Shown here: in pieces, positions 1 to 64,000 of the stretch
Layout of the letters: every line of letters begins with the position of its first letter
Numbering within the stretch: the stretch's first letter is position 1
Source of the DNA: Methanofollis aquaemaris
GTDB taxonomy: Archaea > Halobacteriota > Methanomicrobia > Methanomicrobiales > Methanofollaceae
DNA: 64,000 nucleotides
Direction of reading: 5' to 3'
Assembly: GCF_017357525.1 (NCBI RefSeq)
Contig: NZ_CP036172.1
Location: 1,524,561 to 1,588,560 of the forward strand
Notes under the pieces: model-generated
What the model saw: the letters and a program-made list of their open reading frames with translations, nothing else
Told to the model about the DNA's origin: nothing
Database searches by the model: none
Made by a program: the position numbers and the translations under genes

Positions 1-536
1 CCGGCAGGGACTGATTCCCCGCTGAGGAGGGACTCGTCTATCGAGAGGGTGTTCTCCCGAAAGATCCTGAGATCGGCAGGGACGCGGCTCCCTGGTTCCA
101 GGAGGACGATGTCACCCGGCACCACCTCTTCGGCCGGCACCCCCATCTCCGCCCCGTCCCGCCTGACACGGGCGGCGATCCTGAGGAGTGCCCTGAGTGC
201 CGCCGCACTCTGTTCCGCCTTCCACTCCTGCACCATTCCGAGGATAGCATTGAGGAAAATGACCGCGAAGATAAAGAGAGCATCGGTAGACTCCCCGATC
301 AGCAGGGAGAGGACGCCGGCCACGATCAGGATGAAGATGAGCGGACTCTTGAACTGACGGAGAAAGACCTGGAAGACTGACGGTGGTTTTCGCGTGGGGA
401 GAGCGTTTTTTCCATAGACCGAGAGGCGTGCCGCGGCCTCGGCGGCGGTGAGACCCGGAGGTGACGAACCGATCGCAGCAAGCACCTCCTCGTCCGGCAG
501 GGCGTGCCAGAGAGGCTCGGCCCCGTCCGCAGGCAT
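1..536 (-). CDS. Cation-transporting P-type ATPase, N-terminal part (runs off window)
   Basis: Translating from the ATG at 536 gives a reading frame that stays open to the window edge (178 codons). It begins MPADGAEPLWHALPDEEVLA, which resembles the cation-ATPase N-terminal domain. A hydrophobic hairpin follows (SPLIFILIVAGVLSLLIGES, then a second helix starting DALFIFAVIF). Next come the start of the actuator domain (VVPGDIVLLEPGSRVPADLR) and the motif DESLLSGESVP, which is typical of P2-type Ca2+/H+/Na+ pumps. A purine-rich GGGGGTGG stretch lies just before the ATG. The phosphorylated Asp and the ATP-binding domain are outside the window, so the transported ion cannot be told. The gene follows argB on the same strand after a gap of 128 bases. 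Confidence 0.85.
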   Translation of the reverse strand, partial: MPADGAEPLWHALPDEEVLAAIGSSPPGLTAAEAAARLSVYGKNALPTRKPPSVFQVFLRQFKSPLIFILIVAGVLSLLIGESTDALFIFAVIFLNAILGMVQEWKAEQSAAALRALLRIAARVRRDGAEMGVPAEEVVPGDIVLLEPGSRVPADLRIFRENTLSIDESLLSGESVPA

Positions 537-664
537 TGCCGTCCACCCCCGCGCCGAGTATCGGTCGGTCAACTATATCGCCCTTGCGGGAATGCAGGGC
601 CATTCAACAGATCCGAACTCCATTGCCCGGAGAAAAGAGGGGGCAGGATACCCCTGAACACCAA

Positions 665-1534
665 TTATTCGGTGATCATCGTCCCGACGCCGGCGTCGGT
701 GAAGAGTTCGAGGAGGATGCTGTGCGTCTTGTTGCCGTTGACCACATGGGCATACGGCACCCCGCCCTTCACGGCCCTCACGCAGGACTCGATCTTGGGG
801 ATCATCCCGCCCGAGATGGTCCCGTCGGCCATCAGTTCCTCGGTCTCCACGGCCCGCAGACGGCGGAAGACCTGGGTCCGCTCCCGGTCCATCACGCCGT
901 CGACATCGGTGAGGTTGACGAGTTTGAAGGCGCCGAGCGCGACGGCGATCTCCCCTGCCGCCGTATCGGCGTTGATGTTCAGGTTCCGACCGGCCCGGTC
1001 GATCGCGATCGGGGCCATGACCGTGATGTATCCGGTCTCCAGGAGGGTGGTGAGCAGCGCCGGGTTGATCCCCTCGATCTCCCCGACATAGCCGAGATCG
1101 ACCTCACGCTCCTCATCACCGATCCGCACCATCTGGGCGCTGATCTTTCTGGCGAGAATTATGTTGCCGTCGTTGCCCGAGATCCCGACGGCCCGATCCC
1201 CCTCGCGGGCGATGAGCGAGACGATACCCTTGTTGATCTTGCCGACCAGGACCATCTGGGCGATCTCAAGGGTCTCGGCATCGGTGATCCGCAGGCCCCC
1301 GACAAACTCGGGTTCCTTGCCCATGGCCCGCATCTTCTCGGTGATCTCGGGGCCACCGCCATGCACGACGACGACCTTCATCCCCACATAGTGGAGGAGG
1401 ACGATGTCGCGGATCGCGTTCTCCAGGGTATCAGGATCGACCATGGCATGCCCGCCGAGTTTGATCACGATGGTCCTGCCATGAAACTGCTGGATATAGG
1501 GCAGGGCCTCCATCAGGACTTCTTCACGCCTCAT
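665..1534 (-). CDS. argB: Acetylglutamate kinase
   Basis: This enzyme phosphorylates N-acetylglutamate in the acetylated (ornithine) branch of arginine synthesis. From [16 protein letters not shown] the protein is 289 residues, normal for ArgB. The amino-acid-kinase signatures are present: [11 protein letters not shown] near the N-terminus, [10 protein letters not shown] for substrate and ATP binding, [12 protein letters not shown], and [10 protein letters not shown] near the C-terminus. I chose the ATG at 1534 because it overlaps the argJ stop codon as ATGA. An upstream extension of 18 residues is possible but looks unrelated to the family. The gene is the last of a translationally coupled argC-CBS-argJ-argB series. 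Confidence 0.95.
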
Positions 1535-2682
1535 GTTGTATACTTCCCGTTGATCTCGACATAGTTCTCGGTCAGGTCGCACCCCCACGCGACTGCCGAA
1601 CCCTCGCCGGCCGCAAGGTCGAGGGAGAAGACGACCCGCTTCCCGTGCATCGCCTCCTTGGCACGCACCAGGTCGGAGACGATCGTCCCGTCCCTGACAA
1701 GTTCGGTCAGCGTCGGTCCCTCGCCGATGGTGAGGGAGACGAGGTCGGGGTCGAACCCGACGCCGGCCCGCCCGGCCGCCGCGATCACCCGGCCCCAGTT
1801 CGGATCCTCACCGTACACCGCCGTCTTGACAAGCGGCGAGGCCACGACCGTCCTGGCCACCGCCTCTGCCGCCGCCTCGTCGGGGGCGCCGACGACCTGC
1901 ACCTCAAGAAGTTTGGTCGCGCCCTCGCCGTCCGCGGCGATCTGTTTGGCCAGGGAGATGCAGCACGCCTCAAGCGCCGCGTCGAACGCCGCCCGCGGCA
2001 CCGGCCCGGCCTCGCCGGTGGCCGTGCAGAAGGCCGAGTCATTGGTGCTCTCGTCCCCGTCGACCACGACGCGGTTGAAACTCCGGCGCACCGCCGAGCG
2101 GAGTGACGCCCGGAGATCTTCAGCCCCGATCTCGGCGTCGGTGTAGATGAAGGCAAGCATCGTTCCCATGTTCGGGGCGATCATCCCGCTTCCTTTGCAG
2201 ATCCCGGCGACCGTAAACCCGTCGGCCTCCACGAGGGCATGCTTCTCGGCGAGGTCGGTGGTCATGATCGACCTCGCGGCGGCGGTCTCGCCCTCCTCAG
2301 AGTGGGCGAGATGTGGGACGACCTCCGCACACTGCCGACCGATCAGGTCGAGGTCGAGGTACCGCCCGATCACCCCGGTGCTCGCCACCCCGATCCGCTC
2401 AGGCTCCAGGCCAAGGGATGCGCCGGCGATACGGCGCATCTCGGCGGCGTCGGCAAGCCCGCGCTCGCCGGTATAGGCATTCGCACACCCGGAGTTCACG
2501 ACGATGGCGTCGAGGCGACCGGCCTTGATCGCCTCACGCATCAACAGAACCGGAGCGGCAGCGACCAGGTTGGAGGTGGAGGTCGCCGCGGCCGTGCCGC
2601 TCGCCCTGATCACCGCAAGCCCGTACTTCCCCTCCTTCATCCCGGCGGCTTCGACGCCCCGGACTGCGCAGATACTCCTCAC
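1531..2682 (-). CDS. argJ: Glutamate N-acetyltransferase (ornithine acetyltransferase)
   Basis: ArgJ moves the acetyl group from N-acetylornithine to glutamate, so the acetyl group is recycled in arginine synthesis. The 383-residue length is typical. Family members cut themselves before a Thr that becomes the nucleophile. Here the motif is [13 protein letters not shown], placing the cut at Gly173-Thr174; many homologues have Ala-Thr, so this is a conservative change. Other family motifs seen are [21 protein letters not shown] and EDPNWGRV. It overlaps argB downstream and the CBS-domain gene upstream by four bases each (ATGA). Whether it is mono- or bifunctional (also using acetyl-CoA) cannot be read from sequence. 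Confidence 0.95.
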
Positions 2683-3176
2683 GACTCTTCACTCTCCTCG
2701 TACGAGACACCAAGCCCCTGGACGATATCACGGCGGGCGATGATCCCGATCAGCCGCCCTTCCTCAACGACCGGCAGGCGGGCGATCCCTTCCCGCAGCA
2801 TCAGTCCCGCTGCCTCCTCGATCCCGGCATCAGGGCCGATGGTGACCGGCGGCATCGACATCACCCGGCGGACCGGGGTCTTTCCAATGTCTGAGAGGGC
2901 CGCCCGGGTCCTCTCCCAGTTGATCATCTCCCTGATCGGAACCTCGATGAACTCAAGGGGGGAGGGGAGCCAGAGATCTTCTGAGAGTTCTCCGGTCTTG
3001 AGGAGCGAGAGGACATCGGCCTCGGTGATCACCCCGACCAGTTCCTCTCCGTCCATCACCGGCAGGCCTCCCACATCGTGCTTACGCAACAGGGCCGCTG
3101 CCTCCCTGACCGTTGCGTCGGCCCGGACAGTCACCGGCCCCCCTGTCATGATCTCCCTGACTTTCATGGTCTCCAT
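2679..3176 (-). CDS. CBS-domain pair protein
   Basis: This 165-residue protein consists of two CBS domains and little else. The first starts at VREIMTGGPVTVRADATVRE and ends with LVGVITEADVLSLL. The second starts at VRRVMSMPPVTIGPDAGIEE and ends with LIGIIARRDIVQGL. CBS pairs commonly bind adenine nucleotides or SAM and regulate partner proteins, but no effector or catalytic domain is attached here. It lies between argC and argJ, overlapping argJ by ATGA and starting 10 bases after argC, so it is probably co-transcribed with arginine genes. A role in sensing energy status for this pathway is inference only. Confidence 0.85.
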   Translation of the reverse strand: METMKVREIMTGGPVTVRADATVREAAALLRKHDVGGLPVMDGEELVGVITEADVLSLLKTGELSEDLWLPSPLEFIEVPIREMINWERTRAALSDIGKTPVRRVMSMPPVTIGPDAGIEEAAGLMLREGIARLPVVEEGRLIGIIARRDIVQGLGVSYEESEES

Positions 3177-3186
3177 CTCCTCCTCA

Positions 3187-4173
3187 TTATGGCATGCAGG
3201 GCGGGGTCATAAGTCCGTCGTTCTCCGCGAACCCGCAGATGATATTCATATTCTGGATTGCCTGTCCTGCAGCGCCTTTGACAAGGTTGTCGATCGCCGA
3301 GACGACGACGACCCGCTCGTCCCGCGCCTCAAACCAGATGTCGCAGAAGTTGCTCCCGCGCACCGCACCGAGGGAGGGTTTCTGGAGACGGACGAAGAAC
3401 TCGTCTTTGTAGAACTCCTGGTACCGCGCCTCCACCTCCTCCTGGGTCATGGGATCGTCCATGATGATATGGGCGGTGGTGAGGATCCCGCGGTTCACCG
3501 GCACGAGGTGCGGGGTGAAGAAACAGCGCGCCTTCGAGCCGAGGCGGCCGAGTTCCTGTTCCATCTCGGCGAGGTGGCGGTGGCCGGTCAACTTGTACGG
3601 CATCACGCCGTCGGCTACATTGGGATAGTGGGTGGTCGGGGAGGGGTTGACCCCCGAGCCCGAGACGCCGGTCTTCGAGTCATAGATCACATAGCGTGCA
3701 CCGGACGCAAGCGGCGCCGACGCAAGGGTGGCCCCGGTCGGGAAACACCCGGGGTTCGAGACAAATTGCTTCCCCTTCACCTCTTCCCGGTGGAGTTCGG
3801 GGAGGCCGTACGGCGCCTCGAAGTAGTCGGTATGAGTGACCCCGTAGACCTTTTCATAGACATCCCGCGGCAGGCGGTAGTCGGCGGAGAGGTCGACGAC
3901 CTTCATGCCCCGCTCAAGGAATCCGCCGGCATAGTGCATAGCGGCGGTGTGCGGCACCGCAAGAAAGGCGACGTCGGCATCGATATCTTCGACTGCGGGG
4001 TTGGTGAAGGCGAGGTCAGTGTATCCTTTGAGATGGGGGTGGACCGCGGCGACCGGCCGGCCCTCCTCTTTCCGGGAGGTGGCGGCGACCACCTCGGCCG
4101 AGGAGTGGCCCTGAAGGAGGCGGAACAACTCGCCCCCGGTATAGCCCGATGCCCCGACGATAGCAACATCCAT
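3187..4173 (-). CDS. argC: N-acetyl-gamma-glutamyl-phosphate reductase
   Basis: ArgC reduces N-acetylglutamyl phosphate to the semialdehyde using NADPH. The protein opens with the nucleotide-binding sequence [20 protein letters not shown] and contains the active-site Cys143 in [13 protein letters not shown], followed by KTGVSGSG. The length of 328 residues fits the family. I chose the ATG at 4173 because the fold starts there directly; a TTG three codons upstream is possible. It is the first arginine gene of the minus-strand series and follows an ADP-ribosylglycohydrolase gene after 26 bases. Confidence 0.95.
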
Positions 4174-4199
4174 ACAGGACAATATACCGGAGGAAAAAT

Positions 4200-5126
4200 T
4201 TAATCCTTTGGAGTAGCCAGGAGGAGTTCTCCGGCCAGACGCCGAATCTCTTCCCGGTTTTCAAGCCCTTCCAGAAGATCAGGGGGAAGCGCACCCACAC
4301 CGTACTTTGCCCCGACATAGGCACCGCAGATGAAGGCAATGGTATCGGTGTTCCCTCCTATATTGGCCGCCACATAAAGGAGGCTCTCAGGGTCGTCGTA
4401 TCGGTTCATCAGGAAGAAGGCAATCGGGATGGTCTGATAGATCGAGACGTCGCTTCCGATAACCGGGAGAGCACCTTCAAGACTGATCCCCTCGCGTTCG
4501 AGTTCGACCGCCCGCCTGAGCCGCGCCCCGAGTTCGGGATCCTCGGACGAGGCGCTGCGCAGAGCGAGGGCGAACGGATCCTCGACCGAGCGGAGGACAG
4601 CCGAGATGAGGAACCCGACGGTCACGGTTCCGGCCAGGGCCGCCGGGTGGGTATGGGTGACCGAGCAGGCCTTCGCAAGCCGCCCGGAGAGGTCGACCGG
4701 ATCCAAATACTTGAGGGCAAAGGGAACCGCAAGGGGAACACAGCCTGCGGTGTCCGAGTTCACGCCGCTCCGGTCAGGCCCGACGACGAGCAGATGCTCG
4801 CAGGCCGTCATCACAGAACCGTCCGGGAACCTGAGGTCTCCGGAGAGGCAGAGACGCGAGAGGTCGGCGGCGTACCGTTCCTCAGAATAGGCACCCGATG
4901 CGAGAAGGGCCGCCACGAGAAGCATGATCTGGCTGTCCTCAGTGTACTGCCCGGGCTCAAGGCCGGCGTTCGGGTGCCGCTTCCATGCCCGCCGGTAACC
5001 CCGCTGCATATGCGAGAGGCTCATCGGAGCGGTCTCCCCCGGCATCCCCAGGGCGTCACCGATGGCCGCCCCGAGCATGCACCCACTGAAACGGTCCAGC
5101 ATCAGATCGCTATTCTCCGGGGGCAT
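4200..5126 (-). CDS. ADP-ribosylglycohydrolase family protein
   Basis: The protein (308 residues) belongs to the DraG/ARH family, which removes ADP-ribose from proteins or small molecules using two Mg ions. The N-terminal helix motif is [17 protein letters not shown]. The first metal-binding segment reads [10 protein letters not shown], where the family usually has T-D-D-T/S. The C-terminal metal site reads [19 protein letters not shown], where many members have GGDTDT. The Glu and Asn substitutions are conservative, and similar forms occur in this broad family, so activity is likely but the substrate is unknown. It lies directly upstream of argC on the same strand. There is no DraT-like ADP-ribosyltransferase in the window. 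Confidence 0.9.
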
Positions 5127-5194
5127 GATAAGTTCTTCGCCCGATCATCCCGGATACAAACCCGCACAGGAAAAATAAAAGAACGATGCGCTTA

Positions 5195-5634
5195 GGCTCT
5201 GTTGAAACCTCTTCTGGAGGCTGTGTGGAAATCCTCTGGGTCGTTATCTCTGCGGGGGGCTGGCCGTCCCCCGGTCCCCCCGCGTCAGGATAGGAGGGGG
5301 GGACGGTAACCTCCCTCTTCATGTTCGTTGAAGGTGCCTTCCCGCCCCCATCGCAATCCCGGGGGTCCGGGGGCAGAGCCCCCGGCACAAGCATGGGGGA
5401 AGGCATGCCAATCAGACAGACCGCCCCAACAGGGCGACAAAGAATGCTGAGCTGCTTTCTCGCACCGGGGAGAGACCCCGGACCCCCACATATGAGGATG
5501 GCCGGGAGGCGGCGAGTGAACAGTGTTCGGGGGAGGGATCAAGGATCCTTCCATACCCCGGAGAACTGCGAGGAGAGATGTTCATGCGGTATGCCCGAGG
5601 CATGCTCTCGCCTCATGAGCGATCCCGGAGAGCC
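5195..5634. repeat. Dispersed intergenic repeat, copy 1 (with inverted ends)
   Basis: This element fills the gap between the sensor kinase gene and the ADP-ribosylglycohydrolase gene. It starts GGCTCTGTTGAAACCTCTTC, which is nearly identical to the start of copy 8 at 63893. Its core (about 5336-5515) matches copy 2 at 32206-32388 and, inverted, copy 5 at 61262-61440, and it holds a GGGGGCAGAGCCCCC hairpin. From about 5530 the sequence matches the reverse complement of the arm seen in copies 3 and 5 (AGGGATCAAGGATCC), and the end reads AGAGCC, the inverse of the initial GGCTCT. No convincing ORF is present. Confidence 0.7.
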
Positions 5635-5642
5635 AAAAAATC

Positions 5643-8600
5643 TCAGACCCCTCGCGTGGAGAGTACGCGCCTGACCTCGGCAAAGAGTTCATCGATGGGG
5701 TACGGCTTCCTGACCACCCCGGCAAAACCGTACTCCTGGTACGAACTCATCACCGGATCCGTGGAATACCCACTTGATACGATCGCTTTCACCGACGGAT
5801 CGGTCTTTCGAAGTTTTTGAATCGCTTCGACACCACCCATACCGCCAGGGACGGTCAGGTCCATGATGACAAGGTCAAAAGGACGCCCTGATACATAGGC
5901 CGCGGTGTATCGCCTCACCGCCTCACCGCCTTCAGACGCCGCAGTGACACAATAGCCCTCGCTTTCAAGGAGAGGAACAATCGAAGAGAGCACGCCTTCA
6001 TCGTCATCCATAAAGAGAATGTATGCATCACTCTCAGGGGCATGCTCCCCCGTCTCCATACAACTGCCCTGCCATACCCCTCCCTTCCTGACTGAATTTG
6101 CAGGGAGGTAGACAGTAAAGACCGAACCGTCCTGATCAGATACAACGGTGACATATCCGCCGTGGTTTTTGACGATCGAACGGACCGTGGCAAGTCCAAG
6201 ACCGCGCCCTTCTCCCTTCGTGGTAAAATAGGGATCAAAGATCCTGGGGAGGTGATCTGCCGGGATCCCAGTGCCTGTATCAGCGACAGAGAGAACAATA
6301 TAACAACCTGCCGGGATCTGGCCGTTCTCACTGAAAATTCTATTTCTGGCTTCGGTCCGGATCGTTCCCCCACCCGGCATCGCCTGCTCGGCATTGATCA
6401 TCAGGTTCTGAATGACCTGAGAGAACTGTGCCGGATCGATACTCACCTGCCAGAGATCGGGATCGAAAGTGGCCTTAAAGGAAGATTTTGTCCCCCTGAG
6501 GACAAACTCTGCGGTCCCGATGATAAGAGAGGAGAAATCCGGCGGTTCGACGGTTTCAAGGACAGGGGCACCACCACGCGAGAAGGTGAGGAGTTGCTGG
6601 GTAATTATCCGCGCCTTTTTCACCGCTTTCTCCGCCTCCCTCAAATTCTCTTCAGGAGAACACCCCGCTTCGATCTTCATCCTGGATAGGGTGATGTTCC
6701 CGAGAACCGAAGTGAGAACATTGTTGAAGTCATGGGCGATCCCACCGGCAAGGAGTCCGATCGACTCGAGTTTCTCGTTTCTCAGGTGCTCCTCCTCCAT
6801 CGCCTTCTCCATGGTCACATCCCTGATCGACTCGATGCTTCCCACGACCTTGCCGTCCTGGTCGATGATGGGGGAGGCGGTCGCAGAGAGAGAGAGAGAT
6901 CGACCGTCCTTAACCTGCAGATCAGATATGACTGAGGAGAGGATCAACCCGTCCATACGCCGGACTTCAGGATACAGCGCCCGCACCTCTTCGTCTTCGG
7001 CCTCGACCAGGTCAATGAGAACAGGTCGACGCCTGCCATAGAAGGGGATGGCATAGGCATGTTCCCCCTCTCCCAGGATCTCCTCCTTCCGGACACCGGT
7101 CAGTTCCTCCATCGCACGGTTCCAGGACACGACCCGCCCGCAACAGTCGGTGACCAGGATCGCGTCAGGAAGATGTTCTATGGTGTCGTTGAGGTGACGG
7201 TTCGCGATCATCAGTGCTTCCTCTGCCCGCCGGGTATCCGTAATATCTCTGATGAAGACCGCAAGCCTTGTCACTTCACCGTCGCAGCCACTGACCGGGG
7301 AGACCCTGACAAGACAGGCCCGCTCTCCCCACGCTGTCTCAAACTGAACAGACTTCCCTGATAATATCGCAGACCCAAAGGCCTCGGACAGACCAGGAGC
7401 AAATACCGGATCAACCATCTCCTCTCTATCCCGACAGGTAAGAGATGTCTCCCCTCCGAAAGCCACCCGGGCGGGCTCGTTGTATGAGACAATCCGCCCC
7501 TCACGATCAGCCAGAAAGGCGAGGTCCGGCGTTGCGTCGAGGAGCACCCTGGCCGTCTCCTCACTCTCTCTGAGGGCCTCTCCGACATGGTGACGCTGGA
7601 GGGCGATCGCAGTCTGGTTCATAAAGGCCTCGATAATATCGGCGTTTTTGAGCCTGGCACTTTCCTTCATCAGGATAATCGCAGACCCGAATATCCGATC
7701 TCTTCTGACAAACGGGACCACATAAGCCGCAAAAATCCCCAGTTTTGATTCTAGAGATCTACAAGTCTTGTAAGGAACCGTCTCAAGCATGATCTCATGG
7801 AGACCTGGGGCCCTGATGATCCCTCGTTCGGTGGTAAAGAGTTCCTCCACCTGATCGGTGATCGTAAATCTGGATCCAACAACATCAGACCCCAGCGCGT
7901 TTGCATAGATGGCGCGCTCTTCTTCTTGAGCAAGAACGACCCGCGTACAGAAGGACCGATCCTTCAGGTCATATGAATTCACGGTAACGATACTCTTCCC
8001 GGCCAGCGACTGGATCTGTCTCCCGATGAAGTCATAGATCTCAGGCCCTCCATCCATCTCGACAAAGGCCATCGCCGTACCCGAGAGGAGGCCAATGTTC
8101 CGGGCGTATCGCATCTGCTGGCACTCTGCCTCCCCCTGCTCGACAAGACCTCTGATGACAACGATCACGCCCTCCGAAAAGGGAGATACGGCCAATCCAG
8201 GTCCAGGAATGAGCGATAATTCTACAGGAAACCTTGTACCGTCCTTTTTCAGACAGATACCCTGCCGATATCCATGACCACGGATGAAACCACCGGTCCA
8301 GGATCGAGCACCCCGAACTGCCGTGACGATCTTGCGGTGGAACGCGCGTCCACCCTCCGGGACGACAAGATCGATGAAATCGGCGCCAAGAGCCTCCTCC
8401 TTGGAGTAGCCAAAGGTCGCAATGGCTGCATCGTCCCATCCGATCACCTTTGCCTCCCTGGAGATGGATATAACTGCATGACGGGATCTGAAGGCGGGTA
8501 GAGAGCATCCCTGATCCATTATTACAGTCCCTATCGAGAGATATTCAGTGACCGCCCCATCCGAGCCCCTGAGATTCCTGGAAAACCATAAGATGCGTGT

Positions 8601-9245
8601 CTCTGTGCCATCCTTCTTGATCACCCTGGTCTCATGCGGAGACTCCCCTTCCGGGTCTGCAGCAACCGCTTCCACCTGATGAATGAGCGGTCGACCATCT
8701 GATTCATACTCAGGGAGGAACGTCCCGAGAAGGGGTTTATCCAGGAGTTCTTCTGGAGTATATCCGAGATAATCGGCACCTGACTTCTCGATATACGTGA
8801 TCCGATGTTTCGGAGTCCATTTAAGGATGATACTCCCCATGTGGCGGTCCTGGAAAGATGGATCAAATGATCCCTCCCATGCAAGAAGACCCTGCTCTTC
8901 AAAGGTGTCGAGAATATACTCGGTCCCGCGAGAGACGATCCGCTGGCTCTTCCAGGAAAAAAATCTCTCTCCACCGGAGAGAAAACGGCAGAGCGTACCT
9001 TCCGGTGCACCGCCCGGGACTCCCACTTCTCCTCCCCGCAGAACGACATACTGAAAAAAACGCGAGGCATCAGAACCCACAAGAGCACGATACCGTCTGC
9101 CTATGATCTCGGCCATAGCCGGACTGACATAGACGATCCTTCCGTCATCAGGCCGTGTCACGAGAGAGACGAATGCGAGGGCATCCAGAACTGTCTGCCA
9201 CGGCTCTTCGTCTGCTGGCCAGGCCTCCTCCACACGCGGGGGCAT
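5643..9245 (-). CDS. Hybrid PAS/GAF sensor histidine kinase with receiver domain
   Basis: This 1200-residue protein has no transmembrane helix, so it is a cytoplasmic sensor. In order I read three PAS domains (about 10-370), a GAF-like domain (about 380-555), two more PAS domains (about 560-680 and 690-815), a HisKA domain, an HATPase domain and a C-terminal receiver. The phosphoacceptor is His838 in GGIAHDFNN. The N-box lies near residue 947 (VIQNLMINAEQAM), and the G-boxes are DTGTGIP and GRGLGLATV. The receiver has acidic residues in FMDDDEG, the phosphorylated Asp near 1129 (VIMDLTVPGG) and Lys in VRKPYP. No partner regulator gene is adjacent and no signal can be assigned. It stands alone, flanked by a repeat element and the surface-polysaccharide region. 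Confidence 0.93.
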   Translation of the reverse strand: MPPRVEEAWPADEEPWQTVLDALAFVSLVTRPDDGRIVYVSPAMAEIIGRRYRALVGSDASRFFQYVVLRGGEVGVPGGAPEGTLCRFLSGGERFFSWKSQRIVSRGTEYILDTFEEQGLLAWEGSFDPSFQDRHMGSIILKWTPKHRITYIEKSGADYLGYTPEELLDKPLLGTFLPEYESDGRPLIHQVEAVAADPEGESPHETRVIKKDGTETRILWFSRNLRGSDGAVTEYLSIGTVIMDQGCSLPAFRSRHAVISISREAKVIGWDDAAIATFGYSKEEALGADFIDLVVPEGGRAFHRKIVTAVRGARSWTGGFIRGHGYRQGICLKKDGTRFPVELSLIPGPGLAVSPFSEGVIVVIRGLVEQGEAECQQMRYARNIGLLSGTAMAFVEMDGGPEIYDFIGRQIQSLAGKSIVTVNSYDLKDRSFCTRVVLAQEEERAIYANALGSDVVGSRFTITDQVEELFTTERGIIRAPGLHEIMLETVPYKTCRSLESKLGIFAAYVVPFVRRDRIFGSAIILMKESARLKNADIIEAFMNQTAIALQRHHVGEALRESEETARVLLDATPDLAFLADREGRIVSYNEPARVAFGGETSLTCRDREEMVDPVFAPGLSEAFGSAILSGKSVQFETAWGERACLVRVSPVSGCDGEVTRLAVFIRDITDTRRAEEALMIANRHLNDTIEHLPDAILVTDCCGRVVSWNRAMEELTGVRKEEILGEGEHAYAIPFYGRRRPVLIDLVEAEDEEVRALYPEVRRMDGLILSSVISDLQVKDGRSLSLSATASPIIDQDGKVVGSIESIRDVTMEKAMEEEHLRNEKLESIGLLAGGIAHDFNNVLTSVLGNITLSRMKIEAGCSPEENLREAEKAVKKARIITQQLLTFSRGGAPVLETVEPPDFSSLIIGTAEFVLRGTKSSFKATFDPDLWQVSIDPAQFSQVIQNLMINAEQAMPGGGTIRTEARNRIFSENGQIPAGCYIVLSVADTGTGIPADHLPRIFDPYFTTKGEGRGLGLATVRSIVKNHGGYVTVVSDQDGSVFTVYLPANSVRKGGVWQGSCMETGEHAPESDAYILFMDDDEGVLSSIVPLLESEGYCVTAASEGGEAVRRYTAAYVSGRPFDLVIMDLTVPGGMGGVEAIQKLRKTDPSVKAIVSSGYSTDPVMSSYQEYGFAGVVRKPYPIDELFAEVRRVLSTRGV

Positions 9246-9356
9246 ATGGATGATAGTGATAGGGCAGAGCTACAAATAAATATCGAAACGAAACCTATTG
9301 CCGAAAAGAACGATCGGAGCACATAATCGAGCCCAAATTATAATGGTGGCCAAAAT

Positions 9357-10961
9357 TTAATATTTTTCCAGTGGAGACGATCCGTCCACTCCGGTTGACG
9401 GCACCAAAAATTTTCTGATCTGAGCAGGAAGGAGAGAACCAAAGATCACCCTTTCCTCCTCTGTGAAGAGGCAGCACCAGACGAAGAGAAGATATAATAT
9501 TCCAATCGCGCCTGAAATGACTCCGAGTTCAAGCCAACTCTCGATAGGAACCAGACCACCGAGTACGAGAGATACAAGAGCAATGGCCAGGGTAGCAAAC
9601 GCCACTGCCACCAGAGGCTTGAAGAACGCCCTCACCGGGATGGAGAGCACCTTCGCACTGTACCATGGCATGAATATGCTGCTCTTGACCGTGAAAAGTA
9701 TCGCCCCGGCTGCAGCAACACCAAAGACTCCCCACCCGGCACCCACAACAAGCCAGAGTGCAAGAAGGACATTTGCAGCACCGAGAACGATCGTTGCAAT
9801 CCCCGGAATCTTCACTTTGGAGTACGAGACCGCGACATGATTGAGTGGGAGCACCGCGAGATTCACCCCCAGAGGGATGACCAACAGAACCAGGAGAGGT
9901 GCAAGGCCCGCATGCTCCGCCCCTACCCAGAGGGTCAGGAGTTCAGATCCAAATCCACAAATGAGTCCGACAGGAAGAGCCAGGGCCAGACCCATGCACT
10001 TCACCGAAGAGATGGCCATACGTTTGATTTCTGCGAACATCTCCCTGGCATAATAGATGAATATCATCGGGGCGATTACCCCGGCGAGTACGCCCCCCAT
10101 GGTCCGCAGAAGAATGCTCCAGGTAAGAGCGACGGCATATTCTCCGCCGGCAAACGGACCGAGAAAGATATTGACGATGATCAGATCGACCTGGAGGAAG
10201 AGGAGGGATCCGATCTCGTTGACGAGCATCCAGCTCCCGAAGACCGACATCTCCTTCAGAGAGCTTCTGTTAAATGACCTGAGTCTGACCGAGAGTTGGG
10301 GCGTGAGCACCCGCCAGGCACCGATCATGAGGAAGAGAAGGAAGAAGGAGGTCACAAGGTAGGCGACACCGACATAGCCGAGACGAGGTGCGGCCCAGAG
10401 GAAGAGGGCGACGATCAGCCCCACCTCGAGGATACGGCCGAAGGCCTCCACGATATTATAGAGGTCAAGTCGGTTGTGAGCAAAAAAGGAGACGCTGAAT
10501 GTACTCCCAACGGTCCTGATGAGAAACGAGATGTGAATCCCGAGAAAGAGGTAGATCACATCGGTCAGTTCGCCTGAAGGAACATTGAAGACGGCATCGA
10601 CATTGAAGGCGAGGAGGAAGACGAGCGGGAAGACCAGGAAGACTGCAAGTCCCACGATCCCGAAGAAGGCCGTGTTGAAGGTGAGGTTGGCGCGGGTGTA
10701 CTCCTGGCGTTGCAGGTCGACAGTGAGGTAGCGCGCGACGGTGAAGTTAAGAGAACGGGTGGCGAGACCGAGATAGGTCGTAACCGTGATCGCAAGGGGT
10801 ATGAGCCCGTATGCGGCGATTCCGAGGGTTGAGATGAAGAAAGGCGTCAGCCAGAAACCGGTTACAACATTCACAATAAATAGAAGGATATTGGAGATGA
10901 GGTTGAGGGGAAACTGCCCCACAAAACTTCTGTTCACCTCGACGTGATCTTGATCTTCCAT
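9357..10961 (-). CDS. Polysaccharide/lipid-linked oligosaccharide flippase (Wzx-like, MATE/MOP fold)
   Basis: The 534-residue protein is hydrophobic throughout, with about 12-14 predicted membrane helices. It begins NRSFVGQFPLNLISNILLFI followed by GFWLTPFFISTLGIAAYGL, a pattern typical of Wzx/RfbX-type flippases of the MOP superfamily. Such proteins move lipid-linked sugars across the membrane for surface polysaccharide or protein glycosylation. I chose the ATG at 10961 because GGGGGG sits just before it; a TTG six codons upstream is an alternative. It is divergent from a GT2 gene and lies at the edge of the region of glycosyltransferases and secreted proteins, which supports the assignment. 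The substrate is unknown. Confidence 0.88.
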   Translation of the reverse strand: MEDQDHVEVNRSFVGQFPLNLISNILLFIVNVVTGFWLTPFFISTLGIAAYGLIPLAITVTTYLGLATRSLNFTVARYLTVDLQRQEYTRANLTFNTAFFGIVGLAVFLVFPLVFLLAFNVDAVFNVPSGELTDVIYLFLGIHISFLIRTVGSTFSVSFFAHNRLDLYNIVEAFGRILEVGLIVALFLWAAPRLGYVGVAYLVTSFFLLFLMIGAWRVLTPQLSVRLRSFNRSSLKEMSVFGSWMLVNEIGSLLFLQVDLIIVNIFLGPFAGGEYAVALTWSILLRTMGGVLAGVIAPMIFIYYAREMFAEIKRMAISSVKCMGLALALPVGLICGFGSELLTLWVGAEHAGLAPLLVLLVIPLGVNLAVLPLNHVAVSYSKVKIPGIATIVLGAANVLLALWLVVGAGWGVFGVAAAGAILFTVKSSIFMPWYSAKVLSIPVRAFFKPLVAVAFATLAIALVSLVLGGLVPIESWLELGVISGAIGILYLLFVWCCLFTEEERVIFGSLLPAQIRKFLVPSTGVDGSSPLEKY

Positions 10962-11133
10962 ATTCCCCCCGCGGGACAAAACGGCGCTCTCAGACAGGGG
11001 GATGAAAAATACCTATCAGTCACCCCCCGGGGAAGAGATGCGGATGTTAAATAAAAAGATTTCTGTCCCATGAGAGAGGTCGCGAGAGGGAAAATTAAAT
11101 ATACCAGAGAGCGAGCCAAACAGTATCAATGAC

Positions 11134-12108
11134 ATGACCCCGGAAGGAAGGGCGCCCGCGGTCTCAGTGGTCGTCCCCCTCTATAACAAGGCCCCATATG
11201 TCAGGCGGGCACTTCAATCCGTCCTATCTCAGACGTTCCAGGACTTTGAAGTGATCGTTGTGGACGACGGTTCCACCGATGGAGGGCACCTCATGGTCGG
11301 AGAGGGGAGTGACTCCAGAGTGAGACTCATCACTCAGGAGAACAAGGGCGCTTCTGCGGCGCGAAACCTTGGAGTCCGCGAGGCGCGAGCCAGGTGGATC
11401 GCCTTCCTTGACGCTGATGACGAATGGTTGCCCACGTTTCTCGCAACCGTGATGAGGCTGCAGGACCGATTCCCCGGGGCCGGCGCTTATGCCACCGCAT
11501 GGATGAAGATAGAGGAAGAAGAGGGGGAGAGATGGCAGGCGACTTACCGGAGGGTGCCGACGCCCCCATGGGAAGGGTACCTTCCCAGTTACTTTCTTGC
11601 CGCCGCAAATGCCGACCAGCCGGTGATCTCGTCGGCGGTGATGGTCCCGAAGGAAGTCATCCTTGAGGTCGGGGGATTTCCGGAGGGAACCCCGGTGGGA
11701 GAAGATGTGATCACCTGGTTCAGGATCGCCCTCACCAGAGAGATCGTCTTCACGTGGGAGGCCGGTGCGGTCTATCATATGGAGGCGACAAACAGAAGTG
11801 CCGATGAGGCACGAAACCCATATTGGACGCATAAAATTATAGATGAAGCACATTCAGCCCTTATGAACGGCCTGGTCCCGAAGAGAAAAGTACCCGAGGT
11901 GAGGGAGTTCATTGCAGGAAAACAGCTCTACCTTGCCTCCTCCATGCTCAGGCAGGGGATGCGGATGGAGGCGCGGGCATATCTTGAAGCATGCGTGACC
12001 GAACGCTTTTCTGCGGAAAAAATGCGTCTCTCCTTCCTGGCAGCCCTGCCCAGCTGGGCCTATCTGGCCCTTTCGGTGGCACACCAGCGGACCCGCGGGC
12101 TGGAGTGA
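11134..12108 (+). CDS. Glycosyltransferase family 2 protein
   Basis: The protein (324 residues) begins with the GT-A fold signature VSVVVPLYNKAPYVRRALQS and continues EVIVVDDGSTDGG. FLDADDEW supplies the metal-binding DxD-type motif. The acceptor-side segment contains VGEDVITWFRIAL. The C-terminal part has no strong transmembrane segment. A TATA-like TTAAATATA lies about 30 bases before the ATG. The gene is divergent from the flippase and convergent with the giant CBM6/PKD gene (62 bases between stops). It probably adds a sugar to a surface glycan; donor and acceptor cannot be told. Confidence 0.92.
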   Translation: MTPEGRAPAVSVVVPLYNKAPYVRRALQSVLSQTFQDFEVIVVDDGSTDGGHLMVGEGSDSRVRLITQENKGASAARNLGVREARARWIAFLDADDEWLPTFLATVMRLQDRFPGAGAYATAWMKIEEEEGERWQATYRRVPTPPWEGYLPSYFLAAANADQPVISSAVMVPKEVILEVGGFPEGTPVGEDVITWFRIALTREIVFTWEAGAVYHMEATNRSADEARNPYWTHKIIDEAHSALMNGLVPKRKVPEVREFIAGKQLYLASSMLRQGMRMEARAYLEACVTERFSAEKMRLSFLAALPSWAYLALSVAHQRTRGLE

Positions 12109-12170
12109 AGTTCATTCTTCCTTATGAGAGACGATCAGATCTGACCGATGGGGCAGGGCCCCTACACGGT

Positions 12171-15100
12171 CTAAAATGAGAAGAAGGTGAAGGGCCTGTT
12201 CCCCTCATCTCCCACGGTCTGAATTCTCGTTTTCGACGCCTTCCCCTGATTCACCGGATATGTGGCCCTTCCGTCGCTTTTCTCCTCTGTCGGGAGGACG
12301 ATTATCTCGCCCTCTGCTTTAGAGGCACCACCCGGGCCGACGACCGAGAAGGTCACGGTGTAGTTCCCGGGTTCTTCGTATCGGTGGACCGGTGCGGGTT
12401 CAAGAGAGGACGTGCCATCCCCGAAGTCCCAGGCCTGTGCTCTGACATCGCCTTCGATGACGTCGGTGAACTGCACGGTCAGCGGCGCCTCGCCCGAGGT
12501 GACATTCGTCTCGAAGGCGGCGTCCAGGAGTGTGGTTTCGTTGTTCTCATCTACCGGAGTTGTTTCGATGAACTGAACCTCAATGGGGGTGTCGCCCGAT
12601 GTGGGGTCTACACTCTTACTGGCCTTCACGAGATTTGGATCGCCTTTCAAGAACGTTTTCGCGACAGTGTCGCTCCCTGCGCTATTCGTGACGGTGAGTT
12701 TGACCGTATAGTACCCGTAAGGCAGGTCGTAGTAACTATGGGACGGGTTCGGATCAGTCGAGGTCTCGCCGTCGCCGAAGTCCCAGAAGTACGAACGCGG
12801 GAATGTACCGGTACAGTTGTTGGAGAACTGGGTGCCGGGCAGATAATCCATCAGATACGATGCACTGAAATCGGCGGTGGGGGGCTCGGCTTCCCCTCTG
12901 GTGATCTCGAAGGCGTCGATACGCCCGCCACCGTCAGGGAAGGTGAGCCTGAGCACATGCCGGCCTTCAGGGAGATCGATCATCGTGTCAGCCGTCCTGA
13001 AACCTCCATAGATCTTTGGCATCCTCACCTCACCGACTTCGGTGCCATCCACCGAGAGGAGAACAGGTTTTTCTCCGCTCACGGAATCGTGCCCCAGCAT
13101 GAAGGCCGCACGATACCGGCCGGCCTTGGGGATATCGACGGTGTACTCCACCCATTCCCCCGAATATATGGCGTAGATGAAGATGACGCCGTCACGCTCC
13201 AGAAGGTCGACCCCCTCGTCTCTGTACGCCCCGCCCCAGTTCTTGCCGGGATCACTGTCATGATAGGCGACGTCCGCACCGCCAAGGTCGAAGTCCTCGG
13301 CCTCGATACGGCAGGGGACGGTGTGGTTTGTGTACGGCTCCTGGACAGGGTCGGGCGAGACGACGACGATCTCCTTGCTGATGGAGGAGGAGAATAGCGA
13401 ATGGCTGGTGAGCGTGAGCGTCACGATGTGGACGCCGGCGTCGGTGAAGATATGAGTCGGGTTCTCCTCATCTGAACTCCCGCCGTCACCGAAGTCCCAG
13501 GCGTACGAGAACGGCCCCGTGCCGGTGGTCCGGCTGGCGAACCCGACCGCGAGCGGCAGATCGCCGGAAGTCACATTCATCTCGAATTCAGCGCGCGGAG
13601 CCTCCACATCCCCTTTCAGCACTGTGATCGCATCGATGAACATCTCTCCTTCATCAAATGAGAGATCCAGAACCTGTTTCCCTGGAGAATCGATCCGGAA
13701 CTGGTCCGGGAAGGTCTGGAAGATCATATCGTCGAGTTTTCGATACACAGAGACGCTCGCATCCTCCGAACCAGGAGAATGGAGGGTGCATCTTGCCCCG
13801 TGATCGAGAGCATGGGCGTGGAAGACTGCCGTATAGACTCCAGCCTCAGGGACGTCGACGGTGTACCTCACCCACTCGCCGGGCTCGGTGTGGCCAATGG
13901 CGGTGACACCGTCGATCTCGACGAGATCCACATCGTCGGAGCGATAGGTCGAGTTGCCCTGATTCCCTTCGTTTTTATCGTGGTACGCAACCTCTTCACC
14001 ACCCCAATCATAGTCTTCGGCCTCGATACGGCATGGAAGAGTGTGGGTGCGATAGGGTTTCTGGTCGGGTTCGAAGACGGTGATGACGGTGCAGGCCTTC
14101 GAGGTGCTCCCGTCACTGCCGTCGACCGTGAGCCAGACCTCGTACACCCCGGACGTGCCGAAGAGATGGAATGGGTGCTGTTCATCAGACACCTCGCCAT
14201 CACCGAAGTCCCATGACCAGCCGTTCGCGTTGAGCGAGGTGTCGGTGAACTGCACCGCAAGCGGAGGCTCGCCTGAGGTGACGTTTGCCGAGAAATCGGC
14301 CACCGGCGCTGCTGTCCCACCCTTCGTGAAAATGACGGCGTCGGCGTTCACCCACCCCTGCGGGAAGGTGAGGCGGAGCACGTGCGTCCCGGCCGGAAGG
14401 TCGACCTCGGTCTCGACCGTCTTGTAATTACCCCACCCGCCGGTGTTCGGCGAGGTCACCCGACCGACCTCAGTGCCGTCCACCGAGAGGACGCACTCCT
14501 TGCCGGCCTGTGGAGTGGCGAGGAGGAGGGCGGCCGTGTACGTACCTGCCTCCTCGATCTCGACGGTGTACTCAAGCCACTCCCCAGGGTAGGCGTACGA
14601 GGTGGTGACCGCACCGTTCCAGCTTTCGAGGTCGACGTCGTCTGAGCGGTAGTCAGAGTTCCCCTGGTTGCCGGTCTCGGTGTCGTGGTATGCGACGCCC
14701 TCGCCGCCGAGGTCATAATCCTCGGCCTCGATACGACACGGGAGTGCGTGGTTTTTGAAGGGCACCTGCCCACCCTCGCCGGTGACGGTGATCTCATGGC
14801 CGGATGTTCTCAATCCATATGGGCTGTCGACGGTCAGGACCACATGGTACGTCCCCGCTCTGATAAATTCATGGAGCGGGTTTTCTTCGTCGGAAGTCGT
14901 GCCATCGTCGAAATTCCAGGAGTACGAGAACGGCTGAGTCCCGGTGACCCCGCTCGTGAACTGCACTGCAAGGGGTGCCTCGCCTGACGTGACATTCGCC
15001 GATGTCTCTACAGATGGGGGTGACGGGTCTCCCACATACCAGGGAATATGTATGCTGTCGAGGTTCACTCCCCCCTCCGGGAAGGTGACCCGCACCACAT

Positions 15101-18100
15101 GTGTGCCCTCCGGGAGATCGACAAAGATCTCGACCGGTTCGAAGGCACTCCAGTCCCCGGTGTTCAGGGCGGTCACGCGGCCGACCTCGGCGCCGTCCAC
15201 CGAGATGACGCATTCCTTGCCGCTCTGAGGTGTAGCCGCTTCTAGGGTTATCTTGTAGTTTTTGGATTTCTCGATGTCAAGCGTATATTCGACCCACTCT
15301 CCCGGCTCGGTGTGCGAGATGGCCGTTACTTTGCCCCAGGTCGTGAGGTCCACCCCTTCTTCCCGATATGCACCGCCCTGGTTCACTTCAGGGTCGGCGT
15401 CATGGTATGCGACGCCTTCGCCGCCGAGATCATAGTCCTCCGCCTCGATCAGGTAGGGGAAGGACGGGATCTTGAAGGGCGCCTGCCCCTCCGGCGTGGT
15501 GACCGTGATCGCCTGGCTGGTCGAGTTTTTATACCCATAGTTGCCTTCGGCTTCAAATGTCACCGTGTAGATCCCATCCTCGGCGAAGAGATGTTCCATC
15601 TCGTTCTGGTCCTCGATCTCCGGGCTTCCATCGCCGAAATTCCAGGAGGTACTGACGGTACCTTCCGGGGGAACCCCGGTGAACCTGACCGCCAGCGGGG
15701 CCTTGCCCGAGGTGACGTTGGCTTCAAAACTGATTGCACCGAGATCGCGGTCATCGTAGAGATATGTTTCGCGGAGATGTTTTGTTACTTCAGAACTACC
15801 GGCACTGTTCGTGACGGTGAGCGAAATCTTCGGTCTTGAATAATAGTCAAACCTATGACATGGGTTTTCCTCGGTCGATGTCGATCCGTCGTCGAATTCC
15901 CAGAAGTATGTCATGGGATGGGCGCCGGTGGACGTACTCACCAGACGGTATGGGGCAATCCCGGGAGTGCGCCCGAACTCATAAAGCCGTTTCATTTCAA
16001 AGTCCGCAACCGGCGGTTCCACCGCGGCCCCTCTGGTAAAAGTGACGGCATCGAGATTCACTCCTCCCTCAGGGAAGGCGAACCTGAGCACGTGCTGGCC
16101 GGCAGGGAGATCGACCACCGCATCGACGCTCCTGAAGGCCTCTCCCGGGTCTGCCAGCATGGCAGGCACCTTCACCGCCTCTGCGCTGTCTACCGAGAGG
16201 GTGCAGTGTTTTACGAGACCATATTCTTCCGGATTGTCCGGGACCATATGGAAGGTCGCCATATACTCGCCGGCTTCAGTGATGTTCACGGTGTACTCCA
16301 CCCACTCAAGCGGGGCGGTATCCATGATCGCGACCGCTCCGCCCATCTCACCGAGGTCCACATCGTCGGAGCGATAGGTCGAATCGCCCCGGTTCCCGGG
16401 TCCGGCGTCATAATATGCGATGCACTCATCACCCAGGTCATAGTCCTCGGCCTCGATACGGCATGGAAGAGTATGGTTCTTGAATGGATACCGGGCCTGA
16501 CCCGGCGGGGTTACGGTGATCTCCTTGAGGGCGATTTCATCAAACATACCACATTTTGCCTCAAGTTTCACTACGTAGACCCCCGGATTCTCAAAGACAT
16601 GGACCGGATGCTGCTCGGTCGAAGTCCCGCCGTCTCCGAAGTACCACCGCCAGGCTGTTGCATGGGGAGAGTGATCGGTGAACTGTACTGCTAGCGGTGC
16701 CTCGCCGGAGGTGATATTACGCGTGAAATTCGCGATAGTCCTGGGATTGCCGACACGGACACAATTTTCGCGAATGATGGTATTCTCACCGGCCGCGTTC
16801 TGGACGGTGAGTCTCACCGAGTAATGCCCCTCTTCGACATACCTATGCCGTGGGTTTTCTTCTTCGGAAGTGCTCCCATCGCCAAAGTCCCAGGTATGGG
16901 TGAGCGGCGGCGTGCCGGTGGAATGGCTCGTGAAGCAGACGGTATGCGGTACATGGCCTGAGATGAAAGTTGCCGAGAAGTTCGCGACCGGCGCCTCCAG
17001 ATCCTCCTTCGTGAAGATGACGGCATCGGCGTTCACCCACCCCTGCGGGAAGGTGAGGCGGAGCACATGCGTCCCGGCCGGGAGATCGACAGAGGTCTCG
17101 ACCATCTCATAGGTGCCCCACCCGCCGGTGTTCGGCGAGGTCACTCTCCTGACCGCGGTGCCGTCCACCGAGAGGACGCACTCTTTGCCGGCCTGCGGCG
17201 TCGCGAGGAGGAAGCCAGCCGTGTACCTTCCGGTCTCTTCGATATCGACGGTGTACTCCAGCCACTCGCCCGGATAGGCGTACGAGGTGGTGACCGCACC
17301 GTTCCAGCCTTCAAGATCGACATCGTCGGAACGATAATCTGAATTGCCCTGGTTGCCGGCCTCGGTGTCGTGGTACGCGATCCCCTCGCCACCCAGGTCG
17401 TAGTCCTCGACCTCAATGCGGCCCGGGAGAGTGTGGTCCTTGAATGGCGTCTGGCCCCCTTGACCGGTGACGATGATCTCGTCCTCCGTAGATGCGGTGC
17501 CGCCCGGACCGGTGACGGTCAGGGTGACCGTGTAGGTGCCGGCGTCCTCGTAGACATGCACCGGATGATCTTCATCTGAGGCCTCACCATCGCCGAATGT
17601 CCAGGCACACTCGGTCGCATGGAGCGAGGTGTCGGTGAACTGCACCGAAAGCGGTGCTTCGCCGGAGGTGGGGTCCGCGGTGAAACTCGCGACCGGTTGC
17701 TGATACCCGACCACGATCAGGTCTTCACGCACGAGCATATCCTCGCCAGCCCCGTTGCTTACCGTGAGCGTCACCGAATACGTACCCTCCCCGGCATAGA
17801 GATGCACCGGATTTTCTTCGGTTGAAGTCCCACCGTCCCCGAACTCCCAGGAGTACGTGAGCGGCGGGGTGCCGGTGCACTGGCTCATGAACTGGACGGC
17901 AAGTGGCGGAGCACCTGCAGTGACGTTTGCCGAGAAGTCCGCGACCGGTGCCGCCGGACCCTCCTTCGTGAAGGTCAGAGCATCGGTGTTCACCCACCCC
18001 TGCGGGAAGGTGAGGCGGAGCACATGCACCCCGGCCGGGAGATCGACAGAGGTCTCGACCTTCTCGTAGGTGCCCCAACTTCCGGTATTCCGCGAGGTCA

Positions 18101-19318
18101 CCCTTCCAACCTCAGTGCCGTCCACCGAGAGGACGCACTCCTTACCGTTCTGCGGGGTGGCGAGGAGGAAACCGGCCATGTACCTCCCGGCCTCATCAAT
18201 GCGAACGGTGTATTCCAGCCACTCGCCAGGGAAGGCGTACGAGGTTGTGACCGCACCGTTCCAGCCCTCGAGGTCGACATCGTCGGAACGATAATCTGAA
18301 TTGCCCTGGTTACTGACCTCGGTGTCGTGGTATGCGATTCCCTCGCCGCCGAGGTCGTAGTCCTCGGCCTCGATGCGGCCCGGGAGAGTGTGGTCCTTGA
18401 AGGGCGTCTGGCCCCCTTCGCCGGTGACGACGATCTCGTCCTCCGCAGAGGCAGTGCCGCCCGGACCGGTGACTGTCAGGGTGACCGTGTAGATGCCGGT
18501 GTCCTCGTAGACATACACCGGATGATCTTCATCTGAGGTCTCACCATCGCCGAATGTCCAGGCACATTCGGTCGCGTGGAGCGAGGTGTCGGTGAACTGC
18601 ACCGAAAGCGGGGCCTCACCTGAAGTGGGATCCGCCGTGAAACTCGCGACCGGTTTCTGGTACCCGACCACGATCAAGTCGTCGCGGACGAGCGTGTCCT
18701 CGCCGGCCTCGTTCCTGACTGTGAGCGTCACCGGATACGTGCCGTCGGTGGCATAGAGATGTATCGGATTTTCCTCAGTTGAATTCTCGCCGTCACCGAA
18801 CTCCCATGAGTACGTGAGCGGCGGGGTGCCGGTCGAGGTGCTTGTGAACTGGACGGCAAGCGGCGGAGCACCTGAGGTGATGTTCGCCGAGAAGTCCGCG
18901 ACCGGCGCCGCAGGCCCCTCCTTCGTGAAGGTGACGGCGTCGGCGTTCACCCACCCCTGCGGGAAGACGACGCGGAGCACATGCGTCCCGGCCGGCAGGT
19001 CGACCCCGGTCTCAATCGTCTCGTAGGTGCCCCACCCACCGGTGTTCGGTGCGGTCACTCTCCCGACCACGACGCCGTCCACCAAGAGGATGCACTCCTT
19101 GCCGGCCTGCGGCGTCGCGAGGCTGAAACCAGCCGTGTACCTCCCGGCCTCCTCGATCTCGACAGTGTACTCGAGCCACTCACCAGGATAGGCGTACGAG
19201 GTAGTGATTGCGCCATCCCAGAATTCAAGGTCGACGTCCTCGGAACGGTAGTCAGAGTTACCCTGGTTCCCGGTCTCGGTGTCGTGGTACGCCACTCCCT
19301 CACCACCGAGGTCATAGT
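12171..19318 (-). repeat. Internal superblock 2 of the giant gene (duplicate with two extra units)
   Basis: Modules lie at about 19318, 18361, 17404, 16447, 15436, 14728, 14018 and 13303. The spacings are about 957, 957, 957, 1011, 708, 710 and 715, then about 1132 to the stop codon. The types run A-A-A-B-C-(A-E)-D. This repeats superblock 1 with two additional units of about 710 bases inserted between C and D. DNA identity is still high at the end of each block: about 12290-12560 and 19440-19710 align almost base for base at an offset of roughly 7150. Confidence 0.85.
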
Positions 19319-22300
19319 CCTCGGCCTCGATGCGGCCGGGGAGGGCGTGGTCCTTGAAGGGCGTCTGGCCGGCACTGGATGCAAGGACGACGATCTTCTC
19401 CTGAGGGAAGAAGGAACCTTCACTTTCCTTCTCCCCAGCAGGGAGGACGATGATCTCGCCCTCCACTTTAGAGGCCCCACCCGGGCCGACGACCGTGAAG
19501 GTCACGGTGTAGTTCCCGGGTTCTTCGTACCGGTGGACCGGTGCGGGTTCGAGAGAGGACGTGCCATCCCCGAAGTCCCAGGCCTGCGCCCTGACATCGC
19601 CTTCGATGACGTCGGTGAACTGTACTGTCAGCGGCGCCTCGCCCGACGTGACGTTTGTCTCGAACGCGGCGTCCAGGATTGCGGTTTCGTTGTTCTCATC
19701 TACCGGAGTTGTTTCGATGAACCGGACCTCAATAGGTGTGTCGCCTGAGGTGGGGTACGCACTCTTGCTGGCCTTCATGATACTTGAATAGCCTCTCAAG
19801 AACGTTTTCGCGACGGTGTCGCTCCCTGCACTATTCGTGACGGTGAGTTTCACCGTATAATATCCATATGGCATGCCGAGGTAACTGTGGAACGGGTTAG
19901 GCTCAGTCGAGATCTCGCCGTCGCCGAAGTCCCAGAAGTACGAACGCGGGAACGTACCGGTACAGTTGTTGGAGAACTGGATGCTGCTCAGATCATCGTG
20001 CAGAGTATATGCACTGAAATCAGCAACCGGAGGCTCGTCCTCTCCTCTTGTGAGATAAAAGGCGTCGATACTACCTGCGCCTTCCGGGAATGTCAGCCGC
20101 AACACATGCCTGCCGGCCGGCAGTTCGATCTCGCCGCCATAGACTATCTCAAGGGAATCTTCGGCTCCGGTGTTCGGGCAGACGATCCGCACGATCTCTG
20201 AACCATCCATCGAAAGGATGCACTCTTTCCCGTCCTCAAGGGCCGCCAGGTTGAAGGACGTCATGTACGTCCCGGCAACCGGGATATCGACAGTATACTC
20301 CAGCCACTCTCCCGGATCAATAGAATAGACAGATTCCCCCCACCAGTCAATGTCCACACCCTCGGTTCGCCTGTGGTACGATCCACCCTGATTTACTTCA
20401 GGATCGCTGTCATGGTAGGCGACCCCTTCGCCACCCACATCAAAGTCTTCGGCCTCGATGCAACAGGGGAGTTCGTGATGTTTGTAAGGAGCCTGGCCAT
20501 CCTCGGCGACGGCGGTGATCTGAAGAACGTCTGGGGTGGATCCATACCGATTCTCAACAGTCAGGATCACATCGTATGTCCCTGCCCGGGTGAACTGATG
20601 GACGGGGTTCTCCTCCTCGGAAGTTATACCGTCACCGAAATCCCAGGAGTACGAGAACGGTTGAGTTCCGGTGAAATTGCTCGTGAACTGTACTGTCAGG
20701 GGTGCTTCGCCCGAGGTGACGTTCGCCGTGGCCCTCCCCATCGGTCGTGTACTATCTCCCCGATCAAACCTGATTCTGTCGAGGTTCACCTCTCCCTGGG
20801 GAAATGTGACTCTCAGGATATGTTTGCCTTCCGGGAGATCGACAAAGATCTCGACCGGTTCGAAAGCACTCCAGGTGCCGGTGTTGGGTGCCGTCACGCG
20901 GCCGACCTCGGTGCCGTCCACCGAGAGGACGCACTCCTTCCCGCTCTGTGGAGTGGCCACATCGAATATAACTTTGTAGTTCTTCGATTCACGGATGTCA
21001 AGAGTGTACTCGACCCACTCTCCGGGTTCCGTATGTGAGATGGCCGTAACCTTGTCCCAGGTCGTGAGGTCCACGCCTTCCTCTCTGTACGCACCGCCCT
21101 GATTTACCCCCGGGTCGGTGTCATGGTAGGCGACGCCCTCGCCGCCGAGGTCATAGTCCTCCGCCTCGATACGAGAGGGAGTATAGGGAGGGAGATACCG
21201 GTCTTTAAAGGGTAACTGCCCCTCCGGGGTGGTGACCGTGATCATTTTGGTGGTCGAGTTGCCACGCCCATAGGTGCCTCTGGCCCCGAATCTCACCTCA
21301 TATGTCCCATGATCGGTGAAGACATGCTCCAACTCATTCTGGTTCTCGATCTCCGGAGTGCCGTCACCGAACCACCAGTAGGTACTGACAGCGCCCGCCG
21401 GCGGATCCCCAGTGAACCTGACCGCAAGCGGGGCCTCGCCGGAGGTTACGTTGGCCTCGAAACTGATCTCGCCAAGGCCTGGCTCACGATGATAAAGACT
21501 TTTAGTTATCTCAGAACTGCCTGCACTGTTCGTTACAGTGAGTGTGATCTGATAATCCGGAGCTCCTTCTCCATCATAGAACACAGTATGCGGATTATCC
21601 ACCGTACATGTCGTTCCATCACCATAATCCCAGAAGTAAGTCATGGGATGGGTGCCGGTGGATGTGCTCACCAGACTGTACGCATCGGTACAGGGATCAG
21701 TAGGTACATTAAGAAATTTCACTTCAAAGTCCGCGACCGGCGGTTCCACCGTGCCCCGCCTGGTTAAGGTGACGGCGTCGAGATTCACTCCTCCCTCAGG
21801 GAAGGCGAACCTGAGCACATGCCGACCTTCAGGGAGATCGACCACCGCATCGACGCCATGGAAGGTCTCTCCGGGTTCGGCCATCATGGCAGGTACCTGC
21901 ACCGCCCCTGACCCATCTACCGAGAGAATGCAGTGTTTTACGATGTAATATTCATCGGGATCGTCGGGGACCATGTGGAAGGTCGCCATATATTCGCCGG
22001 CTTCCGGGATCTCAACGGTGTACTCCGCCCACTCGAGCGGGTTGGTATCCACGATCGCGACTGCCCCGTCCATCTCCCCGAGGTCGACATCGTCGGAGCG
22101 GTAGGTCGAATCGCCCCGGTTTCGGGGCTCGGCGTCATAATATGCGACGTAATCCCCACCGAGATCATAATCCTCGGCCTCGATGCGGCATGGAAGAGTA
22201 TGGTTCTTGAACGGATGCTGGGCCTGACCTGCCGGAGAGACGGTGATCTCCTTGATAACAGAAGCGGGATAGTAACCGCTTGAGGTCTCAAGTTTCACCG

Positions 22301-25300
22301 CGTAGAATCCCGGGATCTCATAGACATGGACGGGGTGTTGTTCGGTCGAAGTACCTCCGTCTCCGAAGTACCACCGCCAACCGGCCGGATAGTCGGAGGT
22401 ATCGGTGAACTGTACCGCAAGGGGTGCTTCTCCAGAGGTGACATTACAGGTAAAATCCGCGACAATCCTGGCATCACCGACATGAACATAGTTTTCGCGG
22501 ATGGTGGTGTTTTCACCGACCTCGTTTTCGACCGTGAGTCTCACCGAGTAGTACCCCTCGTCAACATAGACATGCTCTGGATTCTCTTCGTCAGAAGTAC
22601 CCCCGTCGCCGAAGTCCCAGGCATAGGTCAGCGGCGGCGTGCCGGTGGAATCGCTCCAGAACCGCACGGTAAGCGGCGGATCGCCATATGGGTATCCCGC
22701 CGTGAATAGTGCAACCGGTGCCTCCAGATTCTCTTTCGTGAAGGTGACAGCATCGGTGTTCACCCACCCCTGCGTGAAGGTGAGACGGAGCACATGCACC
22801 CCGACCGGGAGATCGACCTCGGTCTCGACCGTCTCATAGGTGCCCCACCCACCGGTATTCGGCGAGGTCACCCGTCCGACCTCGGTACCGTCCACCGAGA
22901 GGACGCACTCCTTACCGTTCTGCGGGGTCGCGAGGAGGAAGCCAGCGGTGTACCTTCCGGCCTCTTCGATGTGGACAGTGTACTCGAGCCACTCGCCGGG
23001 ATAGGCGTACGAGGTGGTGACCGCACCGTTCCAGCCTTCAAGGTCGACGTCGTCGGAGCGGTAGTCCGAGTTGCCCTGGTTCCCAGCCTGGGTGTCGTGG
23101 TATGCAACGCCCTCGCCGCCGAGGTCGTAGTCCTCGGCCTCGATACGGCCGGGGAGGGCGTGGTCCTTGAAGGGCGTCTGCCCCCCTTCGCCGGTGACGA
23201 TGATCTCGTCCTCAGCAGAGGCGGTGCCGCCCGGACCGGTGACCGTCAGAGAGACCGTGTGGGTGCCCGGGTTCTCGTAGAGATGCACCGGATTTGCATC
23301 GGTTGAAGTATCGCCGTCACCAAATGTCCAGGCACATTCGGTTGCGTGGAGCGAGGTGTCGGTGAACTGCACCGTCAAGGGTACCTCACCTGAGGTGGGG
23401 TCCGCGGTGAAGCTCGCAACCGGTTGCTGGTACCCGACTACGACGAGATCCTCACGGACGACCGTGTCCGCGCCGGCCTCGTTCTGCACCGTGAGCGTCA
23501 CCGTGTACGTCCTCTCCTCGGCATAGAGATGCACCGGATTGGGATCGGTTGAGGTCTCGCCGTCACCGAACTCCCACGAGTAGGCGAGCGGCGGGGTGCC
23601 GGTGCAGTGGCTCGTGAACTGGACAGCAAGTGGCGGAGCACCTGAGGTGACGTTCGCCAAGAAGTCCGCGACCGGTGCCGCCGGGCCTTCCTTCGTAAAG
23701 GTGACGGCGTCGGCGTTCACCCAGCCCTGCGGGAAGGTGAGACGGAGCACATGCGTCCCGGCCGGGAGATCGACTTCGGTCTCGACTGTCTCATAGATGC
23801 CCCAGCCACCGGTGTTCGGCGAGGTCACCCTCGCAACATCTGAACCGTCCACCGAGAGGATACACTCCTTGCCGTTCTGCGGCGTCGCAAGACTGAAGAT
23901 AGCGGTGTACCTCCCGGCCTCATCGATGTGGACGGTGTACTCCAGCCACTCGCCGGGATACGCGTACGAGGTCGTGACCGCACCGTTCCAGCCTTCAAGG
24001 TCGACGTCGTCCGAGCGGTAGTCCGAGTTACCCTGGTTGCCCGCCTCGGTGTCATGGTACGCGACCCCCTCGCCACCTAGGTCATAGTCTTCGGCCTCGA
24101 TCCGGCCGGGGAGGCCGTGGTTCTTGAAGGGCGTCTGGCCGTCCTCGCCGGTGACGAGAATCTCGTCCTCCGCAGAGGCAATGCCGCCCGGACCGGTGAC
24201 GGTCAGGGTGACCGTGTAGGTGCCAGGACTCTCGTAGACATGCACCGGATTTTCCTCTGTCGAAGTCTCGCCGTCACCAAATGTCCAGGCGCATTCGGTC
24301 GCGTGGAACGAGGTGTCGGCGAACTGTACCGAAAGCGGCGCCTCACCGGAAGAGGGGGCCGCCGTGAAACTCGCAACCGGTTGCTGGTACCCGACCACGA
24401 TCAGGTCGTCGCGGACGAGCGTGTCCTCGCCGGCCTCGTTCCTGACTGTGAGCGTCACCGGATACGTGCCATCAGTGGCATAGAGATACACCGGATTTTC
24501 TTTGGTTGAAGTCCCACCGTCCCCGAACTCCCAGGAGTATGTGAGCGGCGGGGTGCCGGTGGAGTCGCTTGTGAACTGCACCACTAGAGGCGGTTCACCA
24601 GAGGTGACGTTCGCCGAGAAGTCCGCGATCGGTGCCGCCGGACCCTCCTTCGTGAAGGTGATGGCGTCGGCGTTCACCCACCCCTGCGGGAAGGTGAGCC
24701 TGAGCACATGCATCCCGGCTGGCAGGTCGACCTCGGTCTCGACTGTCTCGTAGGTACCCCAACTCCCGGTATTCCGCGAGGCCACACGTCCGACTTCGGT
24801 GCCGTCCACCGAGAGGACGCACTCCTTGCCTTCCTGCGGAGTGGCGAGGATGAAACCGGCCGTATATATGCCATCTTCTGGGATGTCGACGGTGTACTCC
24901 AGCCACTCGCCGGGGTAGGCATACGAGGTGGTGACCGCACCGTTCCACTCCTCGAGGTCGACGTCGTCGGAGCGGCAGTCGGAGTTGCCCTGGTTGCCGG
25001 CCTCGGTGTCGTGGTACGCCACTCCCTCCCCGCCGAGGTCATAGTCCTCGGCCTCGATACGGCACGGGAGTGCATGGGTCTTGAAAGGCGTCTGCCCGCC
25101 GCCGGGTGCGAGGACCGTGATCTCCTCCTGCGCAGAAGCAGTGCCCCCCGGACCGGTGACCGTGAGTTTCACGGTGTAGATGCCGGGACTGGTATAGGTG
25201 TGGGCCGGATCCTGCCCGGTCGAAGTACCGCCGTCACCGAAGTTCCACTGCCAGGCGGTTGCATGGCGGGAGGTGTCGGTGAACTGCACCGAAAGCGGCG

Positions 25301-27107
25301 CCTCGCCGGAGGTGACATTCGCCGTAAAACCAGCCAGGGGTGCGGGATGGCCGACCTCAATCAGGCCCTCGTGGATGACGGTGTCGCTCCCGGCACTGTT
25401 GGTCGCCGTGAGCCGTACGGTGTAGGTGCCCTCCTCGACATAGACATGCACCGGATTTTCCGCAATCGAAGTCCCGCCGTCGCCGAACTCCCAGGCATAC
25501 GTGAGGGGCCCGGCGCCGGTCACCTGGCTGGTGAAGCGGACTGCAAGTGGCGGGGCGCCGGTGGTGACATTCGCCGCGAAATCCGCCACAGGCGCCGCCG
25601 GACCAACCTTTGTGATCTCAAATGAGTCCAGGTTCAGACCGCCACCCATCGTGACCCTTATCACATGGCGGCCCTCGGAAAGGGCGATCGCAGCAGGCGT
25701 CTCCACGGTGGTGAAGCCTGACCATCCGTTCTTCGGCGCCCTCACCGTTGCCCCACGCACACCGTCCACTGCGAGATCCAGGCTCTGACCTTCCAGGTCT
25801 GAAGTCATTCTGAAAGAGAAGAGATAGTTCCCGGCGTCGGAGACGTCCACCGTATATTCCAGCCACTCCCCTCTCGCGGTGTAGCCGACATTGACGACCC
25901 CGATGCTCTCCCATCTCTCGATATCCACATCGTCACTCCTGAAGGCACCTCCCTGGTTCCCCCTGGTGGCGTCATGGTAGGCGACACCCTCGCCACCATA
26001 GTCGTACTCCTCGGCCTCCACCCGGCAGGGAACCGTCCGCGCCACATAGGGTTCTGACTGACCACCGGTCACGACGACATACTCATTCTTCACCTCACCT
26101 GCAGTCCCGAACTCATTGGTGACCTTGAAAGAGACCGTGTAGCGGCCTGGAGATGAGTAGGTGTGCTCGGGATCTTTTCCGGTTGCATCAGTGACCCCGT
26201 CCCCGTTAAAGTCCCAGGCATACTCAAAAGGGGGTGTTCCCCCCGGGCTCCCGGTGAACCTGACTTTGAGCGGGGCCTTTCCATTCCGTGGATCCGCGGT
26301 AAAATCTGCCGACGGGATTGAAGGCCTTGGTAAGGCAGAAGAGAGAACCTCGTACCACCGGTCGGCCATCTTCTTCTCTCCCTGGTGGTTGGGATGAAGG
26401 TGATCCCTGAGGTCGGTGCCGACATTAAACCCGGAATTCTGGTCGACAAGTATGACCCTGGACTGAGATGTGTCCAGAGATTCTACCAGACCCGGGATCT
26501 CTGCATTGTATGCATCCACATATTGTGTGTAGAACGAAAACTTCATCGGGATGATCTCTGCGATGTAGACGGTGACCCTCGGATTGTACTCCCTGAGAAT
26601 CCCGACGACCGCCCTGAGATCCTCGACGGTCTCATTGGCCACCTTCACAGGGGACTTGGGATAGCCCTGCTGGAGGAGGTCGTTGGTGCCCAGGTGGATG
26701 AGCACATGGTCGGGTGTATCCCCCCTCGTCTTGAGGGTGTCCAGCCAGACCGAGAGGTTCCCGTTCTGAGGTTCGTACTCAGCGTTCCCAAAGGCAACAT
26801 GATCTGTCCGCCACCCGGGTCGCCCCTCATTGTCCTTATCAAAATCAAGTTGGAAATCCGGGCCCGGCCGGGTTCCGACAAAATTCACCTCATAACCATT
26901 CTCATTCAACAGGTTCCATAGGTGATACCGATAACTCGGATAATTTACACCACTCTGCTCGTCGATCGCCCCGGCCGTAACCGAATCACCCAGAGGCAGG
27001 ATCTTCGTCTCATCACCTGCCGCCGAGACCATTCCGACGACAACAATACTGAATAGAACTAGCGATAACAAAATAAAACGTCTCGTAACCCGTCCCCCCA
27101 TAGACAT
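12171..27107 (-). CDS. Giant secreted SGNH-esterase / multi-CBM6 / multi-PKD surface protein
   Basis: From the ATG at 27107 the product is 4978 residues, roughly 0.5 MDa by estimate. Residues 1-30 form a signal peptide (basic start, hydrophobic core, cut near VSAAG). Residues 35-255 form an SGNH hydrolase domain with all blocks: Ser42 in LPLGDSVTAG, Gly98 in GRPGW, Asn142 in HLGTND, and Asp235/His238 in RDHLHPN. The rest alternates 15 CBM6-like carbohydrate-binding modules (RIEAEDYDLGGEGVAYHD type) with about 27 PKD domains (WDFGDG type). The order shows an internal block duplication. There is no C-terminal membrane helix and no PGF-CTERM-like sorting tail, so attachment is unclear. An in-frame GTG at 27215 would add 36 residues ahead of the signal peptide, but a strong TATA box inside that stretch argues against it. 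The likely role is an extracellular esterase-adhesin acting on acylated polysaccharide (inference). Confidence 0.9.
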   Translation of the reverse strand: MSMGGRVTRRFILLSLVLFSIVVVGMVSAAGDETKILPLGDSVTAGAIDEQSGVNYPSYRYHLWNLLNENGYEVNFVGTRPGPDFQLDFDKDNEGRPGWRTDHVAFGNAEYEPQNGNLSVWLDTLKTRGDTPDHVLIHLGTNDLLQQGYPKSPVKVANETVEDLRAVVGILREYNPRVTVYIAEIIPMKFSFYTQYVDAYNAEIPGLVESLDTSQSRVILVDQNSGFNVGTDLRDHLHPNHQGEKKMADRWYEVLSSALPRPSIPSADFTADPRNGKAPLKVRFTGSPGGTPPFEYAWDFNGDGVTDATGKDPEHTYSSPGRYTVSFKVTNEFGTAGEVKNEYVVVTGGQSEPYVARTVPCRVEAEEYDYGGEGVAYHDATRGNQGGAFRSDDVDIERWESIGVVNVGYTARGEWLEYTVDVSDAGNYLFSFRMTSDLEGQSLDLAVDGVRGATVRAPKNGWSGFTTVETPAAIALSEGRHVIRVTMGGGLNLDSFEITKVGPAAPVADFAANVTTGAPPLAVRFTSQVTGAGPLTYAWEFGDGGTSIAENPVHVYVEEGTYTVRLTATNSAGSDTVIHEGLIEVGHPAPLAGFTANVTSGEAPLSVQFTDTSRHATAWQWNFGDGGTSTGQDPAHTYTSPGIYTVKLTVTGPGGTASAQEEITVLAPGGGQTPFKTHALPCRIEAEDYDLGGEGVAYHDTEAGNQGNSDCRSDDVDLEEWNGAVTTSYAYPGEWLEYTVDIPEDGIYTAGFILATPQEGKECVLSVDGTEVGRVASRNTGSWGTYETVETEVDLPAGMHVLRLTFPQGWVNADAITFTKEGPAAPIADFSANVTSGEPPLVVQFTSDSTGTPPLTYSWEFGDGGTSTKENPVYLYATDGTYPVTLTVRNEAGEDTLVRDDLIVVGYQQPVASFTAAPSSGEAPLSVQFADTSFHATECAWTFGDGETSTEENPVHVYESPGTYTVTLTVTGPGGIASAEDEILVTGEDGQTPFKNHGLPGRIEAEDYDLGGEGVAYHDTEAGNQGNSDYRSDDVDLEGWNGAVTTSYAYPGEWLEYTVHIDEAGRYTAIFSLATPQNGKECILSVDGSDVARVTSPNTGGWGIYETVETEVDLPAGTHVLRLTFPQGWVNADAVTFTKEGPAAPVADFLANVTSGAPPLAVQFTSHCTGTPPLAYSWEFGDGETSTDPNPVHLYAEERTYTVTLTVQNEAGADTVVREDLVVVGYQQPVASFTADPTSGEVPLTVQFTDTSLHATECAWTFGDGDTSTDANPVHLYENPGTHTVSLTVTGPGGTASAEDEIIVTGEGGQTPFKDHALPGRIEAEDYDLGGEGVAYHDTQAGNQGNSDYRSDDVDLEGWNGAVTTSYAYPGEWLEYTVHIEEAGRYTAGFLLATPQNGKECVLSVDGTEVGRVTSPNTGGWGTYETVETEVDLPVGVHVLRLTFTQGWVNTDAVTFTKENLEAPVALFTAGYPYGDPPLTVRFWSDSTGTPPLTYAWDFGDGGTSDEENPEHVYVDEGYYSVRLTVENEVGENTTIRENYVHVGDARIVADFTCNVTSGEAPLAVQFTDTSDYPAGWRWYFGDGGTSTEQHPVHVYEIPGFYAVKLETSSGYYPASVIKEITVSPAGQAQHPFKNHTLPCRIEAEDYDLGGDYVAYYDAEPRNRGDSTYRSDDVDLGEMDGAVAIVDTNPLEWAEYTVEIPEAGEYMATFHMVPDDPDEYYIVKHCILSVDGSGAVQVPAMMAEPGETFHGVDAVVDLPEGRHVLRFAFPEGGVNLDAVTLTRRGTVEPPVADFEVKFLNVPTDPCTDAYSLVSTSTGTHPMTYFWDYGDGTTCTVDNPHTVFYDGEGAPDYQITLTVTNSAGSSEITKSLYHREPGLGEISFEANVTSGEAPLAVRFTGDPPAGAVSTYWWFGDGTPEIENQNELEHVFTDHGTYEVRFGARGTYGRGNSTTKMITVTTPEGQLPFKDRYLPPYTPSRIEAEDYDLGGEGVAYHDTDPGVNQGGAYREEGVDLTTWDKVTAISHTEPGEWVEYTLDIRESKNYKVIFDVATPQSGKECVLSVDGTEVGRVTAPNTGTWSAFEPVEIFVDLPEGKHILRVTFPQGEVNLDRIRFDRGDSTRPMGRATANVTSGEAPLTVQFTSNFTGTQPFSYSWDFGDGITSEEENPVHQFTRAGTYDVILTVENRYGSTPDVLQITAVAEDGQAPYKHHELPCCIEAEDFDVGGEGVAYHDSDPEVNQGGSYHRRTEGVDIDWWGESVYSIDPGEWLEYTVDIPVAGTYMTSFNLAALEDGKECILSMDGSEIVRIVCPNTGAEDSLEIVYGGEIELPAGRHVLRLTFPEGAGSIDAFYLTRGEDEPPVADFSAYTLHDDLSSIQFSNNCTGTFPRSYFWDFGDGEISTEPNPFHSYLGMPYGYYTVKLTVTNSAGSDTVAKTFLRGYSSIMKASKSAYPTSGDTPIEVRFIETTPVDENNETAILDAAFETNVTSGEAPLTVQFTDVIEGDVRAQAWDFGDGTSSLEPAPVHRYEEPGNYTVTFTVVGPGGASKVEGEIIVLPAGEKESEGSFFPQEKIVVLASSAGQTPFKDHALPGRIEAEDYDLGGEGVAYHDTETGNQGNSDYRSEDVDLEFWDGAITTSYAYPGEWLEYTVEIEEAGRYTAGFSLATPQAGKECILLVDGVVVGRVTAPNTGGWGTYETIETGVDLPAGTHVLRVVFPQGWVNADAVTFTKEGPAAPVADFSANITSGAPPLAVQFTSTSTGTPPLTYSWEFGDGENSTEENPIHLYATDGTYPVTLTVRNEAGEDTLVRDDLIVVGYQKPVASFTADPTSGEAPLSVQFTDTSLHATECAWTFGDGETSDEDHPVYVYEDTGIYTVTLTVTGPGGTASAEDEIVVTGEGGQTPFKDHTLPGRIEAEDYDLGGEGIAYHDTEVSNQGNSDYRSDDVDLEGWNGAVTTSYAFPGEWLEYTVRIDEAGRYMAGFLLATPQNGKECVLSVDGTEVGRVTSRNTGSWGTYEKVETSVDLPAGVHVLRLTFPQGWVNTDALTFTKEGPAAPVADFSANVTAGAPPLAVQFMSQCTGTPPLTYSWEFGDGGTSTEENPVHLYAGEGTYSVTLTVSNGAGEDMLVREDLIVVGYQQPVASFTADPTSGEAPLSVQFTDTSLHATECAWTFGDGEASDEDHPVHVYEDAGTYTVTLTVTGPGGTASTEDEIIVTGQGGQTPFKDHTLPGRIEVEDYDLGGEGIAYHDTEAGNQGNSDYRSDDVDLEGWNGAVTTSYAYPGEWLEYTVDIEETGRYTAGFLLATPQAGKECVLSVDGTAVRRVTSPNTGGWGTYEMVETSVDLPAGTHVLRLTFPQGWVNADAVIFTKEDLEAPVANFSATFISGHVPHTVCFTSHSTGTPPLTHTWDFGDGSTSEEENPRHRYVEEGHYSVRLTVQNAAGENTIIRENCVRVGNPRTIANFTRNITSGEAPLAVQFTDHSPHATAWRWYFGDGGTSTEQHPVHVFENPGVYVVKLEAKCGMFDEIALKEITVTPPGQARYPFKNHTLPCRIEAEDYDLGDECIAYYDAGPGNRGDSTYRSDDVDLGEMGGAVAIMDTAPLEWVEYTVNITEAGEYMATFHMVPDNPEEYGLVKHCTLSVDSAEAVKVPAMLADPGEAFRSVDAVVDLPAGQHVLRFAFPEGGVNLDAVTFTRGAAVEPPVADFEMKRLYEFGRTPGIAPYRLVSTSTGAHPMTYFWEFDDGSTSTEENPCHRFDYYSRPKISLTVTNSAGSSEVTKHLRETYLYDDRDLGAISFEANVTSGKAPLAVRFTGVPPEGTVSTSWNFGDGSPEIEDQNEMEHLFAEDGIYTVTFEAEGNYGYKNSTSQAITVTTPEGQAPFKIPSFPYLIEAEDYDLGGEGVAYHDADPEVNQGGAYREEGVDLTTWGKVTAISHTEPGEWVEYTLDIEKSKNYKITLEAATPQSGKECVISVDGAEVGRVTALNTGDWSAFEPVEIFVDLPEGTHVVRVTFPEGGVNLDSIHIPWYVGDPSPPSVETSANVTSGEAPLAVQFTSGVTGTQPFSYSWNFDDGTTSDEENPLHEFIRAGTYHVVLTVDSPYGLRTSGHEITVTGEGGQVPFKNHALPCRIEAEDYDLGGEGVAYHDTETGNQGNSDYRSDDVDLESWNGAVTTSYAYPGEWLEYTVEIEEAGTYTAALLLATPQAGKECVLSVDGTEVGRVTSPNTGGWGNYKTVETEVDLPAGTHVLRLTFPQGWVNADAVIFTKGGTAAPVADFSANVTSGEPPLAVQFTDTSLNANGWSWDFGDGEVSDEQHPFHLFGTSGVYEVWLTVDGSDGSTSKACTVITVFEPDQKPYRTHTLPCRIEAEDYDWGGEEVAYHDKNEGNQGNSTYRSDDVDLVEIDGVTAIGHTEPGEWVRYTVDVPEAGVYTAVFHAHALDHGARCTLHSPGSEDASVSVYRKLDDMIFQTFPDQFRIDSPGKQVLDLSFDEGEMFIDAITVLKGDVEAPRAEFEMNVTSGDLPLAVGFASRTTGTGPFSYAWDFGDGGSSDEENPTHIFTDAGVHIVTLTLTSHSLFSSSISKEIVVVSPDPVQEPYTNHTVPCRIEAEDFDLGGADVAYHDSDPGKNWGGAYRDEGVDLLERDGVIFIYAIYSGEWVEYTVDIPKAGRYRAAFMLGHDSVSGEKPVLLSVDGTEVGEVRMPKIYGGFRTADTMIDLPEGRHVLRLTFPDGGGRIDAFEITRGEAEPPTADFSASYLMDYLPGTQFSNNCTGTFPRSYFWDFGDGETSTDPNPSHSYYDLPYGYYTVKLTVTNSAGSDTVAKTFLKGDPNLVKASKSVDPTSGDTPIEVQFIETTPVDENNETTLLDAAFETNVTSGEAPLTVQFTDVIEGDVRAQAWDFGDGTSSLEPAPVHRYEEPGNYTVTFSVVGPGGASKAEGEIIVLPTEEKSDGRATYPVNQGKASKTRIQTVGDEGNRPFTFFSF
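19318..25048 (-). repeat. Internal superblock 1 of the giant gene (six CBM6 units)
   Basis: Taking the codons for IEAE as the marker of each CBM6 module, successive modules lie at about 25048, 24091, 23131, 22171, 21159 and 20447, and the next block begins at 19318. The spacings are about 957, 960, 960, 1012, 712 and 1129 bases. The module types run A-A-A-B-C-D, judged from sequences such as GNQGNSDYRSDD (A), NRGDSTYRSDD (B) and NQGGAYREEG (C). The block closes with a PKD unit ending VHRYEEPGNYTVTF. Confidence 0.85.
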
Positions 27108-27121
27108 TGAATGTGAGGGGA

Positions 27122-27142
27122 GATATTTATTATAATATATAA
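27122..27142 (-). promoter_or_regulatory. Promoter TATA box of the giant surface-protein gene
   Basis: The minus strand reads TTTATATATTATAATAAATA here, a strong archaeal TATA element in an AT-rich stretch. Its centre is 25-31 bases upstream of the ATG at 27107. Transcription would therefore start at or within a few bases of the start codon, giving a leaderless mRNA. No Shine-Dalgarno-like sequence precedes this ATG. Confidence 0.6.
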
Positions 27143-27353
27143 ATATTCCCAGATCGTTTGATCGTTCTGTGGAATTAAAAGAAATATAATAAAATAATAT
27201 CCATAAATATTCCACCTAATATGGATAAGGCCAATAAAGTAATTCAAATGGAGAATTTAAGAATTTTTGATAATATCTATCCGAGCCAAGATCGCCGGAA
27301 TGCATATATATAGAGAACTTCTCTCAAAGGGTGATCCTGACGGGGGAGACGAG

Positions 27354-28280
27354 GTGGAGAGAGATAAAGTCGCCATTCTGATCATCAACTGGAACGGTAA
27401 GGAAGACACGCTGGAATGCATCAGGTCACTGCAGGAGCAGGACTACCCGGCATGCGAGATCATCGTCATCGACAACGGATCGATCGACGGTTCGGCCGAT
27501 GCCTTCAGGGCCATCGAACCGCCGATTAATCTTATTGAGAGCGAAAAAAACCTGGGATTCGCAGGCGGGATCAATCTCGGGGTTACCTATGCGATGGAGC
27601 ACGGGATGCCCTACACACTCATCTACAACAACGACACCATCGCCGATCCCAGGATGGTCCGCAGCCTGGTTGAGATCCTGGAATCAGATCCGACTGTGGG
27701 GATCGTCACCGGCAAAGTCTATGACTACTATATTCCGGACCGGCTCCTTGTGGTGGGCAAAAAAATCAACTTCTCCACCGGCCGGATGTTTAATGAAGGG
27801 TATTCAGAGACCGACCGGGGACAGCACGACGAAATACGCGAATACTCATATATCGACGGGGTCTTCTGGCTTTCAAGGACCGAGGTCTTTCAGACAGTCG
27901 GGTTCTTCGATACCAGTTATTTCTATCAGTTCGAAGAAGTGGACTTCTGTGCCCGGGCAAACAAGCACTACCGGATCCTCTACACCCCACACGCAAAGAT
28001 ATGGCACAAAGGAGGAAAAAGCGTCGGCGGACGCAAGAGTCCGACTGAGGTCTACTACTTTGCCAGGAACAAGTTCATCTTCATGCGCCGGTATGCCACA
28101 CAACGACAGTTCCTGACATTTCTCCTCCACCAGGTTCTGGTGGACAACCCCAGAGAACTCGGTGGGGCCCTGATAAAAGGGCGGTTTAACACACTTCTAC
28201 CGCAAATCCGGGGAGTTGCGGACGGGGTCCGCAAGGCAAAAATGGAATCCCCGTCCATTCCCGGAAAATATGGGGGATGA
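27354..28280 (+). CDS. Glycosyltransferase family 2 protein (rhamnosyltransferase-like)
   Basis: The catalytic domain starts VAILIINWNGKEDTLECIRS, followed by IIVIDNGSIDGS and NLGFAGGINLG. The NND in YNNDTIADP serves as the DxD-type metal site. The later segment IDGVFWLSRTEVFQTVGFFD with YFYQFEEVDFCARA is typical of the GT2 group that includes rhamnosyltransferases. I prefer the GTG at 27354 because GGGGGAG lies five bases before it and the domain starts at once. An ATG at 27300 would add 18 unconserved residues. The gene is divergent from the giant CBM6/PKD gene and convergent with the beta-helix/CBM6 gene, so it belongs to the surface-glycan region. Donor sugar is unknown. Confidence 0.9.
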   Translation: MERDKVAILIINWNGKEDTLECIRSLQEQDYPACEIIVIDNGSIDGSADAFRAIEPPINLIESEKNLGFAGGINLGVTYAMEHGMPYTLIYNNDTIADPRMVRSLVEILESDPTVGIVTGKVYDYYIPDRLLVVGKKINFSTGRMFNEGYSETDRGQHDEIREYSYIDGVFWLSRTEVFQTVGFFDTSYFYQFEEVDFCARANKHYRILYTPHAKIWHKGGKSVGGRKSPTEVYYFARNKFIFMRRYATQRQFLTFLLHQVLVDNPRELGGALIKGRFNTLLPQIRGVADGVRKAKMESPSIPGKYGG

Positions 28281-28313
28281 AGTCCAACGGCAAGACGCCG
28301 GACCACACCCCAT

Positions 28314-31300
28314 TCAAGAGCCGGATGTGCTGGCAAAGGAGAACTTGTCGAGGTTCAGAGAACCACCGAACGCCATTCTGATGGCGTGTTCTCCGGCGGG
28401 GAGAGCGATGCTCTTCTTCACCGTCGTGAACTTACCCCACGACCCGGTGTTCGGCGAGGTCACGGTCCCGACCTCTTTCCCGTCGACAAGTACTTTCATC
28501 GACTGCCCGCTCATGGCGGAGGCGACGACGAACTCGGCATCATATGTCCCTGCTCTCGGGACGTCAACGGTGTACTGGAGCCATTCGCCAGGGAAGGCAT
28601 AGGCAATGGTGGTGACTCCGCTGTCCTTCCAGGACTCGATGTCGACACCGTCCGTACGGTACGCACCGCCTCTGTTCTCCACGTCCCTGTCATGGTAGGC
28701 GACGCCTTCGCCACCCTCGTCATAGTCTTCGGCCTGGATCGTAAACGAAACAGACTCCTGACCGGCGGTGACCGCAACCTTGTCAAGGTTCAGGGAGCCA
28801 TCGAAGACAATCCTGATGGCATGCTCGCCGGCAGGAAGTTCAAGGCTCTTCTTCACCGTCGTGAACGTGCCCCACGAACCAGTGTTCGGCGAGGTCACGG
28901 TCCCGACTTCCTTACCGTCGACGAGCACCTTCATGGACTGCCCGTTCATGGCGGAGGCAACGGTGAACGCAACATCGTACGTCCCGGCCTCGGCAACATC
29001 GACAGTGTACTGGAGCCATTCACCCGCATAGGCATAGGCAATGGTGGTGACACCAGTCTTCTCCCAGTTTTCGATATCGACACCGTCCTTGCGGTAATCT
29101 CCACCCTCGTTCACGGCGTCGGTGTCATGATAGGCGACACCTTCGCCGCCTTCGTCATAATCTTCGGCTTCAAATGTCCCCGGAAGGGCGATTGCCGTCT
29201 TCTCTCCAGGGTTTGAACCCGATGAATCAGATGCCGAAAGCACCATCTTGTCGAAGTTCAGGGAACCGTCGAAGACGATCCTGATGATATGCTTCCCGGC
29301 AGGGAGGTCGATGTTCTTCTTTACTGTCGTGAACGTGCCCCACGAACCGGTGTTCGGCGAGGTCACGGTCTCGACTTCCTTGCCGTCGACGAGCACCTTC
29401 ATGGACTGCCCGTTCATGGCAGAGGCAACAGTGAACGCAACATCGTACGTCCCGGCCTCGGCGACATCAATGGTGTACTGGAGCCACTCGCCAGGGAATG
29501 CATAGGCGATGGTGGTGACACCACTGGTTTTCCAGGATTCAATATCGACGCCATCCTGACGGTAATCACCGCCTTCGTTCACAGCGTCGGTGTCATGGTA
29601 GGCGACATCCTCGCCGCCTTCATCATAATCTTCGGCCTCGATGGTGCCGGGGACCGCAGTCCCCGCTTCAGAGCCAGAGCCATTGTCCGGGTTTGAGCCC
29701 GAAGAGGTGTTCTGGACAAAGGCGATCTTGTCCAGATTCAGGGATCCGTCGAAGGCAACTTTGAGCGTGTGGTCGCCAGCGGAGAGGTCAAAACTCTTCT
29801 TCACCGTGGTAAAGGTACCCCATGAACCGGTGTTCGGGGCTTCAACAGCGGCGATCTCTTCGCCATCAATGAGCACCTTCACGGACTGTCCATTCATGGC
29901 GGAGGCGACGGTGAAATCGACGTCATATGTCCCGGCCTCGGTGACATTGACCGAGTACTGGAGCCACTCACCTGGATAGGCATAGGCGATGGTGGTTGCA
30001 CCGGTCTTCTCCCAGTATTCAATATCGACGCCGTCCTTGCGGTATTCTCCGCCTTCGTTCACGGCGTCGGTGTCATGATAGGCAACACCCTCTCCACCCT
30101 GATCATAGTCCTCGGCCTCGACCGTGCCGGGGAGAGTGTGCCTCTCCACCGGCTCGGGGTTCGGGTCGGGGTTCGGGTCAGGAGTCGGGGTTGGGGTTGG
30201 GTCCACCGGATCGGTGGACTTCTTGATCACCAGTCCTGATGTGTCCACGCCTGAAGACGGTGAGACAATCTTGAACGGGTTCTCCGCATAGTTGCCGGTT
30301 GCCGTTCCTTCGATGACATCGTTCACACCGTAGTGTGAGTACAGGATGTTCTCAGGCCCGCCTTCGACAGTCAGATCGAAGTACGAGTTCTGGCATGGCA
30401 GATCCCGACCGATGGCGGGGTAGTACTTCCCGAGCCTGATCATGGAGCCGTCAACACCCTCCGCGTTGATGATCTTGAAGTTCTCGAACCTCACGTCATT
30501 GGTGTTCGAGGCATCGATGGCGTACCCGCCTGCGTTCTCGCTCACACAGTTGGTGAAGACGTTCGGAGAGTTGAAGCCGTTCCAGTGAATCAGGAAGTAG
30601 TCAGAGGCTTCCGAGTCCTTGGAGTAGCAGTTCTCGAACTTCGCACCGTTCGACGACCAGATCATGAACCCGTGATGGTTCCCGATCGCCGTGCAGTCCT
30701 TCACCGTGACACCGTTGTTGAGGAAGAATCCTGCACCGAAGATGAGGTTCATGTCCCGCTGGGTGTCAGACTCAGGGAAACGTGCCTGTTTCCTGATACC
30801 ATTGTCCTTGCTTGTACAGTTCTCGAAGACGACGTTCTTCACTGCAGGGGCTGGTTCGATGTGGAAACCGGATTCCCAGTTGTCCTCTGCATAGCAGTCC
30901 TTGATGAGAGCGTTCTCAAGGTCGTTGTGCTCTGCGAAGATGAACCCCGCAGTCCACGGGTGCGAGTTGTCGTTGGCACCACACCGGATCGCCTTGCAGT
31001 TCTCATACGTGATGTTAGAGACCTTCAGGCCAGCACTGGTTGCATCGATGTTGAATCCTGTCCAGGTCAGATCGATGGCCGTGCAGTCCTTGAACGAGAT
31101 GTCAGTGAGGTCGTGCCCGGGGCACCAGACTGTGAAACCGCCGTTCATTCTCGTGTCACCGGTTACGGTCACACTCTGGACAGAGACGTGACTGTACTGA
31201 ATCCAGACAGCACCCTGACCCGAGATGGTAAAACCCTCAAGGTGAGTGTTCTCATTAGCGAATACACCATCCCAGGTACCGCGGATATCGATCCTGGTCT

Positions 31301-31589
31301 TGTCTTCGCCTGAACCCATGAGCGTTGTTCCCGGTGCCATTTTGATACTGCCGTCAGAGTTGTACGTCCCGGCAGCAAGGTGAACCGTGCCACCGTTCCC
31401 GGCCGCGTTGAGCGCGTTCGTAATCTCGATCTGGTCAGATTTTCCGTCACAGACATAGTCTGCCTGTGTCTTTGCATCCTGCGAACTGTCAGAGGCGGCC
31501 ACATTGAGCGTGGCAGCACTGACCGCAGGCGCCAGACATATGAGCACTGACGCCAGGAGCAGGAGGCGCAACATTGATCTATTGTTCAT
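28314..31589 (-). CDS. Secreted parallel beta-helix protein with four CBM6 modules
   Basis: The 1091-residue protein has a signal peptide (1-25, ending PAVSA). A right-handed parallel beta-helix domain spans about 27-470, with repeated short strands such as VSNITYENCKAIRCGANDNS and VKNVVFENCTSKDNGIR and the start DQIEITNALNAAGNGGTVHL. A Pro/Thr/Asp linker (PTPTPTPDPNPDPNPEP) follows, then four CBM6-like modules (about 499-1091). Each module opens like VEAEDYDQGGEGVAYHDTDA and ends near GSLNLDKI. Beta-helix domains of this type are often polysaccharide lyases, hydrolases or epimerases, but I cannot point to a certain catalytic site. GAGG precedes the ATG by eight bases. The CBM6 modules resemble those of the giant protein, suggesting the same target polymer. 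Confidence 0.9.
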   Translation of the reverse strand: MNNRSMLRLLLLASVLICLAPAVSAATLNVAASDSSQDAKTQADYVCDGKSDQIEITNALNAAGNGGTVHLAAGTYNSDGSIKMAPGTTLMGSGEDKTRIDIRGTWDGVFANENTHLEGFTISGQGAVWIQYSHVSVQSVTVTGDTRMNGGFTVWCPGHDLTDISFKDCTAIDLTWTGFNIDATSAGLKVSNITYENCKAIRCGANDNSHPWTAGFIFAEHNDLENALIKDCYAEDNWESGFHIEPAPAVKNVVFENCTSKDNGIRKQARFPESDTQRDMNLIFGAGFFLNNGVTVKDCTAIGNHHGFMIWSSNGAKFENCYSKDSEASDYFLIHWNGFNSPNVFTNCVSENAGGYAIDASNTNDVRFENFKIINAEGVDGSMIRLGKYYPAIGRDLPCQNSYFDLTVEGGPENILYSHYGVNDVIEGTATGNYAENPFKIVSPSSGVDTSGLVIKKSTDPVDPTPTPTPDPNPDPNPEPVERHTLPGTVEAEDYDQGGEGVAYHDTDAVNEGGEYRKDGVDIEYWEKTGATTIAYAYPGEWLQYSVNVTEAGTYDVDFTVASAMNGQSVKVLIDGEEIAAVEAPNTGSWGTFTTVKKSFDLSAGDHTLKVAFDGSLNLDKIAFVQNTSSGSNPDNGSGSEAGTAVPGTIEAEDYDEGGEDVAYHDTDAVNEGGDYRQDGVDIESWKTSGVTTIAYAFPGEWLQYTIDVAEAGTYDVAFTVASAMNGQSMKVLVDGKEVETVTSPNTGSWGTFTTVKKNIDLPAGKHIIRIVFDGSLNFDKMVLSASDSSGSNPGEKTAIALPGTFEAEDYDEGGEGVAYHDTDAVNEGGDYRKDGVDIENWEKTGVTTIAYAYAGEWLQYTVDVAEAGTYDVAFTVASAMNGQSMKVLVDGKEVGTVTSPNTGSWGTFTTVKKSLELPAGEHAIRIVFDGSLNLDKVAVTAGQESVSFTIQAEDYDEGGEGVAYHDRDVENRGGAYRTDGVDIESWKDSGVTTIAYAFPGEWLQYTVDVPRAGTYDAEFVVASAMSGQSMKVLVDGKEVGTVTSPNTGSWGKFTTVKKSIALPAGEHAIRMAFGGSLNLDKFSFASTSGS

Positions 31590-31831
31590 GGAATGTTCCT
31601 CATGTTCATCCCCCCGTCAAGATCAATTTTAACACAATGTACTTTTAAACATTGTGATCGAGAACTATTCAATCTCATAAATTATTTTGTGAATTTAATA
31701 ACAAAGAGAGGAAATTCAAAATAATTTCCACAAAATAGGATAAGAGACATCGTCGAATAATTATCCAATATGAAGATGATTCCAGACGACATATCAGATT
31801 TCAATCTGTAATTCATTGATTAAATGGGTTT

Positions 31832-31936
31832 CTAAAGATCGAGATAATATTCAACAAGGGTACGCCAATAAAACAATCCGAATATAAAGAAAAAAACGAC
31901 GATTATGACATATATGAGCATGAACGCCCTGATCAT
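31832..31936 (-). CDS. Possible 34-residue single-span membrane protein
   Basis: An unlisted short ORF encodes MIRAFMLIYVIIVVFFFIFG followed by LFYWRTLVEYYLDL. It has a near-perfect hydrophobic helix, a basic residue at the start and an acidic end. A TATA-like TTTTATCT lies about 15-25 bases upstream on the minus strand. The ORF sits in an AT-rich 867-base gap upstream of the beta-helix/CBM6 gene, in the same orientation. There is no family to compare it with. AT-rich DNA can encode hydrophobic stretches by chance, so this needs conservation or expression evidence. Confidence 0.3.
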   Translation of the reverse strand: MIRAFMLIYVIIVVFFFIFGLFYWRTLVEYYLDL

Positions 31937-32109
31937 CCCCGAGCGCAGGCAGATAAAATCTTCGGAAAAAAATAGAATATTAATATCACACCATAATTAA
32001 AATTTGAGGCAATTTAGCGGAATGACCCGATCACCGGAGAACTCAACTCGAAAATCTGCCCAAAAATGTTCAAATGCTCAAAAATAATAGAGATTCGGCG
32101 TTTTATTGA

Positions 32110-32400
32110 ATTCCTCATCTCGAATAGACATCAGTGACTGACCACACACACCCTGCGTGACCAGGAGGCAGAGGACGGGATCACTCTCCGAATGATTCCC
32201 CGCCCGCCTTCCCCCCCATGGCAATCCCAGAGGTTCGGGGGCAGCGCCCCCGGCGTGTATGGTGTGGGAAGGCATGTCGATCAGACGGGCCACCCCCACA
32301 GAAGAACGAAAAACTTTATCCTGCTCTCTCTCGCCGGGGGGAGACCCCCCGGACCCTCCCACGGCGAAGATAGCCGGGGGGCGGCGAATTTCTCGGTTCC
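32110..32400. repeat. Dispersed intergenic repeat, copy 2
   Basis: This is the same core as copy 1: a stretch ending CATGGCAATCCC, a GGGGGCAGCGCCCCC hairpin, GGGAAGGCATG, ATCAGACGG, and a second GC-rich hairpin GGGGGGAGACCCCCC. Its left part (GGCAGAGGACGGGA at 32166) also matches the window end at about 63962. The rest of the 31590-32456 gap is AT-rich, with no coding signal other than the small ORF at 31832-31936. Confidence 0.65.
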
Positions 32401-32456
32401 TGGCACCCTCAAGGCTAGAAAAAGAGGAATTGAAGGTTTTAACGGAGCCATTATTT

Positions 32457-34115
32457 TCAACTCTGAAAAATCTGAGATACTCGTGAAAAGATACCATGAA
32501 CAATATCGAAGAGTGGCCCGATTATCGGGATACCTGGTCGCCTTTCATCGATATATTCCTCCCCTCCACCATCAATCGAGAGATTCGAGACCACAACCTC
32601 ACCCAGAGCCTCGTTTCTGATTCCTGCAGAGATCGAATCCCCGGAGATCACCGTATCCAGCACGCTCACCGTACCAGCATCAGGAAGAGTCTCACTGACA
32701 CAGACCCCGACTCCCGACCCACCCATGACGATCCGCATTCCTTCGATGGTGACGCCCCCTGTCGTCTTCCCGCCAACCCCTCGCCGACCATCACTTGCGA
32801 TCAGGAGGGGACATGAACCGGAGGTTTCGATCCCCCCCGAAAGCGTGAGGTCGCGCCCGAGATATACATAGACAATATTCGGCGAACCGCCACCCATCAC
32901 GTTCAGGTCAAAGGAAGAGGCTTCACAAGGATAGTCCTGGCCAAGAGACGGCTCATAGCCCCCGATCTGAATGCAGGAATGACCGTCACCTGCCGGAGAA
33001 AATGCAGAGAAGTTCTCAAATCTAAGGTTTGCAGCATTCCGAATCGAAAGGGCATGTCGGCCGGCCTCGGTACTCACACAGTTTACAAAGGAGTTGCCAG
33101 TGGTGTACCCACTGTGGTGAACGATTGCGAAATCGTCTGTAAGTGATCGCACCGCAGAACAACCATCAAAATGTGCCCCATCCGTTGACCAGAGAAAAAA
33201 ACCCCGGTAATTCTCTTCGGCGGCGCAGTTCTTCAGGGTGACCGCATTGTTCATAGTAAATCCGGCACCGAAAGTCAGCCCATTTAATTCAGGAGGGCCG
33301 GAATCAGGAAAAAGAAGGTTTTTTCGGATGCCATTCCTCATAGCCGTGCAGTTCTCGATGACCACGTTCTTTACCGAGACCTCAGGTTCAATATGGAATC
33401 CCGACTCCCAGTTGTCTTCAGCAGAGCAGTCCCTGACCGTAACATCTTCGAGATCGTTGTGTTCAGCAAGAATGAACCCGGCAGACCATGGATGCGAATT
33501 GTCATCGGCACCACACCGGACGGCCCGGCACCGTTCGTACCGCAGACCCCGTACCAGAATCGATTCTCCTCTTCCATCTACATTGAAACCCGTCCAGGTG
33601 AGGTCAATGGCAGCGCAGTCCTCAAAGACCACATCCTCGATGATCCGCCCCTCCGCCCAGACTGTGAATCCGCCATTCATCCGCGGATCGCCGGTCACCG
33701 TCACCTGCTGAATCCGGACATGACTCCCCTGCACCCAGACCGCACCATTCCCGGAGATCGTCAGGTTGCGTAGAATAGTGTGATCTTTTGCAAAAACCCC
33801 GATCCATCCACCCGAGAACTCAAGAATTGTCTTTCCCTCACCTGAACCCTCCAGACAAAAACCGTCTCTAAGGGTTATCGAATCATCGCAATGGTATGTC
33901 CCGGGTTTTAAGAGGGCCTTCCCACCATTTCCAGCTCTTTCCAGGGCCTTCTGAATTTCAATCTGATCAGAGATACCATCACAGAGATAGTCTACGCCCT
34001 CCGCCTCCGAAGACTCGACAGTGGCGACAGTAATAACCCCTGCAGATACTGGAACCCCGGAGAAGATCGGGATAATCAGTACGACAAAGAGCCATGACCC
34101 GGTTAGCCGGCTCAT
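32457..34115 (-). CDS. Secreted parallel beta-helix protein without CBM6
   Basis: This 552-residue protein is a paralogue of the beta-helix domain in the neighbouring CBM6-bearing gene. Shared landmarks include VTVTGDPRMNGGFTVWAEG, AIDLTWTGFNVDGRGES, CGADDNSHPWSAGFILAEHN and EDNWESGFHIEP. A signal peptide starts at MSRLTGSWLFVVLIIPIFSG. I chose the ATG at 34115 because the signal peptide begins there and a TATA box lies 24-30 bases upstream; the 39 residues upstream look unrelated. Unlike its paralogue it ends with a short tail (VHGIFSRVSQIFQS) and has no linker or sugar-binding modules. It is divergent from the acetyltransferase gene. Its enzymatic activity is unknown. Confidence 0.88.
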   Translation of the reverse strand: MSRLTGSWLFVVLIIPIFSGVPVSAGVITVATVESSEAEGVDYLCDGISDQIEIQKALERAGNGGKALLKPGTYHCDDSITLRDGFCLEGSGEGKTILEFSGGWIGVFAKDHTILRNLTISGNGAVWVQGSHVRIQQVTVTGDPRMNGGFTVWAEGRIIEDVVFEDCAAIDLTWTGFNVDGRGESILVRGLRYERCRAVRCGADDNSHPWSAGFILAEHNDLEDVTVRDCSAEDNWESGFHIEPEVSVKNVVIENCTAMRNGIRKNLLFPDSGPPELNGLTFGAGFTMNNAVTLKNCAAEENYRGFFLWSTDGAHFDGCSAVRSLTDDFAIVHHSGYTTGNSFVNCVSTEAGRHALSIRNAANLRFENFSAFSPAGDGHSCIQIGGYEPSLGQDYPCEASSFDLNVMGGGSPNIVYVYLGRDLTLSGGIETSGSCPLLIASDGRRGVGGKTTGGVTIEGMRIVMGGSGVGVCVSETLPDAGTVSVLDTVISGDSISAGIRNEALGEVVVSNLSIDGGGEEYIDERRPGIPIIGPLFDIVHGIFSRVSQIFQS

Positions 34116-34137
34116 GCCCCCAAGAAGGATGTGGGGG

Positions 34138-34178
34138 GATATAAATCCTCTCACCCAGGAGGCACAAAACATATATAT
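34138..34178. promoter_or_regulatory. Divergent promoters between beta-helix and acetyltransferase genes
   Basis: The minus strand carries GGATTTATATC at 34138-34148, which is 24-30 bases before the beta-helix ATG at 34115. The plus strand carries ATATATAT at 34171-34178, which is 26-33 bases before the acetyltransferase ATG at 34204. Both spacings are those of archaeal TATA boxes driving short-leader or leaderless transcripts. Confidence 0.5.
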
Positions 34179-34203
34179 GACCGCAGGAGGATAAGGGCTC
34201 ACG

Positions 34204-34821
34204 ATGTCCTCTAAAGGACTTTCAACGATCATACTCGCCGACCTGAACAGGTATTATTCCTATCATAGCAGAGACATCACCGCCACAGGAAAACTTGCCA
34301 TCATCAGAGCGGTCACTTTCCATCTCATATTCTCCAGAGGTTTCAGAGCGATCTTCTGTTACCGTCTACGCAACCATGCAGAAAAAAAGAAAATCCCCTT
34401 CCTCGGCAGCCTGGTCGGGATCGTCGATATCCTCTTAAACAGCATTGAGATCCACCCACAGGCCAGGATCGGACCCGGACTCTTTATCCCGCACCCACAG
34501 TGCATCGTCATTGGGGCCAAGACGGTCCTTGGTTCCAATATCACCATAAATCAGGGGGTCACCGTCGGGGCATCCCCGGGCAAAGATATTGGCGGGCAGA
34601 CCGAACCGGTGGTTGAGGATAATGTCCTTCTTGGAGCCGGTGCGAAGATTATCGGCCCTGTCACCATCGGCAAAAACGCTATGATCGGTGCAAACGCCGT
34701 CGTAGTCAAAGATGTGCCTGCCTGGGCGGTTGCCGTCGGGGTACCCGCAGGAGTCGTCAACAGAGTGGAGATCCCATACCACGAACTTCTCAAACTCACA
34801 TCACAGAGACAGATTACCTGA
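34204..34821 (+). CDS. Hexapeptide-repeat acetyltransferase (serine acetyltransferase-like)
   Basis: The 205-residue protein has an N-terminal helical part (about 1-80) and a left-handed beta-helix of hexapeptide repeats, e.g. IHPQARIGPGLFIPHPQCIV, IGAKTVLGSNITINQGVTVG and IGANAVVVKDVPAWAVAVGV. The His in IPHP and the NQGVTVG segment resemble the acetyl-CoA and active-site region of CysE/WcaB-type enzymes. CysE itself is possible. However, the location between beta-helix, DUF2206 and glycosyltransferase genes points to O-acetylation of a surface sugar instead (inference). A TATA box lies 26-33 bases before the start. Confidence 0.85.
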   Translation: MSSKGLSTIILADLNRYYSYHSRDITATGKLAIIRAVTFHLIFSRGFRAIFCYRLRNHAEKKKIPFLGSLVGIVDILLNSIEIHPQARIGPGLFIPHPQCIVIGAKTVLGSNITINQGVTVGASPGKDIGGQTEPVVEDNVLLGAGAKIIGPVTIGKNAMIGANAVVVKDVPAWAVAVGVPAGVVNRVEIPYHELLKLTSQRQIT

Positions 34822-34839
34822 AGAGGTCGTCCCAAAACT

Positions 34840-35110
34840 GGCTCTGTTGAATTCGGCATGAACCCTGGGCCCAAGCATACACAATGGACATTGTTCTGAG
34901 TAGTGTTTCGAGGTATGGAGGGATCCCTGATCCCTTTCTTAGCAAAGGGGAGGAGGAGGGCACCAATCTCAACACCGCCCCTCGGCAAAGATGAGCAGAG
35001 GGGGCACCACAGGCTTCACGATCTCTTCCTGGCAATCGTATGACCGTGCATCCCAATCTTCGCATGCGGTCCGGAGGTCGCAACCCCCGGGCGAGTGCGA
35101 AGGAAGACGC
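34840..35110. repeat. Dispersed intergenic repeat, copy 3
   Basis: This copy starts GGCTCTGTTGAATTCGGCAT and matches copy 5 at 61132 closely through GAGTAGTGTTTCGAGG, TATGGAGGGATCCCTGATCC and CTTAGCAAAGG. The later part, with CGGGGG near 35090, is a degenerate form of the GC-rich core. It fills the 358-base gap between the acetyltransferase and DUF2206 genes; I see no gene in that gap. Confidence 0.7.
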
Positions 35111-35179
35111 GGGAACAGAAAGATATGAAAAAAGTCTGAGGGTTTTCAACAACCCCAAATCGACAATTTTTTCGAGGAC

Positions 35180-37396
35180 TCAATCAGGTTCTGGGATGGG
35201 GTCAAAGACAACTGCTGTTCCTCCATCATAGATCTTTCCCCTGCCCACAACGATCGAATGCATCGGAAGATGGACCGGAACCCTGACCACCTTCCTGTAT
35301 GCAGTCACTTTCACAGATTCACTTCTGAGATTTGCAGCCCCAAAAAAGAGATAAGAATCGTCAGGGGCATGTTTCCCCTCGGCAGCCATCGTCCAGGAAT
35401 TCATCGCCGCAAAACCCCTTACAACCAGCCAGGAAATATCGTCTCCGTACAAATATCGGTCCTTACGTTCAGCGTCGCCAGCCGTTTTGGCAAGCCAGGA
35501 CGCACCCACAACCTCAGGTTCTGAAAAAATCGGATACTCTTCAATTTCAGAGAGAGCCAGGGATGTTGGTCCGTCATCGGCAATCTCAAAGACAAAACCG
35601 GCGTTGAAGAGGAAAAAAACTGCAAGAAAGAGAGAGATCAGGGCCCGGCTCCAGGCGGTAACCGCCCCCGGCCTCCTCTTTCTGAACGGCCCTGCGATCA
35701 GACCGACGATCACCATGGCGCCGTATACAAAGAAGGGAGCAATGAAAATAAGCGATATCTGGTAAAGTCTTGAGGTATTCAGGGCGCTCGAAAAATATGG
35801 GAGGGCAATTCCCGCCACACAGAGGCCAAGGAACATGATGGAGAGAGCATAGTAATCTTTTGAGAACCTGGACTTCAACACTGCAAAAAGCGGCACCGAG
35901 ATTATCCCAAGGGCGATAAGTACCTGAGAAACGAGTTGGAGAGACTTATAGAGTTCATGCAGAGGCGTATCCGTCGGAGAGAGGATAATATGCAATCCCT
36001 GTGACGCATCAGACATGAAAAGTTCATCCTGGAGACTGCTCAGAACACTCTCGCCGATCTCGGCGGCGGACTTAAACGCGGCGGCTTCACTGGTGAAGAG
36101 GTACCAGATGAGAATAAAAGCACAGAATACAAGGACAAAAGAGACACTGATCATCCGACGTGCCTTTCCAGTCAGAACAGGAGAGAAGAAAGAACACCAA
36201 CACATCAGCCTTTTCACCACCCTGCCGACCACATTACGCTCGGCAAGAAGAAGGACGAGGATCGAAGGAACAAGGGCGGCAAAAAAGAGATACGTGAGGC
36301 CGTAATGCGAAGTCACCAGCCCGAAGGCAAAGAGAGCCATCAAGAACGCACGGTGTGATCGTTCGAGTGCATGATCCAGGAATACAAGCACAATGAGGAC
36401 AAGAAAGAGTTCAGCGACCTGTTGGCGTGCAAGCTGGAGCATCTCGGTGAAGAAGACATAGAAAGAAACAAAGAAGAAGGCTCCAAAAAAAGCGGTCAAA
36501 GAAGACGTCTGCTGGCGATACGCCGCATAGAGGCCGAGAGGAACAAGTGAGAAAAAAAACGGATAGATCAACTTGAATACCCAGACTGGAGAGATAGCAC
36601 AGAAACCGGAGAAGAGCGGGATGAGCATCACGATCGAGAGCATGGCATTGACATTTGAGTACAGGGTATGATCCCAGAGCCCGCTTTGAGCGGCAAGACT
36701 TCCATAATAGAGTTCCTCATTGATATCCCACCCCCATACATGTCCTGAAATCAGGACGGTATGGAGGAGAAGAGAGAGTCCAATTGAGAAGATAGCAAGA
36801 GGATAGATCTCCTCATGGAACACCCTCCCCGATCCGATCAAGAGGGGGATGCAGGCGATCAAAAGTATTACACCCATCAGAACAACACTCGTCCCCCATA
36901 ATTCTTTTGCATAGGCCCCAAGTCCGGTGAGCAGAGGTAAAAAGATAAAGAAGAGGAAGGGCAGGCCTTTCGGATAAGAGATACCAGGCGTAGGCACCAC
37001 TTCAGACCGCCGATCAACGATGAACGCTATGACCAGAAGAAAGATCAGGACCATACTCATCCAGAGGAGGAGATAAGAACCTGAGAGCGGACTCATGATA
37101 CCGAAGACGGGGAGAAGCATGTTCATGGCAAATCCCAGGATCATCCAGAGAATAAGGCTCAAACCAACGGTATACAACAGAGTTCTGATTCCACCTACTC
37201 CTCTGATTTCCATCACACGCAATAGACAGAGCCCGGGGACAAAAGTGAGGAGAAAAAAACCGGCTGTCTGCCTGAGAAGGGGGATGCCTCCCCCCATCCC
37301 GTCGAGAGCAACCGAACCCCAGAAGAGAAGGAGGAGGGAAAAAGAGACTGTGACAATACGCCGCCAGGACCAGCGATGAATTTCAAGATCCAGCAT
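35180..37396 (-). CDS. DUF2206-type multispanning membrane protein
   Basis: The 738-residue protein has a dozen or more membrane helices and a soluble C-terminal part of about 130 residues. The N-terminal region (GIPLLRQTAGFFLLTFVPGL, then LYTVGLSLILWMILGFAMNM) matches my memory of the archaeal DUF2206 family. Such proteins often lie in glycosylation loci and resemble GT-C type membrane glycosyltransferases, but no activity is established. I chose the ATG at 37396 because GGGAGAAGAG precedes it. It overlaps the end of the GT4 gene upstream by 14 bases, so the two are likely co-transcribed. It is last in a minus-strand series of GT4, GT4, GT4, DUF2206. Confidence 0.82.
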   Translation of the reverse strand: MLDLEIHRWSWRRIVTVSFSLLLLFWGSVALDGMGGGIPLLRQTAGFFLLTFVPGLCLLRVMEIRGVGGIRTLLYTVGLSLILWMILGFAMNMLLPVFGIMSPLSGSYLLLWMSMVLIFLLVIAFIVDRRSEVVPTPGISYPKGLPFLFFIFLPLLTGLGAYAKELWGTSVVLMGVILLIACIPLLIGSGRVFHEEIYPLAIFSIGLSLLLHTVLISGHVWGWDINEELYYGSLAAQSGLWDHTLYSNVNAMLSIVMLIPLFSGFCAISPVWVFKLIYPFFFSLVPLGLYAAYRQQTSSLTAFFGAFFFVSFYVFFTEMLQLARQQVAELFLVLIVLVFLDHALERSHRAFLMALFAFGLVTSHYGLTYLFFAALVPSILVLLLAERNVVGRVVKRLMCWCSFFSPVLTGKARRMISVSFVLVFCAFILIWYLFTSEAAAFKSAAEIGESVLSSLQDELFMSDASQGLHIILSPTDTPLHELYKSLQLVSQVLIALGIISVPLFAVLKSRFSKDYYALSIMFLGLCVAGIALPYFSSALNTSRLYQISLIFIAPFFVYGAMVIVGLIAGPFRKRRPGAVTAWSRALISLFLAVFFLFNAGFVFEIADDGPTSLALSEIEEYPIFSEPEVVGASWLAKTAGDAERKDRYLYGDDISWLVVRGFAAMNSWTMAAEGKHAPDDSYLFFGAANLRSESVKVTAYRKVVRVPVHLPMHSIVVGRGKIYDGGTAVVFDPIPEPD

Positions 37397-38477
37397 ACCT
37401 ACTCTTCTCCCTGATTGAACTGCGGTATACCTCTCGTGTCCGCCTGGCAACAACATCCCATGAGAGTTCAGCCCGCATCTTCTGGTAACCGGCCTCACCC
37501 ATCTCTGTGCCTCCCTTCGGATCGGTGAGAAGGCTTATCAATGCTCCCTCAAGCGCATCGACGTCCCGGGGCTGTACGACACGACCGGTTCTCCCATCAT
37601 CCACAACCTCGGGAATACTCCCGACTGCGGTCACGACCACCGGTTTCCTGAAGGCGTACGCGATCGGGATTATCCCTGTCTGGGTACCCTCGATGTATGG
37701 GAGAACTACTACCGAGGCCTGCTTGAAGAAACCCGCGACCTCATCGTCTCTAATATATCGGTTATGCACCTCACACCAGGCAGGATCTATGGCCGCCTGA
37801 TATGGTGAGAGATCCCCGCTCCCGGCGATGACCAGTCTGGCATCGGGAACACTCCGTACGACGCCGGGCATCGCATCCAGAAGATAGGACAACCCTTTAT
37901 AATCCTCTATCCTCCCAAAAAAGAGGATGGTTCCTGTTTCTTCAGCAGATCCGCCATTATCCTCATAGTCCCCGAAAAAGGCATAATCCCCATGCGGGAT
38001 CACATGACACTTCTCACCTGCACCGAGAACCTCTTTCGCCCACTGCCCGTGGACTATGACAGCGTCCGAGCAGGAGATATAGGCCTCATTGCTGATGACC
38101 TGGTCAAATGCCCTGCTACCTGTGTGGGGCCTGACATCATGGATGGTGGTCACCAGCGGGTATTTCCGTAAAAACGGAAAAAACAGGAGAAACCAGGGAG
38201 GAGTGAGCTGGAAATGGATGACTTCAGGTCTCTCTTGCTGCAGGGCCGTAAGAAATCGGACTGCCCTGGGGAGATAAGCAGTGTTCACAATAAAATTCCG
38301 GAGTGTATTTCCGACCGGCAGTTCCTTCACCCTCACCTTCGGCGAGAAATTCTGCCGATCTACCCCCACAGGGGCGAAGAGCACGGTCTCATCCTCCTCG
38401 GCAAGGGCATTTGCAAGTTGGGAGACATAGTGAACGATCCCGCCCGAGACATTATCGGTGACCAGCAGCACCTTCAA
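37383..38477 (-). CDS. Glycosyltransferase family 4 protein
   Basis: This GT-B enzyme has the N-terminal glycine-rich start KVLLVTDNVSGGIVHYVSQL and the C-terminal nucleotide-sugar site TILFFGRIEDYKGLSYLLDA. The E-x7-E-like segment reads PYIEGTQTGIIPIAYAFRKP. The likely start is a TTG at 38477: it overlaps the preceding stop as TTGA and has a perfect GGAGGTG ribosome site about eight bases before it. The product is then 364 residues. An upstream ATG at 38531 would add 18 residues inside the previous gene. It overlaps the DUF2206 gene downstream, so the whole set is probably one transcript for surface glycan synthesis. Confidence 0.9.
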   Translation of the reverse strand: MKVLLVTDNVSGGIVHYVSQLANALAEEDETVLFAPVGVDRQNFSPKVRVKELPVGNTLRNFIVNTAYLPRAVRFLTALQQERPEVIHFQLTPPWFLLFFPFLRKYPLVTTIHDVRPHTGSRAFDQVISNEAYISCSDAVIVHGQWAKEVLGAGEKCHVIPHGDYAFFGDYEDNGGSAEETGTILFFGRIEDYKGLSYLLDAMPGVVRSVPDARLVIAGSGDLSPYQAAIDPAWCEVHNRYIRDDEVAGFFKQASVVVLPYIEGTQTGIIPIAYAFRKPVVVTAVGSIPEVVDDGRTGRVVQPRDVDALEGALISLLTDPKGGTEMGEAGYQKMRAELSWDVVARRTREVYRSSIREKSRYAGS

Positions 38478-39589
38478 TTCCGGGCCACCTCCCGAAAGGC
38501 TCTGATATATTGGTCTGCGATCCCCGACCATTTGAGATTTTCAAGGGCGTAACGGCGTGCATTCGTCGCATGGGCTGCGACACCGTTCTCAAGATAGGCG
38601 GCCACCGAACTGGCGGCAACAGTGGGTTGTGACGGATCGATGACCAGACCGGCATTCGCCTCCTTCACCAGACCAAGGGTGGGGATATCAGAAACGATGC
38701 TAGGGAGACCGGAAGAGAGAGCTTCCAGAAGAGTAAGCGGTTGCCCCTCATACCGTGAGGTCATCAGATAGAGATCTGCAACGGCATAGAGAGACGGGAC
38801 ATCTTCCCACGGCATTCTCCCAGGGAATATAGCATTTCTCACGCCTTTTTCTGCGGCATATGCTCTGGTCGCCTCAAGGAGAGAGCCATGACCTGCTGCA
38901 ACCAGGGTGAGGTCGTCACGCAGGTGTTCAAGTTCCGAGAAGAGATCAACCATACCGAAAGGATTCTTCTGCGGGATGAAACGACCAACTGAGAGCACGA
39001 CCGTGCGACCATCAGGAATGCCTAACCGCTCCCGTAAATCTCCGGGGTCAGACGAAGGGGAAAAACGATCCGTGTCGACACCATTCGGGATGTACCTGAC
39101 CTTCTGCGGGTCCACTCCCATCCCGACAATCTCGTCGCAGACACCACGACTCACCCCGGTGAAGAAGGCGCTGTCCGGGAAAGACTGCAGACACCGGCGC
39201 TCACAGAGAGAAGAGAATCTCTTATAGGCCTTGATGTGACGGGCAGTGCTGTCCGGCCAGTGAGTATACTCGCCATACGAGGTCGAATGCAGAGTCGCAA
39301 CACATCGGTTGAACGGCACCCTGCCTGGAAACATCGGCTGATGCATCCAGACTGCATCATAATCGCCCTCTCGGAGTCTTCTGGTGACGGTATGCCAGTA
39401 ATGGAAGAGCCCTCCGACCCCAAACCGCATGATGAGGGAGCGATTCCCCAGTTTGATGTCCGGACCAGTCGGCGAGGCCACGGTGCATGTGATCCCGCGT
39501 TCTTCAAGTTTCTTCACCACATTATAGGTGACGTTGGCAATCCCTGTCCCGTATGGATAATATTCAAAACTGCAGATCAACAGATTCAT
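38474..39589 (-). CDS. Glycosyltransferase family 4 protein
   Basis: The 371-residue protein starts MNLLICSFEYYPYGTGIANV, the usual N-terminal site of GT4 enzymes, and has a middle segment IPNGVDTDRFSPSSDPGDLR. The C-terminal domain contains VLSVGRFIPQKNPFGMVDLF and the family motif SRYEGQPLTLLEALSSGLPS. It uses an unknown nucleotide-activated sugar. It follows another GT4 gene by 12 bases and precedes a third with a four-base overlap, all on the minus strand. Confidence 0.92.
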   Translation of the reverse strand: MNLLICSFEYYPYGTGIANVTYNVVKKLEERGITCTVASPTGPDIKLGNRSLIMRFGVGGLFHYWHTVTRRLREGDYDAVWMHQPMFPGRVPFNRCVATLHSTSYGEYTHWPDSTARHIKAYKRFSSLCERRCLQSFPDSAFFTGVSRGVCDEIVGMGVDPQKVRYIPNGVDTDRFSPSSDPGDLRERLGIPDGRTVVLSVGRFIPQKNPFGMVDLFSELEHLRDDLTLVAAGHGSLLEATRAYAAEKGVRNAIFPGRMPWEDVPSLYAVADLYLMTSRYEGQPLTLLEALSSGLPSIVSDIPTLGLVKEANAGLVIDPSQPTVAASSVAAYLENGVAAHATNARRYALENLKWSGIADQYIRAFREVARN

Positions 39590-39601
39590 GGTATCGTTCC
39601 T

Positions 39602-40741
39602 TCAGCCCTCTTTCTCAGGAGAGTGGGCACTGTGGGGCGGTATCCCGTCCTGTGCAAGTGCCCCCCTGTCCAGGACTGATCTGACAAGGGTCTCGATCTC
39701 ATGGGACCACCTCCCCCTGATAACGTCCCAGGAAAAACGCTCTCTGACCGACCTTTGCGCCGATGCACCAAGTCCTCTGGCGATTTCAGGATGTTCGATG
39801 AGGAACGTGATCCGCTTTACCAGCGCCTCTCTGTCCCCCGGACGGACAAGAAAACCATTCTTGCCGTCAGTGATGATCTCACGCGTCCCGCCCACATCGG
39901 TCGCCACAACGGCACATCCTGCCGCACATGCCTCGATCACCGAGGTGGGCAGGCCCTCGGAGTACGAGGGGTTGACAAAAATCGTGGTCGACGTGAGGAT
40001 CTCGGGGATCTCGTCATGTGAAATGGTGCCGAGAAATGAGACTCCCCTCATCCCCGATGCAATCTCCTCAAGATCGAACCTGTACGGGCCGTCGCCCACG
40101 ATTTTCAGGTTCACTCCCTCCGGGAGGGAGGGATAAATCGAGAGGAGATCCTGGACCCCCTTCCCGTAGACCAACCTCCCGATGAAGGTGATGTCGACCG
40201 AAGGACGATCGCCGTTGCCTCCGGCCTGTGCAGCCCTGAAAGGTGCAAGGTCGATGCCGTTGTGGAGCACCCGCGGGCTTTCGGCACCAAGATGACTGAG
40301 GAATTCGGCAGCTGCAGCCGATACACCAAACGTAGCCGCGGCATCCCTGACGATCATAGATCCGATGGTGTGATCATAGACCTCAGCGAGTGCCAACGCG
40401 GCCCGCCCCTCCAGGTAGGGATGGGAGGAGCCGTGCTCAAGGTGGACGAGCGGGATCTTTTTGACCTTTGCCACAAGCCATCCCAGCAGAGTGACAGAGA
40501 AAAACCTGGTGTTCGTGCAGACAGCATGATAGTCTCCCCTCAGGATCCTGATGAAGAGGTGGAGCGCGGCAGGAGAAGGAAGAGGCACCGGATATCGTGC
40601 GCCGAGCAGGTTCAGAGAAGGGAACCGCAGAACGTGAACTTCACCATATTCTTCAGTCTGAGGAGCATGGTCGGTGTTGCAGGTGACCACATCCACCTTA
40701 TAGCCCACTCGAACAAGATTCTGAGAGAGTTCATAGGTCAC
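39602..40741 (-). CDS. Glycosyltransferase family 4 protein (N-terminus disrupted or start unclear)
   Basis: From the GTG at 40741 the protein has 379 residues, with clear GT4 parts: DITFIGRLVYGKGVQDLLSI, NPSYSEGLPTSVIEACAAGC and GGTREIITDGKNGFLVRPGD. The true N-terminal motif of the family lies upstream in the same frame (HIVIFTAGFPPRIGGLEK, about 40742-40795). That stretch has no ATG, GTG or TTG before the next in-frame stop. A different frame does have an ATG at 40899 (MNQQYWLRKSGLTRGGRLFR) and reaches the AAAAA run at 40799-40803, where a one-base shift would join it to the GT4 frame. So the gene is frameshifted, uses an unusual start, or has a sequence error there. Confidence 0.8.
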   Translation of the reverse strand: MTYELSQNLVRVGYKVDVVTCNTDHAPQTEEYGEVHVLRFPSLNLLGARYPVPLPSPAALHLFIRILRGDYHAVCTNTRFFSVTLLGWLVAKVKKIPLVHLEHGSSHPYLEGRAALALAEVYDHTIGSMIVRDAAATFGVSAAAAEFLSHLGAESPRVLHNGIDLAPFRAAQAGGNGDRPSVDITFIGRLVYGKGVQDLLSIYPSLPEGVNLKIVGDGPYRFDLEEIASGMRGVSFLGTISHDEIPEILTSTTIFVNPSYSEGLPTSVIEACAAGCAVVATDVGGTREIITDGKNGFLVRPGDREALVKRITFLIEHPEIARGLGASAQRSVRERFSWDVIRGRWSHEIETLVRSVLDRGALAQDGIPPHSAHSPEKEG

Positions 40742-41044
40742 CTTCTCAAGTCCACCAATCCTTGGCGGAAACCCGGCGGTAAAGATAACAATATGATCTT
40801 TTTCGATACCTTTCGGTACTCGATCTCTTGATATAGATCCCTGAATAGCCGTCCCCCCCGCGTAAGGCCACTCTTACGTAACCAGTATTGCTGGTTCATG
40901 GGGGATATTGAATATAAATGTTTCTCTCCCTCCAGGGAGACCTATGTCCCAATATCCACAATAATAACCCATTCCCGAGAATTACCGATACATTGCCCGG
41001 GATATTCTGCGAAAAGTTCTCGAAAAAGAGAGGTGTCCGGTCCT

Positions 41045-42169
41045 TCAGCAGTCCCTGAGGGCTGCAGCAAAGCGGGCCCTGATCTCCTGAGGGGTAAGAG
41101 GGATATTGCCGACCGATGCATTTCCAGGCCTGAGCATCACATGAATGAAGTTCGGACCCTCATCGGCTGAAGCAGCCATCACTGCCCCGATCTCTTCAGG
41201 GCTCCCGACCTTCCAGGTCCTGGTAAAGCCGCTGGCCCGAGCCAGGAGTTCAAGATCGACATTGGCGGCCGCATAGGTGGGCTGATTGCCGGTGGAACCA
41301 AAGGCCCCGTTGTCCAGACCGATCACCGTGAGGTTTTCCGGGGCGGCGGCCGCCACCACAGAGAGGACCGAGGAGCCCAGGAGACTGCCGTCACCGTCGA
41401 TGACGACCACCCGGCGGTCGGTACCAAGAGCGAGCCCGAGGCCGATGGGCGTCGCCTGCGTGTATGAACCAAGCATATAGAAGGTGAGCGGGCGGTCCAG
41501 AACTGCATACAGTTCCTTGCTCGGGACACCGATGTTCGAGACGACTGCAGCGTCCCCCAGATAGGGGGCCAGGGTCCTGATGGCGTCATATCGTGCCATC
41601 GTCGGTTCCCCAATTTCGGCATCATAGACGAGCGTCGAGTGCCGGGCCCGCACCGGTACGATGCGGGAGACCGCAGGGCATGCCTCGCCTTCCCAGACCT
41701 TCGGCGAGATGAGGGCGACGTGCGGGCGGGAATGGGCGAAGGCGTCCTCGACCACCTCGCCGATCTGCGGGAGGTCGGAGGGCTCGGCGATGATCGTATA
41801 GGTGATCCCGAGGGCGTCGAGCACGCCGGGCAACTGGCTGTTGAAGGGGATCTGGGCGGGGATCCGTTCCTCGTAGACCCCGCGCCAGCTCGCGAGCACT
41901 GGCAAAGGAAGGCCGAAGGTGACGGTGAGCGACATGATCGCATTGAGCATATTCCCGAGGCCCGAACTCTGGATGACCACCACCGGGCGCAGCCCGGCAA
42001 GCACGGCGCCGGCGGCGATCCCGACGCCGTCTTCCTCGCGGGTGAGGCCGACGGTCCGGATCCGATCGGGCAGGAGGAAGCAGAGGTCCCCGGCCCGGTC
42101 GCAGGGGAGGGTGAGGGTGAGGTCGACTCCGACATCCTCGAGGATCGTACAGACGAGATCTTCATGCAT
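41045..42169 (-). CDS. comDE: Sulfopyruvate decarboxylase, fused alpha and beta subunits
   Basis: This thiamine-diphosphate enzyme converts sulfopyruvate to sulfoacetaldehyde in coenzyme M synthesis. The 374-residue protein joins the ComD-like half (about 1-165; contains GLTREEDGVGIAAGAVLAGL and IQSSGLGNMLNAIMSL) to the ComE-like half (about 185-374). The second half has the ThDP-Mg motif starting GDGSLLGSSV and ending GLDNGAFGSTG. In some methanogens the two parts are separate genes; here they are one chain. A GGTGAG ribosome site lies six bases before the ATG. The gene overlaps the upstream cysteate synthase gene by eight bases, which supports the assignment. Confidence 0.92.
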   Translation of the reverse strand: MHEDLVCTILEDVGVDLTLTLPCDRAGDLCFLLPDRIRTVGLTREEDGVGIAAGAVLAGLRPVVVIQSSGLGNMLNAIMSLTVTFGLPLPVLASWRGVYEERIPAQIPFNSQLPGVLDALGITYTIIAEPSDLPQIGEVVEDAFAHSRPHVALISPKVWEGEACPAVSRIVPVRARHSTLVYDAEIGEPTMARYDAIRTLAPYLGDAAVVSNIGVPSKELYAVLDRPLTFYMLGSYTQATPIGLGLALGTDRRVVVIDGDGSLLGSSVLSVVAAAAPENLTVIGLDNGAFGSTGNQPTYAAANVDLELLARASGFTRTWKVGSPEEIGAVMAASADEGPNFIHVMLRPGNASVGNIPLTPQEIRARFAAALRDC

Positions 42170-43433
42170 GGTTTCTCACCCATGATAGGACGTCGCCGGC
42201 AAGAGCGGTTGTCTCGACCCCGGCGGAGACCCGGAACGCCGGTTCGATCCGGTACTGCTCGTGATCCTCGGCGACCCGCCGATACCCGCCGCCGGTGAGA
42301 TTGAGGAGGACGATCTCGTCAGGGCCGACCGATCCGGTCTCGACGGCGTCGGCCAGGGCGGCGAGCGCGACCGCGGCCGCCGGATCGAGATCGATCCCCT
42401 CGGCCTCCTCGCACCAGCGCGCCGCTGCCTCCGCGGCAGGGTTGGTGACCGCATGCATCGTCCCCCTGGTGGCCGTGAGGGTGTCGAAGACCCCGCCCCC
42501 GATCCCATAGGGAGGCTTCCGATTGGTCAGCACGTCGGCGTAGACCGCAGCGACCGCCGTGCGGGCGTCGGGCATATCGGTCGCCGGCACGATCTCCCGC
42601 CGCGCGACCTCCCATGCCCTGACCATCGGGACGAAGGGGAGGTTCTGGACAAGGTGAAGACGCGGGAGGGCCTGCCCGAACCGTCCGTCCCCGACCAGTC
42701 GCATCGCCGCTTCCCACGCGGCGATCCCGCCGGTCCCGCTCCCGACCGCCTGGAAGTAGCGGTCAGGGAGACGCCCGATGGTGACCGCCGCGTCGAGCAT
42801 CACCGTGCCCATCCCGTCCCGTCTCGCGACATTTCTGGCCCCGCCCTCAGGAAGGAGGGAGGGGTGGGCGCAGAGGGCGTCGGCGACGGCGATGGTGTCC
42901 GAATAGTCGCCGTCCACCAGGACCATACAGACCCCGTCGGTCTCGACGGTCGTCCAGAGACGCGTGGCGGCCTTCTCAGGCACCACCACTACGACCTGTC
43001 CCCCGGTGGCGGCGACGGTCTGGCAGAAGGCCCGACCGGTGTTCCCTGCCGAGGCCACGACCAGCGTACCGTCTCCGGTCTCCCTCACCCTGACCATCGT
43101 GGGCAGGGCTTCCAGTTCTTTGAACGAACAGGTATGGATCTCGGCGCCCCGTTCCGGCCAGTAGCCGTTGAAACCGATATACAGATTCTTGAGCCCGAGG
43201 TCGCGGGCCAGGCCCTCGCTCCGGTAGGTCACCGGCCCGGCCGCGGCCTTCAGCGTCCCCTCGACCGGGAGCCAGTCGGCGAAACGGAATATTCCGGGTT
43301 CGTTCCTGACACCCAATTTTTTTCTCTGGTATCTGGCCCTGATCAGTGCATCGCACCCCTGCGGACATGAGAGCGTGTAATGATCCTCAAGGACCACTCC
43401 GCACCCGGGACAGACGAGTTCATAGTGTCGCAT
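42162..43433 (-). CDS. Cysteate synthase (threonine-synthase-like PLP enzyme)
   Basis: Cysteate synthase makes L-cysteate from O-phosphoserine and sulfite, the first dedicated step of coenzyme M synthesis in Methanosarcinales and Methanomicrobiales. It is a paralogue of threonine synthase. The 423-residue protein starts with a zinc-ribbon-like segment (MRHYELVCPGCGVVLEDHY, later CPQGC). The PLP lysine is in CSFKELEALPT. Other PLP-fold motifs are VVASAGNTGRAFCQTVAATG and GSGTGGIAAWEAAMRL. GAGGTGA lies eight bases before the ATG at 43433. The overlap with comDE argues for cysteate synthase over a true threonine synthase, but paralogue choice is partly inference. Confidence 0.88.
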   Translation of the reverse strand: MRHYELVCPGCGVVLEDHYTLSCPQGCDALIRARYQRKKLGVRNEPGIFRFADWLPVEGTLKAAAGPVTYRSEGLARDLGLKNLYIGFNGYWPERGAEIHTCSFKELEALPTMVRVRETGDGTLVVASAGNTGRAFCQTVAATGGQVVVVVPEKAATRLWTTVETDGVCMVLVDGDYSDTIAVADALCAHPSLLPEGGARNVARRDGMGTVMLDAAVTIGRLPDRYFQAVGSGTGGIAAWEAAMRLVGDGRFGQALPRLHLVQNLPFVPMVRAWEVARREIVPATDMPDARTAVAAVYADVLTNRKPPYGIGGGVFDTLTATRGTMHAVTNPAAEAAARWCEEAEGIDLDPAAAVALAALADAVETGSVGPDEIVLLNLTGGGYRRVAEDHEQYRIEPAFRVSAGVETTALAGDVLSWVRNHA

Positions 43434-43446
43434 CTTCTTTTCACCT

Positions 43447-44670
43447 CTAGAGTTCAAATGATCCGTCCAGGAGAGCGCCTTTGAGGCGCACACAGAGTTC
43501 TTCAGCCTTCTTCCGGTCAGACTGCCGCATGGTGATCGGGACCGTCACACCGGCGACGTCGAGGGTTCCGAGGTCGGCATGGACCGAGCCCCCCGTACAG
43601 GCGACCGCACAGGCCCCGCACGAGGCGCAGAGGCAGGGGTCGATCCCCTGACCGACCAGGAAGGCCCCGGTCGGACAGATCGCAGTCGCCCGACATGGTT
43701 CGCAGAAGAGGCAGGTGGAGGGTTCATAGACCACCTCGTGATCGGTCCCCCGCCAGACCTCCGCGTAGGTGGTCCTCGTAAAAGGCCGCCGGTCCTTGAT
43801 ATCGGCGACCGGAAGGGCGACCTCATCGTCCAGGACCGACAGGGCGTCGATCGAGCCCTGATCCAGCACCGGGATCGGGGCGGCGATGCTGGTGATGCAC
43901 TCCGGGCCTGCGGCCGTGACGAACCCGCCGCAGGTGCAGGGGTCCATCCCTTTCATCTCGGCAAAGACCGAGAGGTTCGGTTTCTCCGGCGTACTTCTCG
44001 TCCCCTCGCCCATCACCAGACCAGGGGCCCCGTTCAGCAGCACTCGAGCGCCGGGCCCCAGCACCCTGAGCGCGGGGTCGTTCTCCACCGGACTGATCTC
44101 GCCGCATCCGCTGACCGAGGCCTCGGCACAGGAGCCTTTCAGGCCGGTCACCGAGAAGATCGTCTCCTCTGGGGCGGCAGAGCAGTTCACAAAAGCGGTG
44201 TAGTTCTTGAAGGCGCTCCTGGTGGTAAAGAGGCGGGCGGTGCCGCAGTCGTCGAGGGTGAACTCGGCTTCATAGGTCCGCCCTCTCGCATCGACCTCCA
44301 CATGGACCTCTTTCCCTGCCGCAAGGTCGGCGAAGAGGTGGCCGCCGCCATAGCGTGCCCCCAGATGGGCGGTGCCATAGACGATCATATCGACGAGACC
44401 GAGGCGTTCGTTCGGGCAGGGGCCGGGATAGGCCGGGACACCGTTGAGCCTCACCGCCTCTGCACGGCCGAAGGTGCCTGGCGGCGCGACCGGGACCGAG
44501 AGGAGAGCGGCGGTCCCTGACATCACTCCGCAGGTCCCGCAGGTGACCACGTCCACGTCCACGGGCCCCGGACGCTCCCTGGCCCTGACCCGCGCCTTGA
44601 ACTCCGACGCAGTCAGAACGACGGCCTCCCCATCCCTGACACGCTCCCTGATCTCAGAGATCGTCTTCAT
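43447..44670 (-). CDS. Methanogenesis marker 16-type metalloprotein (DUF39 plus two 4Fe-4S sites)
   Basis: The 407-residue protein starts MKTISEIRERVRDGEAVVLT and contains a DUF39 domain: TCGTCGVMSGTAALLSVPVA, GARYGGGHLFADLAAGKEV, CSAAPEETIFSV and TPEKPNLSVFAEMKGMDP. DUF39 proteins of another subgroup insert sulfur into aspartate semialdehyde to make homocysteine. The C-terminal part has two ferredoxin-type clusters, CLFCEPCRATAICPTG and CLCASCGACAVACTGG. This layout fits methanogenesis marker protein 16, whose reaction is not established to my knowledge. It overlaps the Fe-S protein gene by ATGA and is followed 13 bases later by cysteate synthase, so a role in sulfur or coenzyme M metabolism is likely. 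Confidence 0.85.
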   Translation of the reverse strand: MKTISEIRERVRDGEAVVLTASEFKARVRARERPGPVDVDVVTCGTCGVMSGTAALLSVPVAPPGTFGRAEAVRLNGVPAYPGPCPNERLGLVDMIVYGTAHLGARYGGGHLFADLAAGKEVHVEVDARGRTYEAEFTLDDCGTARLFTTRSAFKNYTAFVNCSAAPEETIFSVTGLKGSCAEASVSGCGEISPVENDPALRVLGPGARVLLNGAPGLVMGEGTRSTPEKPNLSVFAEMKGMDPCTCGGFVTAAGPECITSIAAPIPVLDQGSIDALSVLDDEVALPVADIKDRRPFTRTTYAEVWRGTDHEVVYEPSTCLFCEPCRATAICPTGAFLVGQGIDPCLCASCGACAVACTGGSVHADLGTLDVAGVTVPITMRQSDRKKAEELCVRLKGALLDGSFEL

Positions 44671-45278
44671 ATGATGACGTCCTCCACCCGCACATGCAAC
44701 CCCTCCGGGCGCTCCACTATCATATTGGTAACCCCGGTATGGGCGAGGGCCATCATGCAGAAGCCGGGGAGAAACCGCTGGCGTTTTCCGAAGACCGGGG
44801 GAGAGGAGAGATGGGTGGCCATCCCCTCGAACCCGAGCATATGATAGGCCCTGACGTCGTGGTACTCCCCTTCCCTGGAGAACTCGGGGCCGACGACATG
44901 ACCGGTGATCACCCCGGTGACGGGGTCGGCCTCGATCACCCTGATCACATGCTGGACAGGGCAACCTGCGCCCATCGGGCGGCCGACGACGATCTCGCCC
45001 TCCGCGATCTCCCACCGCTCCACGAGGTCCGGCCTGAAGGGGAGGACGATCTTCCTGGCCGAGGGTTCGCCGGGAAGGGGGTCGATGACAAAGTCGTAGG
45101 CATTGCCGACGAAGTCCCGGCCCGTATAGATCGCATCGGGGGCGACGATACAGGCCTCACCCGCGGAGAAGGGGCAGTCGGCGACAGATCGTTCCCCTGC
45201 GGCGACCATCTCCATGAACGCCTCACAGGTCCGCGCCCCGCAGAGCCCGCAGTTTTTTCCGGGCGGTGTCCACCCCAT
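44667..45278 (-). CDS. Fe-S cluster protein of the DUF39 / coenzyme M gene set
   Basis: The 203-residue protein begins PGKNCGLCGARTCEAFMEMV with Cys10, Cys13, Cys18 and Cys35. That spacing is the 4Fe-4S domain found at the start of corrinoid Fe-S and CO-dehydrogenase gamma proteins. The remaining domain (for example KIVLPFRPDLVERWEI, and PMGAGCPVQHVIRV with one more Cys) is not one I recognise. There is no membrane segment or signal peptide, so it is cytoplasmic. It abuts the GTPase gene with no gap and overlaps the DUF39 gene by ATGA. The cluster may donate electrons or act in metal or cofactor delivery to the DUF39 partner (inference). Confidence 0.75.
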   Translation of the reverse strand: MGWTPPGKNCGLCGARTCEAFMEMVAAGERSVADCPFSAGEACIVAPDAIYTGRDFVGNAYDFVIDPLPGEPSARKIVLPFRPDLVERWEIAEGEIVVGRPMGAGCPVQHVIRVIEADPVTGVITGHVVGPEFSREGEYHDVRAYHMLGFEGMATHLSSPPVFGKRQRFLPGFCMMALAHTGVTNMIVERPEGLHVRVEDVII

Positions 45279-45986
45279 CTAATCACCCCGGAAGAGGTTG
45301 CCCGCATCCCCGAGTCTTCTGACGACCCCGAAATGGTGCTGCCACCCGATCTCTTTCTTGCCGACACAGACGGTGCAGACACCGAGGGGCGGGACACCGC
45401 GGAGTTCGACGGTGGCAGCGTCCCGCACCTCGTCGGCCTCTGCGATCCTCCGGAGCAGATAGCGCATGCCGGTTCCCTGCACCGCGTTCGTCTCCACGAT
45501 CTCGATCTCGGGCGCCACCTCCCTGATCCCCTCCCTGAAGACCTCCTTCTCGGCCTGCGAGACGAGGTCGATCCTGGTGACGACCGCCACGTCCGCGAGG
45601 CCGATCATCGGCCCCATCTTGAGGGGGGCGTGGGTGCCCGAGACGGCGCTGAGGACGACAATGCCGAGGGCCTGGGTGACGTACGGCGAACACCTGAGGC
45701 AGAGGCCTGCAGACTCGACGATGAGGATGGACGCCTCTTCCTTCTCCGCCCACCTGAGGGCGTCGGCCATCACCATGATCCCGGCATGGTCGGGGCAGAG
45801 GTCGCCGGAGTAGACTTTCCGTGTGGGGATGCTGAACTCGGTTGCAAGTTCTTCGTCCTCGAAGGCCCGGACGACGTCGATCTTGAGGTAGGCCGCTTTC
45901 TCCCCGGTCCCGAGGTTCCTGAGGATCTGGCGGACGACCGCTGTCTTGCCGGCCGAAGGGGGTCCGGCAATGACGACCAGTTTCAT
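45279..45986 (-). CDS. UreG/HypB-like nucleotide-binding GTPase
   Basis: The 235-residue protein has Walker A (VVIAGPPSAGKTAVVRQILR), the Walker B-like ILIVESAGLCLRCSPYV and the base-specificity motif VVTRIDLVSQAE. This places it with the SIMIBI metallochaperone GTPases HypB, UreG and CobW. There are CxxC pairs in LCLRC and in GVCTVCVGKK near the C-terminus that could bind metal or an Fe-S cluster. It overlaps the ABC ATPase gene (ATGA) and abuts the Fe-S protein gene. No hydrogenase or urease genes are near, so it may help assemble the DUF39 metalloprotein (inference). Confidence 0.8.
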   Translation of the reverse strand: MKLVVIAGPPSAGKTAVVRQILRNLGTGEKAAYLKIDVVRAFEDEELATEFSIPTRKVYSGDLCPDHAGIMVMADALRWAEKEEASILIVESAGLCLRCSPYVTQALGIVVLSAVSGTHAPLKMGPMIGLADVAVVTRIDLVSQAEKEVFREGIREVAPEIEIVETNAVQGTGMRYLLRRIAEADEVRDAATVELRGVPPLGVCTVCVGKKEIGWQHHFGVVRRLGDAGNLFRGD

Positions 45987-46762
45987 ACTGCCTGCACCCC
46001 GCCGGTGATGGCCTCGCCCGCACGTATCCGTTCTCTGAGACGGCAGAGGATGCCGTCCATCTTTTTCACCGCTGAAAGGGCCTCGTCTTCGCTGTCGGTG
46101 TGTTCGATGACCCTGACGACCGTGCCGTTCCGCATCACGACCCTCCTATCGCACATCAGGGCGACGAGGGGGTCGTGGGTGACGAAGACCACCGCCTTCT
46201 GGTAGCGGCGGAGCACCTCGATCACCCGGTCCTTGAAGATCCCGGCATTCTCGACCTCGTCCAGGATGATCACGGGCGTGCTCCCGACGAGGATCGCGTC
46301 CGCCACCATCAGGGACCTGGTCTGCCCGCCTGAGAGGGAGGTCATCCGCGCCCCCGGCGTGATCTTCTCGCCGGTGAACTCGTTTGCAAGGGCGATCGTC
46401 TCGCTGATGATCTCGTCCCCTTCGATCTTTCGCGACCTGACATGCATCTCCAGAAACGCCGCGACCTTGAGGTCGGCGAGGCATTTGGTGTTCTGGGTGA
46501 TGAGGGCGATCGGCTTTTTCGCCGGATCACGTACATAGTCGTCGGGAGGTATCGCTCCGTTGACGAGGACGGTCCGTCCGGTGACGGTGTCGTCCCTGGC
46601 AAAGACTTCGATGTCATTGATGAATGCACTCTTCCCCGATCCGGTCGGGCCGACGATGGCGAGGGTCTCGCCCGGTCTGATGACGATCCGGTCGAAGTGC
46701 TCGGTCTCGCCGTTCTTGTCCCTTCCGGGGAGGACGGTGATCTCGGTGACCTGCAGGTCCAT
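45983..46762 (-). CDS. Stand-alone ABC ATPase
   Basis: The 259-residue protein is a single ABC nucleotide-binding domain. Walker A is AIVGPTGSGKSAFINDIEVF, the Q-loop is ALITQNTKCLADLKVAAFLE, the signature is MTSLSGGQTRSLMVADA, Walker B is PVIILDEVENAGIFKDR and the switch His is in VVFVTHDPLVAL. There is no membrane-protein partner next to it. Instead it is translationally coupled to a GTPase gene, then an Fe-S protein and a DUF39 metalloprotein. It may be a soluble assembly or activation ATPase, comparable in idea to the AtwA component that activates methyl-coenzyme M reductase (inference). A TATA-like CTTATCT lies about 28 bases before the ATG. Confidence 0.8.
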   Translation of the reverse strand: MDLQVTEITVLPGRDKNGETEHFDRIVIRPGETLAIVGPTGSGKSAFINDIEVFARDDTVTGRTVLVNGAIPPDDYVRDPAKKPIALITQNTKCLADLKVAAFLEMHVRSRKIEGDEIISETIALANEFTGEKITPGARMTSLSGGQTRSLMVADAILVGSTPVIILDEVENAGIFKDRVIEVLRRYQKAVVFVTHDPLVALMCDRRVVMRNGTVVRVIEHTDSEDEALSAVKKMDGILCRLRERIRAGEAITGGVQAV

Positions 46763-46970
46763 GCAGGGGCGTTTTTCTCCGGGGTCAGATAAGAGTATCT
46801 TTGTGTCATATCATTGTGTGACAGAAAGAAAAAAATAACACTAAATGAGTACAGAAAGACATCAATATTCTCTGAAGATCTCCGGTCGCCAGACCGCACC
46901 CTGGCCAGATGGAGAGTACAGACCCGGTCTCTGGACAGATGTCGGGAGAGGAACAGGGGGATGCGGCCCC

Positions 46971-48683
46971 TCAGTGGTCAAAATGGAGGACGACACGGCA
47001 CCGCCCGTTCTCCTCTGCACTCCGGGCCGTGTCGGCGTACTGCCCTGCCATGTACCAGGCGAATGCGGCAAAACCGAGGTCGTCTTCGAGCATCTCCTCC
47101 TCCGTGGGACGGGAGGCAGGGAAGGCCAGCGCCTGCCCGGTATAGCCGACCGCAAGGTCGAGGTTCAGTTCGTCGAAGGAAGCCGAGACCTCGACAGGGC
47201 CGTCGGTGAGAGACCCCATCGTGCCCTCCGCGACCTCGGTGGCCGCGGCGACGGCGCGGACGACCACCTCCTCGCGGGCGCCCCACTCCTCCCCTTTGCG
47301 CTGGAGGAAGGCCTCGATCTCCCTGGACGCGGCTGCACCCGGTTCGATCACGATGCTCTCCTCCTGCCTGATGCCGAACCTGAGGGCGAGGTTGAGCACG
47401 ATGGCGGTGATGGTCGCCAGGGTGATCGAAGAGGCGAAGACAGGTTCGAAGATGGGGGGGACGTCCTCGAAGACGTACGGGACAAACTGGACGGAGAGGC
47501 CGAAGACCAGGGAGAGGCCGATGACCAGCACCTTCCGCGTGTCCATCATCCTGGAGAGCATCGTCGTGATCCCCACCATGATCAGGAAGGCGCAGATGTA
47601 GACGACGACCGCACCGATGACATAGATCGGCACCAGGGAGAAGGCGGTCGTCGCCTTCGGGACGAAGGCGCAGACGACGAGCGCCCCGCCGAAGAGGAAA
47701 CCGATGTACCTGCTCGTGATCCGGGAGGCGACCGAGATGCCGAGTTCGGAGGAGGCGGTGGAGACGCCCGGCGAACCGATAACACCGGCAAAGACGTTCG
47801 TGAGCCCCATCGTGAAGACGCCGTCCCTGATATTCTCCATGTCGGGCCTGACCCAGGCGGCGTCATTCACCCGCTGCCCGATCGTAACATTGGTGATCGT
47901 CTGGATCGTCGTCGCGATCACGGCGATGAGAAAGATCGGGAGCAGACGGAGATCGAAGGACCAGAAGAAGTACGAGAGGTCAGGGGCCTGGAGGAGGGGG
48001 GCCGCCATCACCTGCTCGAGAGCGTCGGCCGGGTACAGGCCGAGGAGATAACTCGCGCCAAGGCCGACGGCAAGGGCGGTGATGATCGCGTTCGCCTCAT
48101 ACTTCTCGCCGAACCGGGGCGAGATGACGAGGACCGCAAGGGTGAGGACGGCCACGCCGACACCGGCGGGGACAAAACCGGCAGTGTCCGTCCCGCCGGT
48201 CATGCCGAGAAAACTCTGGATCCCGAAGGGGATGAGGGAGAAGCCGAGGACCGTGATGACCATCCCCATCACCTCGGGCGGGAAGAGGACGCGTAGTTCC
48301 CTGACGACGCGGGAGAGGCCCATCTGGAGAAGGCCGGCGACGGCGGTCATGCCGAACGCGAGGGCGAGGCCGCCTGCCTGGGCGGCATGGAGGGTCGCCA
48401 CCAGGAAGGACTCGTCGCAGGCGTTCGGCATCAGGTAGCCGCAGCCGATGCCGCGCCCGCGAAGGGCCTGGAGGGCGGTGCCTACTCCTTCGGCAATGAG
48501 AAGGGAGGAGAGGAGGGCCGCCGTCATTGCGGGCGGACCCCCGACGGCCGCGACGATGATGATCGGGATCATCAGGGAGAGGGCGACGTGCTGGACGACG
48601 AACTGGAGGGTGAAGGGCACCGCTACCGACGCGGGCGGGCGTTCGTCAACGCTGTACACGAGGTCTTCAGGTCGCCTGCTCAT
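46971..48683 (-). CDS. NCS2-family purine/pyrimidine permease with soluble C-terminal domain
   Basis: The 570-residue protein has about 12-14 membrane helices of the uracil/xanthine permease type. The NCS2 core includes GCGYLMPNACDESFLVATLH, RVNDAAWVRPDMENIRDGVF and VIGSPGVSTASSELGISVAS. Ordinary NCS2 proteins end soon after the last helix. Here about 120 extra residues follow, starting EEWGAREEVVVRAVAAATEV and ending CRVVLHFDH, and resembling a HATPase/anti-sigma type fold. A paralogue with the same tail type lies directly upstream (38-base gap). The substrate is probably a nucleobase, but this is not provable from sequence. Confidence 0.88.
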   Translation of the reverse strand: MSRRPEDLVYSVDERPPASVAVPFTLQFVVQHVALSLMIPIIIVAAVGGPPAMTAALLSSLLIAEGVGTALQALRGRGIGCGYLMPNACDESFLVATLHAAQAGGLALAFGMTAVAGLLQMGLSRVVRELRVLFPPEVMGMVITVLGFSLIPFGIQSFLGMTGGTDTAGFVPAGVGVAVLTLAVLVISPRFGEKYEANAIITALAVGLGASYLLGLYPADALEQVMAAPLLQAPDLSYFFWSFDLRLLPIFLIAVIATTIQTITNVTIGQRVNDAAWVRPDMENIRDGVFTMGLTNVFAGVIGSPGVSTASSELGISVASRITSRYIGFLFGGALVVCAFVPKATTAFSLVPIYVIGAVVVYICAFLIMVGITTMLSRMMDTRKVLVIGLSLVFGLSVQFVPYVFEDVPPIFEPVFASSITLATITAIVLNLALRFGIRQEESIVIEPGAAASREIEAFLQRKGEEWGAREEVVVRAVAAATEVAEGTMGSLTDGPVEVSASFDELNLDLAVGYTGQALAFPASRPTEEEMLEDDLGFAAFAWYMAGQYADTARSAEENGRCRVVLHFDH

Positions 48684-48721
48684 GGTCCCCTCCCTGTGCT
48701 GTCATCTTCATCTCCTGTCTC

Positions 48722-50350
48722 CTAGTGGTCGAAGTGCAGGTGGAGCGTGCACCTGCACGAAAGGTCGCTCGCATCGGCCATGCCGCCGGCGCCGGTCGTC
48801 AATCGCCCGCCCTCACCTGACCGCCGCGTCAGGTACGAGACGAAGACCTCCAGGTTGAACTCGTCGAAACGCATGATCACCCGCACTGGCGCCTCGGTCA
48901 CTCCCTGGGCCTCGATGTCCCTGATACAGGCCTGCACTGCCTTTACCGCCCGGGAAAAGACCTCCTTGCGTGCCCCCCACGCCCTGGCCGGCCCCATCAT
49001 CGCCGCATTCACGTCGGCAGGCGATCCTGCCACAGGGTCGTGGAAGAACTCGACGGTGTCCTTCACCCCCACCTGGTACAGGGCATTGAGGAGGATCGCA
49101 AGGAGGGCGGCGACGGTGAGGGAGGTCCCGAAGGCCGGGGAGAAGAGGTCGCTCATGCCCGCGATCTTCTCCGAGACCAGGTCGATCCCGACCCCGATCG
49201 CCAGGGGGACGCCGATGACCAGGGACCGCCGGGAGTCGAGCATGCGGGAGGAGATGATCGCAAGACCCGAGACGATGATGAAGGAGACGGCAAAGAGGGA
49301 GACGGCGGCAAGAACGGACGCGGGCACGGAGGTCAGAGCCCTGATAAGCAGGGGTGAACACCCGGCGAGGATGAGGAGGATGCCGGCAGCGATACCGATG
49401 ATCCGGGAGAAGGCGCCGTTCGCGATAGAGACCCCGACGGCCGCAGGCGACGCACCGACGCCGGCGCCGCCGATCAAGCCGGAAAAGGCGGTGGCAAGGC
49501 CGGTGACGAGGACGCCCTTCTCGATGTTCCCGAAGTCCGGCCTCTGCCATGCCTGGTTGGTGCTCACCTGGCAGAGGGTGAAGGTGCCGAGGTCGTTGAA
49601 GACGGTGCAGAAACCGGCGACAAAGAAAGGCACGAGGAGGGCGGCGTCGAAGGACCAGCCGATCTTCAGGGGGTCGGGGAGGGCGAAGAGAGGGGCGGCG
49701 GCGATCCCGGCGATCTCGGCAGGGCCGAAGGCGCCGGTGGCGACGGCGATGAGCCAGCCCGCGCAGATGCCGAGCATGATCCCGGCGGTCCTGACCGCCC
49801 CGCGGCCATAGACGTAGACCACGACGAGGAAGCCGAGGAGGAGGATGCTTGTGACGGCCGAGGCGATGTCGGTGCCCGGACCTGAGCCGTACTTCCCCAT
49901 GAACGCGGGCATGATGTGGCTGATGAGCATGATGCCGAGCATGAGGAGGATCATGCCGGCGATCTCGACAGGGAAGTACTTCCTGAGGCGGGAGATGTAG
50001 CGTGAGAATCCGGCCTGGGCGAGGCCGGTCACCGTCGTCATGCCGAGGAGGAGGGAGAGGCCGCCGGTCTTGACGGCGAGGACCATCGGCCCGAGGTATG
50101 CGGCCGAAAGGGTGTACGGCGCAAGGTATTGGACGCCGAAGCCCCGGTACCCGACGGCATTCACGACCGTCGCCGCACCGGAGGCGATCGCGATGCCGCC
50201 GATGAGGACGAGGAGGTCGTCGTCGCCGATGCCGGCGGCTCCGGCCAGGGCAGCGATGACCTGGAGGCTGATCACGAAGAGGAAGAGGTGCTGGACGGCG
50301 AGCACCAGCGTGACCGACCATGGCGGACGGTCGTCCGGCCTGTACACCAT
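48722..50350 (-). CDS. NCS2-family purine/pyrimidine permease, second copy with soluble C-terminal domain
   Basis: The product has 542 residues from the ATG at 50350, and is a paralogue of the permease gene downstream. Shared features are the start MVYRPDDRPPWSVTLVLAVQ, the core CQVSTNQAWQRPDFGNIEKG followed by GLIGGAGVGASPAAVGVSIA, and a soluble tail GARKEVFSRAVKAVQACI ending CTLHLHFDH. A TATTTAT element at about 50367-50378 fits a leaderless transcript starting at 50350; a GTG at 50365 is the alternative. The two permeases and the ATP-NAD kinase-like gene upstream form a same-strand series, which hints at a nucleobase or cofactor salvage theme (inference). Confidence 0.87.
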   Translation of the reverse strand: MVYRPDDRPPWSVTLVLAVQHLFLFVISLQVIAALAGAAGIGDDDLLVLIGGIAIASGAATVVNAVGYRGFGVQYLAPYTLSAAYLGPMVLAVKTGGLSLLLGMTTVTGLAQAGFSRYISRLRKYFPVEIAGMILLMLGIMLISHIMPAFMGKYGSGPGTDIASAVTSILLLGFLVVVYVYGRGAVRTAGIMLGICAGWLIAVATGAFGPAEIAGIAAAPLFALPDPLKIGWSFDAALLVPFFVAGFCTVFNDLGTFTLCQVSTNQAWQRPDFGNIEKGVLVTGLATAFSGLIGGAGVGASPAAVGVSIANGAFSRIIGIAAGILLILAGCSPLLIRALTSVPASVLAAVSLFAVSFIIVSGLAIISSRMLDSRRSLVIGVPLAIGVGIDLVSEKIAGMSDLFSPAFGTSLTVAALLAILLNALYQVGVKDTVEFFHDPVAGSPADVNAAMMGPARAWGARKEVFSRAVKAVQACIRDIEAQGVTEAPVRVIMRFDEFNLEVFVSYLTRRSGEGGRLTTGAGGMADASDLSCRCTLHLHFDH

Positions 50351-50461
50351 GCCCGGCAGTTTCACGATAAATAGTGGAGATTCTGCGGAAAAAAACCTGT
50401 GGTTTTCGCTTTGTAGAATCGCTCATAAAACGAAGTTTCAGGCGGTTCTTTGAAAACCACC

Positions 50462-51571
50462 TCAGAGGTTTCGATCGTATGCCGCCGGCCTGAGGAGGGG
50501 CATCAGCCTGGCGATGTGGTAGCCGCAGATGACGGAGATCCTCTCGCCGAAGGCGGCGTCGAGGGCCGGATCGCCGGTGTCGACGAAGAGGGCCGGTGTT
50601 GCGGCGAGTTTGCCGGGCGTGGCGACGACGATAAGGTTCTCCGGCCCCGCGGCCCTGAGCACCGCGGGGGTGATCGGCCCGGTGCCCCGGCCGATGACCG
50701 CACCCTGCGCCCCGATCGGGCTGACGATGATCCTGCACCGGCCGGCACTCTCGATATGCGCGAGGAGGGCGGCCTCGTCGGCGTCAGGGGCGGCAACCTT
50801 CCCGTCCACGACCACGTCCACGCCAAGGAGGGTCGCCTCGATCCCGGCCTCCCGTGCGATCGCGGCCGTGGTGCCCCCGGCCCCGAGGACAACGCAGCCG
50901 CCCGCCCGGATCAGGTCGGCCATGAAACGGGCGATGCCATCGAGGGCGGCGGCCTCGTCCCCGAAAGAGGCCTCCTTCCCGCACTGCACACGGCCGGGGA
51001 GGAAGGGGATCCTGGCCGTCGCGTAGAGGCGGGCCCGCAGGTCGCCCTGCCTGTACGCCTCCTCGTCAATGTCCATCACCTCGGCCTCGCGGAGGGCGTA
51101 GTCCCCGGCAAGGACCTCGCCCACCGCGGCGGGACGGACCGCAAAGACGCCCGAGTACATCTTCACGCCCGCGGGGATGCCGAGGATGGGGGTCTCCCCC
51201 GCAGCCGCCGCGACGTCCCGCGCCGTGCCGTCGCCTCCGCAGAAGAGGATGAGGTCGGCCCCGGCATCGACACAGGCCCTGACAGCGGCGCGGGTGTCGT
51301 CGGCCGTCGTCTCCGGGCCTCGGGGAGTATGGACGACCTCGTACTCCCTGATGCCCCCGGCGTCCAGGGCGTCGGCCCCCATCGCCCCACTGGAGGTGAG
51401 AAAGCGGAGGGGGAGACCCCGGAGAGAGAGGAGGGCCTCGACCGCACGCGTCCCCGCCCGCGGCAGCGCTCCCCGCCGCCGCGCCTCGTCAGCCGTCCCG
51501 TCCGTCCCCTTCAGGCCGACCGTGCCGCCGAGGCCGGCGAGGGGGTTGATCACAAGCCCGATCGTCGTCAT
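50462..51571 (-). CDS. ATP-NAD kinase family protein
   Basis: From the ATG at 51571 the protein has 369 residues and starts MTTIGLVINPLAGLGGTVGL. The NAD-kinase/diacylglycerol-kinase fold motif FCGGDGTARDVAAAAGETPI is followed by GIPAGVKMYSGVFAV, typical of the COG3199 group of predicted ATP-NAD or polyphosphate kinases. The C-terminal half has a glycine-rich segment, VVLGAGGTTAAIAREAGI. True archaeal NadK is usually shorter, so the exact substrate is uncertain. It is divergent from the methyltransferase gene at 51635 and precedes the two permeases. Confidence 0.82.
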   Translation of the reverse strand: MTTIGLVINPLAGLGGTVGLKGTDGTADEARRRGALPRAGTRAVEALLSLRGLPLRFLTSSGAMGADALDAGGIREYEVVHTPRGPETTADDTRAAVRACVDAGADLILFCGGDGTARDVAAAAGETPILGIPAGVKMYSGVFAVRPAAVGEVLAGDYALREAEVMDIDEEAYRQGDLRARLYATARIPFLPGRVQCGKEASFGDEAAALDGIARFMADLIRAGGCVVLGAGGTTAAIAREAGIEATLLGVDVVVDGKVAAPDADEAALLAHIESAGRCRIIVSPIGAQGAVIGRGTGPITPAVLRAAGPENLIVVATPGKLAATPALFVDTGDPALDAAFGERISVICGYHIARLMPLLRPAAYDRNL

Positions 51572-51634
51572 GGAGATGCAGAGTATGCCGCCGGAGAGGG
51601 AAAAAGATGTATGAGAGGGAGGGAAGGGTCGAGC

Positions 51635-52195
51635 ATGAAGGCGCCAAATGAGGAGGAGAGAAACCGGGAGAGGATGTCTGACATCAGTTTCCGCATCATG
51701 TCTGTCCTCTTCAGGATCCAGGACCTGGTCTGGCCCCCCGATCGCCTCATCGACCGGATCGGGATCAGGGAGGGGATGGTCGTGGTGGACTATGGCTGCG
51801 GCCCGGGCAGGTATATCGCGGGGGCGTCCGGGCGGGTCGGCAGGACAGGCCGCCTCTACGCCGTCGACATCCATGAACTGGCGATCGAGGCGGTGAAAAG
51901 ACGGGTCAGGGAGGAAAATCTTGCCAATGTCGTCCCTGTCCTCGCACGCGGCTACGACTCGGGCATACCTGCCGGGACGGTGGACCTCGCCTATGCCCTC
52001 GATATGTTCCACATGATCGAAGATCCGTCCGTCTTCCTCGGAGAACTCCGCAGGATCATAAAACCCGACGGCATGCTCGTGATCGACGACGGCCACCAGC
52101 CGCGCACGACGACCCTGAAAAAGATCCGTGCCTCGGGACTGTGGGAGGTCGCGGAGGAGACCGCGGCATTTCTGCGGTGCCGCCCAAAAAAATGA
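51635..52195 (+). CDS. Class I SAM-dependent methyltransferase
   Basis: The 186-residue protein has the SAM-binding motif I VVVDYGCGPGRYIAGASGRV, motif II acidic AVDIHELAIEAV, and the later motifs DLAYALDMFHMIEDP and IIKPDGMLVIDDG. It belongs to the UbiE/Methyltransf_11 type group, but the substrate is unknown. I chose the ATG at 51635 because GGGAGGGAAGGG lies upstream; an in-frame ATG at 51611 is possible. It is one of the few plus-strand genes, divergent from the ATP-NAD kinase-like gene and convergent with trpA (44 bases between stops). Confidence 0.85.
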   Translation: MKAPNEEERNRERMSDISFRIMSVLFRIQDLVWPPDRLIDRIGIREGMVVVDYGCGPGRYIAGASGRVGRTGRLYAVDIHELAIEAVKRRVREENLANVVPVLARGYDSGIPAGTVDLAYALDMFHMIEDPSVFLGELRRIIKPDGMLVIDDGHQPRTTTLKKIRASGLWEVAEETAAFLRCRPKK

Positions 52196-52239
52196 GATAA
52201 ATGGCGCGGGTACCGCCTTTCCCAAAAACAGAGAGAGGG

Positions 52240-53040
52240 TCAAGCCCCTTCCCTGACGGCCCCACACAGTCCGGCGACGAAACTCTTCAGTTCGGCGCAC
52301 ATCACATCACTGTCCCCCGGATGTCGCTCGACGATCTCCACGATCGCGCTGCCGGCGATCACGCCGTCCGCCCCCGCGGCCGCGAGCGCCCTGACCTGGG
52401 CGGGGCCGGCGATCCCGAAGCCCACGGCGATGGGGAGGGGGGTGCGTGACCGCAACGCGGCGATCCTCTCCTCCATGCCGGGGGGGAGGCCCGCCCTCGC
52501 GCCGGTGACGCCCTGCACAGAGACGAGATAGAGGAAACCCCCGGCATGGTCGATGATGCGGTCCAGCCGCTCGTCAGGGGTGTTCGGGGCCACGAGAAAG
52601 ATCTGGTCGAGGCCGTGCCGCCGTGCCGCGGCGACGGCCTCCCCCGACTCCTCGGGCGGCATGTCTGGTATGATCACCCCGTCGGCCCCGGCCGCGGCCG
52701 CCTCTCCGTAGAAACGATCGATACCGCGGACATAGACGATGTTATACGCCGTCATCAGGACGATCGGGACGGCGGTTCCCTCCCTCACGGCCCGCACCAG
52801 GTCGAAGATCCGGGCCGGCGTCGTCCCGGCCGCAAGGGCCCGCACGTTCGCCCGCCGGATCGTCGGGCCATCGGCGATGGGGTCGGTGAAGGGAACGCCG
52901 ATCTCGATGATGTCCGCCCCGGCATCGACGACCGACCGCAACGCCGCAAGAGAGGTCGCGGGGTCGGGGTCGCCGCCCGTCAGGTAGGCGATGCAGGCCG
53001 GCCTGCCGAGGCCTGAGAAGAGGGGCCCGATCCGGCTCAT
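52240..53040 (-). CDS. trpA: Tryptophan synthase alpha subunit
   Basis: TrpA cleaves indole-3-glycerol phosphate to indole, which is channelled to TrpB. The 266-residue TIM barrel has the catalytic Glu in [16 protein letters not shown] and the catalytic Asp in [11 protein letters not shown]. The phosphate-binding region is [14 protein letters not shown] followed by [13 protein letters not shown]. It is the last gene of the operon and overlaps trpB by ATGA, as expected for a matched alpha-beta complex. Confidence 0.97.
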
Positions 53041-54209
53041 ATCGCCACCCCCATCCTCGCCGCGACCTCTGCCACGTCCTTGTCCCCCCGCCCGGAGAGG
53101 GTGACGACGACGATGTCATCCCCGTCCATCTCCCGGGCCATCTTCACCGCGTGGGCGACCGCATGGGCCGACTCCAGGGCCGGGATGATCCCTTCCCGCC
53201 GCGAGAGGAGGGAGAAAGCGGCAAGGGCCTCCTTGTCGGTGACCACGACGTACTCGGCCCGCCCGGCGTCCTTCAGCATGCCGTGCTCGGGCCCGACGCC
53301 CGGGTAGTCGAGGCCTGCCGAGACCGAATGGGTCTCCAGGACCTGCCCGTCCCTGTCCTGGAGGAGGTACGAGAGGGCGCCCTGGAGCACACCCTTCGTC
53401 CCGGCGCAGAGGGTGGCCCCGTGCTTCCCGGTCGAGAGGCCCTCGCCCCCGGCCTCCACCCCGACAAGGCGCACATCGTCGCCGAGGAACGGATGGAAGG
53501 TGCCGATAGCGTTCGAGCCCCCGCCGACACAGGCGACCACCGCCGTGGGCAGACGCCCCTCGGCTTTCAGGACCTGTTCCCTCATCTCCCTCCCGATGAC
53601 GCACTGAAAGTCCCTGACCATCGTCGGATAGGGATGCGGGCCCACCGCGGAGCCGAGGAGATAGTAGGTCTCCGCGGGACGGGCGATCCAGTCGCGCAGG
53701 GCCTCGCTGACCGCGTCCTTCAGGGTGCGGCTGCCTGTCCGCACAGGGTGGACCGTCGCCCCGAGGAGTTCCATTCTGAAGACGTTCAGCCGCTGCCTGG
53801 CCATGTCCACCTCCCCCATGTAGACCTCGACAGGGATGCCCAGGGCCGCGCCCGCGATCGCCGTCGCCACGCCGTGCTGGCCGGCGCCGGTCTCCGCGAT
53901 GATCCTGGTCTTGCCCATGTGCCGCGCCAGCAGGGCCTGCCCCAGGGTGTTGTTGATCTTGTGTGCGCCACCGTGGAGGAGGTCCTCCCTCTTCAGGTAG
54001 ATCCGGCAGCCGAGGTCGCGGGAGAGGTTCCGGCAGTACGTGAGGGGAGTCTCTCTCCCGGCAAAGGTCGAGAGGTACCCCTCCAGTTCGGCCTGAAAGG
54101 GGGGGTCGTTCTTCGCGCGTTCATAGGCGGCCTCAAGCGCCCCGAGTTCCCCCATCAGGGTCTCCGGGACGAACTGGCCGCCGAATTCACCGAAATATCC
54201 CTTCTTCAT
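53037..54209 (-). CDS. trpB: Tryptophan synthase beta subunit (TrpB1 type)
   Basis: TrpB joins indole and serine using PLP. The 390-residue protein starts [20 protein letters not shown]. The PLP lysine is in [15 protein letters not shown] and the catalytic Glu in [15 protein letters not shown]. The phosphate loop is [16 protein letters not shown] chose the ATG at 54209 since it overlaps the trpF stop as ATGA and GGAG lies nine bases upstream; an ATG at 54227 would start inside trpF. This is the partner of TrpA, in contrast to the TrpB2 at the head of the operon. Confidence 0.97.
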
Positions 54210-54778
54210 GGGGATATGCTCCTGCATGCCATGATAAATTCCGTCATCTTTCGTGTGTTCTTAATGCCCGGGCTGTCTTCGACGCCCGACGAGACGTCCA
54301 CCCCGTACGGCCGCACGGCCCTCGCCGCCTCGCCGACGTTGTCCGGTGTCAGGCCGCCGGAGAGGAGGACAGGGACAGGCGACCGCAGGACAAGCGACCG
54401 GGCCTCATCCAGATCATACCGCCTTCCTGTGCCCTCGCTCCGGTCGAGGAGGATGGCGTCGTACCTTCCGGCAGGGGGCATCCCGTCGGCGACCGCCCTG
54501 ATCACCGCCACGCTCGGCGGTACAGGGAGGTCGCAGTAGAGTTGCACCGCAGTCGGGCCGAGGGCGAGAACCTCGTCGAGTTCTGCCGGGTCGTCTGTCC
54601 GCGAGACGCAGATCCTGGCCGTGGAGGGGCCGAGGGCGGCGAAGATCTCGGCCGCCTTTTCAGGGGCGACCGACCGCGGCGAGTCGGAGAAGAGGACGAC
54701 ACCGATCGCATCGGCACCGGCCTTTTCGGCGGCAAGGGCGTCGGTGGCCCGCGTGATCCCGCAGATCTTCACGCGCAT
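54206..54778 (-). CDS. trpF: Phosphoribosylanthranilate isomerase
   Basis: TrpF converts phosphoribosylanthranilate to the carboxyphenylamino-deoxyribulose phosphate. The 190-residue protein starts [20 protein letters not shown], which contains the catalytic Cys (KICGIT). The Asp acid is in [12 protein letters not shown], and the phosphate site includes [11 protein letters not shown] with [10 protein letters not shown]. It is slightly shorter than average but complete. The ATG overlaps the end of trpC by 10 bases. Confidence 0.95.
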
Positions 54779-55530
54779 ACCAGCCTCTCCAGTCTCTTTC
54801 CCGGGTTCGCCGAGGACATGAGGGCCGAACCGACGAGAAACGCATCGCAGTACGGCCGCAGGGCCCGGACGTCGCAGGGCCAGACGACGCCACTCTCGGA
54901 GACGACGATCCGGCCCTCGCCGGTGACGAGGGGAGCGAGTCTCTGTGTGGTGTGCAGGTCGATGGCCATCGTGGAGAGGTTCCGGTTGTTGATCCCTATC
55001 AGGGACGCACCGGCGGCGCAGGCGAGTCCAGCCTCCTCCCTGGTCCTCACCTCCACCAGGGGTTCGAGACCGAGGGAGAGGGAGAGGTCCACGAACCGTC
55101 CGAGGTCGCGGCCGAGCACACCGGCGATGAGGAGGACGGCGTCGGCCCCGAGCGCCGCCGTCTCCCTGAGCTGGAGTTCGTCGACGATGAAGTCCTTCCT
55201 CAAGACAGGGACAGGTGCGACCTCCCGCACCCGCCCGAGGTTGCCGGTGCTCCCCCCGAAGAAGAAGGGCTCGGTCAGCACAGAAAGTCCGGCGCACCCG
55301 CCGGCGACCAATGCGCGGGCCAGCGCCTCGGGGGGGACGCCGCAGTGGAGGTGGCCGCGCGAGGGCGAGGCGTACTTCACCTCCGCGATGACCGCGTTCC
55401 TCCGTTCAGAGGTGCGGATCGCCTTCGTCAGGCTGAACCGCCCTGAGGCCCGGTGGTCGGGGATGTGCCCGGTCGCCTCAAGCCCGGCCACCCGCTCGCG
55501 GGTGCGGGCGAGGATCTCGTCCAGGATCAT
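54769..55530 (-). CDS. trpC: Indole-3-glycerol-phosphate synthase
   Basis: TrpC closes the indole ring. The 253-residue barrel begins MILDEILARTRERVAGLEAT. Catalytic Lys and Glu residues are visible in AVIAEVKYASPSRGHL and VPVLRKDFIVDELQLRE, and the Asn-Arg-Asn segment in LIGINNRNLSTMAIDL. The C-terminal phosphate site is AFLVGSALMSSANPG. It overlaps trpD by ATGA upstream and trpF by 10 bases downstream. Confidence 0.96.
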   Translation of the reverse strand: MILDEILARTRERVAGLEATGHIPDHRASGRFSLTKAIRTSERRNAVIAEVKYASPSRGHLHCGVPPEALARALVAGGCAGLSVLTEPFFFGGSTGNLGRVREVAPVPVLRKDFIVDELQLRETAALGADAVLLIAGVLGRDLGRFVDLSLSLGLEPLVEVRTREEAGLACAAGASLIGINNRNLSTMAIDLHTTQRLAPLVTGEGRIVVSESGVVWPCDVRALRPYCDAFLVGSALMSSANPGKRLERLVCA

Positions 55531-56543
55531 CGGGCACCTCCTGTCGCCCTGACAAGGGCATCGAGCTTCTGCCGCGCCTCTCCTGAATCGATCGAATCTT
55601 TCGCACGGCGAAGGCCGTCCCCGAGGCATCCGGCCCTTCCCCCGAGATAGATCGCGGCGGCAGCGTTGAGGAGGACGATGTCGCGGGCAGGCCCGTGCTC
55701 GCCGTCGAGCATGCCCCCGAGGATCGCCGCGTTCTCGGCCGCGTCCCCGCCGGCAAGGTCGGAGAGAGAGGCCGGCGGGATCCCGAAGTCCTCGCAGGCG
55801 AGGTCATAGGTCAGGACCGCCCCCTCGCGGAGTTCGGCGACACGGGTCGGCCCCACGGTGCTGATCTCGTCGATGCCGCTCCCGTGGACCGCCATTGCCC
55901 GCCCGACGCCGAGGCTCTTCAATACCGCGGCGACCGTCTCCACGAGCGCCGGGCTGTAGACGCCGACGAGTTGCGCCTCCGCACCGGCCGGATTTGCAAG
56001 AGGGCCGAGGAGGTTGAAGACCGTCCTGATACCGAGTTCTGATCTCGGCCCGGCCACCCGGCCGAGGGCCGGGTGGTACGCCGGTGCATAGAGGAAGACA
56101 ATCCCGACCTCCTCGACGACCTCCCGGGCGCGTTCAGGTCCGAGGTCGAGGCCCACACCGAGGGCGGCGAGGACGTCGGCCGATCCGCACCTGCTTGTTG
56201 CGCTCCGGTTGCCGTGCTTCACGACAGGCACGCCGGCGCCGGCGACGACAAAGGCCGCCGCGGTGCTGATATTGAAGGTGCTGCTACCGTCTCCGCCGGT
56301 GCCACAGGTGTCGACGAGGACGCCATCGACCCGCGGCATGATCCTGAGGGAGGCCTCGCGCATCGCCTGTGCAAACGCGGAGATTTCATCTACAGACTCG
56401 CCTTTCATCCTCATTGCGGCAAGAAAACCACCGACCTGTGCCGGGGTGGCGACGCCGCAGAGGATCTCGCGCATGACCTCTCCCGCCTCTCTGCCGGAGA
56501 GTTCGCGGCCCTCGGCCACCCGGACGATCGCCTCCCTGATCAT
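55527..56543 (-). CDS. trpD: Anthranilate phosphoribosyltransferase
   Basis: TrpD joins anthranilate to PRPP. The 338-residue protein shows VDTCGTGGDGSSTFNISTAA (the PRPP loop), VPVVKHGNRSATSRCGSADV (a family signature) and RTVFNLLGPLANPA. The acidic metal-binding segment is VHGSGIDEISTVGPTRVAEL. Length and motifs are normal. It overlaps trpG and trpC by four bases each, so translation is coupled. Confidence 0.96.
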   Translation of the reverse strand: MIREAIVRVAEGRELSGREAGEVMREILCGVATPAQVGGFLAAMRMKGESVDEISAFAQAMREASLRIMPRVDGVLVDTCGTGGDGSSTFNISTAAAFVVAGAGVPVVKHGNRSATSRCGSADVLAALGVGLDLGPERAREVVEEVGIVFLYAPAYHPALGRVAGPRSELGIRTVFNLLGPLANPAGAEAQLVGVYSPALVETVAAVLKSLGVGRAMAVHGSGIDEISTVGPTRVAELREGAVLTYDLACEDFGIPPASLSDLAGGDAAENAAILGGMLDGEHGPARDIVLLNAAAAIYLGGRAGCLGDGLRRAKDSIDSGEARQKLDALVRATGGAR

Positions 56544-57121
56544 GCCCGCACCCCCTTTCCGGCAAGGAAATTCCTGATGATCCGGTCACCCTCGGGAGAG
56601 AGGATGCTCTCCGGGTGGAACTGGATGCCGTCTATGGGATAGTCCCGGTGTCTGACGCCCATCACATAACCGTCGTCCAGACTCGTCGCCGTGACCTCCA
56701 GTTCCCGCGGGAGGCTGTTTCGGTCGGCCACCAGCGAATGGTACCGGGTGGCGTCGAAGGGATCGGGAACGCCGTCGAAGATCCCGGTGCCGTCGTGGAC
56801 GATCCGGGAGGTCTTGCCGTGCATCAGACGCCCGGCCCTCGTCACCCGCCCACCGAAGACGGTGCAGATCGCCTGGTGGCCGAGACAGATCCCGAGAGTC
56901 GGGACCTCGCGGCAGATTGTCCTGAGGGCGTCCAGACAGAGCCCCGACTCTTCGGGCGTCCCGGGACCCGGGGAGAGGATGATCCGGTCGCAGTCGATCT
57001 CCCGGAGCACCGACGCAGGGGTGTCGTTCCTGACGACGATCGGATCGCTGCCGAACTTTCCGACCTGCTGATAGAGGTTGTAGGTGAAACTGTCATAGCA
57101 GTCGATGATGAGCACTCTCAT
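56540..57121 (-). CDS. trpG: Anthranilate synthase glutamine amidotransferase subunit
   Basis: TrpG releases ammonia from glutamine for TrpE. The 193-residue protein starts MRVLIIDCYDSFTYNLYQQV. The nucleophile Cys is in TLGICLGHQAICTVFGG, and the His-Glu pair is in IDGIQFHPESILSPEG. The oxyanion segment is ILSPGPGTPEES. The ATG at 57121 overlaps the trpE stop (ATGA). A role in folate synthesis (PabA) is excluded in practice by its place in the operon. Confidence 0.96.
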   Translation of the reverse strand: MRVLIIDCYDSFTYNLYQQVGKFGSDPIVVRNDTPASVLREIDCDRIILSPGPGTPEESGLCLDALRTICREVPTLGICLGHQAICTVFGGRVTRAGRLMHGKTSRIVHDGTGIFDGVPDPFDATRYHSLVADRNSLPRELEVTATSLDDGYVMGVRHRDYPIDGIQFHPESILSPEGDRIIRNFLAGKGVRA

Positions 57122-58644
57122 AGGTCGCTCCTCCCCTGTGCGATCGCCCGGAGCATGGCCGCAGCCTTGTTCCTGGTCTCTTCCCACTCGTTTTCGGGGA
57201 TGGAATCGGCGACGATGCCGGCGCCGACCTGGACCGACGCCGTCCCGTCCTCGAGGACAACGGTCCTGATCGCGATGGCAAGGTCCATATCGCCGTCGAA
57301 ACCGACATGCCCGACAGCACCGGCATAGATGCCGCGGGGGCAGGGCTCCAGGTCGTCGATGATCTGCATCGCCCTGATCTTCGGGGCGCCCGAGACCGTG
57401 CCTGCCGGGAAGCATGATGTGAAGGCATCGAAAGAGTCGTACCGGTCGTCGAGCGACCCCTCCACCGTGGAGACGATATGCTGGACATGGGAGTACTTCT
57501 CGACGCCCATGAACGCGGGCAGGCGGACCGAGCCATAGGTGCAGACCCTGCCGAGGTCGTTTCTGGCGAGGTCGACGAGCATCGTGTGCTCGGCGCGTTC
57601 CTTCGTGTCGGCAAGGAGATCCTCTCCGAGGCGGTCGTCCTCCTCAGGGGTCGCACCTCTCGGCCGCGTCCCGGCGATCGGGACGGTCGTGACCGCCCCC
57701 TTCTCCACGCGAACGAGCATCTCGGGACTTGCTCCGGCGACCTGCTGGTCCCCGAAGTCCAGGAAGTACATGTACGGACCCGGGTTGATCGCCCTGAGCG
57801 CCCTATAGATCGCAAAGGGGTCGCCCGGGTAGTCGCAGTCGATCCGCCGGGACAGGACGCCCTGAAAGATGTCGCCTGCCGCGATGTGCTCTTTCATCCT
57901 CAGGACGGCGGCCTCGAAGGCCTCCTTCGAGACGGTCGAGCGGCAGGGGAGGTCAATCCCTGCGGCTTCGGGTCGGGCTCTCTCTTCCTCCGGTTCGAGG
58001 GTCCGGATCTGTGTAACCAGCGCCCTGATCCTTGCCCTGCTCTCCTCGTACGCCCTGAGAGGGTCTGTGTCTTCGGTCAGCAGGGGGCTTGAGAAGATGT
58101 ACATCCTGCCGGCGAGGTGGTCGAAGACGATACAGTCCTGTGCAAGGAGAAGCCTGGCCAGGGGGGCGTCGGGACCGTCCCGGCGACCGGGCCCGACCTT
58201 CGGATGGAGACGGTGGACGAGGTCGTACGCGAAGTAACCGACAAAACCCCCGAAATATCTCGGGGCGCCGACATCGGCGACAGTAAACCTGCCGAGGATA
58301 GACCTGACCATCTCGACCGGGTCGGCCCCATCAGGAGAGGCAGCGACCCGGACAAAGGGCCGCGTGCCGCTGATCTCGACCGTCTCCCCCAGGGAGATCC
58401 TGAGGGCCGGGCCGACCCCGATCACCGAGTAGCGTGCACTCCGGTCACTTCCCTCCATCGACTCGAGGAGAAAACCGACGCCGTCGCAGAGCCCGACATA
58501 GACTCCCGGAGGCGTCACAGGGGGAAGGGGAAGCTCCTGGCAGAGAGGAATGATAAGGGGCCGGGACCGCCCCTCTGCAGCGGCAAGAAATTCCTGATAA
58601 CCCGGCTTGAATATCTCTGTTTCACCGATTACGGCACTATCCAT
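57118..58644 (-). CDS. trpE: Anthranilate synthase component I
   Basis: TrpE makes anthranilate from chorismate. The 508-residue protein carries the tryptophan-feedback motif LLES in GVGFLLESMEGSDRSARYSV, so the enzyme is probably inhibited by tryptophan. The chorismate-binding domain includes SPEMLVRVEKGAVTTVPIAG, ERAEHTMLVDLARNDLGRVC and the SGAPKIRAM and GAVGHVGFDGDMD segments. It starts 10 bases after trpB2 and overlaps trpG by four bases. Confidence 0.97.
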   Translation of the reverse strand: MDSAVIGETEIFKPGYQEFLAAAEGRSRPLIIPLCQELPLPPVTPPGVYVGLCDGVGFLLESMEGSDRSARYSVIGVGPALRISLGETVEISGTRPFVRVAASPDGADPVEMVRSILGRFTVADVGAPRYFGGFVGYFAYDLVHRLHPKVGPGRRDGPDAPLARLLLAQDCIVFDHLAGRMYIFSSPLLTEDTDPLRAYEESRARIRALVTQIRTLEPEEERARPEAAGIDLPCRSTVSKEAFEAAVLRMKEHIAAGDIFQGVLSRRIDCDYPGDPFAIYRALRAINPGPYMYFLDFGDQQVAGASPEMLVRVEKGAVTTVPIAGTRPRGATPEEDDRLGEDLLADTKERAEHTMLVDLARNDLGRVCTYGSVRLPAFMGVEKYSHVQHIVSTVEGSLDDRYDSFDAFTSCFPAGTVSGAPKIRAMQIIDDLEPCPRGIYAGAVGHVGFDGDMDLAIAIRTVVLEDGTASVQVGAGIVADSIPENEWEETRNKAAAMLRAIAQGRSDL

Positions 58645-58654
58645 TCCACCGGCA

Positions 58655-60013
58655 TCACCCCACCTTCGGCAGGTGCGCGAGCGATTCGCGGATCAGCTCG
58701 GCCGGGTATTCGTAGTCAGGGAGGCCGCCCGCAAGATAGGCATCATAGCTTGCGAAGTCGAAGTTGCCGTGGCCCGAGTTGTTGAAGAGGATCACCTTCT
58801 CCTCGCCGGTCTTCCGGCAGGCGAGGGCGGCGTCGATCGCCACCTTCACGGCATGGGCCGCCTCGGGGGCGACGATGATCCCCTCGGTCCTCGCGAAGGT
58901 GAGGGCGGCATCGAAGACCTCGTTCTGGTGGCAGGAGACGGCCCGCACCGCCCCGGCGTCGGCGAGGTGGGCGACCAGAGGCGAGACGCCGTGGTACCGC
59001 AGCCCGCCCGCGTGGATCGCCGGCGGCACGAAGTCGTGGCCCAGGGTGAACATCTTCAGGAGGGGAGTGAGGCCCGCGATGTCGCCGTAGTCGTAGGCGA
59101 AGAGCCCCTTCGTGAGGGTCGGGCAGGCCGCGGGTTCGACGCCGACGACGTCGGTCTCCGGGTGCTTCCCGCGGAGTTTGTCCCCGACAAAGGGGAAGGC
59201 GAGGCCGGCGAAGTTCGAACCGCCGCCGACGGAGCCGATGACCATGTCGGGATAGGCGTCGTCCATCGCCAGCTGCTCCCGCGCCTCAAGGCCGATGACC
59301 GTCTGGTGGAGACAGACATGGTTCAGGACCGAACCGAGGGCGTAGTTTGTATTTTTATGATGCACCGCGTCCTCCACCGCCTCGGAGATCGCGATGCCCA
59401 GGCTCCCCGGCGTGTCCGGGTGATCGGCAAGGACCTTCCTGCCCGCGTCCGTCCTCTCGCTCGGCGACGGGATGCACTCGGCCCCGTAGACCTGCATCAT
59501 GCTCTTCCGGTACGGTTTCTGGGCGTAGGACGACCTGACCATGTACACGGTGCAGGCCATGCCGAAGAGGGCGGTCGCAAAGGCGAGGGAGGAACCCCAC
59601 TGCCCGGCGCCGGTCTCTGTGGCGATACGCTCGACACCTTCCTTCATATTGTAATAGGCCTGCGGCACCGCCGTGTTCGGCTTGTGGCTGCCCGGCGGGC
59701 TGACACCCTCCCACTTGTAATAGATCCTCGCCGGCGTCTTCAGGTACTTTTCGAGGCGCCGCGCCCTGTACAGGGGGCTCGGCCTCCAGAGCCTGAGGAT
59801 GTCCCGCACCTCGTCGGGGATGGGGACGGAGCGCTCGGTCGCCATCTCCTGCCTGATCAGTTCGCGGGGAAAGATGGCCGCCAGGTCATCAGGCACCACC
59901 GGTTTTCCCGTGCCCGGGTGAAGAGGCGGGGCGAGAGGCGTCGGCAGGTCGGCCTGAATGTTGTACCAGGCCTTCGGGATGGCGTCCTCGTCCAGGAGGA
60001 TCTTCGTCTGCAT
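58655..60013 (-). CDS. Tryptophan synthase beta-like protein TrpB2
   Basis: From the ATG at 60013 the protein has 452 residues, longer than TrpB1, as usual for the TrpB2 group. The PLP lysine is in [20 protein letters not shown], the catalytic Glu in [20 protein letters not shown] and the phosphate loop in [16 protein letters not shown]. TrpB2 enzymes make tryptophan from indole and serine without needing TrpA, or salvage indole. Here it heads the trp operon, in addition to the TrpB1 that is paired with TrpA. The start has no ribosome-binding site, but a TATA box lies 27 bases upstream, so the mRNA is probably leaderless. Confidence 0.95.
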
Positions 60014-60024
60014 GAAAGGGAGTA

Positions 60025-60050
60025 CACAATGAACATAGATATACATTGTG
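60025..60050 (-). promoter_or_regulatory. trp operon promoter with TATA-flanking inverted repeat (candidate operator)
   Basis: On the minus strand CACAATG (60050-60044) and CATTGTG (60031-60025) form a perfect 7-base inverted repeat with a 12-base spacer. The spacer begins TATATCTATG, the TATA box for the trpB2 start at 60013 (27 bases away). A protein bound to this palindrome would cover the TATA box, so it is a strong candidate repressor site. It differs from the TGTACA TRP box known for TrpY in Methanothermobacter. Confidence 0.6.
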
Positions 60051-60117
60051 GAACAGAACGTTACATCGGAGATTGGAGACGCCGGGCATGGCCCGATTTT
60101 ATAGAGCAGGACGATTC

Positions 60118-60744
60118 ATGATGATGGAGATGGACGGCATTGCAGGGGCCCTGATTCTCGGCCTCGTCATCGGTCTTTCAGGCGCCCTTGCGCCGGGACC
60201 GACCCTGGTGGCGACGATCAGGGGGGCGCTCGCGGAGGGGTGGGCGGCAGGGCCGAAGGTCGCGGCCGGGCACGCCGCCCTGGAGACGGCGGTCTTCCTC
60301 GCCGTCGTCGCAGGCCTCGGGATTGCAGCCGCGTCTGTCGGCCCCGCGGTCGCCCTTCTCGGCGGGGCGGCCCTCGTCGTCTTCGGCGCGATGACCATCA
60401 GGGAGAGCAGGACCGCGGTGCTGGAGGCCGCTCCTGCCGGGACGGCTGGGAACCCGTACGTCGCCGGGGCCATAACGAGCGCTGCAAACCCCTATTTCTG
60501 GATCTGGTGGCTCACCATCGGAGCCGGCCTCCTCCTTGACGGCCTCGCCGGGGGTCTGGCCGTCGCCGGCGCCTTCATGATCGGCCACTGGGCCGCGGAC
60601 TTCGGGTGGTTCGGGCTCGTCGCCGCGGCCACCGCGGGAGGGAGGAGAGTCATGAGCGTCGGGCAGTACCGCCTCGTCCTCGGCGCATGCGGCCTCTTCC
60701 TCATCCTCTTCGGGGCGTCGTACCTCTGGCGGGCCTTCGCCTGA
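60118..60744 (+). CDS. LysE-family amino acid exporter
   Basis: The protein (about 208 residues) has five to six membrane helices. It starts MDGIAGALILGLVIGLSGAL followed by APGPTLVATIRGALAEG, the typical LysE/RhtB N-terminus (family pattern GxxPGP). A later motif, ITSAANPYFWIWW, also fits the family. Several Met codons in a row (60118, 60121, 60124, 60130) leave the exact start open. A TTTTATAG box lies about 15-25 bases before them. It is divergent from the trp operon, so export of tryptophan or an aromatic amino acid is a reasonable guess, not shown. Confidence 0.85.
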   Translation: MMMEMDGIAGALILGLVIGLSGALAPGPTLVATIRGALAEGWAAGPKVAAGHAALETAVFLAVVAGLGIAAASVGPAVALLGGAALVVFGAMTIRESRTAVLEAAPAGTAGNPYVAGAITSAANPYFWIWWLTIGAGLLLDGLAGGLAVAGAFMIGHWAADFGWFGLVAAATAGGRRVMSVGQYRLVLGACGLFLILFGASYLWRAFA

Positions 60745-60747
60745 GGG

Positions 60748-60996
60748 TCATCTCTCGCCCGCGGACCGTGCCGCGGCATCGTCGTACACGCGGGCCTTCC
60801 CCCGCACCTCGCCCTTCTTTGCCCGCGGGCTGAGACGGTCGAGCACGACAGAGGCCGGGTCGGCACCGGAGAGAAGGGCGAGCGCGTCGACGATCTCGGA
60901 CCTCGACGGGATGGGGCCGACAAACCGCGCCGTAAAATCGATCTCGATCCTCCGCCTCTCCTCCTCCCTCTCGTACCGGGAAAAATCGATGTCCAT
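60748..60996 (-). CDS. Small S24e-like protein (possible divergent ribosomal protein eS24 paralogue)
   Basis: The 82-residue protein reads like the core of archaeal S24e. It begins MDIDFSRYEREEERRRIEID, continues FVGPIPSRSEIVDALALLSG, and has VVLDRLSPRAKKGEVRGKAR before a final VYDD. Archaeal S24e is usually near 100 residues, has a GR/RRE motif early, and sits next to S27ae and RNA polymerase genes; none of those are here. It ends three bases after the convergent LysE gene. It may be an extra or repurposed copy, or the genome's only copy moved elsewhere. Confidence 0.55.
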   Translation of the reverse strand: MDIDFSRYEREEERRRIEIDFTARFVGPIPSRSEIVDALALLSGADPASVVLDRLSPRAKKGEVRGKARVYDDAAARSAGER

Positions 60997-61039
60997 GTCT
61001 CACCATGCAAGAGGAAAAGAGTTGAAGGTTTGGGAACGT

Positions 61040-61128
61040 GGCTCTGTTGAATCGAGCATGAACCGGGGGCACGCCTCAGGCACGCCGGCATGAAAATCTT
61101 TCATCGCTGATCTTCGGAGTGTGGAAGG
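61040..61128. repeat. Dispersed intergenic repeat, copy 4 (short)
   Basis: It starts GGCTCTGTTGAATCGAGCAT and carries ATGAAAATC and GTGTGGAAGGATC, a shortened form of the arm in copies 3 and 5. It stands immediately head-to-tail before copy 5, whose GGCTCTG begins at 61132. Together they fill the start of the 60997-62575 gap, in which I find no gene. Confidence 0.65.
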
Positions 61129-61131
61129 ATC

Positions 61132-61445
61132 GGCTCTGTTGAATCGGGCATGAACCCCTGGCTCAAGTGTACGCCATGAAAATTGCTGAGTAGCGTTTCG
61201 AGGCGTGGAGGGATCCTTGATCCCTCTCTTAGCAAAGGAGGCGAGAAGGGCACCATTCAATCGCCACCCCCCGGTTATCTTCGCCGTGGGGGGTCCGGGG
61301 TCTCTCTCCCCAGCACCGGACGGCAGGTTCAAATCTTTTGGTTGGGGGGGCACTTCTGATGGATGTGCCTTCCCCCATCTTCACGCCGGGGTCGCTGCCC
61401 CCGAGACCCCCGAGATGAAGATAGGAGCGGGAAGGTGGAGGGCTG
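61132..61445. repeat. Dispersed intergenic repeat, copy 5
   Basis: It starts GGCTCTGTTGAATCGGGCAT, aligns with copy 3 through GTTTCGAGGCGTGGAGGGAT and CTCTTAGCAAAGG, and continues into the GC-rich core in the orientation opposite to copies 1 and 2 (GTGCCTTCCCCCAT near 61366). The order arm then inverted core is the mirror of copy 1, showing that the arm and core form one element. No coding potential is visible. Confidence 0.7.
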
Positions 61446-61975
61446 ATCATTCAGAAGATGCCTCTGACCTCTGCGTATCAGTCATGCAGAGGCTCGGGGC
61501 GATTAAATATTTATTCGCCACTACTGAGCAGATATTCTGGATCATTTTCATGGTAATTGCTCATGAAGCGAACGCACGCTTCATGCATACCATATGAAAA
61601 TTTCATGTTGCAGGTCTCCGGGGCATGGAGGGATCGAGATGAAACGCCGGGAACCTTGGACCCGACCCTTACACCCTCGCGCCCGGTTCGCGCCAGGGTG
61701 GTGGCAATGTGGCGATCGAGGAAAAAAGTTGATCATGACCCGGATCTGTGTACAGAATACATAGAGAGAAGTGTGTACAGTTACCCCTGATAATTTGCAC
61801 ACGATCCGGAGAACACCCGGTACCGGTGATCGTGAGGTAGGTTTCCCCGGTCGTGATCCCGGCGCGAGTGTAAACAACATGGAGCACCCCGCATGCATGC
61901 TCCGATCATCGATCGAGGGTTGCTGGCGAGCCATTATCCGGTGCAAGCCAGGCGAGAAGAAGAAAATAACTCTCT

Positions 61976-62190
61976 GGTCCTGTAGAATTTGCCATGAGCG
62001 GGGGGCACGCCTCAAGCATACTGGATGAAAATTTCTTGTCGCTCGATCTCCGGGTGTTGAAATAGTTTAGATCCCTCTTTTCAGGACATAGGATCAGTGG
62101 AGGTGCTGTTCAAGCGCCGCCCCTCGGTTATCCTCATACGTGGGGAGTCCGGGGGGTCTCCCCCCGGCGCGAGACGACGGTGAAGATTCT
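61976..62190. repeat. Dispersed intergenic repeat, copy 6 (degenerate)
   Basis: It starts GGTCCTGTAGAATTTGCCAT, continues with CAAGCATACTGGATGAAAAT as in copy 7, and has the CCGCCCCTCGGTTATCCTCA and GGGGGGTCTCCCCCC hairpin region of the core. Between copies 5 and 6 (61446-61975) there is about 530 bases with a partly similar stretch at 61578-61640, a direct repeat of TGTGTACAG (about 61748 and 61780), and nothing I recognise as a gene. Confidence 0.55.
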
Positions 62191-62215
62191 ACGATCAAGG
62201 GCGGCAATTGAACGT

Positions 62216-62336
62216 ATCCTTCAGGGGCCCTGTTGCGAGGAGAGGAATCAAGTATCCCTCCGCACTCAGGAGAACTACAACGAGATATTTTCATCACGTA
62301 TGCTTGAACCCGGGGTTCATGAACAATTCTACAAGG
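62216..62336. repeat. Dispersed intergenic repeat, copy 7 (inverted arm)
   Basis: Read on the minus strand from 62336, this is CCTTGTAGAATTGTTCATGA followed by CAAGCATACGTGATGAAAAT, TCTCCTGAGTGCGGAGGGAT and CTTGATTCCTCTCCT. It is an inverted copy of the arm in copies 3, 5 and 6. It faces copy 6, so copies 6 and 7 together form a large imperfect inverted pair. From 62337 to the GerW start there is AT-richer sequence with a TATA element near 62540. Confidence 0.6.
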
Positions 62337-62575
62337 CTGAGATTCTTATTATTTCTCAGAATTCATCAAGATCTGCACCCTGCAATGTCAGCATCGAACA
62401 CATTGAAGGACACCATCCCCCTTTATACAACCCGAAATAAATTCTCGCTGAAAACTTGAACCAACCTATTCAATCCCTCTCTCGAACAGAATCGATGAAC
62501 TCATCATCGTCTGCAGCCCACACACATCGCCCATATCTTCTTATATCATCTCAACCATGCTCAATCGTGGTTTCC

Positions 62576-62986
62576 ATGACAGGAGAAGAGATGGTCAGAG
62601 TAACCGCCGAAGAGCTCAGGAACTTCATCACAGCAAAGGCGGTCATTGGTGAACCCCTCGACCTTGGAGATAAGGTCGTCTTTTCGATCGCACGATTCGG
62701 GTTTGCTTTCGGTGCCGGAGCAGGAAGAGGAAAAGAATCTGAGAAAGGCGGAGAAGGAGTGGGAGAAGGAGGAGGAGCAGGAGGGGGTGTCGATCCTATC
62801 GCTCTGCTCGTCGTCCATAAGGATGTAAAGGGCCCAGGAGGCGTCCAGATCTTTCCGATGACCAAGAAAGGGATGGTCGCGGAAGTGATCGAGACGATCG
62901 GGGAGAGCATCCCGCCGGTGATCGAGCAACTGGCCTCTGTCATCGGAGAGAAAAAGCAGGAAGCAGAGAAACCTGAAGAGGAGTAG
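62576..62986 (+). CDS. GerW/YtfJ-family protein
   Basis: The 136-residue protein fits the GerW (YtfJ) family, named for a Bacillus spore-germination protein but also found in non-spore-formers. The landmarks are VIGEPLDLGDKVVFSIARFG, a glycine-rich stretch ending GGGAGGGVDPIALLVV, and a C-terminal helix ending KQEAEKPEEE. A TTATAT box lies about 30 bases before the ATG at 62576, supporting this start; an upstream ATG at 62495 would add 27 residues. It is followed after 12 bases by a DUF2953 gene, the same pairing as ytfJ-ytfI in Bacillus. The function in archaea is unknown. Confidence 0.82.
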   Translation: MTGEEMVRVTAEELRNFITAKAVIGEPLDLGDKVVFSIARFGFAFGAGAGRGKESEKGGEGVGEGGGAGGGVDPIALLVVHKDVKGPGGVQIFPMTKKGMVAEVIETIGESIPPVIEQLASVIGEKKQEAEKPEEE

Positions 62987-62998
62987 TCGTCCAGAACC

Positions 62999-63652
62999 AT
63001 GGGAGGCAGCGAAATAATCCTCCTCTGCACCCTTCTAGGATTTGTCGGCCTCTTCATGTTCCTGATCCTCCTCATACCATTACGGATCAGAGGAGGCGGA
63101 TCGTTTGAGGGCGGAGACTGGGCGATCGCCCTCACTGCGAATTGGGCGGCCGCGGGGATCAGAGTGGAAGGCGGAGAGAAGTGGAAGATGACCTTCCTCC
63201 TCAGCAGGACACCGGTGATGAGAGTGTGCCTGCCTTCAGATGAAAAAATTCTTGAGACAGAGGAAGCGGAAGCGGAGGAAGAAGTGACGTTGCCGGGTCT
63301 GAAAGCGGTCAGAGAGGCAGGCTCGACACTCCCATATCTATTCCAGTATTTCAGGCAGATCATTGCCCATACCGGCCTTGAAAAAGTCTCTCTCTGGTTT
63401 CGCGGGGGATTCGGAGACCCGGTTACAACCGGCGAAGTTTTCGGTGCAGTGCAGGCATTGAACGGAGTTCTGTGGCCGACACCAATACACCTGAAGATGG
63501 AACCCCTCTTCGCAGAGGGTGAACCCGCCGGAGAGGGGGAGATCGCCTTCAACATCAGACGACCGGTTGCTCTCCTCGTCTCCGGGGCACGCCTGATCAT
63601 TCAGCCTGAAGTCCGCACCACCATCCAGAGAGCAACACGGAGAGACGAATGA
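62999..63652 (+). CDS. DUF2953-family membrane-anchored protein
   Basis: The 217-residue protein has one N-terminal membrane helix (IILLCTLLGFVGLFMFLILL) followed by a beta-rich part (IRGGGSFEGGDWAIALTANW) and a C-terminal segment LEKVSLWFRGGFGDPVTTGE. This layout fits DUF2953 (Bacillus YtfI). It lies between the GerW-like gene and a small gene that overlaps it by ATGA, so the three are probably one operon. The soluble part may face either side of the membrane. No activity is known for the family. Confidence 0.78.
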   Translation: MGGSEIILLCTLLGFVGLFMFLILLIPLRIRGGGSFEGGDWAIALTANWAAAGIRVEGGEKWKMTFLLSRTPVMRVCLPSDEKILETEEAEAEEEVTLPGLKAVREAGSTLPYLFQYFRQIIAHTGLEKVSLWFRGGFGDPVTTGEVFGAVQALNGVLWPTPIHLKMEPLFAEGEPAGEGEIAFNIRRPVALLVSGARLIIQPEVRTTIQRATRRDE

Positions 63653-63888
63653 AAGATATCGTCGTCGGAGAAGCAGTCGTCACCGGTGACAGGGCAGTGG
63701 TTCCCTTCATAAAAGAAATCGAACTCTCGGGCGCGGGAGGGATCCTCTATTCGGCGCGACCGGTCGCTCTCATCGTCGCTGAAACCGGGAGTACGCTTCT
63801 CTTCCGTCTCGACACCGGGGTGTCCCTCTCTGAAGAGACGATCCACAAGGGGGTAGAACAGGCCTCTGATGCCCTCAAGAGAGAATGA
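63649..63888 (+). CDS. Small hypothetical protein of the GerW/DUF2953 set
   Basis: The 79-residue protein (MKDIVVGEAVVTGDRAVVPF as start) has no signal peptide or membrane helix. The segment GILYSARPVALIVAETGSTL loosely resembles the PIALLVV region of the GerW-like protein two genes upstream, so it may be a small relative, but this is weak. It overlaps the DUF2953 gene by ATGA, a strong sign of translational coupling and of being a real gene. Confidence 0.6.
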   Translation: MKDIVVGEAVVTGDRAVVPFIKEIELSGAGGILYSARPVALIVAETGSTLLFRLDTGVSLSEETIHKGVEQASDALKRE

Positions 63889-63892
63889 AACC

Positions 63893-64000
63893 GGCTCTGT
63901 TGAATACCTCTTCTGGAGTGACCATGAGGGGCTGCTCACACCCTTGCCCATATGTGATGGTTCGGCAGAGGACGGGAACCCCCTCTGAACAATCACCGCC
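63893..64000. repeat. Dispersed intergenic repeat, copy 8 (cut by window end)
   Basis: It starts GGCTCTGTTGAATACCTCTT right after the last gene; copy 1 starts GGCTCTGTTGAAACCTCTTC. From about 63951 the sequence GGCAGAGGACGGGA aligns with copy 2 at 32166. The element runs off the window. Confidence 0.6.

Follow-up and report, generated by a model that had tools for sequence, protein, structure and literature searches.

A giant, putatively secreted protein with a CE3-type esterase domain and alternating CBM6 and PKD modules in a methanogen polysaccharide locus: a candidate editor of the cell's own exopolysaccharide

Introduction

Giant proteins have been described from archaea before (PMC4378361, PMC11573180). 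In the portion of the published account drawn on here, halomucin of Haloquadratum walsbyi, with 9159 aa and a mucin-like character, is a giant secreted protein that is loosely associated with the cell exterior, showing that such a protein can form a loose hull (PMC4378361). The protein described here would resemble it as a giant secreted archaeal protein in loose association with the cell exterior, but it is built from an esterase, CBM6 modules and PKD modules. A survey of huge archaeal proteins (PMC11573180) set its threshold at 5000 aa, just above the length of the present protein, which falls into a similar length class. The commonest giant architectures in that survey use Laminin_G_3 and Big domains, and PKD goes unmentioned in its text.

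The building blocks of the present protein, CE3, CBM6 and PKD, are likewise known families. Its esterase domain is similar in sequence and fold to CtCes3-1 (PDB 2vpt) and to the CE3 enzyme of Talaromyces cellulolyticus (PDB 5b5s) and keeps the SGNH residues intact, but it sits on a 43-module protein encoded in a methanogen polysaccharide locus. The CBM6 modules resemble xylan binders. They are alike in sequence and fold to the CBM6 of the Clostridium thermocellum GH5_34 arabinoxylanase (PDB 2y8k, 5la2), with matching cleft-A residues in 8 modules; however, the present protein carries 15 copies, 5 of them without the aromatic pair. The PKD modules are similar, again by sequence and fold, to those of archaeal surface-layer proteins (PDB 1l0q). 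Unlike proteins of that type, the giant protein has neither a beta-propeller nor an anchor, and its PKD modules alternate with CBM6 and are joined to an esterase. Our literature searches turned up no description of the present protein. How hydrogen-consuming methanogens build a matrix and stay near their syntrophic partners is poorly understood at the level of genes, and the locus examined here offers a concrete hypothesis in which enzyme, binder and synthesis genes stand together.

Results

The window analysed here is a stretch of 64,000 nucleotides (contig C1:1524561-1588560) from the single-contig, 2.75-Mb genome of Methanofollis aquaemaris (G000; completeness 99.8%). An initial annotation, made from the sequence alone, had taken the host for a methanogen, in agreement with two mcrA-type genes in the genome and with genes for cysteate synthase and sulfopyruvate decarboxylase, which belong to coenzyme M biosynthesis, inside the window. 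It had also described one uninterrupted 15-kb ORF, and the minus-strand frame 12171..27107 is indeed open throughout its 4978 codons. The longest possible frame (12171..27215, 5014 aa) uses an upstream GTG start. In the ortholog alignment homology starts at (M)GG-VTRR, which supports a start at or near 27107 and thus a product of 4978 aa, with a calculated mass of 538 kDa, a calculated pI of 4.3 and 36 N-glycosylation sequons.

In the translated ORF, Pfam identified a GDSL lipase domain together with 27 PKD_4 and 13 CBM6 stretches. A second parse, partly circular in that its profiles came from modules of this same protein, agrees with Pfam and gave 1 esterase, 15 CBM6 and 27 PKD modules, the same numbers of CBM6 and PKD that the initial annotation had counted (15 and about 27). 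In a genome-wide Pfam scan, 12 CBM6 matches in the giant ORF were above the cut-off and one was just below it, and W-x-F/Y-x-DG motifs (PKD core WxFGDG) occur 26 times in this ORF. The esterase is followed by a PKD and then by CBM6 modules spaced by one or two PKDs. All on the minus strand, the protein thus consists of a signal peptide (aa 1-30; 27018..27107), the CE3/SGNH esterase domain (aa 31-258; 26334..27017), a first PKD, CBM6 module C1 and a PKD pair (aa 259-665; 25113..26333, from the own-module parse), a block A with CBM6 modules C2-C7 and their PKDs (aa 671-2579; 19371..25097, delimited by the parse, module trees and block comparison), a block B with C8-C15 and their PKDs (aa 2580-4937; 12297..19370), which pairs with the C2-C9 tract of the related genome G027, and a hydrophilic C-terminal tail (aa 4938-4978; 12174..12296), which lacks an anchor as judged by hydrophobicity and tail comparison.

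Both sequence and modelled fold place the SGNH domain in carbohydrate esterase family 3, the acetyl esterases. By sequence it matches PDB 2vpt with E 7.8e-17 (residues 33-254) and 5b5s with E 1.3e-12. The three best PDB folds for its AlphaFold2 model (pLDDT 80, pTM 0.85) are the CE3/acetyl esterases 5b5l, 5b5s and 2vpt, with TM scores of 0.64-0.71. The residues earlier proposed as catalytic (Ser42, Gly98, Asn142, Asp235 and His238) lie at exactly these positions and are invariant across seven homologs, and a dN/dS of 0.12-0.21 indicates purifying selection on the domain. By analogy with known CE3 enzymes the domain would remove acetyl groups, family membership being no proof of acetyl specificity.

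To classify the CBM6 modules, triad columns were set by alignment to PDB chain 2y8k and by the published correspondence of cleft-A residues, namely Tyr34/Trp92/Asn120 in CtGH11-CBM6 and Trp424 and Phe478 in CtGH5-CBM6 (PMC10284105). The Tyr/Trp/Asn triad is complete in 8 of the 15 modules (C1-C4, C8-C10 and C13), two more (C6 and C12) have His/Trp/Asn, and the aromatic pair is gone from the other five (C5, C7, C11, C14 and C15). As judged by cleft A, about half of the modules therefore look binding-competent. The initial description of sugar-binding CBM6-like modules is right as to the family, but with five modules devoid of the cleft-A aromatic pair it is unlikely that all of them are binders. 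The same triad classes recur, module for module, in the orthologs from G027 and from a second relative, G062, indicating that the degenerate classes are probably conserved rather than the result of random decay.

The signal peptide is the only strongly hydrophobic segment of the giant protein, and neither a PGF- or LPXTG-like sorting tail nor a C-terminal hydrophobic anchor was found in it, as the initial annotation had claimed for the membrane anchor and PGF-CTERM. By eye, the C-terminal tails of the G027 and G062 orthologs show no anchor or sorting tail either. Export by the Tat pathway was considered on account of the conserved TRR motif and rejected, as the genome yields no TatC, while 11 of 14 control genomes give a TatC match. 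We infer from the lack of TatC that the protein is exported by Sec. Given that there is no hydrophobic anchor or sorting tail, it is plausible that the protein would be retained on the cell by binding of its CBM6 modules to glycan.

Behind the presumed start codon stand 6-7 G in a row, in the window (27094-27101) as well as at the orthologous starts in loci L052, L054 and L055. G6 or G7 is present behind the start codon in three species, and in the relative G015 the ATG does not share the reading frame of the gene. We do not claim phase variation through this poly-G run, since ATGGGGGG is about as frequent in the window as expected by chance, and the gene of G015 has decayed in any case. The run could be a Shine-Dalgarno-like feature, a site of slippage or a chance occurrence.

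The giant gene stands alone between two GT2 glycosyltransferase genes on the plus strand, one convergent (11134..12108) and one divergent (27339..28280). Next to the convergent gene lies a gene for a polysaccharide flippase-like membrane protein (9357..10979, minus strand). On the other side follow a secreted right-handed beta-helix protein (28314..31589, minus strand), which is a conserved neighbour and has 4 CBM6 modules with their binding residues kept, a second right-handed beta-helix protein (32457..34232, minus strand), for which no PDB relative was found by sequence, an EpsC/serine-acetyltransferase-like hexapeptide acetyltransferase (34204..34821, plus strand; 150.3 bits with the EPS_EpsC model against a cut-off of 150), and a DUF2206 membrane protein with three GT4-type glycosyltransferases (35180..40741, minus strand). 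All 17 CBM6 matches of the genome fall in the giant ORF and the adjacent beta-helix protein. The locus is syntenic, with its order kept in G027 and, across the stretches examined, in G062 and G015. This conserved linkage to glycan assembly genes identifies the giant protein as a protein of an exopolysaccharide locus.

The acetyltransferase of the locus carries IPHP at the place where a DH motif stands in true serine acetyltransferases. The enzyme is possibly an exopolysaccharide O-acetyltransferase, and it could act on serine instead. Beside the locus lies a gene for a large histidine kinase with multiple PAS domains and a receiver at its C-terminus (5643-9245 of the window, minus strand), which is adjacent in G027 and G015 too and is a candidate regulator.

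Of 12 genomes from the genus, 7 have both CE3 and a close homolog of the acetyltransferase, and 5 have neither (one-sided Fisher p 0.0013, ignoring phylogeny). Across 150 genomes of the order, 7 of the 8 occurrences of the acetyltransferase coincide with CE3, a count that likewise ignores phylogeny; CE3 occurs without this acetyltransferase in G068 and G116, and the acetyltransferase without CE3 in G052. In G021 the two genes lie on separate contigs, and in G003 and G009 they are about 15 kb apart. The co-occurrence test is confined to one genus, and the same pattern would result if the locus were present or absent as a whole; the flippase also follows it fairly well.

In the congeners G003 and G009, proteins of 1863 aa and 1034 aa, respectively, have CE3 followed by tandem CBM6, and so does a protein of a Methanoregulaceae-like MAG (locus L066); in contrast to the giant protein, they have no PKD and are smaller. 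PKD proteins of 3000-4000 aa occur in other archaea of the phylum, with up to 3989 aa among the matches listed for 393 genomes. Full-length CBM6-PKD-PKD units were present, among these listed matches, in M. aquaemaris and G027 only; G062, which is not listed there, has them too. With the profiles used, none of the 79 named CE3 loci examined had PKD modules in the same frame. A single-protein scan of named genomes gave no match, and an alignment scan returned mainly bacterial CE3 proteins. The initial annotation had regarded both architecture and scale as new. The alternation of CBM6 and PKD behind a CE3 domain was in fact seen only in this species group; however, CE3-(CBM6)n proteins without PKD and PKD proteins of 3000-4000 aa exist, and the size of the present protein amounts to one block duplication on a shorter form.

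The genome of M. aquaemaris is rich in large PKD surface proteins, with 93 PKD matches across many ORFs, and its second-largest PKD ORF encodes 2820 aa (near C1:1146567). Within the same order, G068 is unusually rich in CE3 and CBM6, having at least 26 CBM6 matches, 8 CE3 copies and CBM6 ORFs of up to 3296 aa.

Discussion

On balance, and with modest confidence, we favour the view that the giant protein is secreted and multivalent, and that it both de-O-acetylates and cross-links the exopolysaccharide of its own cell, the glycan made by the surrounding locus. It would be an unanchored, modular matrix protein whose N-terminal CE3 esterase strips O-acetyl groups from this glycan, while the 15 CBM6 modules on their PKD spacers bind it at many points. 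Such multipoint binding would keep the esterase on the cell surface in the absence of a membrane anchor and at the same time cross-link strands. The neighbouring hexapeptide acetyltransferase would add the acetyl groups, and the same polymer would be the substrate or ligand of the beta-helix proteins. The number of modules would set reach and avidity and would change by duplication or deletion of whole blocks. Acetyl specificity, the self-glycan as substrate, retention by CBM binding and cross-linking are what we infer here. Shaping of the own glycan coat had been one of several options in the initial annotation; it is now the best supported of them owing to the locus context left unused there, that is, the flippase, GT2, GT4, DUF2206 and acetyltransferase genes. 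On the other side, the gene is dispensable, given that it is a pseudogene in G015 while the locus persists, and the CBM6 modules resemble xylan binders.

A more far-reaching proposal, which we put forward tentatively and consider rather less probable, is that the acetyltransferase, a secreted multivalent deacetylase/cross-linker with a module number that evolution can tune by gain and loss of blocks, and beta-helix partners bearing binding modules of like kind form a self-contained archaeal acetylation-editing system that controls the stickiness of the methanogen and its aggregation with partners. Natural length variants at one place in four species, with 15, 9, 6 and no functional CBM6 tract, are available for a comparison of aggregation.

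The CBM6 tract might instead serve as an adhesin for foreign polysaccharide, by which the methanogen would hold on to plant fibres or to the glycans that coat fermenting partners. In that case the esterase would help to expose acetylated xylan, and the gain would be closeness to producers of hydrogen or formate. Such a role would fit with degraders of plant cell walls being the best-known source of CE3 and CBM6, and with the presence of C. thermocellum enzymes among the nearest solved relatives. Floc formation with methanogens has been reported, and a Methanoculleus gene for a PKD-domain protein is upregulated under motion (PMC12008871), which also points in this direction. However, the gene lies within a conserved polysaccharide synthesis locus, where every CBM6 of the genome is located, a search of the genus that covered GH10, rather than other xylanase families, found no GH10 xylanase, and there is no visible anchor to keep a fibre-bound protein on the cell. 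We therefore consider this role unlikely.

Still lower we rank the possibility that the protein is mainly a structural or protective sheath in the manner of halomucin, with a minor or vestigial esterase. Its extreme length, acidity (calculated pI 4.3), 36 N-glycosylation sequons and lack of an anchor would suit a sheath, as would the five CBM6 copies without binding residues, and halomucin provides the precedent for a loose hull in the available portion of its description (PMC4378361). Yet a vestigial esterase would hardly be expected to show purifying selection (dN/dS 0.12-0.21) and invariance of all catalytic residues, and CE3-CBM6 fusions recur without PKD. In addition, halomucin is mucin-like, and neither CE3 nor CBM6 is reported for it in that portion of the source.

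At the same locus, the orthologs of the giant gene, with its 15 CBM6 and 27 PKD, are of different length. G027, the closest relative with a sequenced genome, has 9 CBM6 and 16 PKD in a frame of 3091 codons. G062 has 6 CBM6 and 12 PKD in a frame of 2279 codons, a count that repeat collapse in this fragmented assembly could have lowered, and the G015 pseudogene has a CE3 frame that is still open, followed by stop-riddled remnants. Although the gene is highly repetitive, varies in length between species and is decayed in G015, it is most improbable that the ORF was joined up in assembly or is undergoing decay, since its longest exact repeat is 66 bp, blocks A and B share 80.6% DNA identity and have diverged further (dS 0.60) than from G027 (0.27-0.32), dN/dS is about 0.2, with all segments that were compared across species or across blocks falling within 0.12-0.37, the genome is a single contig, and syntenic orthologs have the same architecture.

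The growth of the gene by block duplication can be reconstructed from its relatives, making it a clear case among giant archaeal genes. In module trees, block B (C8-C15) pairs with the G027 tract. Blocks A and B are separated by a dS of 0.60, block B and G027 by one of 0.27, and for the CE3 domain dS is 0.32 between M. aquaemaris and G027 and about 1.06 to G062. A recent duplication in M. aquaemaris alone was rejected on these grounds. In the simplest history, a stretch of about 1,900 codons would have been duplicated in tandem once, after the split from G062 and before that between M. aquaemaris and G027, and G027 would have lost the additional block again; recombination between alleles that had diverged may be an alternative to duplication plus loss. 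Within genomes, modules C2-C4 and C8-C10 seem to have undergone partial homogenisation. In G003, the CE3-CBM6 gene (L056:3712-9300) contains near-identical CBM6 copies, an in-frame stop near its 3' end and an exact repeat of 752 bp, which indicates that expansion is recent there.
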